The notes under the pieces: generated by a model
Databases searched by the model: none
Told to the model about the DNA's origin: nothing
What the model saw: only the letters and a program-made list of their open reading frames with translations
From: Gallionellaceae bacterium
GTDB lineage: Bacteria > Pseudomonadota > Gammaproteobacteria > Burkholderiales > Gallionellaceae
Length of the DNA stretch: 64,000 nt
Reading direction: 5' to 3'
NCBI GenBank assembly: GCA_009773615.1
Contig: WSYA01000005.1
Location: 1-64,000 of the forward strand
In this document: positions 1 to 64,000 of the stretch, piece by piece
How positions within the stretch are numbered: position 1 is the first letter of the stretch
Layout: every line of letters starts with the position of its first letter
Position numbers and translations under genes: made by a program

Positions 1-114
1 ACACGATGCAAGCAGCGCGATTTGAAATGAAACAGAACAGGAAATAACGATGAACTAAAAACCATCAACAGCACTTGCGAATTTGGGGAAGCCCTTGTAA
101 TAAAGTATACACCC

Positions 115-145
115 TAAAAAATGCCTCGAAAGGCACCTTCGAGGC
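115..145 (-). terminator. Rho-independent terminator of the Rieske/EamA/STAS operon
   Basis: An 8-bp perfect stem (GCCTCGAA at 123-130, TTCGAGGC at 138-145) with a 7-nt loop is followed, when read on the minus strand, by a run of six T. It lies about 107 bases downstream of the stop codon of the minus-strand gene at 252-599, the right place to end that operon. Nothing else recognisable is seen in bases 1-251. Confidence 0.7.
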
Positions 146-251
146 GCATAATCTGGTACTCGCACTGCAATGCCTTGTTTTAATTTGAGGTAATATTTTG
201 GCACACCCTAATTTTTCCGAGAAATGCACCATTGGCTTGCCCGCTTATTTT

Positions 252-599
252 TTACTTCTGCACCCAAGCCTGAGCCTCATCGTAATCCGCAAATACGCAA
301 ATCTCGGCATCCACGAACAAACGTGACAACCAAGCCTGCCAGGTGAGCCACTGATCGTTGGTGACGACGGCGATTTTATTGAAGTCGTGGTTGTGTTCGC
401 GGCTGAAGAATTTAATCTCTTCCCAGGCTACGTCGGCGGTGTAGTCGATCATGCCGCGCAGGTCGAACAGCAGGTCGGTTTCGCCGGGCGTTTTGAGTTT
501 GTACAGCGCGTTTTCTTCAAATTGCTTAAAGTCGGCCAGAGTGAATTCGCCCATGACGGCGACGTTGAGCAATTTATCGGTTTGTTGGATGGTGATCAT
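252..599 (-). CDS. STAS/SEC14 (SpoIIAA-like) domain protein
   Basis: A 115-residue soluble protein resembling the SpoIIAA-like STAS/SEC14 family (PF11964). It has the alternating strand and helix pattern, a central LLFDLRGM strand, and a C-terminal stretch with W, W and VFADYDEAQAW typical of these single-domain proteins. The family's biochemical role is poorly defined; lipid binding or regulation has been proposed for related folds. The ATG at 599 is chosen because the family begins there, although the frame stays open far upstream through the antisense of the neighbouring gene. It is the last gene of a minus-strand operon, 11 bases after the EamA exporter, and is followed by a terminator. 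There is no membrane segment or signal peptide. Confidence 0.8.
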   Translation of the reverse strand: MITIQQTDKLLNVAVMGEFTLADFKQFEENALYKLKTPGETDLLFDLRGMIDYTADVAWEEIKFFSREHNHDFNKIAVVTNDQWLTWQAWLSRLFVDAEICVFADYDEAQAWVQK

Positions 600-610
600 G
601 TGCAATTTTC

Positions 611-1450
611 CTAATGTTTTGGGACCAGTTTCAAGCTTAACACACCGCTGACGATGATGAGCGCGATGCCGATCCAGCCGTCGAGCGACAGTGTTTCCTG
701 CCACAGCAAAAAGCCGAACAGACTGGCGAAGGCGATGGTGCTGTAAGACAACGTGCTCACCACTTGTGTCTGCCCGATGCGGTAGGCGCGCGTCATGGCG
801 AGTTGGGCGAAGGTGGCGGATGCGCCGAGGGCGAGCAACAGCGGCAGGTCGTTCAAGGTGATCGCATGTATCTCGCTTTGTGCCGCCCATATTCCGCTGA
901 ACAGTGTGGCGACTACATTGAAATAGAACACGATGCGTGTTGCGGGTTCGCCCTGTTGTCCGAGTTGGCGCACGTTCATCAAGGCGACTCCGGCGAGGAA
1001 GCCGGAGATCAACCCCAATATGCCGCTGGTGAATTGCTCCCGCTCCAGCGTGGGGTGCAGCAGCAATATTACCCCGACGAATCCCATCGCGAGGCTGGCG
1101 GTGAGCGGCAAATGAAAGCGATCTTTGTACACGGCCAGAGTGAGGGCGGTGAGGAACAGCGCGGAGGTGTAGTTGAGCGTGATGGCGGTGGCCAGCGGCA
1201 GGACGGTGATGCAGTAGAAAAACAGCATCATGGCTACCGTGCCGGAAAGCCCGCGCCACATGTGGCCGCGCCAATGCGGTGTGGCGAGCGATGTGCGCTT
1301 GCGGTGCAGCATGGCACTCACCAATAGCAGGCCGAAGAAGGAGCGGTAGAACACCAGTTCGCTGCTGGAGAAATGCGCCGCGCCAAACTTCACGAGTACG
1401 CCCATGCAGGCGAAAAGCAGCCCGGCGAGCAGTATCCATAAAGCGCCCAC
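611..1450 (-). CDS. EamA/DMT family transporter
   Basis: A 279-residue integral membrane protein with about ten hydrophobic segments arranged as two EamA repeats (roughly residues 1-130 and 145-275), the normal length for the drug/metabolite transporter superfamily. Such proteins export or exchange small metabolites across the inner membrane; the substrate cannot be read from sequence. The start is a GTG at 1450, only 6 bases after the stop of the upstream Rieske oxygenase gene. No good Shine-Dalgarno is visible, so translational coupling is likely. Context suggests transport of a substrate or product of the oxygenase, which is inference only. Confidence 0.85.
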   Translation of the reverse strand: MGALWILLAGLLFACMGVLVKFGAAHFSSSELVFYRSFFGLLLVSAMLHRKRTSLATPHWRGHMWRGLSGTVAMMLFFYCITVLPLATAITLNYTSALFLTALTLAVYKDRFHLPLTASLAMGFVGVILLLHPTLEREQFTSGILGLISGFLAGVALMNVRQLGQQGEPATRIVFYFNVVATLFSGIWAAQSEIHAITLNDLPLLLALGASATFAQLAMTRAYRIGQTQVVSTLSYSTIAFASLFGFLLWQETLSLDGWIGIALIIVSGVLSLKLVPKH

Positions 1451-1456
1451 GGCGGA

Positions 1457-2563
1457 TTATTTTAGATTCGGTTCGAGGCGGCGGCGCAAGAACTCATGGA
1501 AGTGCAGCATGCCGTCCTCGGTGGGTGATTGATACGGGCCTACCTCTTCGATGCCTTGCTGGTACAAGGCTTTGCGTCCCTGTTGCATGCGCAGGCAGAT
1601 GATGTCGTCTTCCACCGCCGTCTCGTGATAGGCCTGCTTTTCCGCTTCAACATATTCGCGCTCGAACAGCACGATGTCTTCTGGATAATAAAATTCCACC
1701 ACGTTGGTGCAGGCCTCGGGGCCGCGCGGAATGATGGTGCTCACCACCAACGTGTTCGGATACCACTCGACCATGATGTTCGGATAATAGGTCAGCCAGA
1801 TCGCGCCGTATTTCGGCATTACCCCGTTGTTGTAGCGCAGCACTTGCTCGGCCCATTTCTCATACACCGCGCTGCCGGGTTTGCGCAGCTGGTTGTTGAT
1901 GCCCACGGTCTGCACGCTGTACCAGTCGCCGAAATCCCAGGATAGATCGTCGCAGTTTACAAATTGCCCCAAACCGGGGTGGAATGGCACAACGTGGTAG
2001 TCCTCCTGATAGACCTCGATGAATGTCTTCCAATTGAAGGCGTACTCGTCTACTTCCACGCGATCCAGCATGTAGCCGGAGAAGTCGATTTCCTTGAATG
2101 CGGGCACGGTTGCCAGATCTTTGGCGATGTCGCGCTGACCTGCGAACAGCAAACCGTTCCAGTTTTGTAGCGACGTTTTGTTCAGGTGCAAACAGGGGTT
2201 TTGCGGAAAATGCGGAGCGCCAAGCAGCTCGCCGTCGGTCTTGTAAGTCCAGCGATGTATGGGGCAGGTGATGTTCTTTGCCGTGCCGCGCCCGGTGAGC
2301 ATGGTGGCCTGACGGTGGCGGCAGATATTCGACAGCAGCTCGATGCCGCTCTCGTTGCGCACCAGCATCTTGGCGTTGTCCATCCATTCGACCACATGAT
2401 AGTCGCCGAGATTCGGTGTCATCAATTCGTGTCCGACATACTTTGGCCCGGCGTCGAACAGCACGCGCTGCTCGATCTCCAAGATTTTCGGATCGAAATA
2501 CCAGCGCAACGGCGGTTGCGCGGAAACCAGTTTGAACTGATCTAGTTTTGCAATTTCTGACAT
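1457..2563 (-). CDS. Rieske non-heme iron oxygenase, alpha subunit
   Basis: A 368-residue ring-hydroxylating oxygenase large subunit. The Rieske [2Fe-2S] motif is complete (Cys81, His83, Cys100, His103; CxH-x16-CxxH). The catalytic half has the mononuclear iron motif in EDYHVVPFHPG near residue 190 (His-x4-His), preceded by NWKTFIEVYQE. Such enzymes hydroxylate or demethylate aromatic or quaternary ammonium substrates using electrons from a separate reductase, which is not encoded nearby. The ATG at 2563 is preferred over a GTG two codons upstream because AAAGGG sits 7 bases before it. It heads the minus-strand operon with the EamA exporter and STAS protein. The substrate is unknown. Confidence 0.88.
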   Translation of the reverse strand: MSEIAKLDQFKLVSAQPPLRWYFDPKILEIEQRVLFDAGPKYVGHELMTPNLGDYHVVEWMDNAKMLVRNESGIELLSNICRHRQATMLTGRGTAKNITCPIHRWTYKTDGELLGAPHFPQNPCLHLNKTSLQNWNGLLFAGQRDIAKDLATVPAFKEIDFSGYMLDRVEVDEYAFNWKTFIEVYQEDYHVVPFHPGLGQFVNCDDLSWDFGDWYSVQTVGINNQLRKPGSAVYEKWAEQVLRYNNGVMPKYGAIWLTYYPNIMVEWYPNTLVVSTIIPRGPEACTNVVEFYYPEDIVLFEREYVEAEKQAYHETAVEDDIICLRMQQGRKALYQQGIEEVGPYQSPTEDGMLHFHEFLRRRLEPNLK

Positions 2564-2630
2564 ACCCACACCCTTTGCGAATCGCGGTGAATACGGTTTT
2601 TAAGAGGCGCGGATTGTCCCCGAAATCCGA

Positions 2631-2638
2631 GGGGGGGG
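2631..2638. repeat. G8 homopolymer tract upstream of exbD operon
   Basis: Eight consecutive G lie in the 232-bp divergent intergenic region between the Rieske oxygenase gene and exbD. Such tracts can slip during replication; here it lies upstream of both promoters rather than in a reading frame. Confidence 0.6.
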
Positions 2639-2696
2639 CAATAACAATCATATTGATCAAATTGCGGCTTCTTGCCGGGGAGCGGCAGTTATTCAA

Positions 2697-2740
2697 TTGA
2701 GTTTGATAGGTCTATTAGCAATAAATAATTCACGTGAATT
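2697..2740 (+). promoter_or_regulatory. Candidate promoter and palindromic operator of the exbD-tonB operon
   Basis: TTGAGT at 2697-2702 and AATAAA at 2720-2725 are separated by 17 bases and each match the sigma-70 consensus at four or more positions. Immediately downstream, at 2727-2740, is a perfect 14-bp palindrome AATTCACGTGAATT that would overlap the transcription start, a typical repressor position. No Fur box or Pho box consensus was seen. The regulator is unknown. Confidence 0.4.
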
Positions 2741-2795
2741 TAATGCTGGCTCATTAGAGTGCGCGTTCAGTTAATCCGCGTAAAGAGACGTAAAA

Positions 2796-3203
2796 ATGCT
2801 CGCTTGGAACGAAGAGGAATCCCCGAAAAAAGCCCGTATCGAAATCATCCCGATGATCGACGTGATGATGTTCCTGCTGGTCTTTTTTGTACTCATCAGC
2901 CTGAACGTTATTCCCGCACTGGGCATCAAGACCAGCTTGCCCGGCTCTGCGCAGCCGGAGAAGTTGCCGGTACACAAACACGCAATCATAACGGTGGTGC
3001 CGAGCGGGCAGGTGCAACTGGACGGCACCGACTATTCGCTGGAAGGGCTGTCGTCCGCGCTGAAGCAGCTGAAAGCATCCGGAGATGCCGATGTCGTTAT
3101 CAATAGCGACAAGGATGTATCGGTGCAACAGCTGGTCGATGTGATGGATAGCATCAAATTGTCCGGAATTACCGCCATCGCCATTACATCCAAAAAGAGA
3201 TAG
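2796..3203 (+). CDS. exbD: ExbD/TolR family biopolymer transport protein
   Basis: A 135-residue protein with the ExbD layout: short cytoplasmic N-terminus, one transmembrane helix (about residues 20-40) starting with the conserved IPMIDVMMFLLVFF in which Asp22 is the proton-path aspartate, then a periplasmic domain of about 90 residues ending ITAIAITSKKR. With ExbB and TonB it turns proton-motive force into work on outer-membrane receptors. It is the first gene of an operon that carries its own TonB, receptor and ExbB, so it probably serves that receptor specifically. Eight bases separate it from tonB. Confidence 0.92.
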   Translation: MLAWNEEESPKKARIEIIPMIDVMMFLLVFFVLISLNVIPALGIKTSLPGSAQPEKLPVHKHAIITVVPSGQVQLDGTDYSLEGLSSALKQLKASGDADVVINSDKDVSVQQLVDVMDSIKLSGITAIAITSKKR

Positions 3204-3211
3204 GAAGCACG

Positions 3212-3853
3212 ATGAACTGGCCGCTGTATCAAAGAAGAGAGCGGGTCGCGCAACTGGCTACGGCAACGATAGGCCTGCTTATCCTGATGCTGTCGCAAAC
3301 ATTGTCCTTGCGGCAGGAGATGCCGGTTCGGGAAGAGCCTATCAGCCTCTCGATCATATCCGATGCGCAACCGGAGCTGGTCGTTGAGCAGCCCGTAGTG
3401 CAGACGCAACCCCCGCTGCCGCAGATGATGGAGTCTCCGCAGGAAGTGATGCCTGTCACGGAGGCCCCGGCACCCGTTGCCGTGCCCACCCCGCCAGTGA
3501 TGCCGGTGGCAAAAGTCGAGCCGCAACCAGAGCCGCAGGTGCAGCGCAGCAACAGTGCCGCCGAGGGGATGTTTGCGCAGGATGTGCGCTCGCGGATCGA
3601 ACGCAAAAAAATCTATCCCGACGCGGCACGCGATTTGGGTATGAGCGGTGAGGTCGAGGTGCTGTACGAACTGGATCGAACAGGGAGCCTGATCCGTGCC
3701 GAGATTGTCGCTTCATCCGGCTATAAGTTGCTCGATCAGGCGGCGCTCAGGGCGGTGAAGTCGGCGACATACAAGAGTTTCCCCGAGGATGCATGGTTGG
3801 GGGCAAGCAGTAAAACTTTCCGTACCAAGTTGGTATTTTCAATTAACCAGTAG
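3212..3853 (+). CDS. tonB: TonB energy transducer
   Basis: A 213-residue protein with an N-terminal membrane anchor (about residues 14-32), a proline-rich periplasmic spacer (residues 50-110, many P, V, E and Q), and a C-terminal TonB domain (about 125-213) recognisable from YPDAARDLGMSGEVEV and a terminal strand TFRTKLVFSI. It contacts the TonB box of outer-membrane receptors and opens them. It lies between exbD and the receptor gene (8-base gap on each side). Co-transcription with one receptor suggests a dedicated rather than housekeeping TonB. Confidence 0.92.
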   Translation: MNWPLYQRRERVAQLATATIGLLILMLSQTLSLRQEMPVREEPISLSIISDAQPELVVEQPVVQTQPPLPQMMESPQEVMPVTEAPAPVAVPTPPVMPVAKVEPQPEPQVQRSNSAAEGMFAQDVRSRIERKKIYPDAARDLGMSGEVEVLYELDRTGSLIRAEIVASSGYKLLDQAALRAVKSATYKSFPEDAWLGASSKTFRTKLVFSINQ

Positions 3854-3861
3854 GAGTCAAT

Positions 3862-6126
3862 ATGCAGAGTTATAACTTGAAGTTGAAGCCAGTGGCAGTA
3901 TTGCTGGCATCGTTATTCGCGACGGGCGCTTTTGCCCAGGACGGCAATGTAGTGCAAACGGAAAGTGTTTCCGTGTTTGGACAGGGGCAATCCCGTCAAG
4001 TGCAAACGATAAACAGTGCGGATATGAAAAAAGCTGCCGCGGGTACCAGCCCGCTGAAGGTGCTGGAAAAATTGCCTGGCGTGAGCTTCCAGTCTTCCGA
4101 CCCTTTCGGGGCCTACGAGTGGTCCACCCGTTTCGGCGTGCGCGGCTTCAGTCAAAGCTATATGGGCTTTACCCTGGACGGTATTCCGTTGGGCGACATG
4201 AGCTACGGCAACAATAATGGCCTGCACATCAGTCGTGCGATTGCTTCCGAGAATGTCGGGCGCGTCAGTCTGTCGCAGGGGGCGGGTTCCCTTGGGGTGG
4301 CATCGACCAGTAACTTGGGTGGCACGGTGCAGTTTGTTTCCTCCGAACCGGAAAACAAACTCGGGGTGCGTGTGGATCAAACCATGGGGAGTAGCAGTAT
4401 GTCGCGCACGTTCGCGCGGCTGGATACCGGTTTGCTTGAATCCGGCACCAAGGCTTATATGAGCTATGTTAACCAAGGCGCGCAGAAATGGAAGGGCTGG
4501 GGGCCGCAAAATCAGGAGCAGTTCAACTCGAAACTCGTGCATATGTGGGGCGAGAATAAAATCACTGCATTCCTGAATACTTCGGACCGCAGCGAGACCG
4601 ATTACCAGGATATGTCCATCGATATGCAGCAGAAGCTGGGTTGGGGCTGGGATAACTATGCGCCGGACTGGAAGCGCGCAATTGATGCCGCAAGAGGAAC
4701 TTACTCCGGCGGTGTGGGCAATATCAACGCGAACACCGGCCCGCTGGATGCCGCGTATTACCTCGGCCGCGGTTTGCGCAAGGATCGCCTGTTCGGTACA
4801 TCGCTGGATGTGGCCGTGACCGAAGATGTGCGCCTGAAGTCGACGTTCTACACCCACAGTAATAAGGGGCAGGGACAATGGTATACGCCTTATGTCGCCT
4901 CTCCGGGTACTGCGGCTGCGGCAGGGGTGTACACGGGTGAGGGCTTGCCGATTTCCATTCGCACGACCGAGTACACCATTGATCGTAGCGGTTGGGTGAA
5001 CGATTTGACCTGGAATGCCGGAATCAATACCGTCAATGCAGGCTTATGGATGGAAAAGAGCTACAGCACGTTGGCACGGAATTACTTCGCGGCAACGGGG
5101 CCTACGGACACCAACTATTTCCTGACCAATCCGTTCAAAACCGATTTCGTACAGGACTTTGCCACCACCACCACCCAGTTCCATTTGCAGGACACGGTGG
5201 CGCTGATGGACGGACAGATGAAGACAAACTTCGGCTTCAAGTCGCCCAAGGTGCAGATTGATGCGACCAGCCAGGCAGGCACTCGTTCCGGCGGAAGCCT
5301 CGCTGCTGAAAAAGCTTTTCTGCCGCAATTGGGCGTCAACTTCAGTCTGAATGACATGAATGAAGTGTTCGCCTCCGCTTCGCAGAATATGCGTGCGTAC
5401 CAGCCGGGCGTGAATGGTCCATTCTCGCAAACACAGGCGGCATTTAATGCCTCGAAAGCCAGCCTGAAGCCGGAAATGTCTGAAACGTACGAAGCGGGTT
5501 ATCGCTACAAAGGGGACTCTCTGCAAGGATCGCTGGCGGCTTATCTGACCAACTTCCACGACCGTTTGCTGCAAGTCACCTCGACAGTCGGCATTGTCAG
5601 CATTCCCGGTACTTTCGTGAACGTAGGCTCGGTGCAGAGCAAGGGCGTGGAAGCGGCGCTGGTATGGACTCCTGTGCAGGACTGGACCTGGTTCAACTCG
5701 CTGACCTTGAACGATTCCCAATACAAGTCCGATTACGTGAACGGGGGAACAACGGTCAACACCAGCGGCAAGCAGGTGGTCGATGCTCCCAAGGTCATGT
5801 TCAACACAGACATCGGCTACGAGAATAACGGCTGGTTCGGCAACCTCGGCGGCAAGTATACCGGCGAGCGTTACTACACCTACCTTAACAATGGCAAGGT
5901 TGACAGCTACTTCGTAATGAATGCCGCAGCCGGTTACAAGCAGGCGAACATGGCCGGCCTGAAGGAATTTTCCGCGCAAGTGGCGATTACCAACCTGCTG
6001 GACAAGAAATATTTCAGCACGATAGGCAGTAACGGCTTTGTGGCTTCCGATGCTAATGGCGCATTTGCCACGATGCAGGAAGGCGCACCACGTCAATTGT
6101 TCCTAACATTGAGCGGCAAGTTCTAA
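3862..6126 (+). CDS. TonB-dependent outer-membrane receptor
   Basis: A 754-residue receptor. A signal peptide (about 1-25, ending TGAFAQ) is followed by a possible TonB box (ESVSVFG), a plug domain containing LKVLEKLPGVSFQ and FGVRGFSQSYMGFTLDGIP, and a 22-stranded barrel that ends in aromatic Phe (LFLTLSGKF). Such receptors import scarce substrates above porin size or affinity limits. The ligand is not identifiable from sequence. Two downstream genes encode secreted phosphatases, so a phosphorylated organic compound or a phosphate-bearing metal complex is a reasonable guess. Start ATG 3862 has GGAG (3853-3856) five bases upstream. Confidence 0.92.
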   Translation: MQSYNLKLKPVAVLLASLFATGAFAQDGNVVQTESVSVFGQGQSRQVQTINSADMKKAAAGTSPLKVLEKLPGVSFQSSDPFGAYEWSTRFGVRGFSQSYMGFTLDGIPLGDMSYGNNNGLHISRAIASENVGRVSLSQGAGSLGVASTSNLGGTVQFVSSEPENKLGVRVDQTMGSSSMSRTFARLDTGLLESGTKAYMSYVNQGAQKWKGWGPQNQEQFNSKLVHMWGENKITAFLNTSDRSETDYQDMSIDMQQKLGWGWDNYAPDWKRAIDAARGTYSGGVGNINANTGPLDAAYYLGRGLRKDRLFGTSLDVAVTEDVRLKSTFYTHSNKGQGQWYTPYVASPGTAAAAGVYTGEGLPISIRTTEYTIDRSGWVNDLTWNAGINTVNAGLWMEKSYSTLARNYFAATGPTDTNYFLTNPFKTDFVQDFATTTTQFHLQDTVALMDGQMKTNFGFKSPKVQIDATSQAGTRSGGSLAAEKAFLPQLGVNFSLNDMNEVFASASQNMRAYQPGVNGPFSQTQAAFNASKASLKPEMSETYEAGYRYKGDSLQGSLAAYLTNFHDRLLQVTSTVGIVSIPGTFVNVGSVQSKGVEAALVWTPVQDWTWFNSLTLNDSQYKSDYVNGGTTVNTSGKQVVDAPKVMFNTDIGYENNGWFGNLGGKYTGERYYTYLNNGKVDSYFVMNAAAGYKQANMAGLKEFSAQVAITNLLDKKYFSTIGSNGFVASDANGAFATMQEGAPRQLFLTLSGKF

Positions 6127-6137
6127 TCAGGTGGCGC

Positions 6138-6161
6138 GGCCGGGGCGATGCTGTCCCGGCC
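6138..6161 (+). terminator. Intra-operon GC hairpin after the receptor gene
   Basis: GGCCGGG (6138-6144) pairs with CCCGGCC (6155-6161) across a 10-nt loop, 12 bases after the receptor stop codon. It is followed only by a weak T-rich stretch, so it may be a partial terminator or an mRNA-stabilising hairpin lowering expression of the downstream exbB and phosphatase genes relative to the receptor. Confidence 0.45.
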
Positions 6162-6196
6162 ATTTGCTTTGCAGAAATTAATTCCGGGAATCAAAA

Positions 6197-6799
6197 ATGT
6201 CATTCACTTTTATTCATGAACTGGTGATGTACTTCATGGTCGGCGTGCTGCTGTTTGCCACCTACGTCATCATCGAACGCCTGATCTTTTTCGCAGTCAC
6301 TTTGCGGGAAGGGAAAAATGTAGAGAACTTCGTGCGCAGCCATTTGCACGATAAGAAATTGCATGGCCAGATCATCGACACATTCCAGTCGCAAAACAGT
6401 CCTCAGGCGCAGGCGATTTGCGAAGTCGTGACCGCCGCCAAAGATGCCCGCACGCACGAACAGATGGAGTACATCGTGCAGTCCATTTACGTTTCCAAAA
6501 AGCCGCAGGTCGGCCCGCGTTTGTGGATACTGGATACGATCATCACCATGTCGCCGCTGCTGGGTTTGCTCGGCACGATTCTGGGCATTATCGACGCATT
6601 TCACAGCCTGTCATCCGGCAGCGCGGCCGCCGACCCGGCAGCCGTGAGCCGCGGCATCGGCACGGCTTTGTACGCCACCGGCTTCGGTATTTTTATTGCG
6701 CTGTATGTCATGATGTTCTTCAACTACTTCAACAGTAAAGTCGAAGCAATCAACAACCAGATGAAGCTGATTTCACTGACCGTGTTGGGAGCGCGTTGA
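6197..6799 (+). CDS. exbB: ExbB/TolQ/MotA-family proton channel
   Basis: A 200-residue MotA/TolQ/ExbB family protein with three hydrophobic helices (about residues 8-32, 112-135 and 155-180). The conserved central segment SPLLGLLGTILGIIDAF and the following G-TALYATGFGIF helix are typical of the proton channel. It partners ExbD encoded 3 kb upstream in the same operon; splitting exbB from exbD by tonB and the receptor gene is unusual. ATG 6197 lies 70 bases after the receptor gene and follows an intra-operon hairpin. Confidence 0.9.
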   Translation: MSFTFIHELVMYFMVGVLLFATYVIIERLIFFAVTLREGKNVENFVRSHLHDKKLHGQIIDTFQSQNSPQAQAICEVVTAAKDARTHEQMEYIVQSIYVSKKPQVGPRLWILDTIITMSPLLGLLGTILGIIDAFHSLSSGSAAADPAAVSRGIGTALYATGFGIFIALYVMMFFNYFNSKVEAINNQMKLISLTVLGAR

Positions 6800-6812
6800 A
6801 TTGGGTGCGGGG

Positions 6813-8522
6813 ATGACAATGATTGATCGGTTCAAGCTGGGCCTGCTGGCCTCCATGGCAGCGGCTGCCCCCGCAGCAGCCGCGCCCAAGGCGCTCACTC
6901 CCATCGAGCATGTGATCGTCATCATTGGCGAGAACCGTTCGTTCGACAACCTGTTCGCAACTTATCGTCCGAAAAAAGGCCAGACGGTTTTCAATCTGTT
7001 GTCGCAAGGCATTGTGAAAGAAAACGGCTTGCCGGGCAAGAATTTCAACCTTGCAGTGCAACGTCAGGCGGAGAACAACGGCGAATATTCGCCGACTCCA
7101 AATGTTAAAAATACCTACGGGGTATTGCCGCAGCCTTATGCATGGGGCGCTTTCGGGCAGCGTCGGGATATTCCCGATGCGCGTTTTCCGGCGGATATGC
7201 CGAACGGTCCGTTCCAAATAACCAGGTATGTGAGTTACGGCACGCACACCGGCGACCCCGTGCACCGTTTCTTCCAGATGTGGCAGCAGGTGGACGGGGG
7301 CAAGAATGATCTGTTTGTCTGGACGGCGGAAACTGTCGGTGCGGGGCCCAGCAACGGCAAATTGTTGCTGGCCAATTACCGCACGTTTCAGGGCGCGGTC
7401 GCGATGGGGTTCTACAACATGGCGAGCGGCGATGCGCCCTATATTCGCCAGCTTGCCGAAGAATACGCGATCGCGGACAACTATCACCAGTTCATCATGG
7501 GCGGCACGACCGCCAACTATATGGCGCTGACCACGGCGGACGTGTCGTTTTATACACGCGACGGCAAGCCTGGCGCGCCGCCGGCCAAGCTGAACGAGAA
7601 TCCCGATGCGCAACCGGGCACGAACAACTGGTATACCGAGGACGGTTATCAGGGAGGCACTTATGTGAACTGCGCCGACCGGCAAAATCCGGGCGTAAGC
7701 GGCATTGCCGATTTCCTGAAAAAATTGCCGTACCGCGCGTTCCGCGATGGCAATTGCGCCCCCGATACTTGGTACATGGTGAATAACATGGAACCCTCGT
7801 TCTCGCCGACAGGCGAGCCGCTGCCGCCGGGCGACGACAAGTTGCCGCCGCAGATCATCCCCTCCATCGGCGACGCACTGACGGCGAAGGGCGTGTCTTG
7901 GCGCTGGTACAGCGGCGGCCGCAACGACGGCAAGAACGTGGACAAGGAATACTGTGCGATGTGTGACACGCACTTGTACTTCCCTTCCATCATGCTGGGG
8001 GCGGGTAAATCCAGATTGCACGACTTGCAGCAGTTCTATGCGGATGCGCAACAGGCCGAAGAGGCGTTCCCGGCAGTCTCTTTTATCGCGCCGTATGACA
8101 GCATTTCCGGACATCCCGGCTACGCGATGGAAACCGGTTTCGACGAGTTGCTGCGCAGTGTGGTGAACAAGGTCAAACAGAATCCCGCGTTGTGGGACAA
8201 GACTGCGATTATCGTGACTTTCGACGAGAGCGGCGGCTACTATGATTCCGGCTACGTGCAGTTCATCGACTTTTTCGGCGACGGCCCGCGTGTGCCGCTG
8301 CTGGTGATTTCGCCGCACGCGAAAAAAGGCTACGTCGATCACACCTATTATGACCACGCCTCCATTTTGAAATTCATCGAGCGCAACTGGAGTGTGCCGC
8401 CGCTGTCCGCCCGCAGCCGCGACAATTTGCCCAATCCTGTCCACGACAAGGCCTCGGCCTACATACCGAAAAATCGCCCGGCCATCGGCGATCTGATGAA
8501 CTTGTTCCAGGAGAGAAAATGA
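6813..8522 (+). CDS. Secreted phosphoesterase (acid phosphatase/phospholipase C family)
   Basis: A 569-residue enzyme of the PF04185 phosphoesterase family (AcpA, phospholipase C). The N-terminal active-site block VIVIIGENRSFDNLF is present near residue 30, and the distal metal or phosphate-binding blocks FDESGGYYD and HTYYDHASILKF near residues 470-515. A short hydrophobic N-terminus ending APAAAAP looks like an export signal. The family hydrolyses phosphomonoesters or phosphodiesters in the periplasm or outside the cell. The start could be ATG 6813 or ATG 6819; the latter has GGGG six bases upstream. It overlaps the next gene by ATGA. Confidence 0.85.
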   Translation: MTMIDRFKLGLLASMAAAAPAAAAPKALTPIEHVIVIIGENRSFDNLFATYRPKKGQTVFNLLSQGIVKENGLPGKNFNLAVQRQAENNGEYSPTPNVKNTYGVLPQPYAWGAFGQRRDIPDARFPADMPNGPFQITRYVSYGTHTGDPVHRFFQMWQQVDGGKNDLFVWTAETVGAGPSNGKLLLANYRTFQGAVAMGFYNMASGDAPYIRQLAEEYAIADNYHQFIMGGTTANYMALTTADVSFYTRDGKPGAPPAKLNENPDAQPGTNNWYTEDGYQGGTYVNCADRQNPGVSGIADFLKKLPYRAFRDGNCAPDTWYMVNNMEPSFSPTGEPLPPGDDKLPPQIIPSIGDALTAKGVSWRWYSGGRNDGKNVDKEYCAMCDTHLYFPSIMLGAGKSRLHDLQQFYADAQQAEEAFPAVSFIAPYDSISGHPGYAMETGFDELLRSVVNKVKQNPALWDKTAIIVTFDESGGYYDSGYVQFIDFFGDGPRVPLLVISPHAKKGYVDHTYYDHASILKFIERNWSVPPLSARSRDNLPNPVHDKASAYIPKNRPAIGDLMNLFQERK

Positions 8523-10423
8523 AAAAGCTGATACTGCTATCCCTGTTGCTGGCCACCGCAGCGCAGGCTGAGCCGCTAGTGAAATCGGTGGAGTTTACGC
8601 CTACGCCCGTACCTGTCAGCGATGAAGAGCGTACCACGCCGTTTACCCGCTCCAGCGTGATCGTGACCTATCGGAATGGCCACAAGAAAACCTTCCCGTT
8701 GTCGCATCATGTGCTGTACCGCTCCGGCGACAAAATCGGCAACGGGCAGGCGGGCGCAATCGTCAATAAACGCGGCCAATTGATCGCGCGCTCGGCGGAA
8801 GACGCGGCGGGCAATGTGGCGCAGGGGCCTTTCTTCTCCTATGCGCCGGATGCCAATTCGTTGTTGCAGGTAAACGGCGATCACGCCTATCTGTTGACCC
8901 ATTTCGAATATCACACCGAAGCGCCAAATGTTGACACGAACAAGCCGCCGGTGCAGATGTATGCGCAACTGCCGGCCGCGATCAATGCGGCCAGCGTGGT
9001 GCAGGATAAGAAAAGCGGTCTGCTCAAAGTGGTCGATTTGAAAAACGTGGATGCGACAGGGGTGAGCGGAATATGGACACCGTGCGCCGCCAGCCAGACT
9101 CCTTGGGGCACGCATCTGGGCGGCGAAGAATACGAACCGAATGCGCGCGAGTTTGAAACCGCACCGTTGCAGCCGATGAATCTGTATCTCGGCACGCCGG
9201 GAAAGACCGCGCAGGAAGGCGGGGCGAATCCTTATGATTACGGCTTCAAGATGGAAGTGTCCGTACAGCCGGACGGCAAGACGCAAATCGTCAAACATCA
9301 CGCGATGGGGCGGCTGGCGAACGAGCTGGGCGACGTGATGCCAGACCTTCGCACGGTCTATATGGGCGATGACGGGCGCGACACGGTCATGTTCATGTTT
9401 ATTGCCGACCAACCAGGCAACTTGACCTCCGGTACGCTGTACGCCGCGATGTGGCTCCAGCAGAATGGCGACAACGCGGGCAGGGCTCTGTTGAAATGGG
9501 TGAAGCTCGGTCATGCCAGTGATGAGGAAATTACGGGATTGATACGCAAGGGCATCCGTTTTTCGGATATTTTCGAGACTGCGGCTGTCAACGCAGTTAA
9601 AGCGAACCCGGCGCTCGCCAAGGAATTCAAGGCTGTGTACGTTTATCCGGGTACCGGCACCGCCACGAACCAGCTTGAATATCTCAAGCTCAAACCGGGC
9701 ATGGAGCTGGCGGCGGCCTTCCTGGAAAGCCGCCGTTATGCGGCATTTCTGGGGGCGACAGCCGAGTTTACAAAAATGGAAGGCGTGACGCATAACCTGA
9801 AGGACAAGCGTTTGTACATGGCGATGTCCTACATCGAGCGCGGCATGCTGGATAAGGCGAGCGATGATCGTCCGGCAGACCACATCGCTCTGGATGGTGA
9901 CAGCAAGGACTTGGTCTGCGGTGCGGTGTACGAAGGCTTACTGGGTGGGCAGCAGGACGACACGCAAGGCAACCGCATCAGCAGCGACTGGGTGGCCCAC
10001 GAAATGCGCGGCATGCTGACCGGTGCGCGCAAGCCGTTCTGGCAAGCCGAGGCACCGCTGGACAAATGCGACAGCGAACGCATCGCTAACCCGGATAATT
10101 TGAAATACTCCGAAGCGATGCGTACCCTGTTTATCGGCGAGGACAGCGGCAACCACCTGAACAATTTTGTTTGGGCTTACAACGTTGACACGCACCTGGC
10201 TGTACGCATTTTTTCCGCCCCTATCGGCGGCGAAAATACTGGCCTGCAAGTGGTAGAAAATTGGAATGGGCACAGCTATCTGATGGGCAATGTGCAGCAT
10301 CCTGGTGCGAGCGACGACCTGAGTGGTTATGCTCCGGCTTATATCCGGGAAGAGTTGGCGGGCAAAGTTAACAAGAAAGGCATTGTCGGATATATCGGCG
10401 GATTGCCGAGTATCAAACGCTGA
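8519..10423 (+). CDS. PhoX-like alkaline phosphatase (DUF839)
   Basis: A 634-residue secreted protein of the PhoX/DUF839 family (PF05787). A signal peptide (about 1-17, ending AAQAEP) precedes a beta-propeller-type body. Family marks include GIWTPCAASQTPWGTHLGGEE near residue 190 and KIGNGQAG upstream. Characterised PhoX enzymes are Ca/Fe-dependent periplasmic phosphatases releasing phosphate from many esters. The start codon overlaps the stop of the preceding phosphoesterase (ATGA), so the two are translationally coupled. Membership of the family is clear; activity on phosphate esters is inferred from family. Confidence 0.82.
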   Translation: MKKLILLSLLLATAAQAEPLVKSVEFTPTPVPVSDEERTTPFTRSSVIVTYRNGHKKTFPLSHHVLYRSGDKIGNGQAGAIVNKRGQLIARSAEDAAGNVAQGPFFSYAPDANSLLQVNGDHAYLLTHFEYHTEAPNVDTNKPPVQMYAQLPAAINAASVVQDKKSGLLKVVDLKNVDATGVSGIWTPCAASQTPWGTHLGGEEYEPNAREFETAPLQPMNLYLGTPGKTAQEGGANPYDYGFKMEVSVQPDGKTQIVKHHAMGRLANELGDVMPDLRTVYMGDDGRDTVMFMFIADQPGNLTSGTLYAAMWLQQNGDNAGRALLKWVKLGHASDEEITGLIRKGIRFSDIFETAAVNAVKANPALAKEFKAVYVYPGTGTATNQLEYLKLKPGMELAAAFLESRRYAAFLGATAEFTKMEGVTHNLKDKRLYMAMSYIERGMLDKASDDRPADHIALDGDSKDLVCGAVYEGLLGGQQDDTQGNRISSDWVAHEMRGMLTGARKPFWQAEAPLDKCDSERIANPDNLKYSEAMRTLFIGEDSGNHLNNFVWAYNVDTHLAVRIFSAPIGGENTGLQVVENWNGHSYLMGNVQHPGASDDLSGYAPAYIREELAGKVNKKGIVGYIGGLPSIKR

Positions 10424-10648
10424 ACGAGGGGGTGTAGTCTGGTTGTGTCGCACCGAAAATTATTCGGTCCATCGTTACACCCCGGCTTGTTCATCGAATA
10501 GTAGCGGTTCCCGCAGGTGGCGCTATATGCTTCGGCCTGTCTATATTTTTCAACTGCCTGCCATTCAATGGTCGGCATCGTTCAATTCCATGAATAGTGG
10601 TCGCGGCATTGCCTGCCCGAAGGTGGCAAGGGGCTGTCGCACATAAAA

Positions 10649-10678
10649 TTGCTGCAACCAAGCGGCATTGGGTAAAAT
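10649..10678 (+). promoter_or_regulatory. Candidate promoter of xseB-ispA-dxs
   Basis: TTGCTG (10649-10654) and TAAAAT (10673-10678) with 18-base spacing lie about 30 bases upstream of xseB. The remaining part of this 284-base gap (10424-10648) holds only a long-loop inverted repeat (GGGGTGTA / TACACCCC) and no gene that I can support. Confidence 0.45.
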
Positions 10679-10707
10679 GCGCCCCTTTCGTCACGGGAAT
10701 AATCAAG

Positions 10708-10950
10708 ATGGCCGCAAAGATACCCAAAGCCCTGTCTTTCGAGGCGGCTGTGGCTGAGCTGGAACAAGTGGTGGCGGATATGGAATCCGGAAAGCTGTCG
10801 CTGGAAGATTCTCTGGCCGCCTATCAACGCGGTGCCGAGTTGCTGACGCAATGCCGTAGTCGCCTGGACGATGCGCAGCAGCAGGTGCGCGTGCTCGAAG
10901 ATGGCGTGTTGAAAAATTTTGCCGATACTGCAAAGGCTGGCGATGCCTGA
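10708..10950 (+). CDS. xseB: Exodeoxyribonuclease VII small subunit
   Basis: An 80-residue protein matching XseB in length and sequence: LSFEAAVAELEQVVADMESGKLSLE heads a helical hairpin, followed by LEDSLAAYQRGAEL and a C-terminal LEDG. It binds the large subunit XseA (not in the window) to form the single-strand-specific exonuclease VII. ATG 10708 is chosen because the family starts there; an in-frame upstream start would add 37 residues not belonging to it. Its 3' end overlaps ispA by 8 bases, the usual proteobacterial xseB-ispA-dxs arrangement. Confidence 0.93.
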   Translation: MAAKIPKALSFEAAVAELEQVVADMESGKLSLEDSLAAYQRGAELLTQCRSRLDDAQQQVRVLEDGVLKNFADTAKAGDA

Positions 10951-11833
10951 TTTTCAAGTTTGGATCAGCGCGCACCAGCTGCGCTTTGAGGATGTGTTGC
11001 GCAAGCTGTTGCCTGCGGCGGACATCGCGCCCCAGCGCTTGCATGCCGCGATGCGCTACAGCGTGCTGGATGGCGGTAAGCGTGTGCGGCCATTGCTGGC
11101 TTTCGCGGCGGGCGAGCTGGCGGGGGCGGATATAACGCGTGTCAATTATGCCGCCGCTGCGGTTGAGCTTATTCACGCCTATTCGCTGGTACACGACGAC
11201 ATGCCATGCATGGACGACGATGTGCTGCGTCGCGGCAAGCCAACATGCCACGTCGAATACGACGAAGCCACCGCGCTGCTGGTGGGTGATGCGCTGCAAA
11301 GCCTGGCATTTCAAATGTTGTCCGACACGACGCTGACTGCCGACCCTGCGCGCCAATTGAAAATGGTGAAGCTGCTCGCTGTCGCTTCCGGCTCGCGCGG
11401 TATGGCGGGCGGGCAAGCCTTCGACCTCGCCAGCGTGGGCAAGCAACTCGATGTGTCCGAACTCGAATTCATGCATATCCACAAAACCGGCGCGCTGATC
11501 CGTGCCGCGATTTTGCTGGGTGCCTATTGCGGTGATACCTTGAGCGACGCGCATTTCGACAAGCTGGATCATTACGGTAAATGCGTCGGTTTGGCTTTTC
11601 AGGTGGTGGACGATGTGCTGGATGCCGAGGCGGATACCGCCACGCTGGGCAAGACGGCGGGCAAAGATGCGGACAACGATAAGCCCACCTACGTCACGTT
11701 GTTGGGCGCGGTAGACGCGAAAAAAATGGCCGCCGAACTGCATCAGGAAGCGCTGCAATCTCTGTCCGAGTTCGGCGATAAGGCGCAGCGTTTGCGCGAA
11801 TTGGCTGACTTCATCGTGATGAGGAAGTATTGA
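10943..11833 (+). CDS. ispA: Farnesyl diphosphate synthase
   Basis: A 296-residue trans-isoprenyl diphosphate synthase. The first aspartate-rich motif is seen in [19 protein letters not shown] (about residues 80-100) and the second in [13 protein letters not shown] (about 220). The short chain length and two residues inserted between the first aspartates (DDxxxxD) fit bacterial farnesyl diphosphate synthase, which condenses IPP with DMAPP and GPP to make the precursor of ubiquinone, undecaprenol and others. It overlaps xseB by 8 bases and dxs by 1, so the genes are co-transcribed. Confidence 0.94.
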
Positions 11834-13677
11834 TGTTCCCTCTGCTCGAAACCATCGACTCCCCCGACGATCTGCGCAAGCTGGAGCGCAAGCAATTGCC
11901 GAAACTGGCCGAAGAGTTGCGCGCTTTTCTGGTGGGGTCGGTGAGCCAGACCGGCGGCCATCTTTCCTCCAATCTCGGCACGGTCGAGCTCACCATCGCG
12001 CTGCATTATGTGTTCAACACGCCGGAAGACAAGCTGGTGTGGGATGTCGGGCATCAGACTTACGCGCACAAAATTTTGACGGGGCGACGCAAGGTGATGC
12101 ATACCTTGCGCATGCAGAACGGCATCGCCGGATTTCCGAAACGCGAGGAAAGTCCGTATGACGCATTCGGCACCGGGCATTCCAGTACGTCGATCTCTGC
12201 TGCATTGGGCATGGCGGTGGCGGCACGGCTTGCGGGCAACGATCAGCGTGCGGTGGCGATCATCGGTGACGGAGCGATGACAGGCGGCATGGCGTTCGAG
12301 GCGTTGAACAACGCGGGTGCGCTCGATGCCAATATGCTGGTGGTGTTGAACGACAACGATATGTCGATCTCCACGCCGGTGGGCGCGCTGAATAACTATC
12401 TGGCCAAGCTGATGTCCGGGCGTTTCTATACGGCGATGCGCAGCGGCAGCGAAAAACTGCTGAAAGGTATGCCGCCGGTGTTGGAGTTTGCCAAGCGCGC
12501 CGAAGAACATGTCAAAGGTATGGTCACGCCCGGAACGCTGTTTGAGGAATTGGGCTTCAACTACATCGGCCCCATCGACGGGCACGATCTCGATACGCTG
12601 GTGACCACGCTGCAAAACATCCGCGAGCTGGAAGGCCCGCAGTTTCTGCACATCGTCACGCAAAAAGGCAAGGGCTATGCCCATGCGGAAAAAGATTGCG
12701 TGCTGTATCACGGCGTGGGCAAATTCGATCCGGTGCACGGTATCGTCGCCAAGCCCGTGGCGAAAAAAACTTACACGCACATCTTCGGCGATTGGCTGTG
12801 CGACATGGCCGCTGCCGATGACAAATTGGTGGGTATCACCCCCGCGATGTGCGAGGGCTCGGGCATGGTCGAGTTTGCCGAGAAATATCCGCAGCGCTAT
12901 TTCGATGTGGGCATCGCCGAGCAGCATGCGCTCACCTTCGCGGCGGGCTTGGCCTGCGACGGTTACAAGCCCGTGGTGGCGATCTACTCGACCTTTTTGC
13001 AGCGCGCTTACGATCAGCTCATCCACGACATTGCGATTCAAAATCTGCCGGTGATGCTGGCGATTGATCGCGGCGGTCTGGTGGGGGCGGATGGCGCGAC
13101 GCATGCGGGTGCTTTCGATCTGAGCTTCTTGCGCTGCATTCCCAATATGACCGTGATGGCTCCTGCCGACGAGAATGAATGCCGGTCAATGCTGACCACC
13201 GCCTATCGCATGAACACGCCGACCGCCGTGCGCTATCCGCGCGGTAGCGGAACGGGCGCCTTTGTGCATAAGGATTTGCAGGTTCTGCCGGTGGGTAAAG
13301 GCGAGTTGCGCCGTCAGGGTGGGCAGATTGCCATACTGGCTTTCGGTTCCATGCTTGCACCCGCGCTGGAGGCGGCGGAGTCGCTCGACGCCACGGTCAC
13401 CAACATGCGCTTTATCAAGCCGCTGGATGAGGAGTTGGTATTGAGTTTGGCGCGTGCACATCGTCTGCTGGTCACGGTCGAAGAGAACACGATTCAGGGC
13501 GGGGCTGGCAGCGCGGTGGCGGAGTGTCTGGCGCGGCACGGCATCACCATTCCAATATTGCATCTGGGCTTGCCGGATACTTTCATCGAGCAGGGCGAAC
13601 ACGCGAAACTGTTGGCCGATTGCGGGCTGGACGCTGCGGGAATCGCGCACAGCATCAGGAAAAAATTGCCCGACTAA
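11833..13677 (+). CDS. dxs: 1-deoxy-D-xylulose-5-phosphate synthase
   Basis: A 614-residue thiamine diphosphate enzyme catalysing the first step of the MEP isoprenoid pathway (pyruvate plus glyceraldehyde 3-phosphate). The TPP-binding motif [16 protein letters not shown] lies near residue 150, the catalytic-domain block [15 protein letters not shown] near 360, and the transketolase C-terminal domain follows. The length is standard for Dxs. ATG 11833 shares its A with the ispA stop codon (TGATG), so translation is coupled. It supplies IPP/DMAPP for the ispA product. Confidence 0.96.
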
Positions 13678-13694
13678 TATCGTCGGATATTGGA

Positions 13695-13700
13695 TATAAT
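13695..13700 (+). promoter_or_regulatory. Candidate -10 box of folE2
   Basis: A perfect TATAAT sits 34 bases before the folE2 start, in the short dxs-folE2 gap. No convincing -35 box was found at 16-18 bases spacing, and no Zur-box palindrome was seen. Confidence 0.4.
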
Positions 13701-13734
13701 CAGCTACCGCGTTCAATCGAGCAAAAGGTTAATT

Positions 13735-14532
13735 ATGAATTCCGTCACTCCAATTCCAGACGTGCAAAGCAGTGCCGACACGCGCCATCTGGCGATCAAC
13801 AAGGTTGGCATTAAAAGCATTCGTCATCCGGTTGTCGTCAAGGATAAGAGCGTGGGCGTGCAGCACACCATCGCCACTTTCAATATGTACGTGCATCTGC
13901 CGCATAATTTCAAAGGCACACACATGTCGCGCTTCGTTCAGATATTGAATCAGCACGGGCGCGAGATTTCGGTCGAATCGTTCGAGAGCATCCTGCGCGA
14001 GATGGTGGATAAGCTTGAGGCGCAATCAGGCTACATCGAAATGGCCTTCCCCTATTTCGTCAATAAAACTGCGCCGGTATCGGGCGTGCAGAGCCTGCTC
14101 GATTACGATGTCACCTTCATCGGCGAAATTGTCGAGGGGAAATATCGTTTCACTATGAAGGTGCTGGTTCCGGTGACCAGCCTGTGCCCCTGCTCCAAAG
14201 AGATATCGGAGCGCGGCGCGCACAACCAGCGCTCGCATGTCACGCTCACCGTTCGCACCAAGAGCGCGGTGTGGATCGAAGAGCTGGTGCGCTTTGCCGA
14301 AGAGCAGGCATCGAGCGAATTGTTCGGATTGCTGAAGCGCCCTGACGAGAAATTCGTCACCGAGCGCGCTTACGATAATCCGAAATTTGTCGAAGACATG
14401 GTGCGCGACGTGGCGGTAGCGCTGAATGCCGATGACCGCATCGAGGCGTACATTGTGGAGTCGGAGAACTTCGAGTCCATTCACAACCACTCGGCTTACG
14501 CGCTGATCGAAAGGGACAAAGCAGAGGGCTAG
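13735..14532 (+). CDS. folE2: GTP cyclohydrolase IB (FolE2)
   Basis: A 265-residue FolE2/COG1469 enzyme converting GTP to dihydroneopterin triphosphate for folate (and queuosine precursor) synthesis. Family marks are [17 protein letters not shown], the metal-site segment [19 protein letters not shown] (about residues 150-170) and [10 protein letters not shown] near the C-terminus. FolE2 can use various divalent metals and often replaces zinc-dependent FolE. ATG 13735 is chosen from family length; an upstream ATG adds 15 residues without similarity. It is followed by a REP-like palindrome. Confidence 0.94.
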
Positions 14533-14587
14533 TAGGAACGTGCTTCGCACGCGAATTATTTAAAATCGCGTGCAAGGCACGCTCCTA
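14533..14587. repeat. REP-like imperfect palindrome
   Basis: The left arm TAGGAACGTGCTTCGCACG and the reverse complement of the right arm (TAGGAGCGTGCCTTGCACG) differ at three or four positions; the arms are separated by about 8 A/T-rich bases. It occupies almost the whole gap between folE2 and the amidotransferase gene. This style (TAGGAGCGTGC...) resembles bacterial REP elements; as RNA it would form a long hairpin that could act as terminator or 3' stabiliser. Confidence 0.65.
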
Positions 14588-14605
14588 TCCACTTTTCAGA
14601 ATGAT

Positions 14606-15313
14606 ATGAAACCAATCGCCATTTTCCGCCACTCCCCCAGCGAAGGTGCGGGCTACTTCGCCGAATTCCTCAATCAGCACACCATCCCTTGGGAGATGAT
14701 CCGCATCGACGAAGGCGATACCGTGCCGCGCAATGCGCGGGATTTTTCCGGTCTCGTGTTCATGGGCGGGCCGATGAGCGTGAACGACGATCTGCCCTGG
14801 ATATTGTTCGTGCTGCCGCTGATCCGTGATGCGTTTGCGCACGATGTGCCGATGCTCGGACACTGCCTCGGCGGACAACTCATCACCAAGGCGCTGGGTG
14901 GCGTGGTGAGCAAAAATCCGGTCAAGGAACTCGGCTGGGGCAAGGTTGATGTTGCGGACAATCCAGCCGCGCGCGAATGGTTCGGCGATTTCCGCTCGTT
15001 TGATTCATTCCACTGGCACGGCGAAACATTCAGCCTGCCGCCGGGCGCGGTGCATCTGCTGTCCAGCGCGCATTGCCCGAATCAGGCCTATGCCATCGGC
15101 AAGCATCTCGCGCTGCAATGCCATGTCGAAATGACCGAAAGCATGATTAGCGAATGGTGCGAAGTGGGTGCTGATGAACTTGCTGCCAATGCCGGCAGTC
15201 CGGCGGTACAATCCGCTGCGACGATGCAAGCGCAGATGAGTGACAAACTGCCCGAGCTGCATCGCGTGGCGGCGCAACTGTATCGGCACTGGTTGCACGG
15301 CTTGTCGCACTGA
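14606..15313 (+). CDS. Class I glutamine amidotransferase (GATase1-like)
   Basis: A 235-residue stand-alone GATase1 domain similar to the amidotransferase part of GMP synthase. The nucleophile is Cys87 in LGHCLGGQL and the catalytic His173 and Glu175 are in CHVEM. Such proteins hydrolyse glutamine or gamma-glutamyl amides (some act in polyamine or glutathione-type catabolism) but the substrate here is unknown. ATG 14606 begins MKPIAIFRH, the normal first strand. It lies downstream of folE2 and a REP-like hairpin, upstream of fdxA; no functional link is obvious. Confidence 0.85.
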   Translation: MKPIAIFRHSPSEGAGYFAEFLNQHTIPWEMIRIDEGDTVPRNARDFSGLVFMGGPMSVNDDLPWILFVLPLIRDAFAHDVPMLGHCLGGQLITKALGGVVSKNPVKELGWGKVDVADNPAAREWFGDFRSFDSFHWHGETFSLPPGAVHLLSSAHCPNQAYAIGKHLALQCHVEMTESMISEWCEVGADELAANAGSPAVQSAATMQAQMSDKLPELHRVAAQLYRHWLHGLSH

Positions 15314-15329
15314 TTGCGGGAGGTGCTGA

Positions 15330-15653
15330 ATGACTTTCGTTGTTTCTGAAAGCTGTATCCGCTGCAAATACACCGACTGCGTGGACGTATGTCCGGTGGA
15401 CTGCTTCCGCGAGGGCGAGAATTTTTTGGTGATCGACCCGGAGGAGTGCATCGACTGCACGCTGTGCGTGCCGGAATGTCCGGCGGGCGCGATCTACGCC
15501 GAAGACGACGTGCCTGCTGATCAGCACCAGTTTATCGCGCTCAACGCCGAACTCGCCAGAGTGTGGAAGCCTATCGTCGCCAAGAAAGACGCCCCTGCCG
15601 ATGCGGATGAATGGCTCAAAGTGAAAGACAAATTCCACCTGTTGAAGCGGTGA
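15330..15653 (+). CDS. fdxA: 7Fe ferredoxin FdxA
   Basis: A 107-residue ferredoxin of the FdxA/Azotobacter FdI type. Two cysteine clusters are visible: [18 protein letters not shown] (residues about 8-25, for a 3Fe-4S plus part of the 4Fe-4S site) and [13 protein letters not shown] (about 38-50). The C-terminal extension without cysteines is typical. It is a low-potential electron carrier; partners are not defined locally. A strong GGGAGGTG precedes the ATG. The stop codon overlaps the GTG start proposed for the next gene. Confidence 0.94.
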
Positions 15654-18265
15654 GCGTTTCGGCTGCCTTCTTCGATCGCATCGCCCGGCGCATCCTAGCT
15701 GCGCATGCGAATGCGCTGCCCGATCTGCGCGGCATCACTGTTTTACTTCCCAACTTCCATGTCGCCCAACCGCTGGCGCAAGCGCTGATGCGCTTGGCAC
15801 AACGTCCTGCATTGTTGCTACCGCAGATGGTGACGCTGAACGAATGGGCGCAAAGCGTTTCGCTCGATGAGCGCGTTGTTTCGGACAGCCAGCGCAGCGC
15901 TTTGTTGTATCAACTGTTGCGCGATAAAAAATGGTTCGAACAGGCCGACCTGTGGGGTATGACGCAGGAATTGCTGGGCTTGTTCGATGAACTCACGCAG
16001 TCGCTCCACGCCTTGCCGCACGATGCGGAAGCCTTCGCCGCTGCCGTGCAGCAGGTGTATCAGGCGCGGCAGAACAGTACGCTGCAACTGGAGGCGCGGC
16101 TGGTGTTCGAGCTGTGGCACGCGATGCAAAGCGGCAACGAGCTGGATGGCGCGCGCGCGTATCAGCAGCGACTGGCGCAGTTGGCGGCACAGGCCTCGCA
16201 ACCGCTGTACGTGCTGCGCACTTCGGATTGGACTGCGCTGGAGCAACGCTTCCTCGATGAGTACGAGCAGCGCGCCATGGTGAAGGTGTTTGATTTGCGC
16301 GAGATGGATGCGCCGTGGAGTGGTTTGTTTAGCGATGTGTCAGTCGGGCTGCGCTCGCGCACCATCCCGCAGCTTGGCGATACCCTGCGCTTCTTCGCCG
16401 CCACCTCACTGGAACAGGAAGCGCGAGCCGCCGCGATGCAGGTGCGCTTGTGGTTACAGGCGGGTAAACGCGACATCGCCATCGTGGCGCAAGACCGCGT
16501 GGTTGCACGGCGCATGCGCGCCTTGCTGGAACGCGCCGAAGTGCTGGTGACGGACGAGACCGGTTGGACGTTCGCCACGCTGTCCGTGAGCACCGTGCTG
16601 GAGCGCTGGCTCACCGCGCTGCAAAGCGATTTCTACCATCACGATATGCTCGACCTGCTCAAGTCCCCGTTCATTTTCGCCGACACCTTGGCTGGCGAGC
16701 GCAAATCGGCGGTGTACCAACTGGAGCAACTGCTGCGCAAGCAGGGCGTGGTGGCCGGTCTGGAAAAATTCATCGGCCTCGCCGCACACGAAACGCTGTT
16801 GCATCAACCGCTGGCGCGCTTGCGTCAGGCCGCCGCGCTGCTGGAGCAGGGCAAGAAAAAAACGCTGGGGGCATGGCTGGCAGCGCTGCGCGAGAGTTTA
16901 AATGTGCTGGGCATCGACGTCGGTCTGCAGCAGGACGATGCGGGCCAGCAGTTGCTGCGCGCGCTGGAAACCTGGCAGCAGGAATTGCACAGCGACGAAG
17001 GCCGCTACCGCTTCACCGAATGGAGGCGCTGGCTGGCGCAGCAGCTCGACACGGAAACCTTTCGCGACAGCAGCATCGACAGTCCGGTGCGCTTCACCCA
17101 CCTTGCCGCGACGCGTTGGCGAGCCTTCGATGCAGTGCTGCTGCTGGGTTGCGATGCAGACCATTTACCCAGCGTGGCAGACGGTGGGCGCTGGTTCAAC
17201 GACGCGGTGCGCAGCAGCCTGAATCTGCCCACGCGCAGCACTCATGCCGCGCGTCAGCGCGACGATTTGCTGGCGCTGCTCACGTTAAACGATTGCGTGC
17301 GGGTCACCTGGCAAAGAGATCGCAACGGCGAAGAAAGCCTGCTCAGCCCGTATCTGGAAATGCTGCGTGACTTGCATGCTCTAACCTACGACGACGACTT
17401 GAGCGAGCGCGACTTGCACGCCTATCTCGCGACAGAGGAATTGCACGCGCTCAGCCTGACGCAGGTCAGACAACCAGCGCCTGCAGCGGCAACTGGCATT
17501 GTTCCGATGAGTGTATCCATCAGCGCCTACAACAGTCTGGTCGCCTGTCCCTACCAATTCTATGCGCGGCACATTCTGCGTTTGAACGAATTGGATGAGG
17601 TGCAGGAAGGCATTGAGAAGCGCGATTACGGCGATCGCGTGCATCAGATATTGCAGCGCTTCCACGAACGCTATGCGCAAGTAAGCGCACATCCCGACGA
17701 CGAGTTGGAGGCGGTTTTGCGCGAGATCAGCACGGAGGTGTTTGCCGATCTGCTGCAACAGGATTTTGCCGCGCGCGCATGGCTGGCGCGCTGGTATGCC
17801 TCGTTGCCCGCCTACATCGAATGGCAGATGGATAATGAAGCGCAAGGCTGGCGCTATGCCGAATCCGAAAGCGCATTCGATTGGCAACTGGAAGGCGTGC
17901 GCCTGCGCGGACGCATCGACCGGCTGGATGTAAATGGCGATGAAAAACTCGTGCTGGATTACAAAACGCAAAGCGAACAAGTGCTGCGCAATAAATTGAA
18001 AGAGCCGGGCGAAGACGTGCAGCTCGCGTGCTACGCCTACGCGCATGAAGCGGCGGATGCCGCCTTTGTCAGCATCGAAAACGGCAAAGTGAAACGGGTG
18101 CAGCCCAAGCAGGATATGCCCTTGCTGGCGCAGCTGAATGCCGAACGTTTGGAGCATGTGATGGCGAGTGTTTATGGTGGAGCGGGGCTGCCCGCGAACG
18201 GGATCGATGCGGTGTGCGGGTATTGCGAGATGCGGGGTTTATGCCGCAAAGGGGAGTGGGCATGA
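15650..18265 (+). CDS. AddB-like PD-(D/E)XK exonuclease/helicase-fold subunit
   Basis: An 871-residue protein with the AddB/RecB-nuclease layout: an N-terminal degenerate helicase region, then a C-terminal nuclease with RGRIDRLD and LDYKTQSEQ (Asp770, Lys772). A cysteine in CPYQFYARH before the nuclease and [10 protein letters not shown] after it would bind a 4Fe-4S cluster as in AddB. With the next gene it should form an AddAB-type double-strand-break resection complex. The GTG at 15650 overlaps the fdxA stop (GTGA); an ATG at 15611 is an alternative. Role is inferred from domains. Confidence 0.82.
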
Positions 18266-18282
18266 TGATGCTAAAACCATTC

Positions 18283-18420
18283 ACCACAGAGACACAGAGA
18301 CACAGAGAAAACCGAACTACACAACCAATCATGTTGGGGAGAGAGGTTCTGTGTTCACTTGAATTTCATAATTTGTTTTTCTTGTCTTTGCTTGTCTCTG
18401 TGTCTCTGTGTCTCTGTGGT
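18283..18420. repeat. CACAGAG inverted-repeat element, copy 1
   Basis: A 138-bp element with 26-bp perfect terminal inverted repeats (18283-18308 and 18395-18420) built from repeats of the octamer ACACAGAG. It fills the gap between the AddB-like and AddA-like genes and ends 23 bases before the ATG of the latter. The interior is unrelated to that of the other two copies (33268-33398, 43056-43157). As RNA it would fold into a long stem. Confidence 0.85.
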
Positions 18421-18443
18421 GGATTTGTTTTCGGATTTTTTTC

Positions 18444-21400
18444 ATGAGTATCGCCCTAGACCCCCACCGCAGCATCGTCGTCGAAGCCTGTGCCGGCAGC
18501 GGTAAAACTTGGCTGCTGGTGTCGCGCATCGTGCGTTTGCTGCTCGATGGCGCGCAGCCCTCGCAAATTCTCGCCATCACTTTCACGCGCAAAGCGGCGC
18601 AGGAAATGCAGGCGCGCTTGCAGTTATGGCTGCGCGATCTTGCGATGAGGGATGACGATTTCGTGCGCAAGTTTTTTGCCGAGCGCGGGATCGAAAACCT
18701 GAGCGATGCCCAGTTGCATCGCGCCCGCAGCCTCTATAGCAGCGTGCTGCTCGCGCAACCGTGCATCACCATAAGCACCTTTCACGGCTGGTTCATGCAA
18801 GTTATGCAGCGTGCGCCGCTGAACGCGGACGTGATGCAAGGCTCGTCGCTGCTGGAACGCGCGGCTGCCTTGCAGGAAGAAGCATGGGAGGAAATGCTGG
18901 AGCAAATGCGCAAGCAGCCGGACGGCGCCGGGGCGCAGCATATGCAATGGCTGTTCGACGCATGCGGGCTGTTTACCGCGCGCAAGCTGCTGTTCAATTT
19001 TCTCGGCAAGCGCGCCGAGTGGTGGGCATATACCCAAGGACAGCAAGACACGCTGACTTTCGCGTTGGATAACCTGCGCACCGATCTCGCGGTGGACATG
19101 GACTTTGATCCTGTCTCTGATTGGGGTATGTGCGGCAACAGCGAAGAGGTGTTGTTCGCTTTTGTGCATCAACTGGCAAGCAACGGCACCGAGGTGCAAC
19201 AGGGCAAAGCCGGCGAACTCGAACGCATGTGGACGGACACCGCGCCGGAATTGCGCTTCGATCAATTGACGCCGTTGCTGTTCACTCTGGCGGGCGAGCC
19301 GCGCAGTTTTAAACCAACCAAAAAACAGGCTGCGGAAGCATTTTTGTTTACCCGCGATGCCTTGTTCGATGGCTTGCAAGCCGTGCGCGACACACTCGCC
19401 GAGCAGCAGGCGTATCGCCTGAACGAAGCCGTGCTGCATTGCGGTGTGGCATTCCTTGAACGCTACCAAGCGCTCAAACAGCAAAAACAGCAGATGGATT
19501 TTTCCGATCTGGAATGGCAGCTGTGCCGCTTGCTGCAACAGAGCGAACACGCCGAAACCATGCAGTACAAGCTCGACAGCCGCTACCGTCATGTGCTGCT
19601 CGACGAGTTTCAGGACACCAACCCGCTGCAATGGCAGATCTTGCGCGCGTGGTTCGACGCTTCCGTGGCGGTGGAATCGCAGCCCACCGTGTTCGTGGTC
19701 GGCGACCCCAAACAATCCATCTACCGTTTCCGCCGCGCCGATGCGCGGCTGTTCGGCGTGGCGCGCGAATATCTGCAAGAGCATTTCGCCGCGCACGCGC
19801 TGCACAACAATCACACGCGGCGCAATTCACCTGCCGTGCTGGATGCGGTGAATGCCGTGTTCTCCGACCATCCCGAAGGCTTCGTGGATTTCGAGCCGCA
19901 TACTGCCGAACATACGAACTTGTCCGGTTGTGTACTGGCCTTACCGTTGGCGGTTGCCGAACCCAGCAAGGAAGAGGCGGCAGAGAATGCGCCGCTAGCA
20001 TTGCGCGACCCGCTGATCACGCCGCGCACCGAAGCTGAAGAAGGCGCACGTCAGAAGGAAGCCGTGCAATTCGCCGATCTACTGCAAACGATCACCCGCG
20101 AATGGTCGGTGAACGAGCACGGAAAAGAACGCCGCGCGACCTACGGCGACATCATGGTGCTGGTGCGCAGCCGCACTCACCTCGCGGTGTACGAAGAAGC
20201 GTTGCGCGCGCAGCACATCCCCTTCATCAGCTCGCGGCGCGGCGGCTTGCTCGACACGCTGGAAGCGGAAGATGTGCAGGCGCTGCTGATGTTCATCATC
20301 ACTCCCTTTGCTGATCTCGCGCTGGCGCAAGTGTTGCGCACGCCGGTGTTCGCATGCAGCGATGCGGACTTGATGTGCCTCGCACAGTCCGCCGCAGTCG
20401 ATGAAGTAAAGACAAGCTGGTGGCAACGCCTGCAACACCTCACCGAACCTTCGCCCGCCCTGCAACGCGCTGTCGAGTTGTTGCAACGCTGGCTTGCTTT
20501 AGCCGACAAACTTCCCGTACACGACCTGCTCGACCGCATCTATTTCGAGGGCGATGTGCTGGCGCGCTACAGCGCCGTGTTGCCAAACGAGATGCGCGCT
20601 AAAGTCACCGCCAACTTGCATGCCTTCATGGAGATCGCGCTGAGCGTGGATGCCGGACGCTACCCCAGCTTGCCGCGCTTCCTGCAAGAGCTGCGCGAAT
20701 TGCGCGACAGCAGCGACGATGCACCCGACGAAGGCAAGTTAGGCCACGCGGGCGACGCGGTGCGCATCTACACCGTGCACGAGTCGAAAGGGCTGGAAGC
20801 GCCCATCGTATGGCTGCTGGATGCGAATGCCGCAAAAAACAACAAAGACGGCAACGATGTGCTGCTGGATTGGCCGACACACGAACCGCAGCCGCTGCAT
20901 TTTTCCCTCTACACCGACCAAGCTTCGCGCGGAAAAATGCGCGCCCCGCTGTTCGAGCAGGACGCCGCCCAGCAAGCCCGCGAAGAAATGAACCTGCTCT
21001 ACGTTGCCATGACCCGCGCGCAGCAAGCGCTCATCGTCAGCGGCAGCAGCAAGGGCGAAGACAAAGAGGAAAAGAAGAAATCGCTGTCATGGTATGACCG
21101 CATCGCGGCAGCGGTAAGTAATCAACAAGAGCCGTTCGGGCTGAGCCCTTCGGCTGAGCTCAGGACAGGCTTATCGAAGCCTGCTCAAAACCCGCTACAA
21201 AGTGTAGGTCGGGTTAGCCCAGTAGGGCGTAACCCGACATGTGATATTTCAAGTGATGGCAATGTTGGGTTATGCTGCGCTAACCCAACCTACGTACTTC
21301 CGCTAATCCTCCCCACCGGAAAGCGTTCCACCCGCAACACTGCCCAACAACAGCGCGGTATCTGGCTGCACGCGCTGCTGCAACACCTCACAGAAGGAGG

Positions 21401-21770
21401 CGTAACGGACGCGAACGAACTCCAACAACGCCTAACCATTCCATCCGCTGAAATGGAATCGCTCCGGCAACAAGCCCAACACCTGCTCACTTCACCTCAC
21501 CTCGCCCGCTTTTTCGACGCGCAGCAATACCGCAGCGCCTGCAACGAAATGCCCTACATTAACGCCAACGGCGAACTGAAACGCATCGACCGTCTGGTGG
21601 AATTCGACGACGAGGTGTGGGTGCTGGATTACAAACTAGGTGATTCAGAAGACGCGGCGCGTTACCGCGCGCAGATGCGGGAATATCAAGCCGCGATGCA
21701 ATCGGTATATGCGGGCAAGACGGTGCGCTGTGCGCTGGTGTTTGCGGATGGGGTGTTGAGCGAAATGTAG
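18444..21770 (+). CDS. AddA/RecB-like UvrD helicase-nuclease
   Basis: An 1108-residue superfamily 1 helicase-nuclease. Walker A is EACAGSGKT (Lys21), motif II LLDEFQDTNP, motif III VGDPKQSIYRFRRAD, motif V VHESKGLEAP and motif VI YVAMTRAQQAL. The C-terminal nuclease has LKRIDRLVEF and VLDYKLGDSE. Together with the AddB-like gene it should unwind and degrade broken DNA ends for RecA loading. Residues about 897-950 are encoded by a palindromic repeat inserted in frame between helicase and nuclease domains, and the TAG stop lies inside another repeat. ATG 18444 follows an inverted-repeat element. Confidence 0.87.
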   Translation: MSIALDPHRSIVVEACAGSGKTWLLVSRIVRLLLDGAQPSQILAITFTRKAAQEMQARLQLWLRDLAMRDDDFVRKFFAERGIENLSDAQLHRARSLYSSVLLAQPCITISTFHGWFMQVMQRAPLNADVMQGSSLLERAAALQEEAWEEMLEQMRKQPDGAGAQHMQWLFDACGLFTARKLLFNFLGKRAEWWAYTQGQQDTLTFALDNLRTDLAVDMDFDPVSDWGMCGNSEEVLFAFVHQLASNGTEVQQGKAGELERMWTDTAPELRFDQLTPLLFTLAGEPRSFKPTKKQAAEAFLFTRDALFDGLQAVRDTLAEQQAYRLNEAVLHCGVAFLERYQALKQQKQQMDFSDLEWQLCRLLQQSEHAETMQYKLDSRYRHVLLDEFQDTNPLQWQILRAWFDASVAVESQPTVFVVGDPKQSIYRFRRADARLFGVAREYLQEHFAAHALHNNHTRRNSPAVLDAVNAVFSDHPEGFVDFEPHTAEHTNLSGCVLALPLAVAEPSKEEAAENAPLALRDPLITPRTEAEEGARQKEAVQFADLLQTITREWSVNEHGKERRATYGDIMVLVRSRTHLAVYEEALRAQHIPFISSRRGGLLDTLEAEDVQALLMFIITPFADLALAQVLRTPVFACSDADLMCLAQSAAVDEVKTSWWQRLQHLTEPSPALQRAVELLQRWLALADKLPVHDLLDRIYFEGDVLARYSAVLPNEMRAKVTANLHAFMEIALSVDAGRYPSLPRFLQELRELRDSSDDAPDEGKLGHAGDAVRIYTVHESKGLEAPIVWLLDANAAKNNKDGNDVLLDWPTHEPQPLHFSLYTDQASRGKMRAPLFEQDAAQQAREEMNLLYVAMTRAQQALIVSGSSKGEDKEEKKKSLSWYDRIAAAVSNQQEPFGLSPSAELRTGLSKPAQNPLQSVGRVSPVGRNPTCDISSDGNVGLCCANPTYVLPLILPTGKRSTRNTAQQQRGIWLHALLQHLTEGGVTDANELQQRLTIPSAEMESLRQQAQHLLTSPHLARFFDAQQYRSACNEMPYINANGELKRIDRLVEFDDEVWVLDYKLGDSEDAARYRAQMREYQAAMQSVYAGKTVRCALVFADGVLSEM
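21134..21293. repeat. Two palindromic intergenic-type repeats inside the addA-like gene
   Basis: The first unit (about 21134-21187) has the GTTCGGGCTGAGC...GACAGGCTTATCGAAGCC type sequence with a local AGGCTT/AAGCCT hairpin. The second (21204-21293) has arms GTAGGTCGGGTTAG and CTAACCCAACCTAC. Both resemble repeats normally found between genes. They add about 53 codons without stop or frameshift to the linker before the nuclease domain. Confidence 0.75.
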
Positions 21771-21903
21771 GGTGGACACGTTTTTGTGCCCACGCAGTCA
21801 GCGAATGGTATTCAGTTTGTAGGTTGGGTGGAGCAAAGCGATACCCAACGAATTGGCTTTTACGGATACAACGATGGGTATCGCTACGCTCAACCCATCC
21901 TAC
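21766..21903. repeat. Palindromic repeats at the 3' end of the addA-like gene
   Basis: A first hairpin, TGTAGGGTGGACACG / GTGCCCACGC (21766-21795), contains the TAG stop codon of the addA-like gene. A second palindrome spans 21819-21903 with arms GTAGGTTGGGTGGAGC and GCTCAACCCATCCTAC. The second palindrome belongs to the same family as the in-gene repeat at 21204-21293. Confidence 0.7.
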
Positions 21904-21941
21904 GCGAGCTGAAACGTATCGACCGTCTGGTTTAGTTCGAC
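21904..21941 (+). pseudogene. Remnant of the addA-like nuclease motif
   Basis: These 38 bases match 21571-21608 inside the addA-like gene at all but 5 positions (GCGA-CTGAAACG-ATCGACC core). The parent codes for ELKRIDRLVEFD; the copy has TAG where the parent has GAA. It directly follows the palindromic repeat, so it is a fragment of a duplicated or replaced addA 3' end. The rest of the gap up to 21982 shows nothing recognisable. Confidence 0.6.
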
Positions 21942-21982
21942 TTGATTTAAACTTCGGCGCATTAGGCCTTGCGCGGGTTTCC

Positions 21983-22729
21983 TTATGTCTCGGCCAGTTG
22001 TGGGGCGCAGGCATAGGATGGGTGAGCCTCAGCTTCTGTCTGGAAAGACGAATGAGGAGAGAGTGGTTGCCATGTATCTCGGAACGCCAAGTTAAGCATG
22101 GTGGTAAGGCCTATATATGTAAGGATGGTATCAAACCCTTCATATGTCAGAGATATTGAGTTTTGCCACGCCCAAATTTTCCAAGAGTCAACGCCGCTAG
22201 TTTTGGAGGGAAGACGAACTCCTCTGATCTTTAGGAAGGCCATCCAATCCATATGAATACCGCCATTTAATTTACGCTCGCGTTCTCGGTTATATAGCAA
22301 TCGTTCAAAGCTAGCACCATATGATGCGTTAATGCTTCGCTCTATCAGTGCGAGACGAATGAAGTAGTAGTTAGTGTCTTTACTAAAGCGGGCTGATGGT
22401 TGTAGATGATCCACTTGTAGCGATTTCGGAATATTGATTTCGTTAATGCCGTAGTGCTGCTCAAGGAATTTTAAAAATGCTCGACGATACCCCCGGTAAT
22501 TCGCACGAACCCACAACTCAGGCTCGGAGTCAGGCTTTCGTATGACTAAGGCCGATTTGGATTGCACGCCATTCAGTTGGAAAATTGACCAGTCGTATGT
22601 ATTGGAATGCTGTGCGAGGCGCGCAGGTGTTGTCGCAATCAAACAGGTAGCTCCTTTATCCCGAAAATCTTCGAACATCCCAGATTGCTGCCGTGCTAGA
22701 AATTGGTAGATTGAATTTGACGTAGTCAC
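21983..22729 (-). CDS. Hypothetical protein of accessory island
   Basis: A 248-residue soluble protein with no family that I recognise. It has an aromatic- and arginine-rich centre, VDHLQPSAR at about residues 105-113 followed by INASYGASFERLL, loosely reminiscent of HNH-like or toxin-nuclease motifs but missing a clear metal ligand set. There is no signal peptide or membrane helix. Base composition looks more A/T-rich than the flanking addA and radical SAM genes, suggesting transfer. It is the last gene of a minus-strand trio, 37 bases after the membrane protein gene. Any function is unknown. Confidence 0.6.
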   Translation of the reverse strand: MTTSNSIYQFLARQQSGMFEDFRDKGATCLIATTPARLAQHSNTYDWSIFQLNGVQSKSALVIRKPDSEPELWVRANYRGYRRAFLKFLEQHYGINEINIPKSLQVDHLQPSARFSKDTNYYFIRLALIERSINASYGASFERLLYNRERERKLNGGIHMDWMAFLKIRGVRLPSKTSGVDSWKIWAWQNSISLTYEGFDTILTYIGLTTMLNLAFRDTWQPLSPHSSFQTEAEAHPSYACAPQLAET

Positions 22730-22766
22730 GAAAATTCCTTTGAGGCTTTGCGGCGCACATGCCGGG

Positions 22767-23492
22767 TTAGAGCCATTTCGCCAACCATCCTAAAATCGGC
22801 CAGAAGACCAACTGGTGTAGGTAAGAGTTTAGAGAAGTTGACGACATAACCCATAAGATTTGCTTGTAAAGAATTTCACCAAGCAGTAAGAATCCAGCTG
22901 CGTAGAAAACCGAACAAGTCCAGCGAAGGAAATGGCTAGACACGTTTTGAACGGCATATGCTTTCCAAAATTTGTTGCGCAAATCAATCTCTGGGTGTCG
23001 CTGGATTTTGACACCTGCGAGATGCAGCAGTCTTTCACGTTCTTGCTCATTTAGCGCGTCAAATTGTTCATCGTATTCCCGTAGATGAGCCTCGGTCTTC
23101 CCTGAGCTTTCGAAGCTACCAAAATCCTTGTGCTCAAGAACGATGCGCGGACAGAGAATGGATACAAATAAGTTGCCGGCGGAGAACAACAGCGCGGCAA
23201 AGAATAGAGATTGCCATGAAAATGGAAGTGTCAGATTGAGCTTGATGACTTGTCCCGCCAGTTCAATGGTTGCGACATCCGTAACCTCGTGCATCACCTT
23301 CGCGGCTAGCGGTACGAATACAAGCCAAAATCCCATTGAGGCGATCACCTTGTTTTGTCGTATGTCGCGCAGGAATTGCCAATTGAACCCAACAAAAATA
23401 AGAACAAAGGGATAGAGAAGTCGTGGCAGCAGCCAAGAAAAAATGGTCGTAAGCTTAATGAGCATGGGCAAATTAAATTTCTTAGCGGGCAT
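22767..23492 (-). CDS. Hypothetical membrane protein of accessory island
   Basis: A 241-residue protein with hydrophobic segments near residues 12-35, 45-70, 92-112, 183-205 and 215-240, and a charged cytoplasmic-type loop (about 118-178) containing YDEQFDALNEQERERLL. I do not recognise a family. It begins 11 bases inside the 3' end of the upstream small gene (23482-23733), so the two are co-translated. Location in a three-gene minus-strand block with A/T-richer composition suggests an accessory module, possibly effector plus membrane partner, but this is inference. Confidence 0.6.
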   Translation of the reverse strand: MPAKKFNLPMLIKLTTIFSWLLPRLLYPFVLIFVGFNWQFLRDIRQNKVIASMGFWLVFVPLAAKVMHEVTDVATIELAGQVIKLNLTLPFSWQSLFFAALLFSAGNLFVSILCPRIVLEHKDFGSFESSGKTEAHLREYDEQFDALNEQERERLLHLAGVKIQRHPEIDLRNKFWKAYAVQNVSSHFLRWTCSVFYAAGFLLLGEILYKQILWVMSSTSLNSYLHQLVFWPILGWLAKWL

Positions 23493-23733
23493 TGCTTTTT
23501 GGCTTCGAGGTATGGGGCGCAGTCAGGTTGCTTGCTTGTGCCGTAAATTGGAGCATGGCTCGTAAGGCGGCATTCACCGCAGATGCGTTGGGGAAGCTGG
23601 CGGCCACGTCGCTATCCAGCACCACGACGTTGCTGCTCTCCATGTATTGCTTATAGTATTTCCCCCGCACGCCTTTCGAAAAATCGAAGTCGTATTCGGG
23701 GCGCATATCGTCTGAATTATTATCGTTGCTCAT
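23482..23733 (-). CDS. Small conserved hypothetical protein (DFSKGVRGKY type)
   Basis: An 83-residue acidic protein with the motif YDFDFSKGVRGKYYKQYME followed by NVVVLDSDVAASFPNASAVNAALRAML. Small proteins with this signature occur in many bacteria, often beside predicted toxin or nuclease genes, and may be antitoxin-like, but I know of no demonstrated function. It starts the minus-strand trio and overlaps the membrane-protein gene by 11 bases. Its promoter would lie in the 89-base divergent gap shared with the radical SAM gene at 23823. Confidence 0.65.
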   Translation of the reverse strand: MSNDNNSDDMRPEYDFDFSKGVRGKYYKQYMESSNVVVLDSDVAASFPNASAVNAALRAMLQFTAQASNLTAPHTSKPKSNAR

Positions 23734-23822
23734 ATTTGTTTCTTACGGTGTCTAGCGAAACGCATTTTCGCTGTCCGTTGTGGCGGTTAGCATAGCAAAG
23801 TTGCCGCAAATAATCTGGCAAA

Positions 23823-24917
23823 ATGAGCGTTGTAGATTTCAGGATTTCCACCGTGAAGCACGAAATATCCAAAGGCCGTGGCGCAACATTGCAAATCGAA
23901 GGACGCTTCGAGAGCGTGGCGCGCGAGCGCATCGACGACGGCTGGGGCACGGAGGACGAAGAGCTGCCGCCATTCAAAACCACGGTGACTGCGGAACATG
24001 CGAAGAGTGTGTTGCAGCGGCAGGATTCACCCGATCTCGCTTTCGAGTATTCGCTAAACGCCTATCGCGGTTGCGAGCATGGTTGCATTTATTGCTATGC
24101 GCGGCCTTCGCACGGTTACCTGAATCTTTCGCCGGGGCTGGATTTTGAGACGAAGTTGTTTGCCAAGCCGGAGGCGGCACAGCTGTTGCGCGCGGAGTTG
24201 GCGAAGCCTTCCTACCAATGCTCGCCGATCGCGCTGGGGGTGAACACTGACTCTTACCAGCCCATCGAGCGCGAGTGGAAGATCACGCGGCAGATTCTGG
24301 AAGTGCTGGCGGAGTGTAAGCATCCGCTCTCCATCATTACCAAATCGGCGTTGATCGAGCGCGATATTGATCTGCTCGCGCAGATGGCGCGGGATAATCT
24401 GGTGCAGGTGTTCATCACGGTCACGACATTGGATGCGGAAGTGGCGCGCAAGTTGGAGCCGCGTGCTGCATCGCCGCGCCGCAGGTTGCAAGCGATGCAG
24501 CGCCTGAATGAAGCGGGTGTGCCGTGCGGGGTGCTGGTGGCTCCGGTGATTCCGTTTCTCACCGACGCGGAGTTGGAGAATGTGCTGCAAGCGGCCTATG
24601 AACACGGTGCACGCACGGCGCATTACAGCTTGCTGCGCCTGCCTTACGAGCTGAAGGATTTGTTCAAGGATTGGCTCACTGTGCATTACCCGCTGAAGGC
24701 GGAGCATGTGATGAGCCGCTTGCGCGAGATGCGCGGTGGCAAAGAGAGCGACTCGGAATTCGGCTCGCGTTTTAGCGGGCAGGGCTTGTTCGCGCAATTG
24801 CTGGCGCAACGCTTTCAACTCGCGTGCGAACGGCTGGGTTTTAATCGTGAGACGATGGCATTGAATACGGCCAGTTTTATCAAGCCGGCACGCGGTGGAC
24901 AGCAATCGTTGTTTTAA
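23823..24917 (+). CDS. PA0069-family radical SAM protein
   Basis: A 364-residue radical SAM protein related to spore photoproduct lyase. The 4Fe-4S/SAM motif is CEHGCIYCY (Cys84, Cys88, Cys91), preceded by SLNAYRGC, a signature of the PA0069 family. N-terminal KGRGA...EGRFE is also typical. Substrate and reaction are not established for this family. ATG 23823 is used; a GTG at 23853 giving a protein that begins near the family's usual KGRGA is an alternative. It is divergent from the accessory island and upstream of the msh genes. Confidence 0.85.
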   Translation: MSVVDFRISTVKHEISKGRGATLQIEGRFESVARERIDDGWGTEDEELPPFKTTVTAEHAKSVLQRQDSPDLAFEYSLNAYRGCEHGCIYCYARPSHGYLNLSPGLDFETKLFAKPEAAQLLRAELAKPSYQCSPIALGVNTDSYQPIEREWKITRQILEVLAECKHPLSIITKSALIERDIDLLAQMARDNLVQVFITVTTLDAEVARKLEPRAASPRRRLQAMQRLNEAGVPCGVLVAPVIPFLTDAELENVLQAAYEHGARTAHYSLLRLPYELKDLFKDWLTVHYPLKAEHVMSRLREMRGGKESDSEFGSRFSGQGLFAQLLAQRFQLACERLGFNRETMALNTASFIKPARGGQQSLF

Positions 24918-24962
24918 TGCGATTTTTTGTGCCCGGATTGGTAAAAAATACTATAAAAACAA

Positions 24963-24991
24963 TTGACAGTGGTGGGTTGTTAAATTAGATT
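24963..24991 (+). promoter_or_regulatory. Candidate promoter of the msh operon
   Basis: TTGACA (24963-24968) and TAGATT (24986-24991) with exact 17-base spacing. Transcription would start only a few bases before ATG 25002, giving a nearly leaderless mRNA, and no Shine-Dalgarno is seen. An alternative start further down mshI cannot be excluded. Confidence 0.4.
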
Positions 24992-25001
24992 CGCGACAAT
25001 T

Positions 25002-25958
25002 ATGCAAATCCCGCAATTTTTAAAGCTTTTTAAACGAATTAGCCGCGATACGGGGTGGTTTTGTATTGCGATTGGCGGGCACGGTGCGCATTTCGTGCGT
25101 ATGAAGCGTACTGGAACTCAAGTTCAAGTGGTGATGTGTACGTTTCATCCGATGGAGAATGTGACATCTGCGGCGCTGGAAAAAATCGTTAGAGAGCTGC
25201 GTCTCGGGGCGTTTCAGTTCACTACCTTGTTGGCTCCCGATGAATACCAGATATTGATGGTGGATGCGCCGAACGTGCCTGCGGAGGAGATGAAGACGGC
25301 GATTCGCTATCGCATTAAAGATTCGCTGAGTTACCGCGTGGATGATGCCACGGTGGATGTGCTGCAGATACCCGCCAGCAAAATCGCCGCGAATCGTCCG
25401 CAATCTTTGTATGCGGTCGCTGCTTCCAACGACACTATTCAAAAATGTATCGGCCTGTTTGAGCGCGCCAAGATTAATCTTTCCGTGATCGATATTCCCG
25501 AAATGGCGCAACGCAACCTCGCCGAGTTGTTTGAAGCACCGGGGCGCGGTTTGGCCCTGCTCGCGTTCGACGGGCGCGGCGGTTTGCTGACCTTCACTTG
25601 CGACGGCGAGCTGTATTTGTCGCGGCGTGTGGAGATTACTGCGGGACAATTGCAGGATGCGAACGAAAGCCTGCGGCAGCAGTATTTCGACCGGGTCGAG
25701 TTGGAAGTGCAGCGCTCGCTGGATTATTTCGACCGGCAGTTCCATCAGATTTCTCTGAATCGCTTACTGGTGTGCGCTCCTGAAGGTGTGGGGCTGGTGA
25801 ATCTATTGGCAGAAAATCTAGGTTTGCCGGTGGAGGTGCTTGATCTGTCGCAAGTGATGGATGTCCGCGCGGCCCCGGCTTTGCTAGAAAACGAATTTTT
25901 GCTTGAGGCCTTGCCGGCACTTGGTGCCGCGCTACGCCAGGAAAAACGCGCGCTATGA
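25002..25958 (+). CDS. mshI: MSHA biogenesis protein MshI (PilM-like)
   Basis: A 318-residue actin-like PilM-type protein. The N-terminal half has GWFCIAIGGHGAHFVRM and LAPDEYQILMVDAPNVPAEE, and the second half LALLAFDGRGGLLTFTCDGELYL, together the two ATPase-like lobes of MshI. In MSHA-type pili it sits on the cytoplasmic face of the inner membrane and couples the alignment proteins to the motor. It is the first gene of a co-directional block mshI-mshN; the next gene overlaps it by 4 bases (ATGA). Confidence 0.85.
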   Translation: MQIPQFLKLFKRISRDTGWFCIAIGGHGAHFVRMKRTGTQVQVVMCTFHPMENVTSAALEKIVRELRLGAFQFTTLLAPDEYQILMVDAPNVPAEEMKTAIRYRIKDSLSYRVDDATVDVLQIPASKIAANRPQSLYAVAASNDTIQKCIGLFERAKINLSVIDIPEMAQRNLAELFEAPGRGLALLAFDGRGGLLTFTCDGELYLSRRVEITAGQLQDANESLRQQYFDRVELEVQRSLDYFDRQFHQISLNRLLVCAPEGVGLVNLLAENLGLPVEVLDLSQVMDVRAAPALLENEFLLEALPALGAALRQEKRAL

Positions 25959-26584
25959 GCCAGCAAATCAATTTATTCAATCCGGTATTCCTGAAGCAGA
26001 AAAAATATTTTTCTGTGCTGGCGATGCTGCAAGTGCTGGGCTTGATCGTGCTCGGCTCGGGTTTTATCTATGGCTATGCCAAACATCAGGTGAGTTTGCT
26101 GGCGCGGCAATCGGAAGAGACCGCAAAGAGCTATGCCGATATGCAAGTCAAATTGAGCAAATATTCCCAGGAGTTTTCGCCGCAAAAATCGAGTCAGGTT
26201 TTGCAGGATGAGCTGAAGAGATTCGAAGTCGAGGCGGCGGCCCAGAAAGAGATGCTGGATACGTTAAAGACCGGTGTGATCGGCAACACCGAGGGCTATT
26301 CGGAATACATGCGCGCGTTCGCGCGGCAAACCTTGAGCGGCTTGTGGCTGACCGGTTTTGCTATCGATTCGGACGGGTCGCAAATGAGTTTGAACGGGGC
26401 AGCGCTCAATCCCTCTCTCGTGCCAACCTATATACAGCGTTTGAGCAAAGAAAAGGCGATGAAGGGCAAGACCTTCTCTTACTTGCAGATGCAGCAGCCC
26501 AAGATGATGCCCGCACAGTCGGCGGCAAAGAGCTACGTGGAATTCAGCATGCAGTCGGCCGAAGCGCGCGAGGGGGTGAAATGA
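25955..26584 (+). CDS. PilN-like MSHA biogenesis protein
   Basis: A 209-residue bitopic membrane protein of the PilN/MshI2 type. It starts with the typical MSQQINLFNP binding peptide for the PilM-like partner, followed by one transmembrane helix (about residues 20-42), a periplasmic coiled coil (45-95) and a small alpha/beta domain. It should join MshI and MshJ in the inner-membrane alignment complex of the pilus. It overlaps both neighbours by 4 bases. Confidence 0.85.
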   Translation: MSQQINLFNPVFLKQKKYFSVLAMLQVLGLIVLGSGFIYGYAKHQVSLLARQSEETAKSYADMQVKLSKYSQEFSPQKSSQVLQDELKRFEVEAAAQKEMLDTLKTGVIGNTEGYSEYMRAFARQTLSGLWLTGFAIDSDGSQMSLNGAALNPSLVPTYIQRLSKEKAMKGKTFSYLQMQQPKMMPAQSAAKSYVEFSMQSAEAREGVK

Positions 26585-27270
26585 TCAAGGCGCAGTGGGA
26601 AAAATTGACTGCCAAGATTGACGCGATGTCATTGCGCGAACGCGTGATGATCTTCGCCGCCGCGATTTTTCTGCTGGTGTCTTTGCTCAATGCCCTGTTT
26701 CTCAATCCGCTGCTGGCGCAACAAAAGAAGCTTGCGGCGCAGGTGATTCAGCAGCAGGAAAAGATGAAGGAGATTCAGGCGCAATTGGACTCTCTGATGC
26801 AGGCCAAGAAAGCCGATGCCAGCTCGCCGCTGCGCGACCGCATCAAACAGTTGCAGCAGCAGATCAAAGAGGGGGAGATATACCTCAAAAGCCGCCGTGA
26901 TAAACTCGTGCCGCCCGAAAAGATGGGCGATTTGCTGGGGCAGGTGCTGGGCAAAAACGGGCGCGTGCAGTTGGTTGCCTTGGAAACGTTGGCGGTGACG
27001 CCGTTGATTGAAGCGTCGGCGATAAAAGCCGAGGTGAGCGCAGTCTCCGGCAAGCAGGTTGGGCTGGATAGGCAGGTGTACAAGCACGGGGTCAAGATCA
27101 CGGTGCGCGGCAGTTACTCCGATTTGCTGCAATACCTGACGGCGCTGGAAAAATTGCCGACGCAGATGTTCTGGGGCTCGGCAAAAATGAGTGTGGTGCA
27201 ATATCCGGCTGTGGAATTGACGCTCACCCTGTACACATTGAGTTTGGATACGATATGGCTGCAAGTCTAA
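26581..27270 (+). CDS. mshJ: MSHA biogenesis protein MshJ (PilO-like)
   Basis: A 229-residue PilO-like protein: transmembrane helix at about 22-40 (VMIFAAAIFLLVSLLNALF), a long periplasmic coiled coil (about 45-110, rich in Q and K), and a ferredoxin-like C-terminal domain. It pairs with the PilN-like protein in the pilus alignment subcomplex. ATG 26581 overlaps the preceding stop (ATGA); the frame is open further upstream but that region belongs to the previous gene. It overlaps mshK by 16 bases. Confidence 0.85.
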   Translation: MIKAQWEKLTAKIDAMSLRERVMIFAAAIFLLVSLLNALFLNPLLAQQKKLAAQVIQQQEKMKEIQAQLDSLMQAKKADASSPLRDRIKQLQQQIKEGEIYLKSRRDKLVPPEKMGDLLGQVLGKNGRVQLVALETLAVTPLIEASAIKAEVSAVSGKQVGLDRQVYKHGVKITVRGSYSDLLQYLTALEKLPTQMFWGSAKMSVVQYPAVELTLTLYTLSLDTIWLQV

Positions 27271-27737
27271 ATCGGTTTCTGATTGCGGGATGGCTGCTGT
27301 GCCTGGCTTTGCCGGCGCACGCGATCGGAATCGAGTTGTTGTCCGATCCGACCCGGCCCGCTATCGGGATATCTCCGGCATCCGAGGCCGCAACAGGAGA
27401 TACGACGCAGCTTCCCGTGAAAGAGGGGCTGCAGTCGGTCATCATTTCGCCGCAGCATCGCGCGGCGGTGATCAACGGGATTACGGTGGAGCTGGGCGGC
27501 AAAGTCGGCGATGCGACGCTCGTCGAAGTGCGCGAGAGCAGCGTGGTATTACAGGGCGCGCAGGGCAGGCGCGTGTTGGAGCTGTTTCCCGGAGTGCGTC
27601 TGAAGAAAGCGGAAGCGGCGACACCGAAGGAAGAAAAGCCGGCGGCGCTGAAAAAGAAAAAAGAAACTAAAAATATAAAAGCATCTGAGCCGGCGAGTCC
27701 AGGGCAGAACAACAAGGATGAGAGGGCAGGCAAATGA
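27255..27737 (+). CDS. mshK: MSHA biogenesis protein MshK (PilP-like)
   Basis: A 160-residue exported protein: signal peptide about 1-23 (ending ALPAHA), then DPTRP and a small beta domain with VIISPQHRAAVINGITVELG and LELFPGVRL, the MshK pattern. The C-terminal 45 residues are a lysine-, alanine- and glutamate-rich tail. It should connect the inner-membrane alignment proteins to the secretin MshL. It overlaps mshJ by 16 bases and mshL by 4. Confidence 0.82.
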   Translation: MAASLNRFLIAGWLLCLALPAHAIGIELLSDPTRPAIGISPASEAATGDTTQLPVKEGLQSVIISPQHRAAVINGITVELGGKVGDATLVEVRESSVVLQGAQGRRVLELFPGVRLKKAEAATPKEEKPAALKKKKETKNIKASEPASPGQNNKDERAGK

Positions 27738-29380
27738 AGCAATTACTCGGAATAGCGTTATTGCTTTTTGTGGCGGCGTGCTCGTCGCCCAACATAAAAA
27801 CAAAGACCGTCGTCAAAATCAACAACGAGATGGACGCACTGGTCAGCGAAAGCGTCACACCCAGCAAGGCAGAGGCGGTGGATAAGGCATTGCTGCCCCC
27901 GTTGACAATGATGATACCCAAGGTGGAAACCAGTCCGCTGGAAGCTCGCTTCGATCTGAACGTCAACAATACACCGGCCAAGGAGGTGTTCGCCGCCATC
28001 GGTTCGGGTACGCGCTATAACATGCTGCCGCTTCCCGGCGTGGAAGGAAATCTCACGCTGAATCTCAAGGACGTGACAGTGTTCGAAGCGCTGGACACGA
28101 TACGCGCTTTATACGGCTATGAGTATAAAGTGGAAGGCAAGAGCGTCTATATTCAACCCGTGACACTGCAAATCAAGCTGTTCAAGATCGATTATCTGGC
28201 GGCGATGCGCGACAGCTCGTCTTCCCTCTCCGTGAAAGCTTCGGGACAGGCTGCGGCGACTGCGGGTGCAGCGACAGGGACGGCAACCGGCGGCGGGGGC
28301 AACTCAAGCTCCATTTCGACCAAGCAATCCCCGTCCGAATTCAATTTCTGGCAGAACCTGCAGGACTCTCTCGATTCCATCGTCAAGTCCAAAGACAAGA
28401 GTGTCGTGATCAACCGTATGTCGGGCGTTATCGTTATCCGCGCCATGCCGGAAGAGCTGCGCGATGTCGCGGAATTCCTGAAGGCTTCGCAGCTGGCGGT
28501 TGAGCGCCAAGTGATCATCGAGGCAAAATTTGTCGAGGTGACGCTGAGCGACAGTTTTCAGTCCGGGGTGAATTGGGGGGTGTTCGGTTCGAACAGTGCC
28601 AATAATCATTATTCCGGAGGCGTCGTTTCGCAGGGCGGGACGATGCTGCCGAATGCGGCGGGCGGGGCTGCGCAATCACTGAGCAACTCGTCCATCACGG
28701 CCATCCCGGGCTCAAATCTGGGGGGTGTTGCAACCGGGGCATCGGGCTCGCTTTTCGGCATGGCTTTTCAGGCGAGCAATTTTTCCGCGTTGCTGAATTT
28801 TCTGGAGACGCAAGGCAGTGTGCATGTGCTGTCCAGCCCGCGCATTGCGACGTTGAATAACCAAAAAGCCGTGCTGAAAGTGGGCACGGATGAGCCCTAT
28901 GCCACGGGCTATACGCCGGGTACTTCAACCACGATTGCGGGCGGAAGCAATACCCTGCCCACGCCGATCTATACGCAAATTTTTTCGGGTATCGCATTGG
29001 ATGTGACTCCGCGCATCAACGAACAGGATGAGATCATTCTGCATGTGCATCCGTCCATCAGTCAGGTGACTTCCAAGGTTAAAGATACCGGCGGCGGCAC
29101 GACCCTGCAGATGGCATCCACCAACATCGAAGAAACGGACAGTGTGGTGCGTGCAAAAGGTGGTCAGATCGTGGTGATCGGCGGTTTGATGAGCCAGAGT
29201 ACGGTGGAGTCGCAGTCCGGCTTGCCAGGCTGGATCAAGTCTATTTTCGGACAAACCAGCAAAGTGTCGGAAAAACGCGAGTTGGTTATTCTGCTCAAGC
29301 CGACCGTGGTGGACAGCGACAAGGCTTGGTCGGACGACATTACGCGCAGCCGTGACCGCATGAACGGGATGTCGCGCTAA
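27734..29380 (+). CDS. mshL: MSHA secretin MshL
   Basis: A 548-residue outer-membrane secretin, the exit pore of the pilus. The lipobox FVAAC puts the acylated Cys at residue 16. After a linker comes a secretin N-domain (about 75-130), a Ser/Gly-rich loop, and the C-terminal secretin domain with VERQVIIEAKFVEVTL and TNIEETDSVVRAKGGQIVVIGGLM, the diagnostic secretin signature, ending KRELVILLKPTVV. It overlaps mshK by 4 bases. Confidence 0.93.
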   Translation: MKQLLGIALLLFVAACSSPNIKTKTVVKINNEMDALVSESVTPSKAEAVDKALLPPLTMMIPKVETSPLEARFDLNVNNTPAKEVFAAIGSGTRYNMLPLPGVEGNLTLNLKDVTVFEALDTIRALYGYEYKVEGKSVYIQPVTLQIKLFKIDYLAAMRDSSSSLSVKASGQAAATAGAATGTATGGGGNSSSISTKQSPSEFNFWQNLQDSLDSIVKSKDKSVVINRMSGVIVIRAMPEELRDVAEFLKASQLAVERQVIIEAKFVEVTLSDSFQSGVNWGVFGSNSANNHYSGGVVSQGGTMLPNAAGGAAQSLSNSSITAIPGSNLGGVATGASGSLFGMAFQASNFSALLNFLETQGSVHVLSSPRIATLNNQKAVLKVGTDEPYATGYTPGTSTTIAGGSNTLPTPIYTQIFSGIALDVTPRINEQDEIILHVHPSISQVTSKVKDTGGGTTLQMASTNIEETDSVVRAKGGQIVVIGGLMSQSTVESQSGLPGWIKSIFGQTSKVSEKRELVILLKPTVVDSDKAWSDDITRSRDRMNGMSR

Positions 29381-29393
29381 CAGGAACCCATCG

Positions 29394-30350
29394 ATGTATC
29401 TAGAGCATTTCGGTCTGCGTGAATTTCCCTTTTCGCTGACACCCGACACCAGCTTTTTTTTCGCTTGCTCCAGTTATCAAGAGGCGCTGAACACGCTGCT
29501 GATTGCCGCGCGCAGCGGCGAGGGCTTTATCAAGATCGTCGGCGAAGTGGGCAACGGAAAAACTCTGCTGTGCCGCAAATTTCTCGGCACACTCAACAGC
29601 GACAAAACATCGACCAATGCCATCGGTACGCAGAATGCGGCCGCCACCGGGCTGGGCTCAGCAAAATTCGTTACCGCTTACATTCCCAACCCATATTTGG
29701 AGTCGCGCAGCTTGCTTCTGGCTCTTGCAGCAGAGTTTCGCATCGAATTGGACAGCACGGTAGACCAGCATCAGTTGCTGAAAGAGCTGACTTTCGCGCT
29801 GCTGAAATTTGCGCGCGAGGGCAAGCGCGTGCTGGTGTGCCTCGACGAGGCGCAAGCGATGCCGCTGGAAAGTTTGGAAGTATTGCGCTTGCTGACCAAT
29901 CTGGAAACCGAGAAACGCAAATTGATGCAAGTGGTGTTGTTCGGTCAGCCGGAGCTGGACGAGCGACTCAAACATAATTCCGTGCGCCAATTGCGCCAGC
30001 GCATCAGCTTCCAGTACGAGTTAAAGGGATTGCGTCGGGATGAGTTGGATCGCTACTTGCGCCATCGTTTGCTGGTGGCCGGATACCAAGGCGAAACGTT
30101 GTTTCGTCCCGGTGCGGTCGCGCTGCTGTATCGCATCACTAAGGGGACGCCGCGCTTGGTGAATATCATCGCGAACAAAGCGATGCTGCTTGCATACGGA
30201 GAGGGCAGGCAGCAGGTGATGACGCGGCATGTGCGCAGAGCCCTCGCGGATACGCCCGAGGCGCATAAGGATTGGATGATTTGGGCGTGGGGGGCTTTTG
30301 CGGCCTTTGTTCTGATTATGCTCACTCTGATTGGGGTGTGGCTGCAATGA
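29394..30350 (+). CDS. mshM: AAA ATPase MshM (ExeA-like)
   Basis: A 318-residue ExeA/GspA-type ATPase. The N-terminus MYLEHFGLREFPFSLTPD is characteristic, Walker A is GEVGNGKTLL (Lys56), Walker B VLVCLDEAQAM, and a single transmembrane helix lies at the C-terminus (about 297-316). Such proteins help place or assemble the secretin through the cell wall. It sits between mshL and mshN and overlaps mshN by ATGA. Confidence 0.9.
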   Translation: MYLEHFGLREFPFSLTPDTSFFFACSSYQEALNTLLIAARSGEGFIKIVGEVGNGKTLLCRKFLGTLNSDKTSTNAIGTQNAAATGLGSAKFVTAYIPNPYLESRSLLLALAAEFRIELDSTVDQHQLLKELTFALLKFAREGKRVLVCLDEAQAMPLESLEVLRLLTNLETEKRKLMQVVLFGQPELDERLKHNSVRQLRQRISFQYELKGLRRDELDRYLRHRLLVAGYQGETLFRPGAVALLYRITKGTPRLVNIIANKAMLLAYGEGRQQVMTRHVRRALADTPEAHKDWMIWAWGAFAAFVLIMLTLIGVWLQ

Positions 30351-31420
30351 GTTTGCTCAATCAAATGCTGAACGATCTGGAGAAACGCGGAGCGAACGGT
30401 CCGCTGGTCGACATGCCGATCCGTGCTGTGCAAGAGCCGGGAAGGCCATATGTATGGGCATATGCGGCAGCCGGAGTGCTGCTGCTTGGTGTTGGTGCCG
30501 CCGGATGGTGGGTTTTGCACCGGACGGTTACAGTGCCGGTGTCGGTTGCTACCGTGCTGCCGGTTCCCGCAGCAGGGGTGGCGGTCTCGCAGGTTGTCGC
30601 GGTGTCGCAACCCCAAGTCACATCGCAGGAGGCGGCTGTCGAGCAGCCCGTGGCACAAGAGTATGACGTGGCACCGCGTTTGAGTTTTGAGTTGAGCGCG
30701 ATTCCCTTGCCCAATAGTCCGCGCGATAAGCCGCTGCACGAGTTGGCTGCGCCAGTTCAGGAGGCTCCCCCTGCCGTTGTCGCCAATAAATCCAATGCGC
30801 GTGTCGAGCCGACAGGCTCCGTTACAAAACAATTGAAAATCGTGAGCCCGCAGCAACAGGCCGAGAATGAGTTCCGCAGGGCGAGCCTGCTGGCGCAACA
30901 GGGGCGGTTTAAAGAGGCTGTTGCGGGGTATGAGGCCGCGCTGCGTATCGATCCGGCGCACGATATGGCACGCGAGGCAATGGTGGCGGTGTTGTTGGAA
31001 AGCAAGCTCAATGCGGATGCGGAAAAGACTCTGCAAGAAGGACTCAAGCTCAATCCGAAGCAGACACATTTCGCGATGCTGTTGGCGCGTTTGCAGGTGG
31101 AGCGGAACGCTTTGCCTGCGGCACTGGGTACGCTGGAAAAGGCGCTGCCGTATGCCGACCAGCTGGGCGATTATCAGGCTTTCATGGCGGCGATTTTGCA
31201 GAGACAGAACCGCCACAAAGAGGCGATCACGCATTATCAGATCGCCCTGCAACTATTGCCAAATTCCGGTTTGTGGCAGATGGGTTTGGGGATTTCATTG
31301 CAGGCAGTGCAACGCAAAGAAGATGCGCGGGACGCCTACAAACGCGCTATTGAATCGCGCAATTTAAGTCCCGAGTTGCAGGCGTTCGTCGCGCAGCGCC
31401 TGAAAGAAATCAAGCAGTAG
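30347..31420 (+). CDS. mshN: MSHA biogenesis protein MshN (TPR)
   Basis: A 357-residue bitopic protein. A cytoplasmic N-terminus with the MshN/ExeB-like MSLLNQMLNDLEKRG is followed by a transmembrane helix (about 37-58), a periplasmic linker rich in V, P, A and Q (60-165), and tetratricopeptide repeats (about 170-350, for example EFRRASLLAQQGRFKEAVAGY). ATG 30347 overlaps mshM. It ends the msh block here; the genes for the motor ATPase (mshE), platform (mshG) and pilins are not in the window. Confidence 0.85.
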   Translation: MSLLNQMLNDLEKRGANGPLVDMPIRAVQEPGRPYVWAYAAAGVLLLGVGAAGWWVLHRTVTVPVSVATVLPVPAAGVAVSQVVAVSQPQVTSQEAAVEQPVAQEYDVAPRLSFELSAIPLPNSPRDKPLHELAAPVQEAPPAVVANKSNARVEPTGSVTKQLKIVSPQQQAENEFRRASLLAQQGRFKEAVAGYEAALRIDPAHDMAREAMVAVLLESKLNADAEKTLQEGLKLNPKQTHFAMLLARLQVERNALPAALGTLEKALPYADQLGDYQAFMAAILQRQNRHKEAITHYQIALQLLPNSGLWQMGLGISLQAVQRKEDARDAYKRAIESRNLSPELQAFVAQRLKEIKQ

Positions 31421-31488
31421 AAAATGCGGGGAAGGGAGATAGCGCATCTCTGAACTTCTCTCACTTTTCGCTTCACTTATCTCCGTAT

Positions 31489-32172
31489 TCAATGCGGTAA
31501 CGTGCGAGCAACCACCCAGGCGCTGACTTGGCTGGCTCCCGCTTTGCGCAATGTGCGCGCCAGTTCCTCGATCGATGCGCCTGTGGTCATCACGTCGTCC
31601 ACGATGGCGATGTGTTTCCCGCTCAAATCAGCCGAACAAGAAAATGCTTGACGCATATTTTTGCCGCGCTCCTGCCAGGGCAGGGTGGATTGCGGCGAGG
31701 TGTTGCGTGTGCGCGTGCAAGCATCATGCAGCAGCGGGATGTTCAGTTGTCCGGCAATGCGCCGTGCCAGTAACAGCGACTGGTTGAAACCGCGCTCGCG
31801 CAAACGCAGGGGGTGCAAGGGCATGCCTATGATGCAGTCGGGGCGCGTATGAATCACGCCCGCCAGCGCATCGGCAAGCCGCTCTATCAGCACCAGCTGT
31901 CCGGAAAATTTGGCTGCCTGAATCAATTTATCTACAGGAAAGGCGTAGGCAAATGCGGCGGAGGTATGCGCGAAGCCGGGTGTATGGCGCAGGCATCTGC
32001 CGCAGACCGAACCGCCGGTCGAGGGCAGCGCGCATATCGGGCAATGGGCGCTGCCCAAGCGCGGCAACTCGGCATCGCAGGCCGCGCACCAGACACCTAC
32101 GGGGTTGAATGCGCCGCACAAAACGCAGGGCTGCTCGGGCAGAATCCGCTCGGTAATTGCGCTGTTGTTCAA
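31489..32172 (-). CDS. comF: ComF family phosphoribosyltransferase-like protein
   Basis: A 227-residue ComF protein. The N-terminal zinc ribbon shows CVLCG, WCAAC, CPICALP and CGRCL pairs (residues about 16-60), and the C-terminal phosphoribosyltransferase fold has the PRPP loop IVDDVMTTGASI and the RGFNQSLLLA helix. ComF proteins function in natural DNA uptake in competent bacteria; the enzymatic role is unclear. It is convergent with mshN and divergent from bioB (44-base gap), a common arrangement next to biotin genes in proteobacteria. Confidence 0.92.
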   Translation of the reverse strand: MNNSAITERILPEQPCVLCGAFNPVGVWCAACDAELPRLGSAHCPICALPSTGGSVCGRCLRHTPGFAHTSAAFAYAFPVDKLIQAAKFSGQLVLIERLADALAGVIHTRPDCIIGMPLHPLRLRERGFNQSLLLARRIAGQLNIPLLHDACTRTRNTSPQSTLPWQERGKNMRQAFSCSADLSGKHIAIVDDVMTTGASIEELARTLRKAGASQVSAWVVARTLPH

Positions 32173-32216
32173 TAATCACCTCGTCAAAATTGACAGCAAT
32201 GGTGGATTAATCGAAG

Positions 32217-33251
32217 ATGTCGCCTGTTAAATTTCGCTCCCATTCTGCCATGCAAACTCAAGTCGTAAAGCTCCATCGTCATTCCCCAACAATTGAAACC
32301 AACGCGCAACACTGGTCGGTCGCCGACATCGAGGCATTATTCAAGCTGCCCTTCTCCGATCTGTTGTATCGGGCGCAACAGGTGCATCGTGAACATTTCG
32401 ACCCGAACGCGGTGCAGCTTTCCACGCTGCTGTCGATCAAGACCGGCGGCTGTTCCGAGGACTGCGGCTATTGTCCTCAGTCCGCGTTCCACTCGGCGGG
32501 TGTCGAGAATAAGAAGATGCTGGATGTGGACGAAGTGGTTCTGGCTGCCAAAGCGGCGCAACAAGCCGGAGCGGATCGTTTTTGTATGGGCGCGGCATGG
32601 CGCGAGCCATCGACGGAAGATATGGCGAGCGTGGTGGAAATGGTGAAGGCCGTGCGCGGACTAGGCATGGAGACCTGTGCCACGCTGGGTATGTTGAACA
32701 ACGAACAGACCGAGCAGCTGCGCGCAGCCGGGTTGGATTACTACAACCACAACCTCGACACCTCGCCCGAATTCTACGGCGACATCATCAGCACACGCGA
32801 CTATCAGGACAGGCTCGACACGCTGGAGCGCGTGCGCAAAGCGGGCATGCACATTTGCAGCGGCGGCATCGTCGGCATGGGCGAGAACCTCACGCAGCGC
32901 GCCGAGCTGGTCGCGCAGCTGGCCAACATGAACCCTTATCCCGAGAGCGTGCCGATCAACAATCTGGTCAAGGTCGAAGGCACGCCGCTGGCGAATGAAG
33001 TAGACCTCGACCCGCTGGATTTTGTGCGCACTATTGCCGTGGCGCGCATCACCATGCCGACCGCGCGCGTGCGTCTTTCCGCCGGACGCCAGCAGATGAG
33101 CGATGCAGTGCAGGCGCTGTGTTTCCTCGCCGGAGCGAATTCCATGTTCTACGGCGACCAGCTGCTGACCACCGGCAACCCCGATGTCGCGCGGGATCGG
33201 ACATTGCTCGATAAACTGGGCATGTATCCGTTCGCTGACAAAAACCATTAA
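32217..33251 (+). CDS. bioB: Biotin synthase
   Basis: A 344-residue radical SAM enzyme that inserts sulfur into dethiobiotin, the last step of biotin synthesis. The SAM-cluster motif is [10 protein letters not shown] (Cys79, Cys83, Cys86) and later blocks [15 protein letters not shown] and [15 protein letters not shown] are diagnostic. ATG 32217 is used; ATG 32250 gives a protein 11 residues shorter with no worse fit. No BirA-type operator was recognised in the 44-base gap to comF. It starts a biotin cluster whose next gene is separated by an inverted-repeat element. Confidence 0.96.
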
Positions 33252-33267
33252 CAACTAAAAACCATTA

Positions 33268-33398
33268 ACCACAGAGGCACAGAGGCACAGAGGAAAAACA
33301 AGAGAGAAGCAGAACCAAAAATACTAAGGAAGTGTTAGTTACTAAAAATATAGTGTTGGGGGATTTTGATTTTCTCTGTGTCTCTGTGTCTCTGTGGT
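33268..33398. repeat. CACAGAG inverted-repeat element, copy 2
   Basis: A 131-bp element with inverted arms 33268-33293 and 33374-33398. Arms follow the same ACCACAGAG(G/A)CACAGAG pattern as the copies at 18283 and 43056, differing by G/A changes in the left arm. It fills the bioB-bioF gap, and its right end provides the GGTGAG found just before the bioF start. Confidence 0.85.
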
Positions 33399-33404
33399 GA
33401 GATT

Positions 33405-34559
33405 TTGCCTTTCACGCAATTACAAACCGAACTCGACGCCCGCAAAGCGCAAGGGCTGTTGCGCAGCCGCCGCACATTAACCACGCCGCAGTCGCCACAT
33501 ATCGTTGTGGACGGCCAGCCTTACCTCGCTTTTTGCAGCAACGATTACCTCGGCCTCGCCAATCACCCGCAGCTTATCGCCGCGCTGCAACAAGGTGTGC
33601 AGCAATGGGGCGTCGGCGCGGGCGCGGCGCATCTGGTGAGCGGGCATTTTTCTGCGCATCACCAACTCGAACAGCAACTCGCCGCTTTCGTCGGCAAACC
33701 CGCTGCGCTGTTGTTTTCCACCGGATACATGGCGAATCTCGGTGTCGTGCAAGCCTTGGTCGGCAAGGGCGACACGGTGTTTGCCGACAAGCTCAATCAC
33801 GCTTCGCTCAACGATGCGATGTTGCTGTCGCGCGCCGAGACCAAACGCTATCGGCATGGAGACATGGAGCAACTAGCGCACTTGCTGGGGCAGACTAAAA
33901 TCGGGCGCAAACTCATCATCACCGACGCGGTGTTCAGCATGGATGGCGACATCGCACCGTTGCGCGAGTTGCTGGCGCTGTGCGAGCAGCACGATGCCTG
34001 GCTGTATGTGGACGACGCGCACGGCTTCGGCGTGCTGGGAGAGCAGGGGCGCGGCGCGTTGGCGCATTTCGGCATCATGTCGCAGCGCATTATTTACATG
34101 GCGACGCTGAGCAAGGCGGCAGGCGTGTCCGGTGCTTTTGTCGCGGCGGAACAAGTGGTCATCAACACGCTGGTCAATCATGCGCACAGCTATGTCTACA
34201 CGACCGCCACGCCGCCCGCTTTGTCGGTGGCGTTGTCGCAGAGCCTGCAACTGATTGCTCAGGGGGATGGTTTGCGTATGCACTTGCAGCGCCTCATCGC
34301 ACAATTGCGCAAGGGTTTGTCCGATCTGCCGTGGCAGCTGATGGTGTCGGGCACCGCGATTCAGCCGCTGCTGATCGGCGAAAATCGGCAAGCGTTGCAG
34401 TTGAGCGAAGGGCTGCGCGCGCGCGGTATCTGGGTGGCGGCGATCCGTCCGCCCACTGTGCCGCAGGGCACGGCACGTCTGCGTATCACTTTGTCGGCGG
34501 CACATAGCGCACAAGATGTAGATCAACTCATCGGAGCATTGCATGAGCTTGCATGTTGA
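33405..34559 (+). CDS. bioF: 8-amino-7-oxononanoate synthase
   Basis: A 384-residue PLP enzyme condensing pimeloyl-ACP with alanine. The PLP lysine is Lys237 in TLSKAAGVSGAF; other family blocks are CSNDYLGLANHP, GAGAAHLVSGH and VDDAHGFGVLG. A TTG at 33405 (LPFTQLQTELDARK) is the most family-like start; a longer frame from TTG 33366 would translate the repeat element. GGTGAG lies three bases before the TTG and derives from the repeat. It overlaps bioH by 17 bases. Confidence 0.93.
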   Translation: MPFTQLQTELDARKAQGLLRSRRTLTTPQSPHIVVDGQPYLAFCSNDYLGLANHPQLIAALQQGVQQWGVGAGAAHLVSGHFSAHHQLEQQLAAFVGKPAALLFSTGYMANLGVVQALVGKGDTVFADKLNHASLNDAMLLSRAETKRYRHGDMEQLAHLLGQTKIGRKLIITDAVFSMDGDIAPLRELLALCEQHDAWLYVDDAHGFGVLGEQGRGALAHFGIMSQRIIYMATLSKAAGVSGAFVAAEQVVINTLVNHAHSYVYTTATPPALSVALSQSLQLIAQGDGLRMHLQRLIAQLRKGLSDLPWQLMVSGTAIQPLLIGENRQALQLSEGLRARGIWVAAIRPPTVPQGTARLRITLSAAHSAQDVDQLIGALHELAC

Positions 34560-35307
34560 GACTAGCGGCAGCGGCGCGCCGCTGGTATTGCTGCACGGAT
34601 GGGGTATGCACGGCGGCGTGTGGGCAGATGTGGCGCAGAAACTGGCAGTAGATTTTCAGGTGCATAGCGTCGATCTGCCGGGAAATGGTGCGAGTGCTGC
34701 ATTGCCGGAGACGAATCTGGACGCCTTGGTGCAAGTACTGTCAGTCCGTTTCGGCGAACCGCTAAGCGTTTGTGGCTGGTCGCTGGGCGGGCAAGTCGCT
34801 TTGCATTGGGCGGCGCGCGAACCTGATAAAGTGCGTCGCCTGATTCTGGTGGCTAGCACGCCGTGTTTTGCCGAACGCGAGGATTGGGCATTTGGGATGG
34901 AAAGCGCTGTGCTGGAAAAATTCGCCGCTGAATTGGAAGTGAACCATGCGGCTACCTTGCGCCGTTTTATATCCCTGCAATTGCGCGGTAGCGAGAACGA
35001 GCGCGAGTTGTTGATGTTGTTACGCGAGCGCTTGTTTAGTCGTGGCGAACCGGATATGGGGGCGTTGCGCGGCGGGCTGGATATTCTGCGCGATGCAGAT
35101 CAGCGTGCCGAATTGCAGTGCATCAGGCAGCCGACGCTGGTTGTCGCTGGCGAACGCGATAAGCTGACGGTGCCTGCGGCCTCTCACTACATGGCGCAGG
35201 CTATGCCGACGGCACGCATGGTGGAAGTGGCAGGTGCGGCGCATGCGCCGTTCCTGTCTCATGCTGAAATATTTGTCGAACACGTAAAGAGATTTCTGCA
35301 TGAATGA
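34543..35307 (+). CDS. bioH: Pimeloyl-ACP methyl ester carboxylesterase
   Basis: A 254-residue alpha/beta hydrolase. The oxyanion segment LLHGWGMHGGVW, nucleophile elbow CGWSLGGQ (Ser80), an acid in AGERDKL and the base in AAHAPFL complete the triad. It removes the methyl group from pimeloyl-ACP methyl ester made by the BioC pathway. Position between bioF and bioC supports BioH rather than a generic esterase. It overlaps bioF by 17 and bioC by 8 bases. Confidence 0.92.
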   Translation: MSLHVETSGSGAPLVLLHGWGMHGGVWADVAQKLAVDFQVHSVDLPGNGASAALPETNLDALVQVLSVRFGEPLSVCGWSLGGQVALHWAAREPDKVRRLILVASTPCFAEREDWAFGMESAVLEKFAAELEVNHAATLRRFISLQLRGSENERELLMLLRERLFSRGEPDMGALRGGLDILRDADQRAELQCIRQPTLVVAGERDKLTVPAASHYMAQAMPTARMVEVAGAAHAPFLSHAEIFVEHVKRFLHE

Positions 35308-36169
35308 ATTTGAAATAGATAAAAAACAAGTGCGCCGTGCCTTCAGCCGTGCCGCGCAGGATTACGATGCGGCTGCGGTGTTGCAGCGTGAGGTCTGCAC
35401 GCGCATGCTGGAGCGGCTCGACTGCGTCAGGCAGCAGCCGTCGCGCATTCTCGATGTTGGCAGCGGCACGGGATGGGGCACGCGCCAGTTGGGCGAGCGC
35501 TACCCGAAAGCCGGCATCACCGCGCTCGATATCGCGATCGGCATGTTGCAGCATGCGCGCGGCATGTCTGGCTGGTGGCAGAAATTATTCGCTGTGCAAC
35601 GCGAACAATTTGTGTGCGCGGATGTCGAGGCGTTGCCCGTTGCTTCCGGCAGCATGGAAATGGTGTGGTCGAATCTCGCGCTGCAATGGTGCAACGATCT
35701 GCCCGCGACTTTCGTCGAGCTGCAGCGTGTGCTCAAGCCGGAGGGGCTGTTGATGTTTTCCAGCTTCGGAGTGGATACCTTGCATGAGTTGCGCATCGCT
35801 TTCCGCGATGTGGATGGATATAGCCACCTTAATCGTTTTGCCGACATGCACGACATCGGCGATATGCTGGTGGCGGCGGGATTTGCCGATCCGGTGATGG
35901 AGATGGAGCGCATCACGCTTACCTACGACGATGTGCGCGCGGTAATGCAGGACCTGAAGAGCATCGGCGCACACAATGCCACGGCCGGGCGCGCGCCGGG
36001 CATGATGGGCAAGGCGGCCTGGCAGCGTATAACGGATAATTACGAGAGGCTGCGTCGCGACGGAAAATTGCCTGCGACCTTCGAGATCATTTACGGGCAT
36101 GCGTGGAAGGTGGCGCCGAAGAAGACGCAGGACGGACGCGCGATTATTAAAACGGACTTTAGGTTATGA
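35300..36169 (+). CDS. bioC: Malonyl-ACP O-methyltransferase
   Basis: A 289-residue class I SAM methyltransferase. The N-terminal VRRAFSRAAQDYDAAAVLQREV is the BioC signature, the SAM-binding motif I is ILDVGSGTGWGT, and VWSNLALQWCNDL follows. It methylates malonyl-ACP to disguise it as a fatty-acid primer and start pimelate formation. It lies in the biotin operon with 8- and 4-base overlaps to bioH and bioD. Confidence 0.94.
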   Translation: MNEFEIDKKQVRRAFSRAAQDYDAAAVLQREVCTRMLERLDCVRQQPSRILDVGSGTGWGTRQLGERYPKAGITALDIAIGMLQHARGMSGWWQKLFAVQREQFVCADVEALPVASGSMEMVWSNLALQWCNDLPATFVELQRVLKPEGLLMFSSFGVDTLHELRIAFRDVDGYSHLNRFADMHDIGDMLVAAGFADPVMEMERITLTYDDVRAVMQDLKSIGAHNATAGRAPGMMGKAAWQRITDNYERLRRDGKLPATFEIIYGHAWKVAPKKTQDGRAIIKTDFRL

Positions 36170-36861
36170 GCTATTTCATCACGGGGACGGATACGGGCGT
36201 AGGCAAAACGCTGGTGAGTTGCGCATTGCTGCACGCCTTTGCCGCGCAGGACAAGCGCGTGGTCGGATTCAAGCCGGTGGCATCGGGGTGCGATGACGAT
36301 TACCACAATGACGATGCGAAGCGGCTGTTGCTCGCCAGCAATGTGCAGGCGAGCTATGGGCAGGTCAATCCCTATTGTTTTGTGCATCCCGTTGCGCCGC
36401 ATATCTCCGCGCGCGATTCTGGTGTGCGCATCGAGATGTCGCGCATCCTCACATCCTATGGAGAGTTGGCCGGGCAATCCGACGAGGTGATCGTGGAAGG
36501 TGCCGGCGGTTTTCTGGTGCCGCTGAACGAAAAATTTGATAGCGCCGATCTGGCTCGGGAGTTGGGGTTGCCGGTTATTCTGGTGGTAGGCATGCGCTTG
36601 GGTTGTCTCAACCATGCGCTGCTGACCATGCGAGTCATCGCCGATTACGGATTAGAATGCGCGGGCTGGGTGGCGAACGTGTTGGACGCGGAGATGCCCG
36701 CGTTGCAGCAGAACATCGATGCGTTGTGCGAGCGTATCGCCGCACCGCTGCTGGGAGTGATCCCGTACCAGGTGCAACCGGATGCGCGGGCGACAGCCGC
36801 GCATTTGCACGTGGAACTATTGGAAAAACCCGAGGCGAAAACGGATCAAGTCCATGGCTGA
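36166..36861 (+). CDS. bioD: Dethiobiotin synthetase
   Basis: A 231-residue P-loop enzyme forming the ureido ring of dethiobiotin from 7,8-diaminopelargonate, CO2 and ATP. The P-loop FITGTDTGVGKTLVSC is at residues 3-18; KPVASGC and the EGAGGFLVPL block are diagnostic. The start overlaps bioC (ATGA). No bioA is in the window, so the aminotransferase step must be encoded elsewhere. The next gene begins inside its 3' end. Confidence 0.95.
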   Translation: MSYFITGTDTGVGKTLVSCALLHAFAAQDKRVVGFKPVASGCDDDYHNDDAKRLLLASNVQASYGQVNPYCFVHPVAPHISARDSGVRIEMSRILTSYGELAGQSDEVIVEGAGGFLVPLNEKFDSADLARELGLPVILVVGMRLGCLNHALLTMRVIADYGLECAGWVANVLDAEMPALQQNIDALCERIAAPLLGVIPYQVQPDARATAAHLHVELLEKPEAKTDQVHG

Positions 36862-37564
36862 ATTTAGCATCATCGCAGTATTTTTCGTCGGCCTGCTCGG
36901 TGGCGTCCACTGTCTCGGCATGTGCGGCAGCATCGTCGGCATCTTCACGGCGCAAGTGCCGAAAGATGAAGCGCGCTGGCCTTTTCACTTGGCCTACAGC
37001 GGCGGGCGCATCGCCAGTTATGCGGCGGCAGGCGCGTTGGTCGGCGCGATCGGTCAGGCCGGATTGCTGATGCGTGACGCGGTGCCGGTGCAACATCTGC
37101 TGTTCGCGTTGTCCAGTTTGATGCTGGTCGCCTTGGGTTTGTATCTTGCGGGCGTATGGGGCGCGGTGAGGCAACTCGAGCAACTGGGTGTCGGGTTGTG
37201 GCTTCGGCTGAAACCCTATACCTCGCGCCTGCTGCCGGTGAATACGGTGCCGCGAGCTCTGGGGTTGGGGGCGTTGTGGGGCTGGTTGCCGTGCGGGCTG
37301 GTGTACAGCGTGTTGCTCACCGCGCTGGCGAGCGGCAGTGCGGCACAGGGCGCGCTAATCATGTTGGCGTTTGGCTTGGGTACATTGCCGAATCTTCTGG
37401 CGATCGGATTGTTTTGGGAAAGCATCAAAGGTTGGGTGCAGTCGCCGCGTGTGCGGCTGGCGGCAGGGCTGTTGGTGGTGACCTTGGGTGTGTATGGCTT
37501 GTATAAGGTCGCTTACACGTTTTACATGTACGGATGGACGGGAGCGTGTCATGTGGCTGCGTAA
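36854..37564 (+). CDS. TauE/SafE-type (COG2836) membrane protein
   Basis: A 236-residue inner-membrane protein with about six helices, related to the SafE/COG2836 family often linked to copper delivery and cytochrome oxidase maturation. The first helix carries the typical GGVHCLGMCGSIVG (residues about 15-28), with conserved His-Cys and Cys that may bind metal. The second repeat has GWLPCGLVYSVLL. ATG 36854 overlaps the end of bioD by 8 bases and its stop lies inside the next gene, a SCO1-like copper chaperone, supporting a copper-related role. Substrate not proven. Confidence 0.8.
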   Translation: MAEFSIIAVFFVGLLGGVHCLGMCGSIVGIFTAQVPKDEARWPFHLAYSGGRIASYAAAGALVGAIGQAGLLMRDAVPVQHLLFALSSLMLVALGLYLAGVWGAVRQLEQLGVGLWLRLKPYTSRLLPVNTVPRALGLGALWGWLPCGLVYSVLLTALASGSAAQGALIMLAFGLGTLPNLLAIGLFWESIKGWVQSPRVRLAAGLLVVTLGVYGLYKVAYTFYMYGWTGACHVAA

Positions 37565-38138
37565 CTTAATTTGCGGGTTGGTTATTTTGCTCATCGCGGG
37601 ATGCGGCGAAGCGAAGCTGCCGTCGCCCTTTAAAGCCAGCGACGTCAGCTCCCAATATGCCCAAGCCGACTTCCATCTTTTCGACGCGGGGGGAAAGCCG
37701 CGCAGTCTGGCCGACTATAGAGGCAAGGTGGTCGCAATGTTTTTCGGCTACACGCACTGTCCTGATGTGTGTCCCACTACGCTGGCGGATATGGCGCAGG
37801 TGATGCGTCTGCTCGACAAGGATGCCGATAAGCTGCAGGTGCTGTTCGTCACGCTCGACCCCGAGCGCGACACGCGCGAGTTGCTGGCGCAATATGTGCC
37901 GGCATTTCATCCTGCATTTGCGGGGTTGTCGGGCGATGCGGTCGCCACCGCGCAGGTGGCAAAAGCGTTCGGTGTGAAGTACAGGAAACAAGAGGGAAGC
38001 GGCAGTTATACTTTGGATCACTCAGCGGGAACTTATCTGATCGCGCCGGGTGGCAAGTTTGTGCTTTTGGCACCCTACCAGCAAAAGACCGAATTTCTGC
38101 TGCGGGACATCAAGCTGCTATTAGCGATGAGTCGATGA
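37551..38138 (+). CDS. SCO1/SenC-like copper chaperone lipoprotein
   Basis: A 195-residue thioredoxin-fold protein. The lipobox LLIAGC places a lipidated Cys at residue 18. The copper-binding motif is THCPDVCPTT (Cys70, Cys74) with a distal His in YTLDHSAGTYLI, all ligands present. SCO proteins deliver copper to the CuA site of cytochrome oxidase or act as thiol reductases. It overlaps the SafE-like gene by 14 bases; together they look like a small copper-handling pair appended to the biotin operon. Confidence 0.9.
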   Translation: MWLRNLICGLVILLIAGCGEAKLPSPFKASDVSSQYAQADFHLFDAGGKPRSLADYRGKVVAMFFGYTHCPDVCPTTLADMAQVMRLLDKDADKLQVLFVTLDPERDTRELLAQYVPAFHPAFAGLSGDAVATAQVAKAFGVKYRKQEGSGSYTLDHSAGTYLIAPGGKFVLLAPYQQKTEFLLRDIKLLLAMSR

Positions 38139-38148
38139 AAGGAAGGCA

Positions 38149-39918
38149 ATGATGGACACTCCCTCATTTTGGGAAGAAATCAGTTTTCGCATCGACGCGG
38201 AAAATCTGCCGATACGCGCAGACCAGATCCGCGAGCGTTTGCGTTTTTTCCCTGCCATGGTGGGGAGCCAGACAATTCTTGAGCCCTTGACGGTCGGCTT
38301 GTTGTGGAATCAGGCATCGCATACAGGCCTGCTGGTCTGGCTGGCGGTGCTGCTGCTGATGCACTGTGCCGAAATGTGGTCGTGGTGGAAATATCGCTCT
38401 GCCGTGCAGACTGTCGAGCAGTGCCGGATGTGGAGCCGTGCCTTCAATGTATTTGCGGGCGTGGTTGGTCTGATGTGGGGAACTGCGGTCATGTATTTTT
38501 TTCCGGTCGATTTGGCGAATCAGGCATTGTTCATTTGCGTGATATTGGGATTGTCGGCCGGCGCGGTGACCATGAATCCGGTTTACCCGCCAGCCTTGTA
38601 TCTGTTCCAAAGTAGCATCCTGTTGCCCACTATAGTGCGTGTCGCCTACGAAGGGGATTCCGTGCACTGGGTTCTCGCTGCGATGCTGGCCTTGTTTACT
38701 TTTGTGGCGATCAACTCCGGGCGGCAGTTGGCGAAAACATTTTTTATATCGTTAAGTCAGCGTTATGAAAATCTCTTTCTGGTAGAGCAATTGACCAAGG
38801 AGAAATCTCGTGCAGAATCGGCCAATCGGGAGAAGTCGCGCTTTTTGGCGACAGCCAGTCATGACCTGCGTCAACCTTTGCAGGCGCTGATGTTGTTCAG
38901 CGACGCGATACAGGAAGTGGCGCAAGAAAAGGAAACGAAACAGCTGTCCGCGCAGATCGGCAAGTCGGTGAATGCGCTGGTGGAAATGTTCGACGAACTG
39001 CTTGATGTTTCAAGGCTGGAGGCGGGAATCGTGGAGGTGCGCTGGCAGAACTTCGAATTGCAGCCATTGCTGGATCGACTGTATGTTGACATGGCTCCGC
39101 TCGCTCAGAGCAAAGGGTTGGGTTTCTATATGCCTGTCGTGGATGGCGTCGTTTATAGCGACCCTTTTCTGCTTGATCGCATTTTGCGCAATCTGATCTC
39201 CAATGCCATACGTTATACGGACAAGGGCGATGTGGACGTGCGTTGCGCGCCTGTGGTTGAGGGTTTTCGCTTCGCGGTCATCGATACGGGTATCGGCATC
39301 GCCCCCGAAGCGTTGCCGCATCTTTTTGAAGAATATTATCAGGTGGACAATCAGCACCGGAACCGGCGCAAGGGATTGGGGCTGGGATTGTCCATCGTGC
39401 GTCGTGTAGAGGGTTTGTTGGGATGTAAAGTCGAAGTGAAGTCGGAGCCGGGGAAAGGTTCCGAATTCAGTTTGGTTGTGCAGCGGGGCGAGACGGAGCA
39501 GTTGGCGCAACCGTTCGTTATCACGCATTCTCGCCACGATTTGCGGGGTGTGGCGGTGGCGTTGGTGGAAGATGATCCAGACATTCGCCTGCTGATTACG
39601 GGCTTGATGGCTGACTGGGGTTGCCGCGTGTTCGCGGGGGAGCTTGCCGAAGACGTGATGCGCGAGATGGATGTCGCGGGGCTGCGCCCCGATCTGCTGG
39701 TGTGCGATTATCGTCTGCCGCAGGGTGTGACGGCGGTGTATGTGATTGAACGCATGCGCGAACTGTGGGGTAATGTGCCTTCTCTGGTGTTGACGGGCGA
39801 TACGGCGGCTGAGGTGTTACAGGAAATTCATGCCAGCGGGGCGATATTGCTGCATAAACCCATCGCGCCGGCGCGTTTACGCACCATGATGCATTTCGCT
39901 CTGCATGGAGAGGGTTGA
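38149..39918 (+). CDS. Hybrid sensor histidine kinase/response regulator
   Basis: A 589-residue protein. The N-terminal 210 residues hold about five or six membrane helices without an obvious known sensor domain. Then a dimerisation/phosphoacceptor segment SHDLRQPLQ (His238), ATPase blocks NLISNAIRYT, DTGIGIAP and GLGLGLSIV, and a C-terminal receiver with phosphorylatable Asp520 in VCDYRLPQG and Lys in LLHKPIAPA. The signal is unknown. It begins 10 bases after the SCO gene; a LuxR-type regulator follows after a 172-base gap in which no clear terminator is seen. Confidence 0.9.
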   Translation: MMDTPSFWEEISFRIDAENLPIRADQIRERLRFFPAMVGSQTILEPLTVGLLWNQASHTGLLVWLAVLLLMHCAEMWSWWKYRSAVQTVEQCRMWSRAFNVFAGVVGLMWGTAVMYFFPVDLANQALFICVILGLSAGAVTMNPVYPPALYLFQSSILLPTIVRVAYEGDSVHWVLAAMLALFTFVAINSGRQLAKTFFISLSQRYENLFLVEQLTKEKSRAESANREKSRFLATASHDLRQPLQALMLFSDAIQEVAQEKETKQLSAQIGKSVNALVEMFDELLDVSRLEAGIVEVRWQNFELQPLLDRLYVDMAPLAQSKGLGFYMPVVDGVVYSDPFLLDRILRNLISNAIRYTDKGDVDVRCAPVVEGFRFAVIDTGIGIAPEALPHLFEEYYQVDNQHRNRRKGLGLGLSIVRRVEGLLGCKVEVKSEPGKGSEFSLVVQRGETEQLAQPFVITHSRHDLRGVAVALVEDDPDIRLLITGLMADWGCRVFAGELAEDVMREMDVAGLRPDLLVCDYRLPQGVTAVYVIERMRELWGNVPSLVLTGDTAAEVLQEIHASGAILLHKPIAPARLRTMMHFALHGEG

Positions 39919-40090
39919 GCTAGCGTGCGGGGATGATATGATTGCGAGCAGAGGGTGAAATGGTCTTTCGCGTTCGTTCTTTCTCCCGCTTACGGGATAA
40001 TCAGCGACTTCACGGTTTTATCGTGCTTAGTCGAATGGCTAGTTAGAGAGAGGGGCTTCTTGTAAGAAATGAGGAGAGGGCAGGGGCAGA

Positions 40091-40786
40091 ATGAAAATTA
40101 AGGTCTTGATGGTCGATGACCATGCGCTTTTTCGCGACGGTATGCGCTATGTTTTGCAGCAACTCGCCGACGAGGTCGAGGTGATCGACTCGGGTGATTT
40201 CGTGGACGGGATGAAACAGGCTGCCAACAATCCAGACTTGGATTTGACGCTGCTGGATCTGCATATGCCGGGGAGCGACGGGGCGAAGTCTATTCTGGAT
40301 TTTCATACGGCTAACCCGAGTATTCCGTTGGTGGTGGTGTCCGGCTCCGATCAGCGCGAAGACATAGAAAAGGTGATGGAATACGGTGCGATGGGTTTTA
40401 TATCGAAGATGTCGTCGAGCAAGATGATGTTATCCGCACTGCGCATGGTTCTGGACGGAGGGGTTTATCTGCCGCCGCAGCTGTTGCAGCAAGCGATGGC
40501 AGGCCTGGATCAGGGGGCTGGTAATGCGGATAAGCGCACCGCCCGTCAAAATAAGAGCGGTTTGACCACGCGTCAGATGCAGACGCTTCAATGGCTCGCA
40601 GAAGGCCTGTCCAACAAAGAGATTTCGGAAAGAATGAGTCTGGCCGAGGGCACGGTAAAAATCCATACGGCGGCGGTGTATCAGGCGTTGCGCGTGAGTT
40701 CCCGTTTGGAGGCGGTGAGCGCGGCAAGACGTTTGGGTTTCCTGCCCTCGACGGAATCGGATGCCAATGGCCCAGCCGTACAATAG
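40091..40786 (+). CDS. LuxR/NarL-type response regulator
   Basis: A 231-residue two-domain regulator. The receiver has Asp9/Asp10, phosphoacceptor Asp56 in LLDLHMPG, and Lys in GFISKMSS; the C-terminal helix-turn-helix is [25 protein letters not shown] followed by AEGTVKIH, typical of the NarL/FixJ group. It is the likely partner of the upstream hybrid kinase. Its 3' end overlaps the start of ftsK by 26 bases. A purine-rich GAGGAGAGGGCAGGGG precedes the ATG. Confidence 0.9.
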
Positions 40787-43043
40787 CGCTTTGCAACCGC
40801 TTACTGAAAGACTGCTCACCTTGTTGCGCGAATCCCGCTGGCTGCTGCTGGTGGCCGCAGCGTTCTATTTCATCCTCGTCCTGTACGGTTATGACCGCGC
40901 CGATTCGGCTTGGTCGCACAGCGCCGGTTCCGCCGCGATACACAATCCGGGAGGGTTGCTCGGCGCATGGCTGGCCGACCTCATGCTGTATATCTTCGGT
41001 TTTTCCGCATGGTGGTGGGTGGGGTTGCTGTTGCAACGCGTGTCGGCGAATTACCGCAGCATTCGCGCCGACAGTCTGTTCGGAGAACGCGCCCTGTGGA
41101 TGGTGCTGCTGGGTTTTTTCATCCTGTTGTTTTCCAGCAGCGCGCTGGAGGCATTGCAGATGTATAGATGGAAAGTGGCGTTGCCGCTGGCACCCGGGGG
41201 CATGTTGGGCGCCGTGCTGGGGAACATGCTGGCGCACCTTGTCGGCTATACCGGGGCGACTTTGTTGTTGCTGGCCTTGATGGCGGCGAGTTTCAGTTTG
41301 TTCACCGGCTTGTCGTGGTTGCGTTTCATCGATGGTTTGGGCGAGGCTGTCGAAACTGCCTATCTGTGGGCGCGCAATGCATGGCAGACGCGTCAGGACA
41401 AGCGCATCGGCGCACAAGCCGTCACCGAGCGTAGCGTGATCGTGGAAGTGGAAAAGAAACGTGTGGAGGAGCATCAGCCCATACGCATCGAAATGCCGGT
41501 GGTCGAAGTGCAGCGCTCCACCCGCGTGGAAAAAGAAAAACAGGTATCGCTGTTTTCAGATATGCCCGACTCGCCTCTGCCGCCTTTGCACCTGTTGGAT
41601 CCGGCTACGCATGAAGTCGAAGTGTTGTCGTCCGACACGCTGGAATTCACCTCGCGTTTGATCGAACGCAAGCTGATGGATTTTGGCGTGGAAGTGAAAG
41701 TGGTTGCCGCCTATCCGGGGCCGGTCATCACGCGTTACGAGATCGAGCCGGCAGTCGGTGTGAAGGGCAGTCAGATCACCAATCTGGTGCGCGATCTGGC
41801 GCGTGCGCTTTCGGTGGTCAGTATCCGTCTGGTAGAGACAATCCCCGGCAAGAGCTTCATGGCGTTGGAGTTGCCCAATCCGAAACGTCAGATGGTGCAT
41901 CTGTCGGAAATTCTCGGCTCGCAGGTGTATGCCGATATGAGTTCGCCGCTGACGATGGCGATGGGCAAGGATATTTCCGGCAAGCCTATCGTCGCCGATC
42001 TGGCGAAGATGCCGCATGTGCTGGTGGCGGGCACCACCGGTTCGGGCAAGTCGGTGGGCATCAATGCCATGATTCTGAGCATTCTCTACAAGGCCACGCC
42101 GCAGGAAGTGCGCCTGCTGTTGATCGACCCCAAGATGCTGGAACTCTCGGTGTATGAGGGCATCCCGCACCTGCTTGCGCCGGTGGTCACCGATATGCGC
42201 CAAGCCGCATCGGGATTGAACTGGTGCGTGCAGGAAATGGACAAGCGCTACAAATTGATGTCGGCGCTCGGAGTGCGCAACATGGCTGGCTACAACCAGA
42301 AAGTGCGCGATGCGATCAAGGCGGACAAGCCGCTGACCAACCCGTTTACGCTCACGCCCGACAATCCCGAGGCGCTGGAAGAACTGCCGTTTATCGTGGT
42401 ATTCATCGACGAGCTGGCCGACCTGATGATGGTGGTGGGCAAGAAAGTTGAAGAACTCATCGCGCGTCTGGCGCAGAAGGCACGCGCTTCCGGCATCCAT
42501 CTGGTGCTGGCGACACAGCGTCCCTCGGTGGATGTGATTACCGGACTCATCAAGGCGAACGTGCCGACGCGTGTGTCGTTCCAAGTGTCGAGCAAAATCG
42601 ACTCGCGCACCATTCTCGATCAGATGGGCGCTGAAGCGTTGCTGGGACAGGGCGACATGCTCTATCTGCCGCCGGGAACAGGCTATCCGCAGCGCATACA
42701 CGGTGCCTTCGTATCCGATCAGGAGGTGCATCGTGTAATCGAGCATCTCAAAGCGCAAGGCGAAGCGAATTACATCGAAGGCGTGCTCACCTCGATGGAA
42801 GAGCAGGGCGACGGCGAAGAACTGGATGGCGGCGCGGATGCCGAAGCCGACCCGCTGTACGACCAAGCTGTGGCTGTCGTACTTAAATCGCGCAGGGCCT
42901 CTATTTCTTTTGTGCAGCGTGATCTGCGCATCGGTTACAACCGTGCCGCGCGTTTGATCGAGCAAATGGAAAAAGCCGGTATCGTTACGCCGATGCAGAG
43001 CAACGGTAATCGCGAAGTGCTAGCTCCGGCACGCAGTGAATAA
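40761..43043 (+). CDS. ftsK: DNA translocase FtsK
   Basis: A 760-residue FtsK. Four membrane helices occupy residues about 28-190, then a short linker and the motor with Walker [11 protein letters not shown] (Lys430) and Walker [13 protein letters not shown]. The C-terminal winged-helix gamma domain ([21 protein letters not shown]) recognises KOPS sites. It clears and aligns chromosome dimers at the division septum. ATG 40761 lies inside the preceding regulator gene; ATG 40767 is an alternative. Downstream are a repeat element and lolA, the conserved ftsK-lolA order. Confidence 0.95.
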
Positions 43044-43055
43044 CCCAAACAATCC

Positions 43056-43157
43056 ACCACAGAGACACAGAGGCACAGAGGAAAAACAAGAGAAACGCCA
43101 ATCAGGTAAATATGTATCTAGGTTTGGGTTTTCTCGGTGTCTCTGTGCCTCTGTGGT
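43056..43157. repeat. CACAGAG inverted-repeat element, copy 3
   Basis: The shortest copy, 102 bp, with arms at 43056-43081 and 43133-43157, same terminal sequence as copies 1 and 2. It fills the ftsK-lolA gap and ends 12 bases before the lolA start. Arms differ from one another at a few G/A positions but still pair. Confidence 0.85.
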
Positions 43158-43169
43158 GAAAGGTTTCAG

Positions 43170-43781
43170 ATGTTGAGATTTTATGTATCCATTTTGTTGC
43201 TGGCATCAACAGCAGCCCACGCCTCCGCCACCGACAAGCTGAAAAACTTCGTCGCCGCCACGCACTCCGCGCAGGCGAACTTCACGCAAGAAGTACAGGA
43301 CAAGAGCGGCAAGCGCATCCAAAGCGCGTCCGGCACCATGCAGTTTGTGCGCCCCGGGAAATTTCGCTGGAGTTACCATAAGCCATACGAGCAGCTCATT
43401 GTGGGGGACGGTAAAAAATTCTGGCTGTACGATGTTGATCTCAATCAGGTCACGGTGAAAAAGCTGGATGCTGCATTGGGCGGTAGTCCGGCGGCGCTGC
43501 TGTCCGGCAACAACGAGATCGAGCGCAGCTTCGTATTGAAAGACCTCGCAGACCGCAATGGACTGGAATGGCTGCAAGCCAAGCCGAAATCATCCGAGAC
43601 CAATTTCGAAAAAATACTCATGGCCTTTAACGCCAAGTCGGAATTGGCGGTGATGGAGTTGTACGACACCTTCGGGCATCGCACCGTGCTGCGTTTCTCT
43701 GAGCTGAAAAACAATCCCCCCTTGTCGTTGCAGCTGTTTACATTCGTGCCGCCCAAAGGCGCGGATGTGCTGGGGGAATAA
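43170..43781 (+). CDS. lolA: Outer-membrane lipoprotein carrier protein
   Basis: A 203-residue periplasmic chaperone. A signal peptide (about 1-17, ending AAHA) precedes the LolA fold with HSAQANFTQEVQD, GTMQFVRPGKFRWSY and YDTFGHRTVLRFSELK. It ferries lipoproteins from LolCDE to LolB. The first upstream frame extension would translate the inverted-repeat element, so ATG 43170 is used. A restriction-modification gene begins 5 bases after its stop. A diverged copy of its last 125 bases occurs at 47854. Confidence 0.94.
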   Translation: MLRFYVSILLLASTAAHASATDKLKNFVAATHSAQANFTQEVQDKSGKRIQSASGTMQFVRPGKFRWSYHKPYEQLIVGDGKKFWLYDVDLNQVTVKKLDAALGGSPAALLSGNNEIERSFVLKDLADRNGLEWLQAKPKSSETNFEKILMAFNAKSELAVMELYDTFGHRTVLRFSELKNNPPLSLQLFTFVPPKGADVLGE

Positions 43782-43786
43782 TCTAA

Positions 43787-46700
43787 ATGGCTCATGTCTC
43801 TAAAACGCCAAGTAAATCACTTTCCCACGCATTGTTGAAAGTCAAACCGGGGCGGGAGCAATTCGAGCAATTTAAGGCCAAGTTGTCTGAACTTGTAGAG
43901 CAGATAAAAGGCAGCCCGGGCGAAAGCGAAGAGCATCACAAGAATCATATCTCCGACTTCCTGAAATACGCATTTAAGTTTCCCGCTTACTTCATCAATA
44001 CTAGTGATCGCATTGATCTGGTTGTCCATAATGGAAAATTACCCACTGATTCTGTGGGTGTAATCATTGAAACAAAACGCCCGACTAATCAGGCGGAAAT
44101 GCCTTCGCTGGATAATCTCAATGTCAAAGCGATGCAGGAGTTGGTGCTTTATTACCTGCGTGAACGCCTGCGCATTATGGGTAAAAATTTCGCCGTCAAG
44201 AATCTCATTATCACGAATGGATACGAGTGGTTCATATTTGACTCCCATGTGTTTGAGAAAGCCTTTGCAAATAATTCGGCACTGATTAAAGATTTTAATG
44301 ACTTTGAAGCGGGACGCTTGTCGGGTAGTACGACAGACTTTTTTTACAAAGAAATTGCCAAGCCTGCGATTGAAAAAATGGGAGATGTCGAATTTACCCA
44401 CTTCGATTTGCGTGAAAAAAGTAGCGATAAAAAACTCATCGCTTTACTCAAAGTATTTTCGCCTGAACATCTGCTAAAACTTCCTTTTGCCAATGACAGC
44501 AACAGTCTAAACAAAGACTTTTATTCTGAATTGCTGCACATCATCGGCTTGATCGAAGTGAAAGACGGTAGCAAGAAACTCATTCAGCGCAAGCAAGAAG
44601 GTGAGCGCAATCGCGCCTCATTGTTGGAAAACGCGATCGCCAAAATGGATGCGCTGGACAAGCTGCGAAACTTTGACAAGCCGAGTTTGTACGGAGAAAC
44701 CACGAAGGAGCAGTTGTTCAACGTAGGGTTGGAGTTGGTCATCACCTGGATCAACCGCGTTCTATTTCTCAAGCTACTTGAAGCCCAGCTTATCGCCTAC
44801 CACAAAGGCGATACGTCTTATGCCTTCCTCAATTTTCAAAGAATCAGAAGTTTTGATGATTTGGATAGTTTGTTTTTTGCGGTACTGGCGCGGAAGCCGG
44901 ATGAACGTGAAGAGGAGATCAAACGGACATTTGCCCAAGTCCCCTATTTGAACAGCTCATTGTTTGAGCCGACCGAGATAGAGAGAAAGACGCTCAATAT
45001 CGGCAACCTGGCTGGCGAGATTGTCTTGCCTCTGTATTCCGCAACGGTACTCAAAGATGCCAAGGGAAAGCGCAGAACGGGCGAGTTAAATACGCTGGAA
45101 TACCTGTTCGCCTTTCTGGAGGCTTACGACTTTGCCAGTGAAGGCAATGATGATCTTAAAGACGACAACAAGGCGCTGATCAATGCCTCCGTGTTGGGGC
45201 TGATCTTTGAAAAAATCAATGGTTACAAAGACGGATCGTTCTTCACTCCCGGCTTTATCACCATGTATATGTGCCGCGAAACATTGCGGCGCGCAGTGGT
45301 GCAGAAATTCAATGAAGTAAAAGGCTGGGATTGCAAAGACACCACCGAGCTATACAACAAGATCGAAGACGGAGTCGAAGCCAACACTATCATCAACAGC
45401 CTGAAGATTTGCGACCCCGCCGTCGGGTCTGGGCATTTTCTGGTGTCCGCGCTGAATGAGCTGATCGCCATCAAAAGCGAACTGGGTATCTTGCAAGATA
45501 CCGAGGGCAAGCGGCTCAAAAATTACTCCATCGAGATCATCAATGACGAACTGCTGGTTCGCGATGAAGAGGGAGACGAATTCACCTACAACCCGACCAA
45601 CCCGGAAAGTGCGCGCGTCCAGAAAACGCTGTTCAACGAAAAGCAGACACTCATCGAAAACTGTCTCTTCGGCGTGGACATCAACCCTAACTCCGTCAAG
45701 ATATGCCGCCTGCGCCTGTGGATCGAGCTGCTTAAAAATGCGTACTACAACGCCGATGGACAACTCGAAACCCTGCCTAACATCGACATCAACATCAAGG
45801 TCGGCAACTCGCTCATCAGCCGCTTTGCCTTGGATGCGGACTTAAAAGATGCGCTCAAGAAGAGCAAGCTGTCTTTGACGGATTATAGAAAAGCGGTTGA
45901 TACCTACCGCAATGCCAGCAGCAAAGAGCAGAAGCGCGAAATGGAGCAGTTGATTGCGGAAATCAAAAGCAACTTTCGTAGCGAGATACAGAGCAATGAC
46001 CCCAAGGCGAAGCGGCTGGTGAATTTGGGCGTAGAGCTCAGAGCTTTGGAGTTGCCGCAAACATTGCTTGAAGAATCCGCCAAAGAGAAGAAAGCGCGGA
46101 AGCAAAAACAGGAAAAGCTCAAACCCCAATTTGACAAGCTGAATGCTGAGATCGAAGAGATTAAGAGCAATAAAGTTTATGAGAATGCCTTTGAGTGGCG
46201 CTTTGAATTTCCAGAAGCATTAAATGACGAGGGCGGGTTCGTGGGATTTGATGTGGTGATTGGTAATCCGCCGTATGTATTTGCGCGCGAGAACTTTACC
46301 GATTCTGACCGTAAATACTTTAACGCCCAATATGCTTTGGCTGCATATCAACTCAATTTGTATATCTTGTTTTTAGAGCGCGGCACGCACTTACTTAAAG
46401 CCCGTGGCGGCTTGGCTTACATCACCCCCAATAACTGGCTCACCATCAACAGCGCGAAAGTGGTGCGCGAGTTTGTGCTGCATCAATCTGATATTAGCGT
46501 CATCAATTTTTATGCGAAGGTGTTTGAAGATGCCAGCGTCGATACCAGTATTCTCATGTATGAAAAAGGCAGTTTTACACCCGCACTCAAGCTCTACGAA
46601 TCCAGTGGTGCGGACACACTCACCTTAGTGCATGAAGCTCAGCCCGATTATTTCTTGGCGCAACGCGATGCCATTATCAATATTGCTGCCTTTAGAGCGG

Positions 46701-47461
46701 GCTCTACGCATGGTTTGTTAGGAAAAATTGAAGCAGGGGCGCAGCCCTTGGATGCGGTGGCGGATGTTAAGGCAGGGCTGATGGTTTATGAAGTTGGCAA
46801 GGGCGAGCCTGTGCAAACTGAGAATATGAAAAATCAGCGCGTACATCATGCAAGGGAAGCATTAGACGATAGTTACTGGCCGTATCTGGATGGGCGTGAT
46901 GTGCAGCGTTACGGCTTGGGCTGGAGCGGTGAGTATTTGTCTTACGGCGACAATTTAGCTGCGCCACGTAAATTTGAGTTGTTCTCTACGCCGCGCATTT
47001 TAGTGCGGCAAATTCCCTCGTCCCCGCCCTACAGCATCCACGCTTGTTATACGACAGAGGTGTGGTTGAATGACCGAAATTCCATGAACATCGTCAACAT
47101 TCAAGACGCGCCGCTGTTTTTGTTGGGGCTGTTAAATTCGCGCTTAATGACGTTTTGGTTCGTGCATAAATTCGGTAAATTGCAGCGCGGCGTGTTTCCG
47201 CAATTCAAAGTGAACGAGCTTGCTCAGTTCCCGATAGCCGTTGCCACGGAAGCGCAAAAACAAGCCATCAGCCAGCGCGTAGAGAAAATCTTGGCGGACA
47301 AAAAAGCAGACTTAAAATCCGACACTACGGGGCTCGACAAAGAAATCGATCAATTGGTCTATGGCCTGTACGGCTTAACGCCCGAAGAGATTGTCATCGT
47401 TGAAGGTAATGCGACGAAAATCCCTGCCACACTGGAGGTGGTTGAGGGGGCAGTCGAATGA
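43787..47461 (+). CDS. Type IIG restriction-modification enzyme (Eco57I-like)
   Basis: A 1224-residue single-chain restriction-methylation enzyme. The N-terminal nuclease has VIIETKRP (Glu95, Lys97), a PD-(D/E)XK core. The N6-adenine methyltransferase has motif I DPAVGSGHFL (Asp543) and motif IV IGNPPYVFA (Asn827). A charged coiled-coil insert (about 690-800) separates them, and the C-terminal region (about 1000-1224) should recognise DNA. It cuts unmodified foreign DNA; specificity is unknown. It starts 5 bases after lolA and probably uses its transcript. A/T-richer sequence and position between lolA and rarA mark it as acquired. Confidence 0.88.
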   Translation: MAHVSKTPSKSLSHALLKVKPGREQFEQFKAKLSELVEQIKGSPGESEEHHKNHISDFLKYAFKFPAYFINTSDRIDLVVHNGKLPTDSVGVIIETKRPTNQAEMPSLDNLNVKAMQELVLYYLRERLRIMGKNFAVKNLIITNGYEWFIFDSHVFEKAFANNSALIKDFNDFEAGRLSGSTTDFFYKEIAKPAIEKMGDVEFTHFDLREKSSDKKLIALLKVFSPEHLLKLPFANDSNSLNKDFYSELLHIIGLIEVKDGSKKLIQRKQEGERNRASLLENAIAKMDALDKLRNFDKPSLYGETTKEQLFNVGLELVITWINRVLFLKLLEAQLIAYHKGDTSYAFLNFQRIRSFDDLDSLFFAVLARKPDEREEEIKRTFAQVPYLNSSLFEPTEIERKTLNIGNLAGEIVLPLYSATVLKDAKGKRRTGELNTLEYLFAFLEAYDFASEGNDDLKDDNKALINASVLGLIFEKINGYKDGSFFTPGFITMYMCRETLRRAVVQKFNEVKGWDCKDTTELYNKIEDGVEANTIINSLKICDPAVGSGHFLVSALNELIAIKSELGILQDTEGKRLKNYSIEIINDELLVRDEEGDEFTYNPTNPESARVQKTLFNEKQTLIENCLFGVDINPNSVKICRLRLWIELLKNAYYNADGQLETLPNIDINIKVGNSLISRFALDADLKDALKKSKLSLTDYRKAVDTYRNASSKEQKREMEQLIAEIKSNFRSEIQSNDPKAKRLVNLGVELRALELPQTLLEESAKEKKARKQKQEKLKPQFDKLNAEIEEIKSNKVYENAFEWRFEFPEALNDEGGFVGFDVVIGNPPYVFARENFTDSDRKYFNAQYALAAYQLNLYILFLERGTHLLKARGGLAYITPNNWLTINSAKVVREFVLHQSDISVINFYAKVFEDASVDTSILMYEKGSFTPALKLYESSGADTLTLVHEAQPDYFLAQRDAIINIAAFRAGSTHGLLGKIEAGAQPLDAVADVKAGLMVYEVGKGEPVQTENMKNQRVHHAREALDDSYWPYLDGRDVQRYGLGWSGEYLSYGDNLAAPRKFELFSTPRILVRQIPSSPPYSIHACYTTEVWLNDRNSMNIVNIQDAPLFLLGLLNSRLMTFWFVHKFGKLQRGVFPQFKVNELAQFPIAVATEAQKQAISQRVEKILADKKADLKSDTTGLDKEIDQLVYGLYGLTPEEIVIVEGNATKIPATLEVVEGAVE

Positions 47462-47654
47462 AAAGTCGTATCATCAATCAATGCCCCAAACGGTCGAATT
47501 CGAGGGGTTTAGAAGTTGGGCGGCTATGCTCGGCATAAGTGCTATGTAGACTTATTTACTTCATTTGAAAACGGAATGCATTGGTTTTATCAACGGAATC
47601 AGTATGTTTTTATGTGCGTTGAAAAGAGAATGCCCCGCTGTTGCCGAGGATAAA

Positions 47655-47824
47655 TTCCGACGCAGTGCGTCGGAAATCTGGCGGTTTGGTGAATTCCGAG
47701 ACATTGCCTCGGAATTTTGGAGCGTTGCAGGCTGGGGCTGTAATACTCCACGCAGTGAATGGAGTATCTGCTTTGAAGGTTGGAGTAACGGCGGCGGCAA
47801 TTTATCACGCACTGCGTGATAAAT
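47655..47824. repeat. Row of four hairpins
   Basis: Four perfect stems in 170 bases: 47655-47675 (TTCCGACGCA/TGCGTCGGAA), 47692-47716 (AATTCCGAG/CTCGGAATT), 47744-47766 (TACTCCA/TGGAGTA) and 47800-47824 (ATTTATCACGC/GCGTGATAAAT). Three carry GCAGTG or its complement in or near the loop. Spacers share a TTTGG-like core. This is in the 573-base gap 47462-48034; bases 47462-47654 show nothing I can name, although open frames run through. Confidence 0.8.
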
Positions 47825-47853
47825 CGGAGACGGTATCCCGGAAGTTTGGCTTT

Positions 47854-47980
47854 GCGGTGACGGAACTGTACGACACCTTCGGTCATCGCACTGTGTTGCG
47901 TTTCTCTGAATTGAAAAACACCCCGTCGCTGTTGCCGCAACTGTTCAAGTTCACGCCGTCCAAAGGGCGGATATGCTGGG
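47854..47980 (+). pseudogene. lolA: Remnant of a second lolA 3' end
   Basis: About 127 bases similar to the 3' end of lolA (43652-43778), coding for ELYDTFGHRTVLRFSELKN before diverging; overall nucleotide match is roughly four in five. A one-base deletion near the end (AAAGGGCGG against AAAGGCGCGG) destroys the frame. It lacks the rest of the gene and a start. It lies between the restriction gene with hairpin row and the DUF262 gene, as expected for the broken left-behind end of lolA after an insertion. Confidence 0.75.
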
Positions 47981-48034
47981 CGGATAACTGGGGAGTCGGG
48001 GATAATATGCGCAGAGAGCAAGAAGGAGAAATAT

Positions 48035-49750
48035 ATGTCGGCTACTAATTTTAAAACTGAAAACAATACCTACCGGAAATTGATCGGTAATGGATTGACT
48101 TATCAAATCCCCCGTTTTCAGCGCGATTACAGTTGGACTAGCGAGGAATGGGAAGATTTGTGGTCGGATATTCTGGGCACAATTCAGGAAGGGGGAGAGC
48201 CTGCCCATTATATGGGTTATCTTGTTTTGCAATCGCAGGACGAAAAATGTTTTGATGTCATTGACGGCCAACAGCGGCTGACAACGCTTAGTCTGATTGT
48301 TCTTTCGATACTCAAGAATCTTGAGCGTGTGGTCGAGGAGGGCAAGAATCCAGAGCAAAATAAACAGAGGCTGGAGCAAATCCGCAATACCTATATCGGT
48401 TACCTTGATCCCGTTACTCTGGTGACCCGCAGCAAACTGACACTGAACCGCAATAACGATAGTTATTTTCAAACCTATCTCGTTCCGCTCGGGCATTTGC
48501 CCGTGCGGGGTTTTCGCGCCTCGGAGCATGGTTTGCGCAAGGCTTTCGAGTGGTATGAAAAGCGTGTTCGCGACTATGCAAAAAAACAGGATGGCGATGA
48601 AGGCGTGGTGTTGGCCCGTTTGGTCGAAACGATGAGTGACCGCCTGTTTTTTACAGTCATCAACGTGACCGATGAACTCAACGCTTATAAAGTGTTTGAA
48701 ACACTGAATGCGCGGGGTGTACGGCTGTCTTCGACAGACTTGCTCAAGAATTACCTGTTTTCGGTATTGCACAAGCAAAACGAGCATCCCAACGAAATGA
48801 AGGTGCTGGAAGACCGCTGGGAGTCCATGGTGACGCGTTTGGGTTCGGAGAGCTTCCCGGATTTTCTGCGCAGTCACTGGAATAGCCGCAATACTTTTGT
48901 GCGTCAATCCGATCTGTTTAAAACTATCCGCAATAAAGTGAACGACAGGGCGGCTGTCTTTGAATTGCTGCGGGGTATGGAAGAGGATATGGACACCTAT
49001 TTGGCGTTGACCAATCCTGAAGCTTCGCATTGGGATGCCACGCTGAGAAACTACGCAAAACTGTTGCAGATGTTCAGGGTGCGCCAGCCGTTTCCTCTGG
49101 TTATGGCGGCGAATCGTGCATTGCCCAAGGAGCAATTTATTGCGGTTCTGCGAGCTTGTGTGATGATTGCTTTCCGCTATAACGTGATCGGCAATCTGCC
49201 GACCAACGAGCAGGAGCGGGAATACTATGCAGCCGCCCAGAAAATCAACCGAGAGAGTGCTGTCGGCGCGGCACAGGTGATCGGATCGTTGCGGGAGATT
49301 TACCCGGCCGACGAGGCTTTCAAGGCCACTTTTGCCGACAAAATTATCCGTACGACCGACTCCCGTAATAACCGCATCGTGCGTTACATTCTTTGTGAAA
49401 TCGAGCGGCAACATGGCGGGCATGATTACGATTTCGAGAGCGACACCTTTAATATCGAGCATGTGCTGCCGCAAAACCCGGAGAACGGGTGGGATATGTT
49501 TTCCGATGAGGAGGTGGAGTCCATGGTTTACCGCATCGGCAACATGGCGCTGCTCGAAAAAGGGGCTAACAAAGATATTGCCAACGCGGCCTATATCGTC
49601 AAGCAGCCAGTTTTGCAAGCCAGCGCATTTGAATTAACCAAAAAGCTGGCGAAAGAAAATGCCGACTGGAAGCCCGCACGTATTGAGGCAAGGCAAAAAT
49701 ATCTTGCCAAGGTGGCAGCTTCCATTTGGCGTATTGACCAGCTTTCCTGA
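48035..49750 (+). CDS. DUF262/DUF1524 (GmrSD-like) nuclease
   Basis: A 571-residue protein of the GmrSD type IV restriction family. The DUF262 part has IPRFQRDYSW (25-34) and DVIDGQQRLTTLSL (DGQQR at 77-81), a ParB/sulfiredoxin-like nucleotide site. The C-terminal DUF1524 part has an HNH-type IEHVLPQ (His476) and GNMALLEKGANK. Known GmrSD enzymes degrade modified phage DNA; targets here are unknown. AAGGAG precedes the ATG. It follows the lolA remnant and lies next to rarA, forming a defence pair with the type IIG enzyme. Confidence 0.87.
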   Translation: MSATNFKTENNTYRKLIGNGLTYQIPRFQRDYSWTSEEWEDLWSDILGTIQEGGEPAHYMGYLVLQSQDEKCFDVIDGQQRLTTLSLIVLSILKNLERVVEEGKNPEQNKQRLEQIRNTYIGYLDPVTLVTRSKLTLNRNNDSYFQTYLVPLGHLPVRGFRASEHGLRKAFEWYEKRVRDYAKKQDGDEGVVLARLVETMSDRLFFTVINVTDELNAYKVFETLNARGVRLSSTDLLKNYLFSVLHKQNEHPNEMKVLEDRWESMVTRLGSESFPDFLRSHWNSRNTFVRQSDLFKTIRNKVNDRAAVFELLRGMEEDMDTYLALTNPEASHWDATLRNYAKLLQMFRVRQPFPLVMAANRALPKEQFIAVLRACVMIAFRYNVIGNLPTNEQEREYYAAAQKINRESAVGAAQVIGSLREIYPADEAFKATFADKIIRTTDSRNNRIVRYILCEIERQHGGHDYDFESDTFNIEHVLPQNPENGWDMFSDEEVESMVYRIGNMALLEKGANKDIANAAYIVKQPVLQASAFELTKKLAKENADWKPARIEARQKYLAKVAASIWRIDQLS

Positions 49751-49815
49751 TGGATTTTTTGAATGCGGAAAGCCGGAGTAACTTCTTCACAGATCGGCGA
49801 TTTGCGTAATAGATA

Positions 49816-51129
49816 ATGACTGATTTATTTGCCCCCAACCAACCCGCCGCCCCGCTCGCCGAACGCTTGCGTCCGCAGCATATTGACGAGGTTATCGGCC
49901 AATCCCATCTGTTGGGTGAGGGCAAGCCGCTGCGCCTTGCGTTTCAATCCGGCAAGCTGCATTCGATGATCTTGTGGGGGCCACCGGGAGTGGGCAAGAC
50001 CACGTTGGCGCGGCTGATGGCATCCGCCTTCGATGCCGAGTTCGTGCCGTTATCGGCGGTGTTGTCCGGCGTGAAGGACATCCGCGAGGCCATCGCGCAG
50101 GCCGAGCAGACCTTGCAGCAGAGCGGTCGCCACACCATCCTGTTCGTGGACGAAGTGCACCGTTTCAACAAGTCGCAACAGGACGCTTTCCTGCCGTTCG
50201 TCGAGCAGGGCTTGGTCACCTTCATCGGCGCGACTACCGAGAACCCTTCGTTTGAATTGAACAACGCTTTGCTGTCGCGGGCGCAGGTGTATGTGTTGCA
50301 ATCGTTGTCCGAAAGCGAGATGGCGCAATTGTTCGCGCGCGCGCGCCAAGCGGCATTGCGTGACATTGCATTCGATGCGGCTGCCGTGGAACGCATCATC
50401 GGTTACGCCGATGGCGATGCGCGGCGGCTGCTCAATGTGCTGGAGCAATTGCAGACCGCCGCTGCCGCCGCGAAATTGAACAACATCGACGTCGCCTTTC
50501 TCGACAACACGCTCGCGCAAAAACTGCGCCGCTTCGACAAAGGTGGCGAGGCGTTCTATGACCAAATTTCCGCGCTGCATAAGTCGGTGCGCGGCTCGAA
50601 TCCCGACGCTGCGCTGTACTGGTTCGTGCGCATGTTGGACGGCGGTGCCGACCCGCGCTATCTGGCGCGACGCATCGTGCGCATGGCGTGGGAAGACATC
50701 GGCCTCGCCGACCCGCGCGCCATGCAGTTGTGCAACGATGCCGCCGCCACCTATGAGCGCCTCGGCTCGCCCGAAGGCGAATTGGCGCTGGCGCAGGCGG
50801 TTTTGTATCTCGCCATCGCTGCCAAGTCCAATGCCGGATACGTCGCGTATAATGCCGCCCGCGCCTTCGTCAGTCAGGACGGTTCGCGCGAGGTGCCGTT
50901 GCACTTGCGCAACGCGCCGACCAAGTTGATGAAACAGTTGGATTACGGCAAGGACTACCGTTATGCGCATAACGAGGCGGACGGTTATGCGGCGGGCGAG
51001 AATTATTTTCCCGACGGTATGACGCAAGTGAGTTTTTACGCGCCGACCGGGCGCGGGCTGGAAGCAAAGATATCGGAAAAGCTGGCGCATTTGCGCGAGC
51101 TGGATGCAGCGGCAAAGAAGAATACTTAA
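49816..51129 (+). CDS. rarA: Replication-associated recombination protein A
   Basis: A 437-residue AAA+ ATPase (RarA/MgsA). Walker A is GPPGVGKTTLA (Lys61), Walker B FVDEVHRFNK and sensor block IGATTENPSFELN; the C-terminal tetramerisation part has FYDQISALHKSVRGS. It works at stalled forks and in the clearing of replication blocks. The gene normally follows lolA directly; here the two are separated by the defence insertion. The FkbM-type gene begins 19 bases after its stop. Confidence 0.95.
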   Translation: MTDLFAPNQPAAPLAERLRPQHIDEVIGQSHLLGEGKPLRLAFQSGKLHSMILWGPPGVGKTTLARLMASAFDAEFVPLSAVLSGVKDIREAIAQAEQTLQQSGRHTILFVDEVHRFNKSQQDAFLPFVEQGLVTFIGATTENPSFELNNALLSRAQVYVLQSLSESEMAQLFARARQAALRDIAFDAAAVERIIGYADGDARRLLNVLEQLQTAAAAAKLNNIDVAFLDNTLAQKLRRFDKGGEAFYDQISALHKSVRGSNPDAALYWFVRMLDGGADPRYLARRIVRMAWEDIGLADPRAMQLCNDAAATYERLGSPEGELALAQAVLYLAIAAKSNAGYVAYNAARAFVSQDGSREVPLHLRNAPTKLMKQLDYGKDYRYAHNEADGYAAGENYFPDGMTQVSFYAPTGRGLEAKISEKLAHLRELDAAAKKNT

Positions 51130-51148
51130 TCAAAGAGAGACGGGCTAT

Positions 51149-51853
51149 ATGGATATTATTTTGGATAACTGGTTGTTGCGTAAACTTTTTCTGTTACGCA
51201 AGATTTATATCAGCCGGACTTCTATGCGGCACTATTCGCAATACGGCGAGGATGATTCGACTTACCAGTATCTGGCATCCATCAAACGCGGATTTTTCGT
51301 GGATGTGGGGTGTTTCCATCCGGTGAAATATAGCAACACCTATCGCTGGTATCGCAAAGGTTGGCGCGGGGTGAACATCGATCTCGACCCGATCAAGATC
51401 GAGGCGTTCAAGATGGTGCGTGGAAAAGATGAAAATCTCGTCTATGCCATCAGCAAAGAGGGCCACGGCGAGTTGCAGGATTGCTATTCGTTCGGGCGTT
51501 ATTCCTTGATGTCCACTTTGGATAAAGAATTTGCGGAAGAGCAGAGAAAGTTGGGCAAGCAATATGTGGTGAGGAAAGTGCCGGTGGCTTCGCTGGATTA
51601 TGTGTTGGACAACAGCCGTTTTGCCGGACGCAAGATCGACCTGCTGAACGTGGATGCGGAAGGCTACGATCTGGCGGTTTTGGAGTCGCTGTCCTTTGAA
51701 AAATACAGCCCGTTCCTGATCCTTGTGGAGCTGCATCAGCACACCATCGACAAGGTGATGGAGAGCGAGCTGTATAAATTTCTGGTTGGGAAAGGTTACG
51801 ATCTGGTGAACTGGACGGGGCCGACTTTGGTTTTCAAACGCAAGGCGGCTTGA
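51149..51853 (+). CDS. FkbM family methyltransferase
   Basis: A 234-residue SAM-dependent methyltransferase of the FkbM type. The SAM motif is FFVDVGCFHP followed by VNIDLDPIKI, and the LNVDAEGYDLAVLES block is diagnostic. FkbM enzymes O-methylate sugars or natural products; here no glycan or secondary-metabolite genes adjoin, so the substrate is unknown. ATG 51149 gives MDIILDNWLL; upstream codons overlap rarA and are not family-like. It interrupts the usual rarA-serS pair and ends 6 bases before serS. Confidence 0.85.
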   Translation: MDIILDNWLLRKLFLLRKIYISRTSMRHYSQYGEDDSTYQYLASIKRGFFVDVGCFHPVKYSNTYRWYRKGWRGVNIDLDPIKIEAFKMVRGKDENLVYAISKEGHGELQDCYSFGRYSLMSTLDKEFAEEQRKLGKQYVVRKVPVASLDYVLDNSRFAGRKIDLLNVDAEGYDLAVLESLSFEKYSPFLILVELHQHTIDKVMESELYKFLVGKGYDLVNWTGPTLVFKRKAA

Positions 51854-54530
<2,677 letters not shown>

Positions 54531-54599
54531 GGAAACATTCTGCCCGATTTTTATATCCAGCTGTTAAAATGCGCGCCGCTTCGCGTTGAGCGATGCTTC

Positions 54600-54687
54600 G
54601 GAGAGGTGGCAGAGTGGTTGATTGTACTTGACTCGAAATCAAGCGTACCGCAAGGTATCGGGGGTTCGAATCCCCCCCTCTCCGCCA
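54600..54687 (+). tRNA. tRNA-Ser (anticodon CGA)
   Basis: An 88-base tRNA with a 7-bp acceptor stem GGAGAGG/CCTCTCC, G discriminator and encoded CCA. The anticodon stem CTTGA/TCAAG encloses the loop CTCGAAA, so the anticodon is CGA (reads UCG). The long variable arm (GCGTACCGCAAGGTATC region) is typical of serine tRNAs, and the T arm is GGGGGTTCGAATCCCCC. A TAAAAT at 54565-54570 may be its -10 box. Confidence 0.97.
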
Positions 54688-54768
54688 GATTTATAAATGA
54701 ATTCAGTGATTAAGAGCCTATTCCCCGCTCCATATTTATTCATTCAGAAACGAATTAAGGGTAACAAT

Positions 54769-55182
54769 ATGCCAAGGTCAATCGAATTCATTTTGCGGAG
54801 TTGTTTGGCGCTTTTGTTTTTGACTTCGCTGATGGTTGCTGCCAACGCGAATGCGCAGGGGGGCGGAGGAGAGGGCACCGGGCTTTATAAGAAACTCGAG
54901 CCTTTTACCGTTAATCTGGTCGGCCTCAGGCAGGTGATCCAATTGTCCGTTACGCTCAAATTGGCCAAGGCGGAGGCTGGCGAAAAGGTGAGTCTGTACA
55001 CTCCCGCGATTCGCCATGCGATGATTATTTTGTTGAGCGGAAAGACTGCGGAGCAAATCGAAACATCGGAAGGCAAGCATCTTCTGATCAAGGAAACCAA
55101 GGCTGCGGTCAACAAGGCAATCGAGTTGGATGCCAAGGAAGGTGTGGCCGAGGTGTTGTTCGAGTCCATCATCATTCAGTAA
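54769..55182 (+). CDS. FliL-like flagellar basal-body-associated protein
   Basis: A 137-residue protein of the FliL family. After a signal peptide or uncleaved anchor (about 10-30, ending ANANAQ) and a Gly-rich linker comes the SPFH-like FliL domain with KKLEPFTVNLVG, LKLAKAE and IRHAMIILLSGKTAEQI. FliL normally stabilises flagellar stators, but no flagellar genes adjoin. ATG 54769 is preferred, as AAGGG lies upstream; a frame from 54697 would extend through sequence next to the tRNA. It sits between tRNA-Ser and dnaE. Confidence 0.78.
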   Translation: MPRSIEFILRSCLALLFLTSLMVAANANAQGGGGEGTGLYKKLEPFTVNLVGLRQVIQLSVTLKLAKAEAGEKVSLYTPAIRHAMIILLSGKTAEQIETSEGKHLLIKETKAAVNKAIELDAKEGVAEVLFESIIIQ

Positions 55183-55262
55183 CATTGTTTTCATTTCGGT
55201 AGAGGCTCTCTCTGCTGTTGTCACGGTGGTAAAATTCGGACGAACCAGCCAGCGTGATCAAT

Positions 55263-58200
55263 ATGTCGTCTCCCTCATTCATTCATCTTCGACTTCATAG
55301 CGAATATTCCATCGCCGACGGCATCGTGCGCATCGGCGAAGCGGTGGCTGCGGCCAAACGCGATGCCATGCCTGCTCTGGCCTTGACCGACCTGTCCAAT
55401 GTGTTCGGGCTGGTGAAATTTTATAAAGAAGCTAGAGGGGCGGGCCTCAAGCCTGTGGTGGGCTGCGATGTTTTCGTCACCAATGTGAACGACAGCGACA
55501 AGCCGTTGCGCGTGCTCCTGCTGTGTCAATCGAACGCCGGATATTTGCGTTTGTGCGAACTGCTGACGCGCGCTTATTTGGAAAATCAGGATCGCGGTCG
55601 CCCGGAGATTCGCAAAGAATGGCTCAAGGCGGGGACGGAGGGTTTGCTGGCTTTATCCGCTGCGCATATGGGTGAAGTGGGCATGTCGCTGCTGAATGGC
55701 AATGCCAGCAGCGCACGGCAGATCGCTCTCGAATGGGCCGGTATTTTCCCGGGACGATTCTATCTGGAAGTGCAGCGCACAGGTTTTGCGCGCGAGGAAA
55801 TGCATCTACGCGAAACGGTGAAATTGGCGGCCGAGTTGGCGCTGCCGGTGGTGGCGACGCATCCGGTGCAATTCCTCACCATCGACGATTTCAAAGCGCA
55901 CGAGGCGCGGGTGTGTATCGCTGAAGGCTATGTGCTCAATGACAAGCGCCGCGTGCGCGCCTTCACTGAGCAGCAGTATTTCAAGACGCAAGCCGAGATG
56001 GCGGCGCTGTTTGCCGACCTGCCCGAGGCCTTGCAAAACAGCGTGGAGATCGCCAAGCGCTGCAATCTCACCCTCAAGCTTGGCAAGCCGCATCTGCCGG
56101 ATTTCCCCACGCCGAACGGCGAGAGTCTGGACGATTTTCTGCGCATCGAATCCGAGCGCGGTTTGCAGGAGCGCATGCTGCACCTGTATCCCGACGAGGC
56201 GCTACGCGCCGCGAAGATGCCGGAATATAGCGAGCGTCTGGCGTTCGAGATCAATACCATCACCAAGATGGGTTTCCCAGGCTACTTCCTGATCGTGGCG
56301 GATTTTATACGCTGGGCGAAACAATACCGCGATGCAAAATTCCCCAATGGCGTGCCGGTCGGGCCGGGGCGCGGCTCGGGCGCGGGTTCTCTGGTCGCCT
56401 ATTGTCTGCTCATCACCGACCTCGATCCGCTGCGCTACGAATTGCTGTTCGAGCGTTTTCTTAATCCAGAGCGCGTCTCCATGCCCGACTTCGACGTGGA
56501 CTTTTGTCAGGACGGGCGCGAGCTGGTAATCGAATACGTGCGCAAGAAATATGGCGCGGCAAACGTGGCGCAGATCGCCACCTTCGGCACTATGGCATCG
56601 AAAGCGGTGATACGCGACGTCGGGCGCGTGATGGATTTTCCTTATGGTCTGTGCGACCGCCTTTCCAAGTTGGTGCCGCTTGAGGGCGTGAAGCCGGTGT
56701 CGCTGAAAAAAGCGCGCGAGATGGAGCCGGAATTCAACGCCATCGTCGCCAGCGAAGAAGGCGTGGAAGAGCTGCTCGAATTGGGCGGGCGTCTGGAAGA
56801 TTTGACGCGCAACGTGGGTATGCATGCCGGTGGCGTGTTGATTGCGCCGGGTAAGTTGACCGACTTCTGCCCGCTGTATTGCGCCGAAGGCGGCAGCGCT
56901 GGAGAAGAAAAAAAATCGGTCAGCCAATTCGACAAGGACGATGTGGAAGCGGTCGGTCTGGTGAAGTTCGACTTCTTGGGATTGCGCACGTTGACCATCA
57001 TCGACTGGGCGGTGCGTTATGTGCGGGCGATGCAGCCGAGCGACGTTACCCCGTTCGCAATCGAAACCCTTCCGCTCGACGACAAGGCGACTTATACGCT
57101 GCTGAAACGCGCGAACACCAGCGCGGTGTTCCAGCTCGAATCTCAGGGCATGAAAAAGCTCATCGAAAAACTGCAACCGGACACGTTTGAAGACATCGTC
57201 GCGCTGGTGGCGCTGTATCGTCCGGGGCCGCTGGAATCGGGCATGGTGGAAGACTTCATCGCGCGTAAGCACGGCAAGGCCAAGGCCGAATATTTCCACC
57301 CCGATCTGGAAGTCTCGCTGCGTCCGACCTACGGGGTCATCGTGTACCAGGAGCAGGTGATGCAGATCGCGCAGATCATCGGCGGTTACACGCTGGGTGG
57401 GGCGGATATGCTGCGGCGCGCGATGGGTAAAAAGAATGTCGATGAGATGGCTCAGCAGCGCGGCATCTTCGTGGGTGGCGCGGTCAAGCGCAACATCGAC
57501 GAGAAGCTGGCCACGCGCCTGTTCGACCTGATGGAGATGTTCGCCGGATACGGTTTTAATAAATCGCACTCTGCCGCTTATGCGCTGGTGTCGTATCAAA
57601 CCGCTTACCTCAAAGCACATTATCCTGCCGCGTTCATGGCATCCACGCTGTCGTCCGATATGGACAATACCGACAAGGTGCACAATTTTTACATCGACAC
57701 GCTGGAGCAGGGCGTTGCGATATTGCCGCCGGATATCAACAGTTCCGATTACCGCTTCGCCCCCGTGGATGCAAAGAGCATGGCTTACGGTCTGGGTGCA
57801 GTAAAAGGCACGGGCGAATCGGCGATTAATAACCTTGTCGCCGCGCGCCAAGCCGGGCCGTTCCTGAATTTGTTCGATTTTTGTCATCGCGTGGATAACC
57901 GCGTCGTCAACCGCCGCGCGGTCGAAGCCTTGATACGCGCCGGCGCTTTCGATTCGATCAGCGACCACCGCGCGCAACTTCTGGCGACGCTCGATGTGGC
58001 ACTCGGTAGCGCCGATCAGAAGGCTCGTTCGGCAAATCAAAATAATTTATTCGGCGATGATGTGGGCAGCGATATGCCGGTGGCGATGGCGGATGTCCCG
58101 CGCTGGGGCTTGCGCGAACAGCTGCAAAATGAAAAGACCAGTCTGGGGTTCTATCTCAGCGGCCATCCCTATCAGGAGTTCGCCGAAGAAGTGTCGAAAT

Positions 58201-58775
58201 TCGTGAAGATGCGACTGAACGATATAACCCCTCCGCCCCAGCAGCAGAACGATCCCGGACGGCGCGCGGGTAAAGAGGTGCTGTTGGCGGGCATGGTGGG
58301 GGAAGTGCGTATCCAGCAAACGCGGCGCGGACGTATGGCGATTATCAAGCTCGAAGACGGCAGCGCGCAACTCGAAGTCACCGCGTTCAACGAACTGTAT
58401 GAAGCCAGCCGCACTTGGATACGCGAAGGTGAGTTGCTGGTGGTGAAGGGTAAGGCTAGCTTCGACGAGTATTCCGGCAGCATGCGCGTGACAGCAGAAG
58501 AAGTGTTCGATTTCGCCTCGGCCCGTGCCGTTTTTGCCAAGCGGCTGGACATCGTCTGTTCGATTGATTCCCCGGTGCGTGTCGCAGAGTTGGCGGAGAT
58601 ATTAAAGCCGTGGTGCGGCGGCAAATGTCCGGTGGTAATTAATTATTCCAATCTCATCGCCAGTGCTCCTTTGCGCTTGGGCGAGGCATGGCAAGTGACC
58701 TTGCCGGATATGCTGCTCAATGACCTGCGCCAGTTGCCCGGTTTGGGGGGCGTGCGGGTCGTGTACTCGGAATAA
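55263..58775 (+). CDS. dnaE: DNA polymerase III alpha subunit
   Basis: An 1170-residue DnaE1-type replicative polymerase. The PHP domain starts FIHLRLHSEYSIADG; the palm carries GPGRGSGAGSLVAYCL and the catalytic PDFDVDFCQ aspartates; VGMHAGGVLI and FNKSHSAAYALVSYQ follow, then an OB-fold region near residues 990-1070. It is the main replication polymerase, working with epsilon and beta (elsewhere). ATG 55263 gives MSSPSFIHL; a GTG three codons upstream is possible. Length is normal for proteobacteria. Confidence 0.96.
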   Translation: MSSPSFIHLRLHSEYSIADGIVRIGEAVAAAKRDAMPALALTDLSNVFGLVKFYKEARGAGLKPVVGCDVFVTNVNDSDKPLRVLLLCQSNAGYLRLCELLTRAYLENQDRGRPEIRKEWLKAGTEGLLALSAAHMGEVGMSLLNGNASSARQIALEWAGIFPGRFYLEVQRTGFAREEMHLRETVKLAAELALPVVATHPVQFLTIDDFKAHEARVCIAEGYVLNDKRRVRAFTEQQYFKTQAEMAALFADLPEALQNSVEIAKRCNLTLKLGKPHLPDFPTPNGESLDDFLRIESERGLQERMLHLYPDEALRAAKMPEYSERLAFEINTITKMGFPGYFLIVADFIRWAKQYRDAKFPNGVPVGPGRGSGAGSLVAYCLLITDLDPLRYELLFERFLNPERVSMPDFDVDFCQDGRELVIEYVRKKYGAANVAQIATFGTMASKAVIRDVGRVMDFPYGLCDRLSKLVPLEGVKPVSLKKAREMEPEFNAIVASEEGVEELLELGGRLEDLTRNVGMHAGGVLIAPGKLTDFCPLYCAEGGSAGEEKKSVSQFDKDDVEAVGLVKFDFLGLRTLTIIDWAVRYVRAMQPSDVTPFAIETLPLDDKATYTLLKRANTSAVFQLESQGMKKLIEKLQPDTFEDIVALVALYRPGPLESGMVEDFIARKHGKAKAEYFHPDLEVSLRPTYGVIVYQEQVMQIAQIIGGYTLGGADMLRRAMGKKNVDEMAQQRGIFVGGAVKRNIDEKLATRLFDLMEMFAGYGFNKSHSAAYALVSYQTAYLKAHYPAAFMASTLSSDMDNTDKVHNFYIDTLEQGVAILPPDINSSDYRFAPVDAKSMAYGLGAVKGTGESAINNLVAARQAGPFLNLFDFCHRVDNRVVNRRAVEALIRAGAFDSISDHRAQLLATLDVALGSADQKARSANQNNLFGDDVGSDMPVAMADVPRWGLREQLQNEKTSLGFYLSGHPYQEFAEEVSKFVKMRLNDITPPPQQQNDPGRRAGKEVLLAGMVGEVRIQQTRRGRMAIIKLEDGSAQLEVTAFNELYEASRTWIREGELLVVKGKASFDEYSGSMRVTAEEVFDFASARAVFAKRLDIVCSIDSPVRVAELAEILKPWCGGKCPVVINYSNLIASAPLRLGEAWQVTLPDMLLNDLRQLPGLGGVRVVYSE

Positions 58776-58907
58776 TCTGGGGCATTTCAAGCTTGTGGAT
58801 TTTTTCGGCGTGGAGTAGATTGCTTACCGAAGCATTCATCAACAGTTAATCAGAAAATGTAAAAAGGCAGGACGGGGGAGATTCAAGATTAAATAGTTGG
58901 CGGGGTC

Positions 58908-58941
58908 GTTTTTTATTAACTTGTGTTTTTTATTAACTTGT
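58908..58941. repeat. 17-bp perfect tandem duplication
   Basis: GTTTTTTATTAACTTGT occurs twice head to tail (58908-58924, 58925-58941) just before the GGGAGG ribosome site of the LPP20-like gene. The rest of the 183-base gap after dnaE shows no clear hairpin terminator. Confidence 0.85.
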
Positions 58942-58958
58942 ATTGGGAGGTATTGAAA

Positions 58959-59567
58959 ATGTCTAAAATTACTAATGTATTGTTGTTCTCTGTTGTCGCT
59001 CTGGGTCTCGTCGCCTGCGGGGCAAGTCCGGTCAAAGAAGCGCCCAAGAAAGTGGCGGACTGCGTATTTCCGAACACTCAGGAGGCTGCTCCGGGTTGGA
59101 TTTGCGATGAACCTGTTGAAGGCGTGGTTGTGAGTGCGGTAGGTTCGGCTGAGAAAACCGCAGCAGGCATCGAGTTTATGAAAAATATGGCCGCAACTGC
59201 GGCGCGTGTGCAACTTGCCCAGCGCATGAAGGTGCAAGTGGCCAATATGGTCAAGCAATATGTTGAAACCACCGGTGCCGGTAAGGATGAGTCGGTAGAC
59301 AAAGTGAATACCTCGGTGACCAAGCAAATCACCAATGAGACATTGGTCGGGACGCGCATCTTCAAGAGCCGTCAGGGTCCGGATGGAACGATGTATGTGC
59401 TGGTAGGTTTGGATGAGGCATCGGCACAGAAATTGACCGAGTCAGCGGTTAAAACCAGCATGAACAATGATCGCGCTTTGTGGCAGAAATTCCAAGCCGG
59501 TAAATCACAAGATGAGATGGCTGCTGCTATAGCCCAGCAAAAAATAGAAGCCGCAGCTGCAAAGTAA
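58959..59567 (+). CDS. LPP20-like lipoprotein A
   Basis: A 202-residue lipoprotein. The lipobox LGLVAC places the lipidated Cys at residue 20. The mature part matches the LPP20 pattern (PF02169): PGWICDEP, a glycine after a short strand (VSAVGSA), an alanine-rich helix AATAARVQLAQRMKVQVANM, and a last strand GTMYVLVGLDE. The C-terminal 40 residues form a helical Ala/Lys/Gln tail. The family is envelope-associated with no general enzymatic role. GGGAGG lies 9 bases before ATG 58959. A strong terminator follows, so it may be transcribed alone. Confidence 0.8.
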   Translation: MSKITNVLLFSVVALGLVACGASPVKEAPKKVADCVFPNTQEAAPGWICDEPVEGVVVSAVGSAEKTAAGIEFMKNMAATAARVQLAQRMKVQVANMVKQYVETTGAGKDESVDKVNTSVTKQITNETLVGTRIFKSRQGPDGTMYVLVGLDEASAQKLTESAVKTSMNNDRALWQKFQAGKSQDEMAAAIAQQKIEAAAAK

Positions 59568-59592
59568 CGATATACCGAAATAATGTACTAGG

Positions 59593-59621
59593 AACCTATG
59601 CCCCGCCGGGCATAGGTTTTT
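59593..59621 (+). terminator. Rho-independent terminator after LPP20-like gene A
   Basis: AACCTATGCCC (59593-59603) pairs perfectly with GGGCATAGGTT (59608-59618) around a 4-base loop and is followed by T-rich sequence. It lies 26 bases after the stop codon. Confidence 0.9.
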
Positions 59622-59660
59622 CCTCTAATACCGTTGCTTTATGTTGAGTTGCTTGTGCAT

Positions 59661-60830
59661 ATGATATTTAGAAAAATATATTTATTCCTGATATTGCTTG
59701 TTGTGTTTCCTGTATCTGTGCTGGCAGCGTCGAGTGCGCTCGCGCCGGAAACCATGAGGGAATTGAGTGAGAAAAACGCTCATATCAAAGCAAAGGTCAA
59801 GGAATTGGATGAGATTGGCAGGGATATGGTGGCTGCCAAAGCTAAAAAGATTGCTGCCGCCGACTCTATCGAGCGGCTTGAGTCGGAAAGCGATCAGGCG
59901 CTTGAGCGCTTGGAGACATTGCAGAAAATAGATCGCGAGTCGCCGGATACGATTGCGCCTGAAAAGTTGACCAAAGCCAAGGAGGCGAACAAACAAGCAT
60001 TGGCCGCCCTGAATAACGCAAAAGCCAAGCGCGATGATGCTGCTGCCGAAGTTAGAGCGCTGACCGGAAGGGCAAACGAGCAATATAATGAGTTTCAGAG
60101 GCTGCAAAGATCTTTTGAGCGGGATGTGGATATGGCAGTGGATCCGCAAGTGGATCGGCACATCCGTACTTTGCATACGGCCAAAGAAGTGGAAGTGAGC
60201 GCCCGAGTTGCCTGTGGTGACGAGTCACCGAAGGCGTGCAAAGAGAAATCGCTAAAGGCGGCCGAATTGGCCGCGTCGGAGCGGGGGTCAGTGGTTTTCG
60301 TTACCTCCTTGACCGAGATCAAGAACTTTAAGCTGAGCAAGGAAGAGTTGAGCAGCGAGGTTCGGGCGACATTGACGAACAAGGAGGTCGTAAAGCAGCA
60401 AATGTTTGGCGAGGCCGAGGCGTATGAGACTACGCTGAAAGCCAGAGTTGAGCCGGTCATCGGAGATTCATTGCGAGATCAGATGGCTGAAGGTATCCGT
60501 TCCGAGATTTACACGTTGGCGGGGGGCAAGATCGACTATGCTCGTGTGCATAATCCGGCCGATGCGGACGATGAAGATCAACCGAAAAGGATAGAGAAAA
60601 AGAAGGCCGGGGGCGATGCGCGCGAGGTTCGTAAAGCTGCACGGGCAGAAGAAGAGCGCCGCAAGGCTGCCGAGAGGGCGCGAGCGGCGGAAGAGGCTCG
60701 CGCGGCGGAAGAGGAGCGCCGGGCTGCGCAAGCCGAGGAAGAACAACGCCGGGCCGAGGAAGAGCGCAATCGGGCGGCTCGGGCTGAGGGAGAGCGTCGT
60801 CGCTCGTCTGTACCGACTTTTAGTTTTTGA
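59661..60830 (+). CDS. Exported coiled-coil protein with charged repeat tail
   Basis: A 389-residue protein with a signal peptide (about 5-22, ending VSVLA), a long heptad-rich coiled coil (about 25-150), a central part (about 150-310) containing two cysteines in ACGDESPKACKEK that may form a disulfide, and a tail (about 315-385) of Arg/Glu/Ala repeats such as AEEARAAEEERRAAQAEEE. I recognise no family. The start is uncertain (ATG 59661, or codons just upstream), with no good ribosome site. It lies between a terminator and a predicted outer-membrane barrel gene. Confidence 0.7.
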   Translation: MIFRKIYLFLILLVVFPVSVLAASSALAPETMRELSEKNAHIKAKVKELDEIGRDMVAAKAKKIAAADSIERLESESDQALERLETLQKIDRESPDTIAPEKLTKAKEANKQALAALNNAKAKRDDAAAEVRALTGRANEQYNEFQRLQRSFERDVDMAVDPQVDRHIRTLHTAKEVEVSARVACGDESPKACKEKSLKAAELAASERGSVVFVTSLTEIKNFKLSKEELSSEVRATLTNKEVVKQQMFGEAEAYETTLKARVEPVIGDSLRDQMAEGIRSEIYTLAGGKIDYARVHNPADADDEDQPKRIEKKKAGGDAREVRKAARAEEERRKAAERARAAEEARAAEEERRAAQAEEEQRRAEEERNRAARAEGERRRSSVPTFSF

Positions 60831-60891
60831 TTTGGCAGTGGCAGTTCAGCTGGGCTTTGAGGTTTGATTTTTTATATCGAAAGGGACGAAA

Positions 60892-61656
60892 ATGAAAAAA
60901 ATTACTATGCTAGTTTATCTGTTGGGCGCTTCGGCACTTGTTTCCCAAAGTGCGATGGCATCGGGACTCAAAGTTCGCGGGGGTGCCACGAATAACGACT
61001 ACTCCACAGACTTTTCACCCGCCGCCAGTACGGGAAATCCGTATGCCAAGTCCACTTTTAGTGGAACCGCTTTTGGGGCGACATGGTTGATTGATGATTC
61101 AATGTATATCGATTATGCGATGTCCAGCGGGAGCGGCACGAGAGACAGTAAACTTACTAATGGAACTACCTTTTCAACAAATTTAACGAGAACAGACAAT
61201 GCGATCGTATTTGGAAACACTTCAGTAGGTACGAGCGGCACCGCTACCAATGTATATTTTGGCTGGAAGACCGGCGAAACAAAAATGGATGCGCCCTCCG
61301 CAGCTATTGTTCTAAATCCGACCTCGCGTAATTTTTCAACCAGCGGCTTTATTTTCGGTGGTGGCGTGGGTATCCCTGCAGCAGGCGGTTCTTTGGGCTT
61401 GAGTTTGGGGATGGGATTGATGAGTGGGAAATACGATACCGTTTCGACAACCACGACGGTAAAAAATGCTGCGGATATGGCGCTTGGCTTCAGTTTGGGC
61501 ATCGGTTATTCCTATCCGTTCACGCCTAACTTTGGCATTGCCGCCGATTATAAATACAACTCATATAACTACGTTTTTGATTCGGGGCTCACTACTGAAT
61601 GGAGTTTGAATGAAAAATTGTCTACAACAGGGGTTTCTCTTTGGGCGAAATTTTAA
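60892..61656 (+). CDS. Predicted outer-membrane beta-barrel protein
   Basis: A 254-residue exported protein: signal peptide about 1-22 (ending SAMASG), then alternating aromatic/glycine strands (for example NVYFGWKTGE, LGLSLGMGLMSGKYD, IAADYKYNSYNYVF) and a terminal Phe (VSLWAKF), the signature of small outer-membrane barrels. No known OmpA/OmpW family mark is certain. AAAGGGACG precedes the ATG. It lies 12 bases before LPP20-like gene B, so the genes are probably co-expressed. Function unknown, possibly anchoring the cluster's other envelope proteins. Confidence 0.72.
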   Translation: MKKITMLVYLLGASALVSQSAMASGLKVRGGATNNDYSTDFSPAASTGNPYAKSTFSGTAFGATWLIDDSMYIDYAMSSGSGTRDSKLTNGTTFSTNLTRTDNAIVFGNTSVGTSGTATNVYFGWKTGETKMDAPSAAIVLNPTSRNFSTSGFIFGGGVGIPAAGGSLGLSLGMGLMSGKYDTVSTTTTVKNAADMALGFSLGIGYSYPFTPNFGIAADYKYNSYNYVFDSGLTTEWSLNEKLSTTGVSLWAKF

Positions 61657-61668
61657 GACTGACTTACA

Positions 61669-62115
61669 GTGAAACATTTTTTTCGTTTCTGCTTGCTGGC
61701 TGCGGCGCTTCCATTGGCGGGATGCGTCGTGCAGCCGGAGGGTGCGTCAAAAATGGGAGCTCCTGCTGTGGCAGCAAAAGTGAGCTTGCCAGCATGGGTG
61801 CTTAACCCGGAGAAGGCTGGCTATGTGAGCGTGGTCGGCGCGGCACCCAAACAAGACTGGGGCGGTCGCGATGCGCAATATCGGGTTGCACAGATGAAGG
61901 CGCGGCAAGAGTTGGCTCAGATGGTTCGAGTTCAGGTCAAGTCCACGTCGCAATCCAGCATGGAGCAACGTGAAGGAAAGGTTGCGAGCGAGGCTGATAT
62001 CGAGATCAGCATGCAGAGTCGGGTCGATTTGAGCCTTGATGCGGCACGCGTGATTGAGGAATGGGCTGACCCGCAGACAGGTGAGTTATATATCTGGCTG
62101 GTGACGCCAAAGTAG
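61669..62115 (+). CDS. LPP20-like lipoprotein B
   Basis: A 148-residue lipoprotein starting with GTG. The lipobox LPLAGC places the lipidated Cys at residue 19. The mature domain follows the LPP20 pattern: LPAWVLNPEKAGYVSVVGAA, a helix QMKARQELAQMVRVQVKS, and a final strand GELYIWLVTP. It is shorter than LPP20-like protein A but shares its order of W, G and A-R-x-E motifs, so the two are paralogues. It is 12 bases after the barrel gene and about 100 bases before a small lipoprotein gene. Confidence 0.78.
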   Translation: MKHFFRFCLLAAALPLAGCVVQPEGASKMGAPAVAAKVSLPAWVLNPEKAGYVSVVGAAPKQDWGGRDAQYRVAQMKARQELAQMVRVQVKSTSQSSMEQREGKVASEADIEISMQSRVDLSLDAARVIEEWADPQTGELYIWLVTPK

Positions 62116-62219
62116 CAATTGTTTGGGAGCAAGTTCGGTTTGGGTGGCCAGCCACTTTTCTAATCATCAATTCGTCGCGTTACAGAAATTCGTGTTGAGC
62201 GACATCAAAGGAGAATCAT

Positions 62220-62375
62220 ATGAACAGATTGATTTCAATGCTGGCTATTTTTCTAACTGTCCTTGCAGCATCAGGTTGTGCCGAACAACCCGGTAAGTCT
62301 GGGAATACCGCAGAGACTCAGCGCGCTAATGCGGAAAAAGTGCAAGGTGAATTATCGTCGGAGGTGAAAAAATAA
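62220..62375 (+). CDS. Small lipoprotein (51 residues)
   Basis: A 51-residue predicted lipoprotein too short for many gene finders. A hydrophobic signal (residues 3-19) ends in the lipobox LAASGC with Cys20, followed by a 31-residue hydrophilic tail ending SSEVKK. AAAGGAGA six bases before the ATG gives good support. Three bases separate its stop from the FecR-domain gene, so they are co-translated. Family unknown; it may tether or modify partner envelope proteins. Confidence 0.75.
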   Translation: MNRLISMLAIFLTVLAASGCAEQPGKSGNTAETQRANAEKVQGELSSEVKK

Positions 62376-62378
62376 ACC

Positions 62379-63137
62379 ATGCAAAAAATTAAATCTAGCT
62401 TTGGATTAATTCTTTGCTTGGTTGGCTTAAGCGTGGCGAACGCCAGTTTTGCCGCAGAGTCGATTGAGATCGTTAAATCCCAAGGTGCCGTAACGGTAAG
62501 CGATAAGGCGGATGGCAAGCAGAAAGCTGTCGCCACCAAGAGGCTCGTTGCCAATGTCATAGCCACCGGAGCCGACGGACGCGCAGTGGTACGTGTGGGC
62601 AACACAGGTTATATCGTGCTGGAAAAAAACAGCAGGGTCGAGATCGATAACGGTTCGACCGGTTTTTTTCGTCAGCTGACAGGCGTGGTGTATTACGCGG
62701 TCAATACCATAAAAGGTAAAGACCGCACGCTTGAAGTCAGGACGAAGACCGCTACCATGGGTATTCGCGGCACGCGTTTTTTAGTGGCCGACATACCGGA
62801 TCGTAACGAGATCGGCATGCGCAAGGGGACGCTTAACGTGGAGAGCCCCGCTGGGGAATTTGAAATTCACAAAAAGGCGGAACTGGATGAATTCGAGGCA
62901 ATGAAGCGCGAAGGTCAGGTCGCAGTGAATAAAGAAAAGAGTGATTTCGAGGCATACAAGGCGAGTGTCGAAAAAGAATTTGTCGAATACAAACGGGAAT
63001 TTTCCCTGAGTGCGGATCGCATGGTGTCTTTCGATGGCAAGCGTGTGGATGATCGTCCATTGAGTGGCGCAACCAAGAAGGATATGGAGACGCTGGAAAG
63101 CTATGCCGACGAGTGGCTTAAGCAAGTACAAGATTGA
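62379..63137 (+). CDS. FecR-domain periplasmic protein
   Basis: A 252-residue exported protein with a signal peptide (about 1-25, ending ASFA) and a FecR domain (about 30-150) including VIATGADGRAVVRVGNTGYIVL, VYYAVNTIKGKDRTLEVRT and TATMGIRGTRFLV. This is the stand-alone periplasmic form, lacking the cytoplasmic anti-sigma N-terminus of FecR regulators. The C-terminal part (about 160-250) is helical and charged. No sigma factor is adjacent. It lies 3 bases after the small lipoprotein and 12 before an LPP20-like gene. Confidence 0.82.
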   Translation: MQKIKSSFGLILCLVGLSVANASFAAESIEIVKSQGAVTVSDKADGKQKAVATKRLVANVIATGADGRAVVRVGNTGYIVLEKNSRVEIDNGSTGFFRQLTGVVYYAVNTIKGKDRTLEVRTKTATMGIRGTRFLVADIPDRNEIGMRKGTLNVESPAGEFEIHKKAELDEFEAMKREGQVAVNKEKSDFEAYKASVEKEFVEYKREFSLSADRMVSFDGKRVDDRPLSGATKKDMETLESYADEWLKQVQD

Positions 63138-63149
63138 GGAGTGCTATCA

Positions 63150-63605
63150 ATGAATCATTTCTCCAGCTTTAAACTTGTTTTGATACCAGTTTTGTTTTTG
63201 CTGATCTGTGCGGGCAGCGTCAATGCGGAAGGGATATTTTCTTTACTATTCGGATCCTCAGGTAAGAGCCAAGCTGTTGCTGATGATCCCAAGGCAAGAC
63301 CGGCGTGGATCGACAATCCCGGTAATGGCGTATCCGCTTCAGCCGCTATGAATGTTCGCGGCAGGGCGGCGCAGGAAGAGATGGCCATCATGCGCGGCAG
63401 GGAAGAATTCGCAAAGCGATTCGGGGTGTCCATAGAGTCGGCGCAGGGGTTTTCTACAACCGTGGCGAATGATCGGGCCAGTACGACTGGCGCTCATGTC
63501 TCTCGCGAAGAAACTAAGCAAACCGACGTCAAAGCGGTAGTGAAGGCCAAGTGGCGCGACGAAGAGGCCGATGTGTTGTGGGTGTGGGTCGTTCCGAGCA
63601 ATTAA
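63150..63605 (+). CDS. LPP20-like exported protein C
   Basis: A 151-residue exported protein with a signal peptide (about 8-26, ending GSVNAEG) and no lipobox. The mature part has the LPP20-like order RPAWIDNPGNGVSASAAM, then EMAIMRGREEFAKRFGVSIES and a last strand DVLWVWVVPS, resembling lipoprotein B. ATG 63150 is preferred because GAGGAG lies 8 bases upstream; a GTG at 63141 is possible. It lies between the FecR-domain gene and a formylglycine-generating-enzyme-like gene. Confidence 0.72.
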   Translation: MNHFSSFKLVLIPVLFLLICAGSVNAEGIFSLLFGSSGKSQAVADDPKARPAWIDNPGNGVSASAAMNVRGRAAQEEMAIMRGREEFAKRFGVSIESAQGFSTTVANDRASTTGAHVSREETKQTDVKAVVKAKWRDEEADVLWVWVVPSN

Positions 63606-63628
63606 CGGCAGTTAAAGAGGGGGCTATT

Positions 63629-64000
63629 ATGAAACGAGATCATCTGTACAAAGCGGGTATGTTTCTTTCGTTGGCGACGATATTGCTCTTTCCCGCTAAA
63701 TTTGCTCAGGCTCAGGATGAGTTTGGGGTGCACCGAAAAAAGACGATGGAAGAGTTTCAGGACTTCAAGGACGGTCGGCGTAGCGCCAAAGGCCAGAAGG
63801 AATTAGATGAAGCCACATCCGATGGAACTGCGCCCGACGAAGCTCCGGCAGCCGCGCCAGTAGCGCCACCCGTTGCTCCTGTAGTTGCACCCGTCGCAGC
63901 CCTGGTCGCGGCTAAAAGTAAGGATGCCGGTACGATATTCCGCGATTGCCCGGACTGCCCCGAAATGGTGGTGATTCAGGCGGGCAGTTTTGAAATGGGC
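63629..64000 (+). CDS. SUMF1/FGE-sulfatase domain protein (partial)
   Basis: The first 124 codons of a gene cut by the window edge. A signal peptide (about 10-28, ending FAQAQD) leads into a charged stretch, then an Ala/Pro/Val linker (about 70-100), and the beginning of a formylglycine-generating-enzyme-like domain, FRDCPDCPEMVVIQAGSFEMG. This start is typical of FGE-sulfatase (PF03781) proteins, many of which are not true formylglycine enzymes. The catalytic part is outside the window, so activity cannot be judged. AAAGAGGGGG precedes the ATG. Confidence 0.75.
   Translation, partial: MKRDHLYKAGMFLSLATILLFPAKFAQAQDEFGVHRKKTMEEFQDFKDGRRSAKGQKELDEATSDGTAPDEAPAAAPVAPPVAPVVAPVAALVAAKSKDAGTIFRDCPDCPEMVVIQAGSFEMG

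Follow-up and report, generated by a model that had tools for sequence, protein, structure and literature searches.

A conserved cluster of LPP20-like and coiled-coil envelope proteins in Gallionellaceae may encode an enzyme-bearing outer-membrane complex

What do consecutive genes for nothing but exported proteins do together at the end of this stretch of DNA (the window, 64,000 nucleotides), which comes from Gallionellaceae, a family of freshwater iron oxidisers? A preliminary description listed eight such genes on the plus strand, and all eight open reading frames (g1 to g8) are indeed present, each beginning with a signal peptide or lipobox when read by eye. From g2 onward the intergenic gaps are 61, 12, 104, 3, 3-12 and 23 bases, in agreement with the spacings of 3-104 bases reported past the coiled-coil gene. 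The cluster is, however, cut by the window: g8 starts at 63629 and ends at contig position 64543, and the continuation that had been anticipated past 64000 contains a ninth gene, g9, at contig 64632-66131 (4632-6131 of locus L002). This ninth gene, which lay outside the earlier view, is the most conserved member and the decisive gene of the cluster.

Judging by sequence, three of the proteins are LPP20 family members or resemble such members, as had been proposed. LPP20a (g1, 58959-59567, +) and LPP20b (g4, 61669-62115, +), both with lipoboxes read by eye, score 39.1 and 37.8 bits against a Pfam gathering score of 25.9 (PF02169). LPP20c (g7, 63150-63605, +, or from an alternative GTG start at 63141) has no Pfam match and is assigned through its profile match to g1 (97.8%). 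The g1 profile also matches the structure of LPP20 from Helicobacter pylori (5ok8; E 3e-13), and the LPP20c profile matched nothing among PDB sequences. Orthologs of g7 have a lipobox; in the alignment, the window copy has either a weaker lipobox or a plain signal peptide. The 51-residue predicted lipoprotein g5 (62220-62375, +; lipobox ASGC) has positional orthologs in most loci, and g1 orthologs end in a C-terminal tail that is matched by a small lipoprotein related to g5.

Behind LPP20a, the 93-base gap to g2 contains a terminator-like hairpin (59590-59622, +), so the genes probably do not form one uniform transcript. The RNA fold of 59570-59640 has an energy of -21.3 kcal/mol (z -2.87), and an equivalent hairpin follows g1 in 16 of 21 Gallionellaceae cases, compared to 9 of 95 cases for the remaining genes of the cluster. 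A simple promoter and terminator scan gave matches not above chance and missed the g1 hairpin, probably because its T run pairs into the stem. We propose that the hairpin acts as a partial terminator that yields excess g1; its position suggests that LPP20a, a candidate scaffold subunit, is the more abundant one.

Comparison of related genomes, with open reading frames called by a profile-guided caller at each locus, revealed which genes travel together. At the search cut-off, g9 occurs in 28 of 150 Gallionellaceae genomes, and ten further families of the class have homologues of it. Among the 26 Gallionellaceae loci that have g9, a FecR gene is nearby in 20 and an LPP20a ortholog in 17; the linkage extends to eight other genomes of the class. 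In a sample of 369 class genomes, which excludes the window's own genome and includes some that are mutually related, g9 is present in 14, a strong LPP20a homologue in 13, and both in 11 (p about 8e-17; about 1e-8 at family level). A strong FecR homologue is present in only four class genomes, all of which have g9 (p 1e-6, a value that rests on these four). Because three genomes have LPP20a and g9 on separate contigs, and three more have FecR away from g9, the association is not a matter of neighbourhood alone.

The co-occurrence that the preliminary description called for is thus strong, but its eight-gene set holds as a unit only in part. The conserved core consists of LPP20a, the small lipoprotein, the FecR-domain protein, LPP20c and g9. 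The coiled-coil gene g2, the barrel gene g3 and LPP20b form an optional block seen in six loci: g2 orthologs with 46-49% identity occur in five loci, the g3 and g4 orthologs share the six loci of g2, and g3 occurs only there. The FGE-like gene g8 was found in no other locus. Within the optional block, the exported coiled-coil protein g2 (59661-60830, +) has no family match in Pfam or NCBIfam, and g3 (60892-61656, +) is predicted to be an outer-membrane beta-barrel from an OMP_b-brl score of 21.7 bits, which is below the curated cut-off.

A short coiled coil links several of these proteins. The exported FecR-domain protein g6 (62379-63137, +; Pfam FecR, 40.2 bits; no match of its profile among PDB sequences) carries a double FxxY motif in its C-terminal coil, and the double motif is found in 3 of the 61 open reading frames of the contig, all within the cluster, where 0.09 would be expected after shuffling. 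The same coil stands at the N-termini of g8 and g9 and in MltC-like lytic transglycosylases (Mltc_N plus SLT) that are encoded near LPP20a in four other loci; a profile of these enzymes matches the N-terminus of g9 at E 1e-8. The coil is all that g9 has in common with them, since Pfam finds neither Mltc_N nor SLT in g9, and we discarded the assignment of g9 as an MltC-like enzyme. No full-length MltC-like coil enzyme was found in the window's own genome, which is 93.6% complete.

The coil in g8 (63629 to the window edge at 64000 and on to 64543, +) precedes an FGE-fold domain (Pfam FGE-sulfatase, 117.8 bits). Formylglycine-generating enzymes have a catalytic cysteine pair near the C-terminus. 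The six cysteines of g8 all lie at residues 107-213, with none beyond the RGG motif at 267, and we rejected an active formylglycine-generating enzyme or sulfatase activator because the catalytic cysteines are missing. Its nearest solved structure is PvdO, and PorK is also matched. Against the PvdO and GldK models of NCBIfam, however, g8 scores far under the cut-offs, and the cluster shows no genes for pyoverdine or for type 9 secretion. We propose that g8 is an FGE-fold pseudoenzyme and a local extra.

Behind its coil, g9 has a proline-rich linker and a domain for which structure modeling predicts a LapG/transglutaminase-like fold, making it a predicted periplasmic enzyme. Cys417, His444 and Asp472 are invariant, including in distant homologues. 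A model built from 23 near orthologues reached a pLDDT of 61, and a model of residues 125-499 with distant homologues included reached 82. The best Foldseek matches are LapG, at probabilities of 0.93-0.99 although E is only 0.016-0.07, and a transglutaminase. Some homologues match Transglut_core or DUF553 weakly, and the g9 profiles gave only chance matches among PDB sequences. Profile comparison was weak both for a classical transglutaminase and for LapG (6% probability in hhalign to Peptidase_C93 sequences), and in each case we retain only the likeness of fold.

Taken together, these observations lead us to favor, at about even odds (roughly 0.5), a model in which the cluster encodes an enzyme complex anchored to the outer membrane. 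On its periplasmic side, the outer membrane would carry an abundant scaffold made of LPP20a, LPP20c, the small lipoprotein and optionally LPP20b, and the FxxY coil would dock exported partners onto it. Among these partners, the FecR-domain protein would be joined by a single catalytic protein (g9 in this cluster), with the pseudoenzyme g8 added locally. In this complex g9 would act on the envelope as a LapG/transglutaminase-like cysteine peptidase or acyltransferase. Related genomes have the coil-bearing MltC-like enzyme in the equivalent position or beside g9. That such an enzyme stands in this place suggests that the work of the complex is peptidoglycan remodelling or tethering, although the link to peptidoglycan is indirect in the window's genome, where no full-length enzyme of this kind was found. 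A more specific version is tentative: a single docking coil might plug interchangeable enzymes (transglutaminase-like, lytic transglycosylase, NlpC/P60) and the FecR protein into the LPP20 scaffold, with g9 possibly forming, at the outer membrane, a covalent link between a protein and either peptidoglycan or a second protein.

The alternative that survives best, although we consider it unlikely, is a LapG-like system that releases or processes surface proteins. In it, g9 would cut a protein of the outer membrane or cell surface, or modify it covalently, and would itself be positioned or regulated by the lipoproteins and the FecR protein. LapG is the closest solved fold, the DCED motif aligns with LapG-family proteins, and known roles of periplasmic BTLCP enzymes include the control of surface adhesins and of capsule (PMC3032545, PMC4241560). 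Like LapG and other transglutaminase-like cysteine peptidases (PDB 4fgp, 4fgo, 4u65; HvyA, PMC4241560), g9 is exported, with a predicted likeness of fold and a putative Cys-His-Asp triad. However, g9 is not a Peptidase_C93 member by Pfam (no PF06035 match is listed for any of 31 homologues) or by profile comparison, and it adds the FxxY coil, the linker and an extra domain. The window's own genome has no Peptidase_C93 match at E 1e-10, no LapD-like receptor or large adhesin is seen in the cluster, and the equivalent partner in other genomes, a lytic transglycosylase, acts on peptidoglycan.

Two further readings are more doubtful still. FecR domains work in trans-envelope signalling in known systems, and the FecR and LPP20 proteins could sense the state of the outer membrane or peptidoglycan, with g9 signalling by proteolysis. 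By eye, a homologous FecR gene adjoins an ECF sigma factor-like gene in two loci and a CHASE2-like sensor gene in a third. Yet the cluster has no sigma factor or kinase, and g6 is exported, has no cytoplasmic anti-sigma part and scores 12.5 bits against an equivalog cut-off of 385, on which grounds we rejected it as a FecR anti-sigma regulator. Between the outer-membrane complex and the envelope sensor offered by the preliminary description, the evidence leans toward an enzyme-bearing scaffold, and the sensor has little in its favor past the FecR domain.

The other reading, which we regard as equally doubtful, is a ring or disk comparable to the basal disk of FlgP. It would support an appendage such as a pilus, and g9 would open the peptidoglycan for that appendage. 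LPP20, to which g1, g4 and g7 are alike, has an SHS2-like fold in common with FlgP and FlgT, and FlgP assembles concentric rings (PMC12222027; PDB 5ok8); the greater abundance of LPP20a suggested by the hairpin would also fit. Against it, the conserved core has neither a flagellar context nor an appendage gene, and ring formation in this family is tied to an insertion between the SHS2 helix and the second strand, on which a ring of LPP20a would depend. Least probable is that separately acting exported proteins are merely regulated jointly or transferred as a block: the set is patchy and modular, with optional blocks, but co-occurrence holds for genes on different contigs and one coil is common to unrelated domains.

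The proposed scaffold has partial precedents. In Escherichia coli, the outer-membrane lipoprotein NlpI holds envelope enzymes in multi-protein complexes (PMC7049810), but it is a single adaptor for many hydrolases, whereas the cluster has several LPP20 lipoproteins, a client-borne coil and a LapG/transglutaminase-like enzyme. LpoA and LpoB are outer-membrane lipoproteins that control peptidoglycan enzymes (PMC3060616); by contrast, neither an Lpo-like gene nor a synthase partner was identified in the window's cluster. A CsgG/LpoB-like gene does lie near the relative in one other locus and, by reading, in two more. As the preliminary description held, no known pathway matches the gene set, in that a literature search with most subscription journals outside its scope found no description of it.

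If the scaffold model is true, it would give a common function to unassigned proteins of various environmental Pseudomonadota, including Gallionellaceae, and would be an example of an LPP20 scaffold that recruits different cell-envelope enzymes via one small module. It would also offer a testable claim on LPP20 proteins, which are poorly understood except in flagellar motors and Helicobacter.

The Gallionellaceae genome studied here (2.37 Mb in 103 contigs, 93.57% complete) carries the window as bases 1-64,000 of contig C36, which is 73,514 bases long. The preliminary description listed eight consecutive genes for exported or lipidated proteins at the 3' end, and our ORF check found all eight. 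Past the window end, the contig contains the rest of the eighth gene, g8, plus a ninth gene, g9 (64632-66131), with a SulP-like transporter gene on the opposite strand downstream of g9. Pfam matches LPP20 in LPP20a (g1) and LPP20b (g4), FecR in g6, FGE-sulfatase in g8 and, weakly, a barrel in g3. The coiled-coil protein (g2), 51-residue lipoprotein (g5), LPP20c (g7) and g9 have no meaningful Pfam match; g7 resembles LPP20 in profile comparison with g1. Signal peptides and lipoboxes were called by eye. Upstream of dnaE and the cluster are genes for an MltF-type lytic transglycosylase-like protein (53139-54530, -) and a FliL-like protein (54697-55182, +).

The ninth gene product looks like a transglutaminase-like superfamily enzyme, which may either hydrolyse or crosslink. 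This assignment rests on residues conserved in 30 homologues (C417, D419, R420, H444 and D472-P473), on fold matches and on weak family matches. For an AlphaFold2 model of residues 125-499 (pLDDT 82), the top solved-structure matches are a transglutaminase and LapG chains, the latter at probability 0.93-0.99 and E 0.016-0.07. Among 31 members, matches with weak E-values are to Transglut_core (5/31) and DUF553 (4/31), and profile comparison does not support placement in Peptidase_C93 by sequence.

A shared coil, marked by two closely spaced FxxY/F motifs, occurs in the g6 tail and in the N-termini of both g8 and g9. Among 61 non-overlapping contig ORFs of at least 90 residues, exactly these three have the double motif, against 0.09 for shuffled proteins, a descriptive count because the pattern was defined after the cluster was seen. 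Independently of this count, an MltC-like protein profile matches the g9 N-terminus (E 1e-8), and the g9 search recovers MltC-like N-termini. The coil-bearing MltC-like proteins have SLT, with NlpC/P60 too in locus L035 (in L034 by alignment). L067 has no g9; there, FecR adjoins the MltC-like gene.

Within the family, 28 of 150 genomes have g9 (E 1e-3), two of them by weak matches only. Of the 26 g9 loci compared in Gallionellaceae, several of which sit at contig ends, 20 have FecR, 17 LPP20a and 15 LPP20c. The g2-g3-g4 block occurs in six loci (the window, L033, L062, L063, L064 and L068); in L068 it lacks g9, which is on a different contig of that genome. The FGE-like g8 was found in none of the other loci compared. 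Many loci have dnaE upstream, and SulP adjoins several. In some loci (L032, L054, L055, L058, L059 and L068), a block of barrel, CsgG-like (c12) and LPP20-TPR (c13) genes adjoins FecR. Adjoining g9, L023:5005-6444 and L025:5074-6495 encode fusion proteins in which a TolB/CsgG-like part with repeats, at the N-terminus, is joined to an LPP20a paralogue. A second locus of our genome (L119; contig C34, about 145-8670) encodes one FGE-domain and one LPP20-like protein together with TolB-like proteins, the FGE protein resembling g8 at E 4e-60.

LPP20a and g9 also co-occur across the class. With profile A1, built solely from orthologues within the family, g9 is found in 15 of 369 class genomes, and one further genome matches by the coil alone. 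Strong LPP20a matches (E below 1e-60) occur in 14 of the 369, 12 of them with g9; the profile used, A4, contains sequences from some of the scored genomes, but with a family-only LPP20a profile these proteins score 1e-60 to 1e-87. Excluding our own genome, LPP20a is in 13 genomes, g9 in 14 and both in 11 (p 8e-17). Since related genomes are not independent, we recounted by family: 7 are shared of 9 and 10, with p about 1e-8 if the number of families is 120-180, itself an estimate. The two genes are neighbours in eight class genomes and on different contigs in three. Four other class genomes have FecR homologues (E below 1e-29), and each of the four also has g9. FecR homologues with an FxxY tail also lie away from g9, beside an ECF sigma factor-like gene (L108, L109) or a CHASE2-like sensor (L110). 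In a phylum-wide sample of 398 genomes the only matches were our own genome, one family member and one broken remnant, so no copy was seen outside the class in that sample. The remnant, of a g9-like gene and apparently frameshifted, is at L149:1220-1860 (-) in another genome of the class.

Between g1 and g2 is a terminator-like hairpin (59590..59622, +); folding of 59570-59640 gives -21.3 kcal/mol, z -2.87. With thresholds chosen after it was noticed, T-run hairpins lie within about 110 bases 3' of LPP20a in 16 of 21 Gallionellaceae cases; the figure for the remaining genes of the cluster is 9 of 95. One of the 16, after the fused paralogue in L025, looks weak.

Some loci add further genes to the set: large lipoproteins and longer LPP20 proteins (L092, L094, L096, L100 and L111) or CsgG- and GNA1162-like genes (L095). 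These additions suggest a link with peptidoglycan or outer-membrane biology, but the window's cluster contains none of them. The simplest account of the cluster is that LPP20 lipoproteins would form a scaffold at the outer membrane, onto which partners would dock through the coil, the whole having as its target either peptidoglycan or proteins at its surface. The logic would be comparable to that of NlpI (PMC7049810). Higher-order assembly is conceivable, because LPP20 proteins have the same fold as FlgP, which forms rings (PMC12222027). Our confidence is fair that the cluster encodes some form of outer-membrane complex bearing an enzyme, and moderate to low that peptidoglycan is the target.
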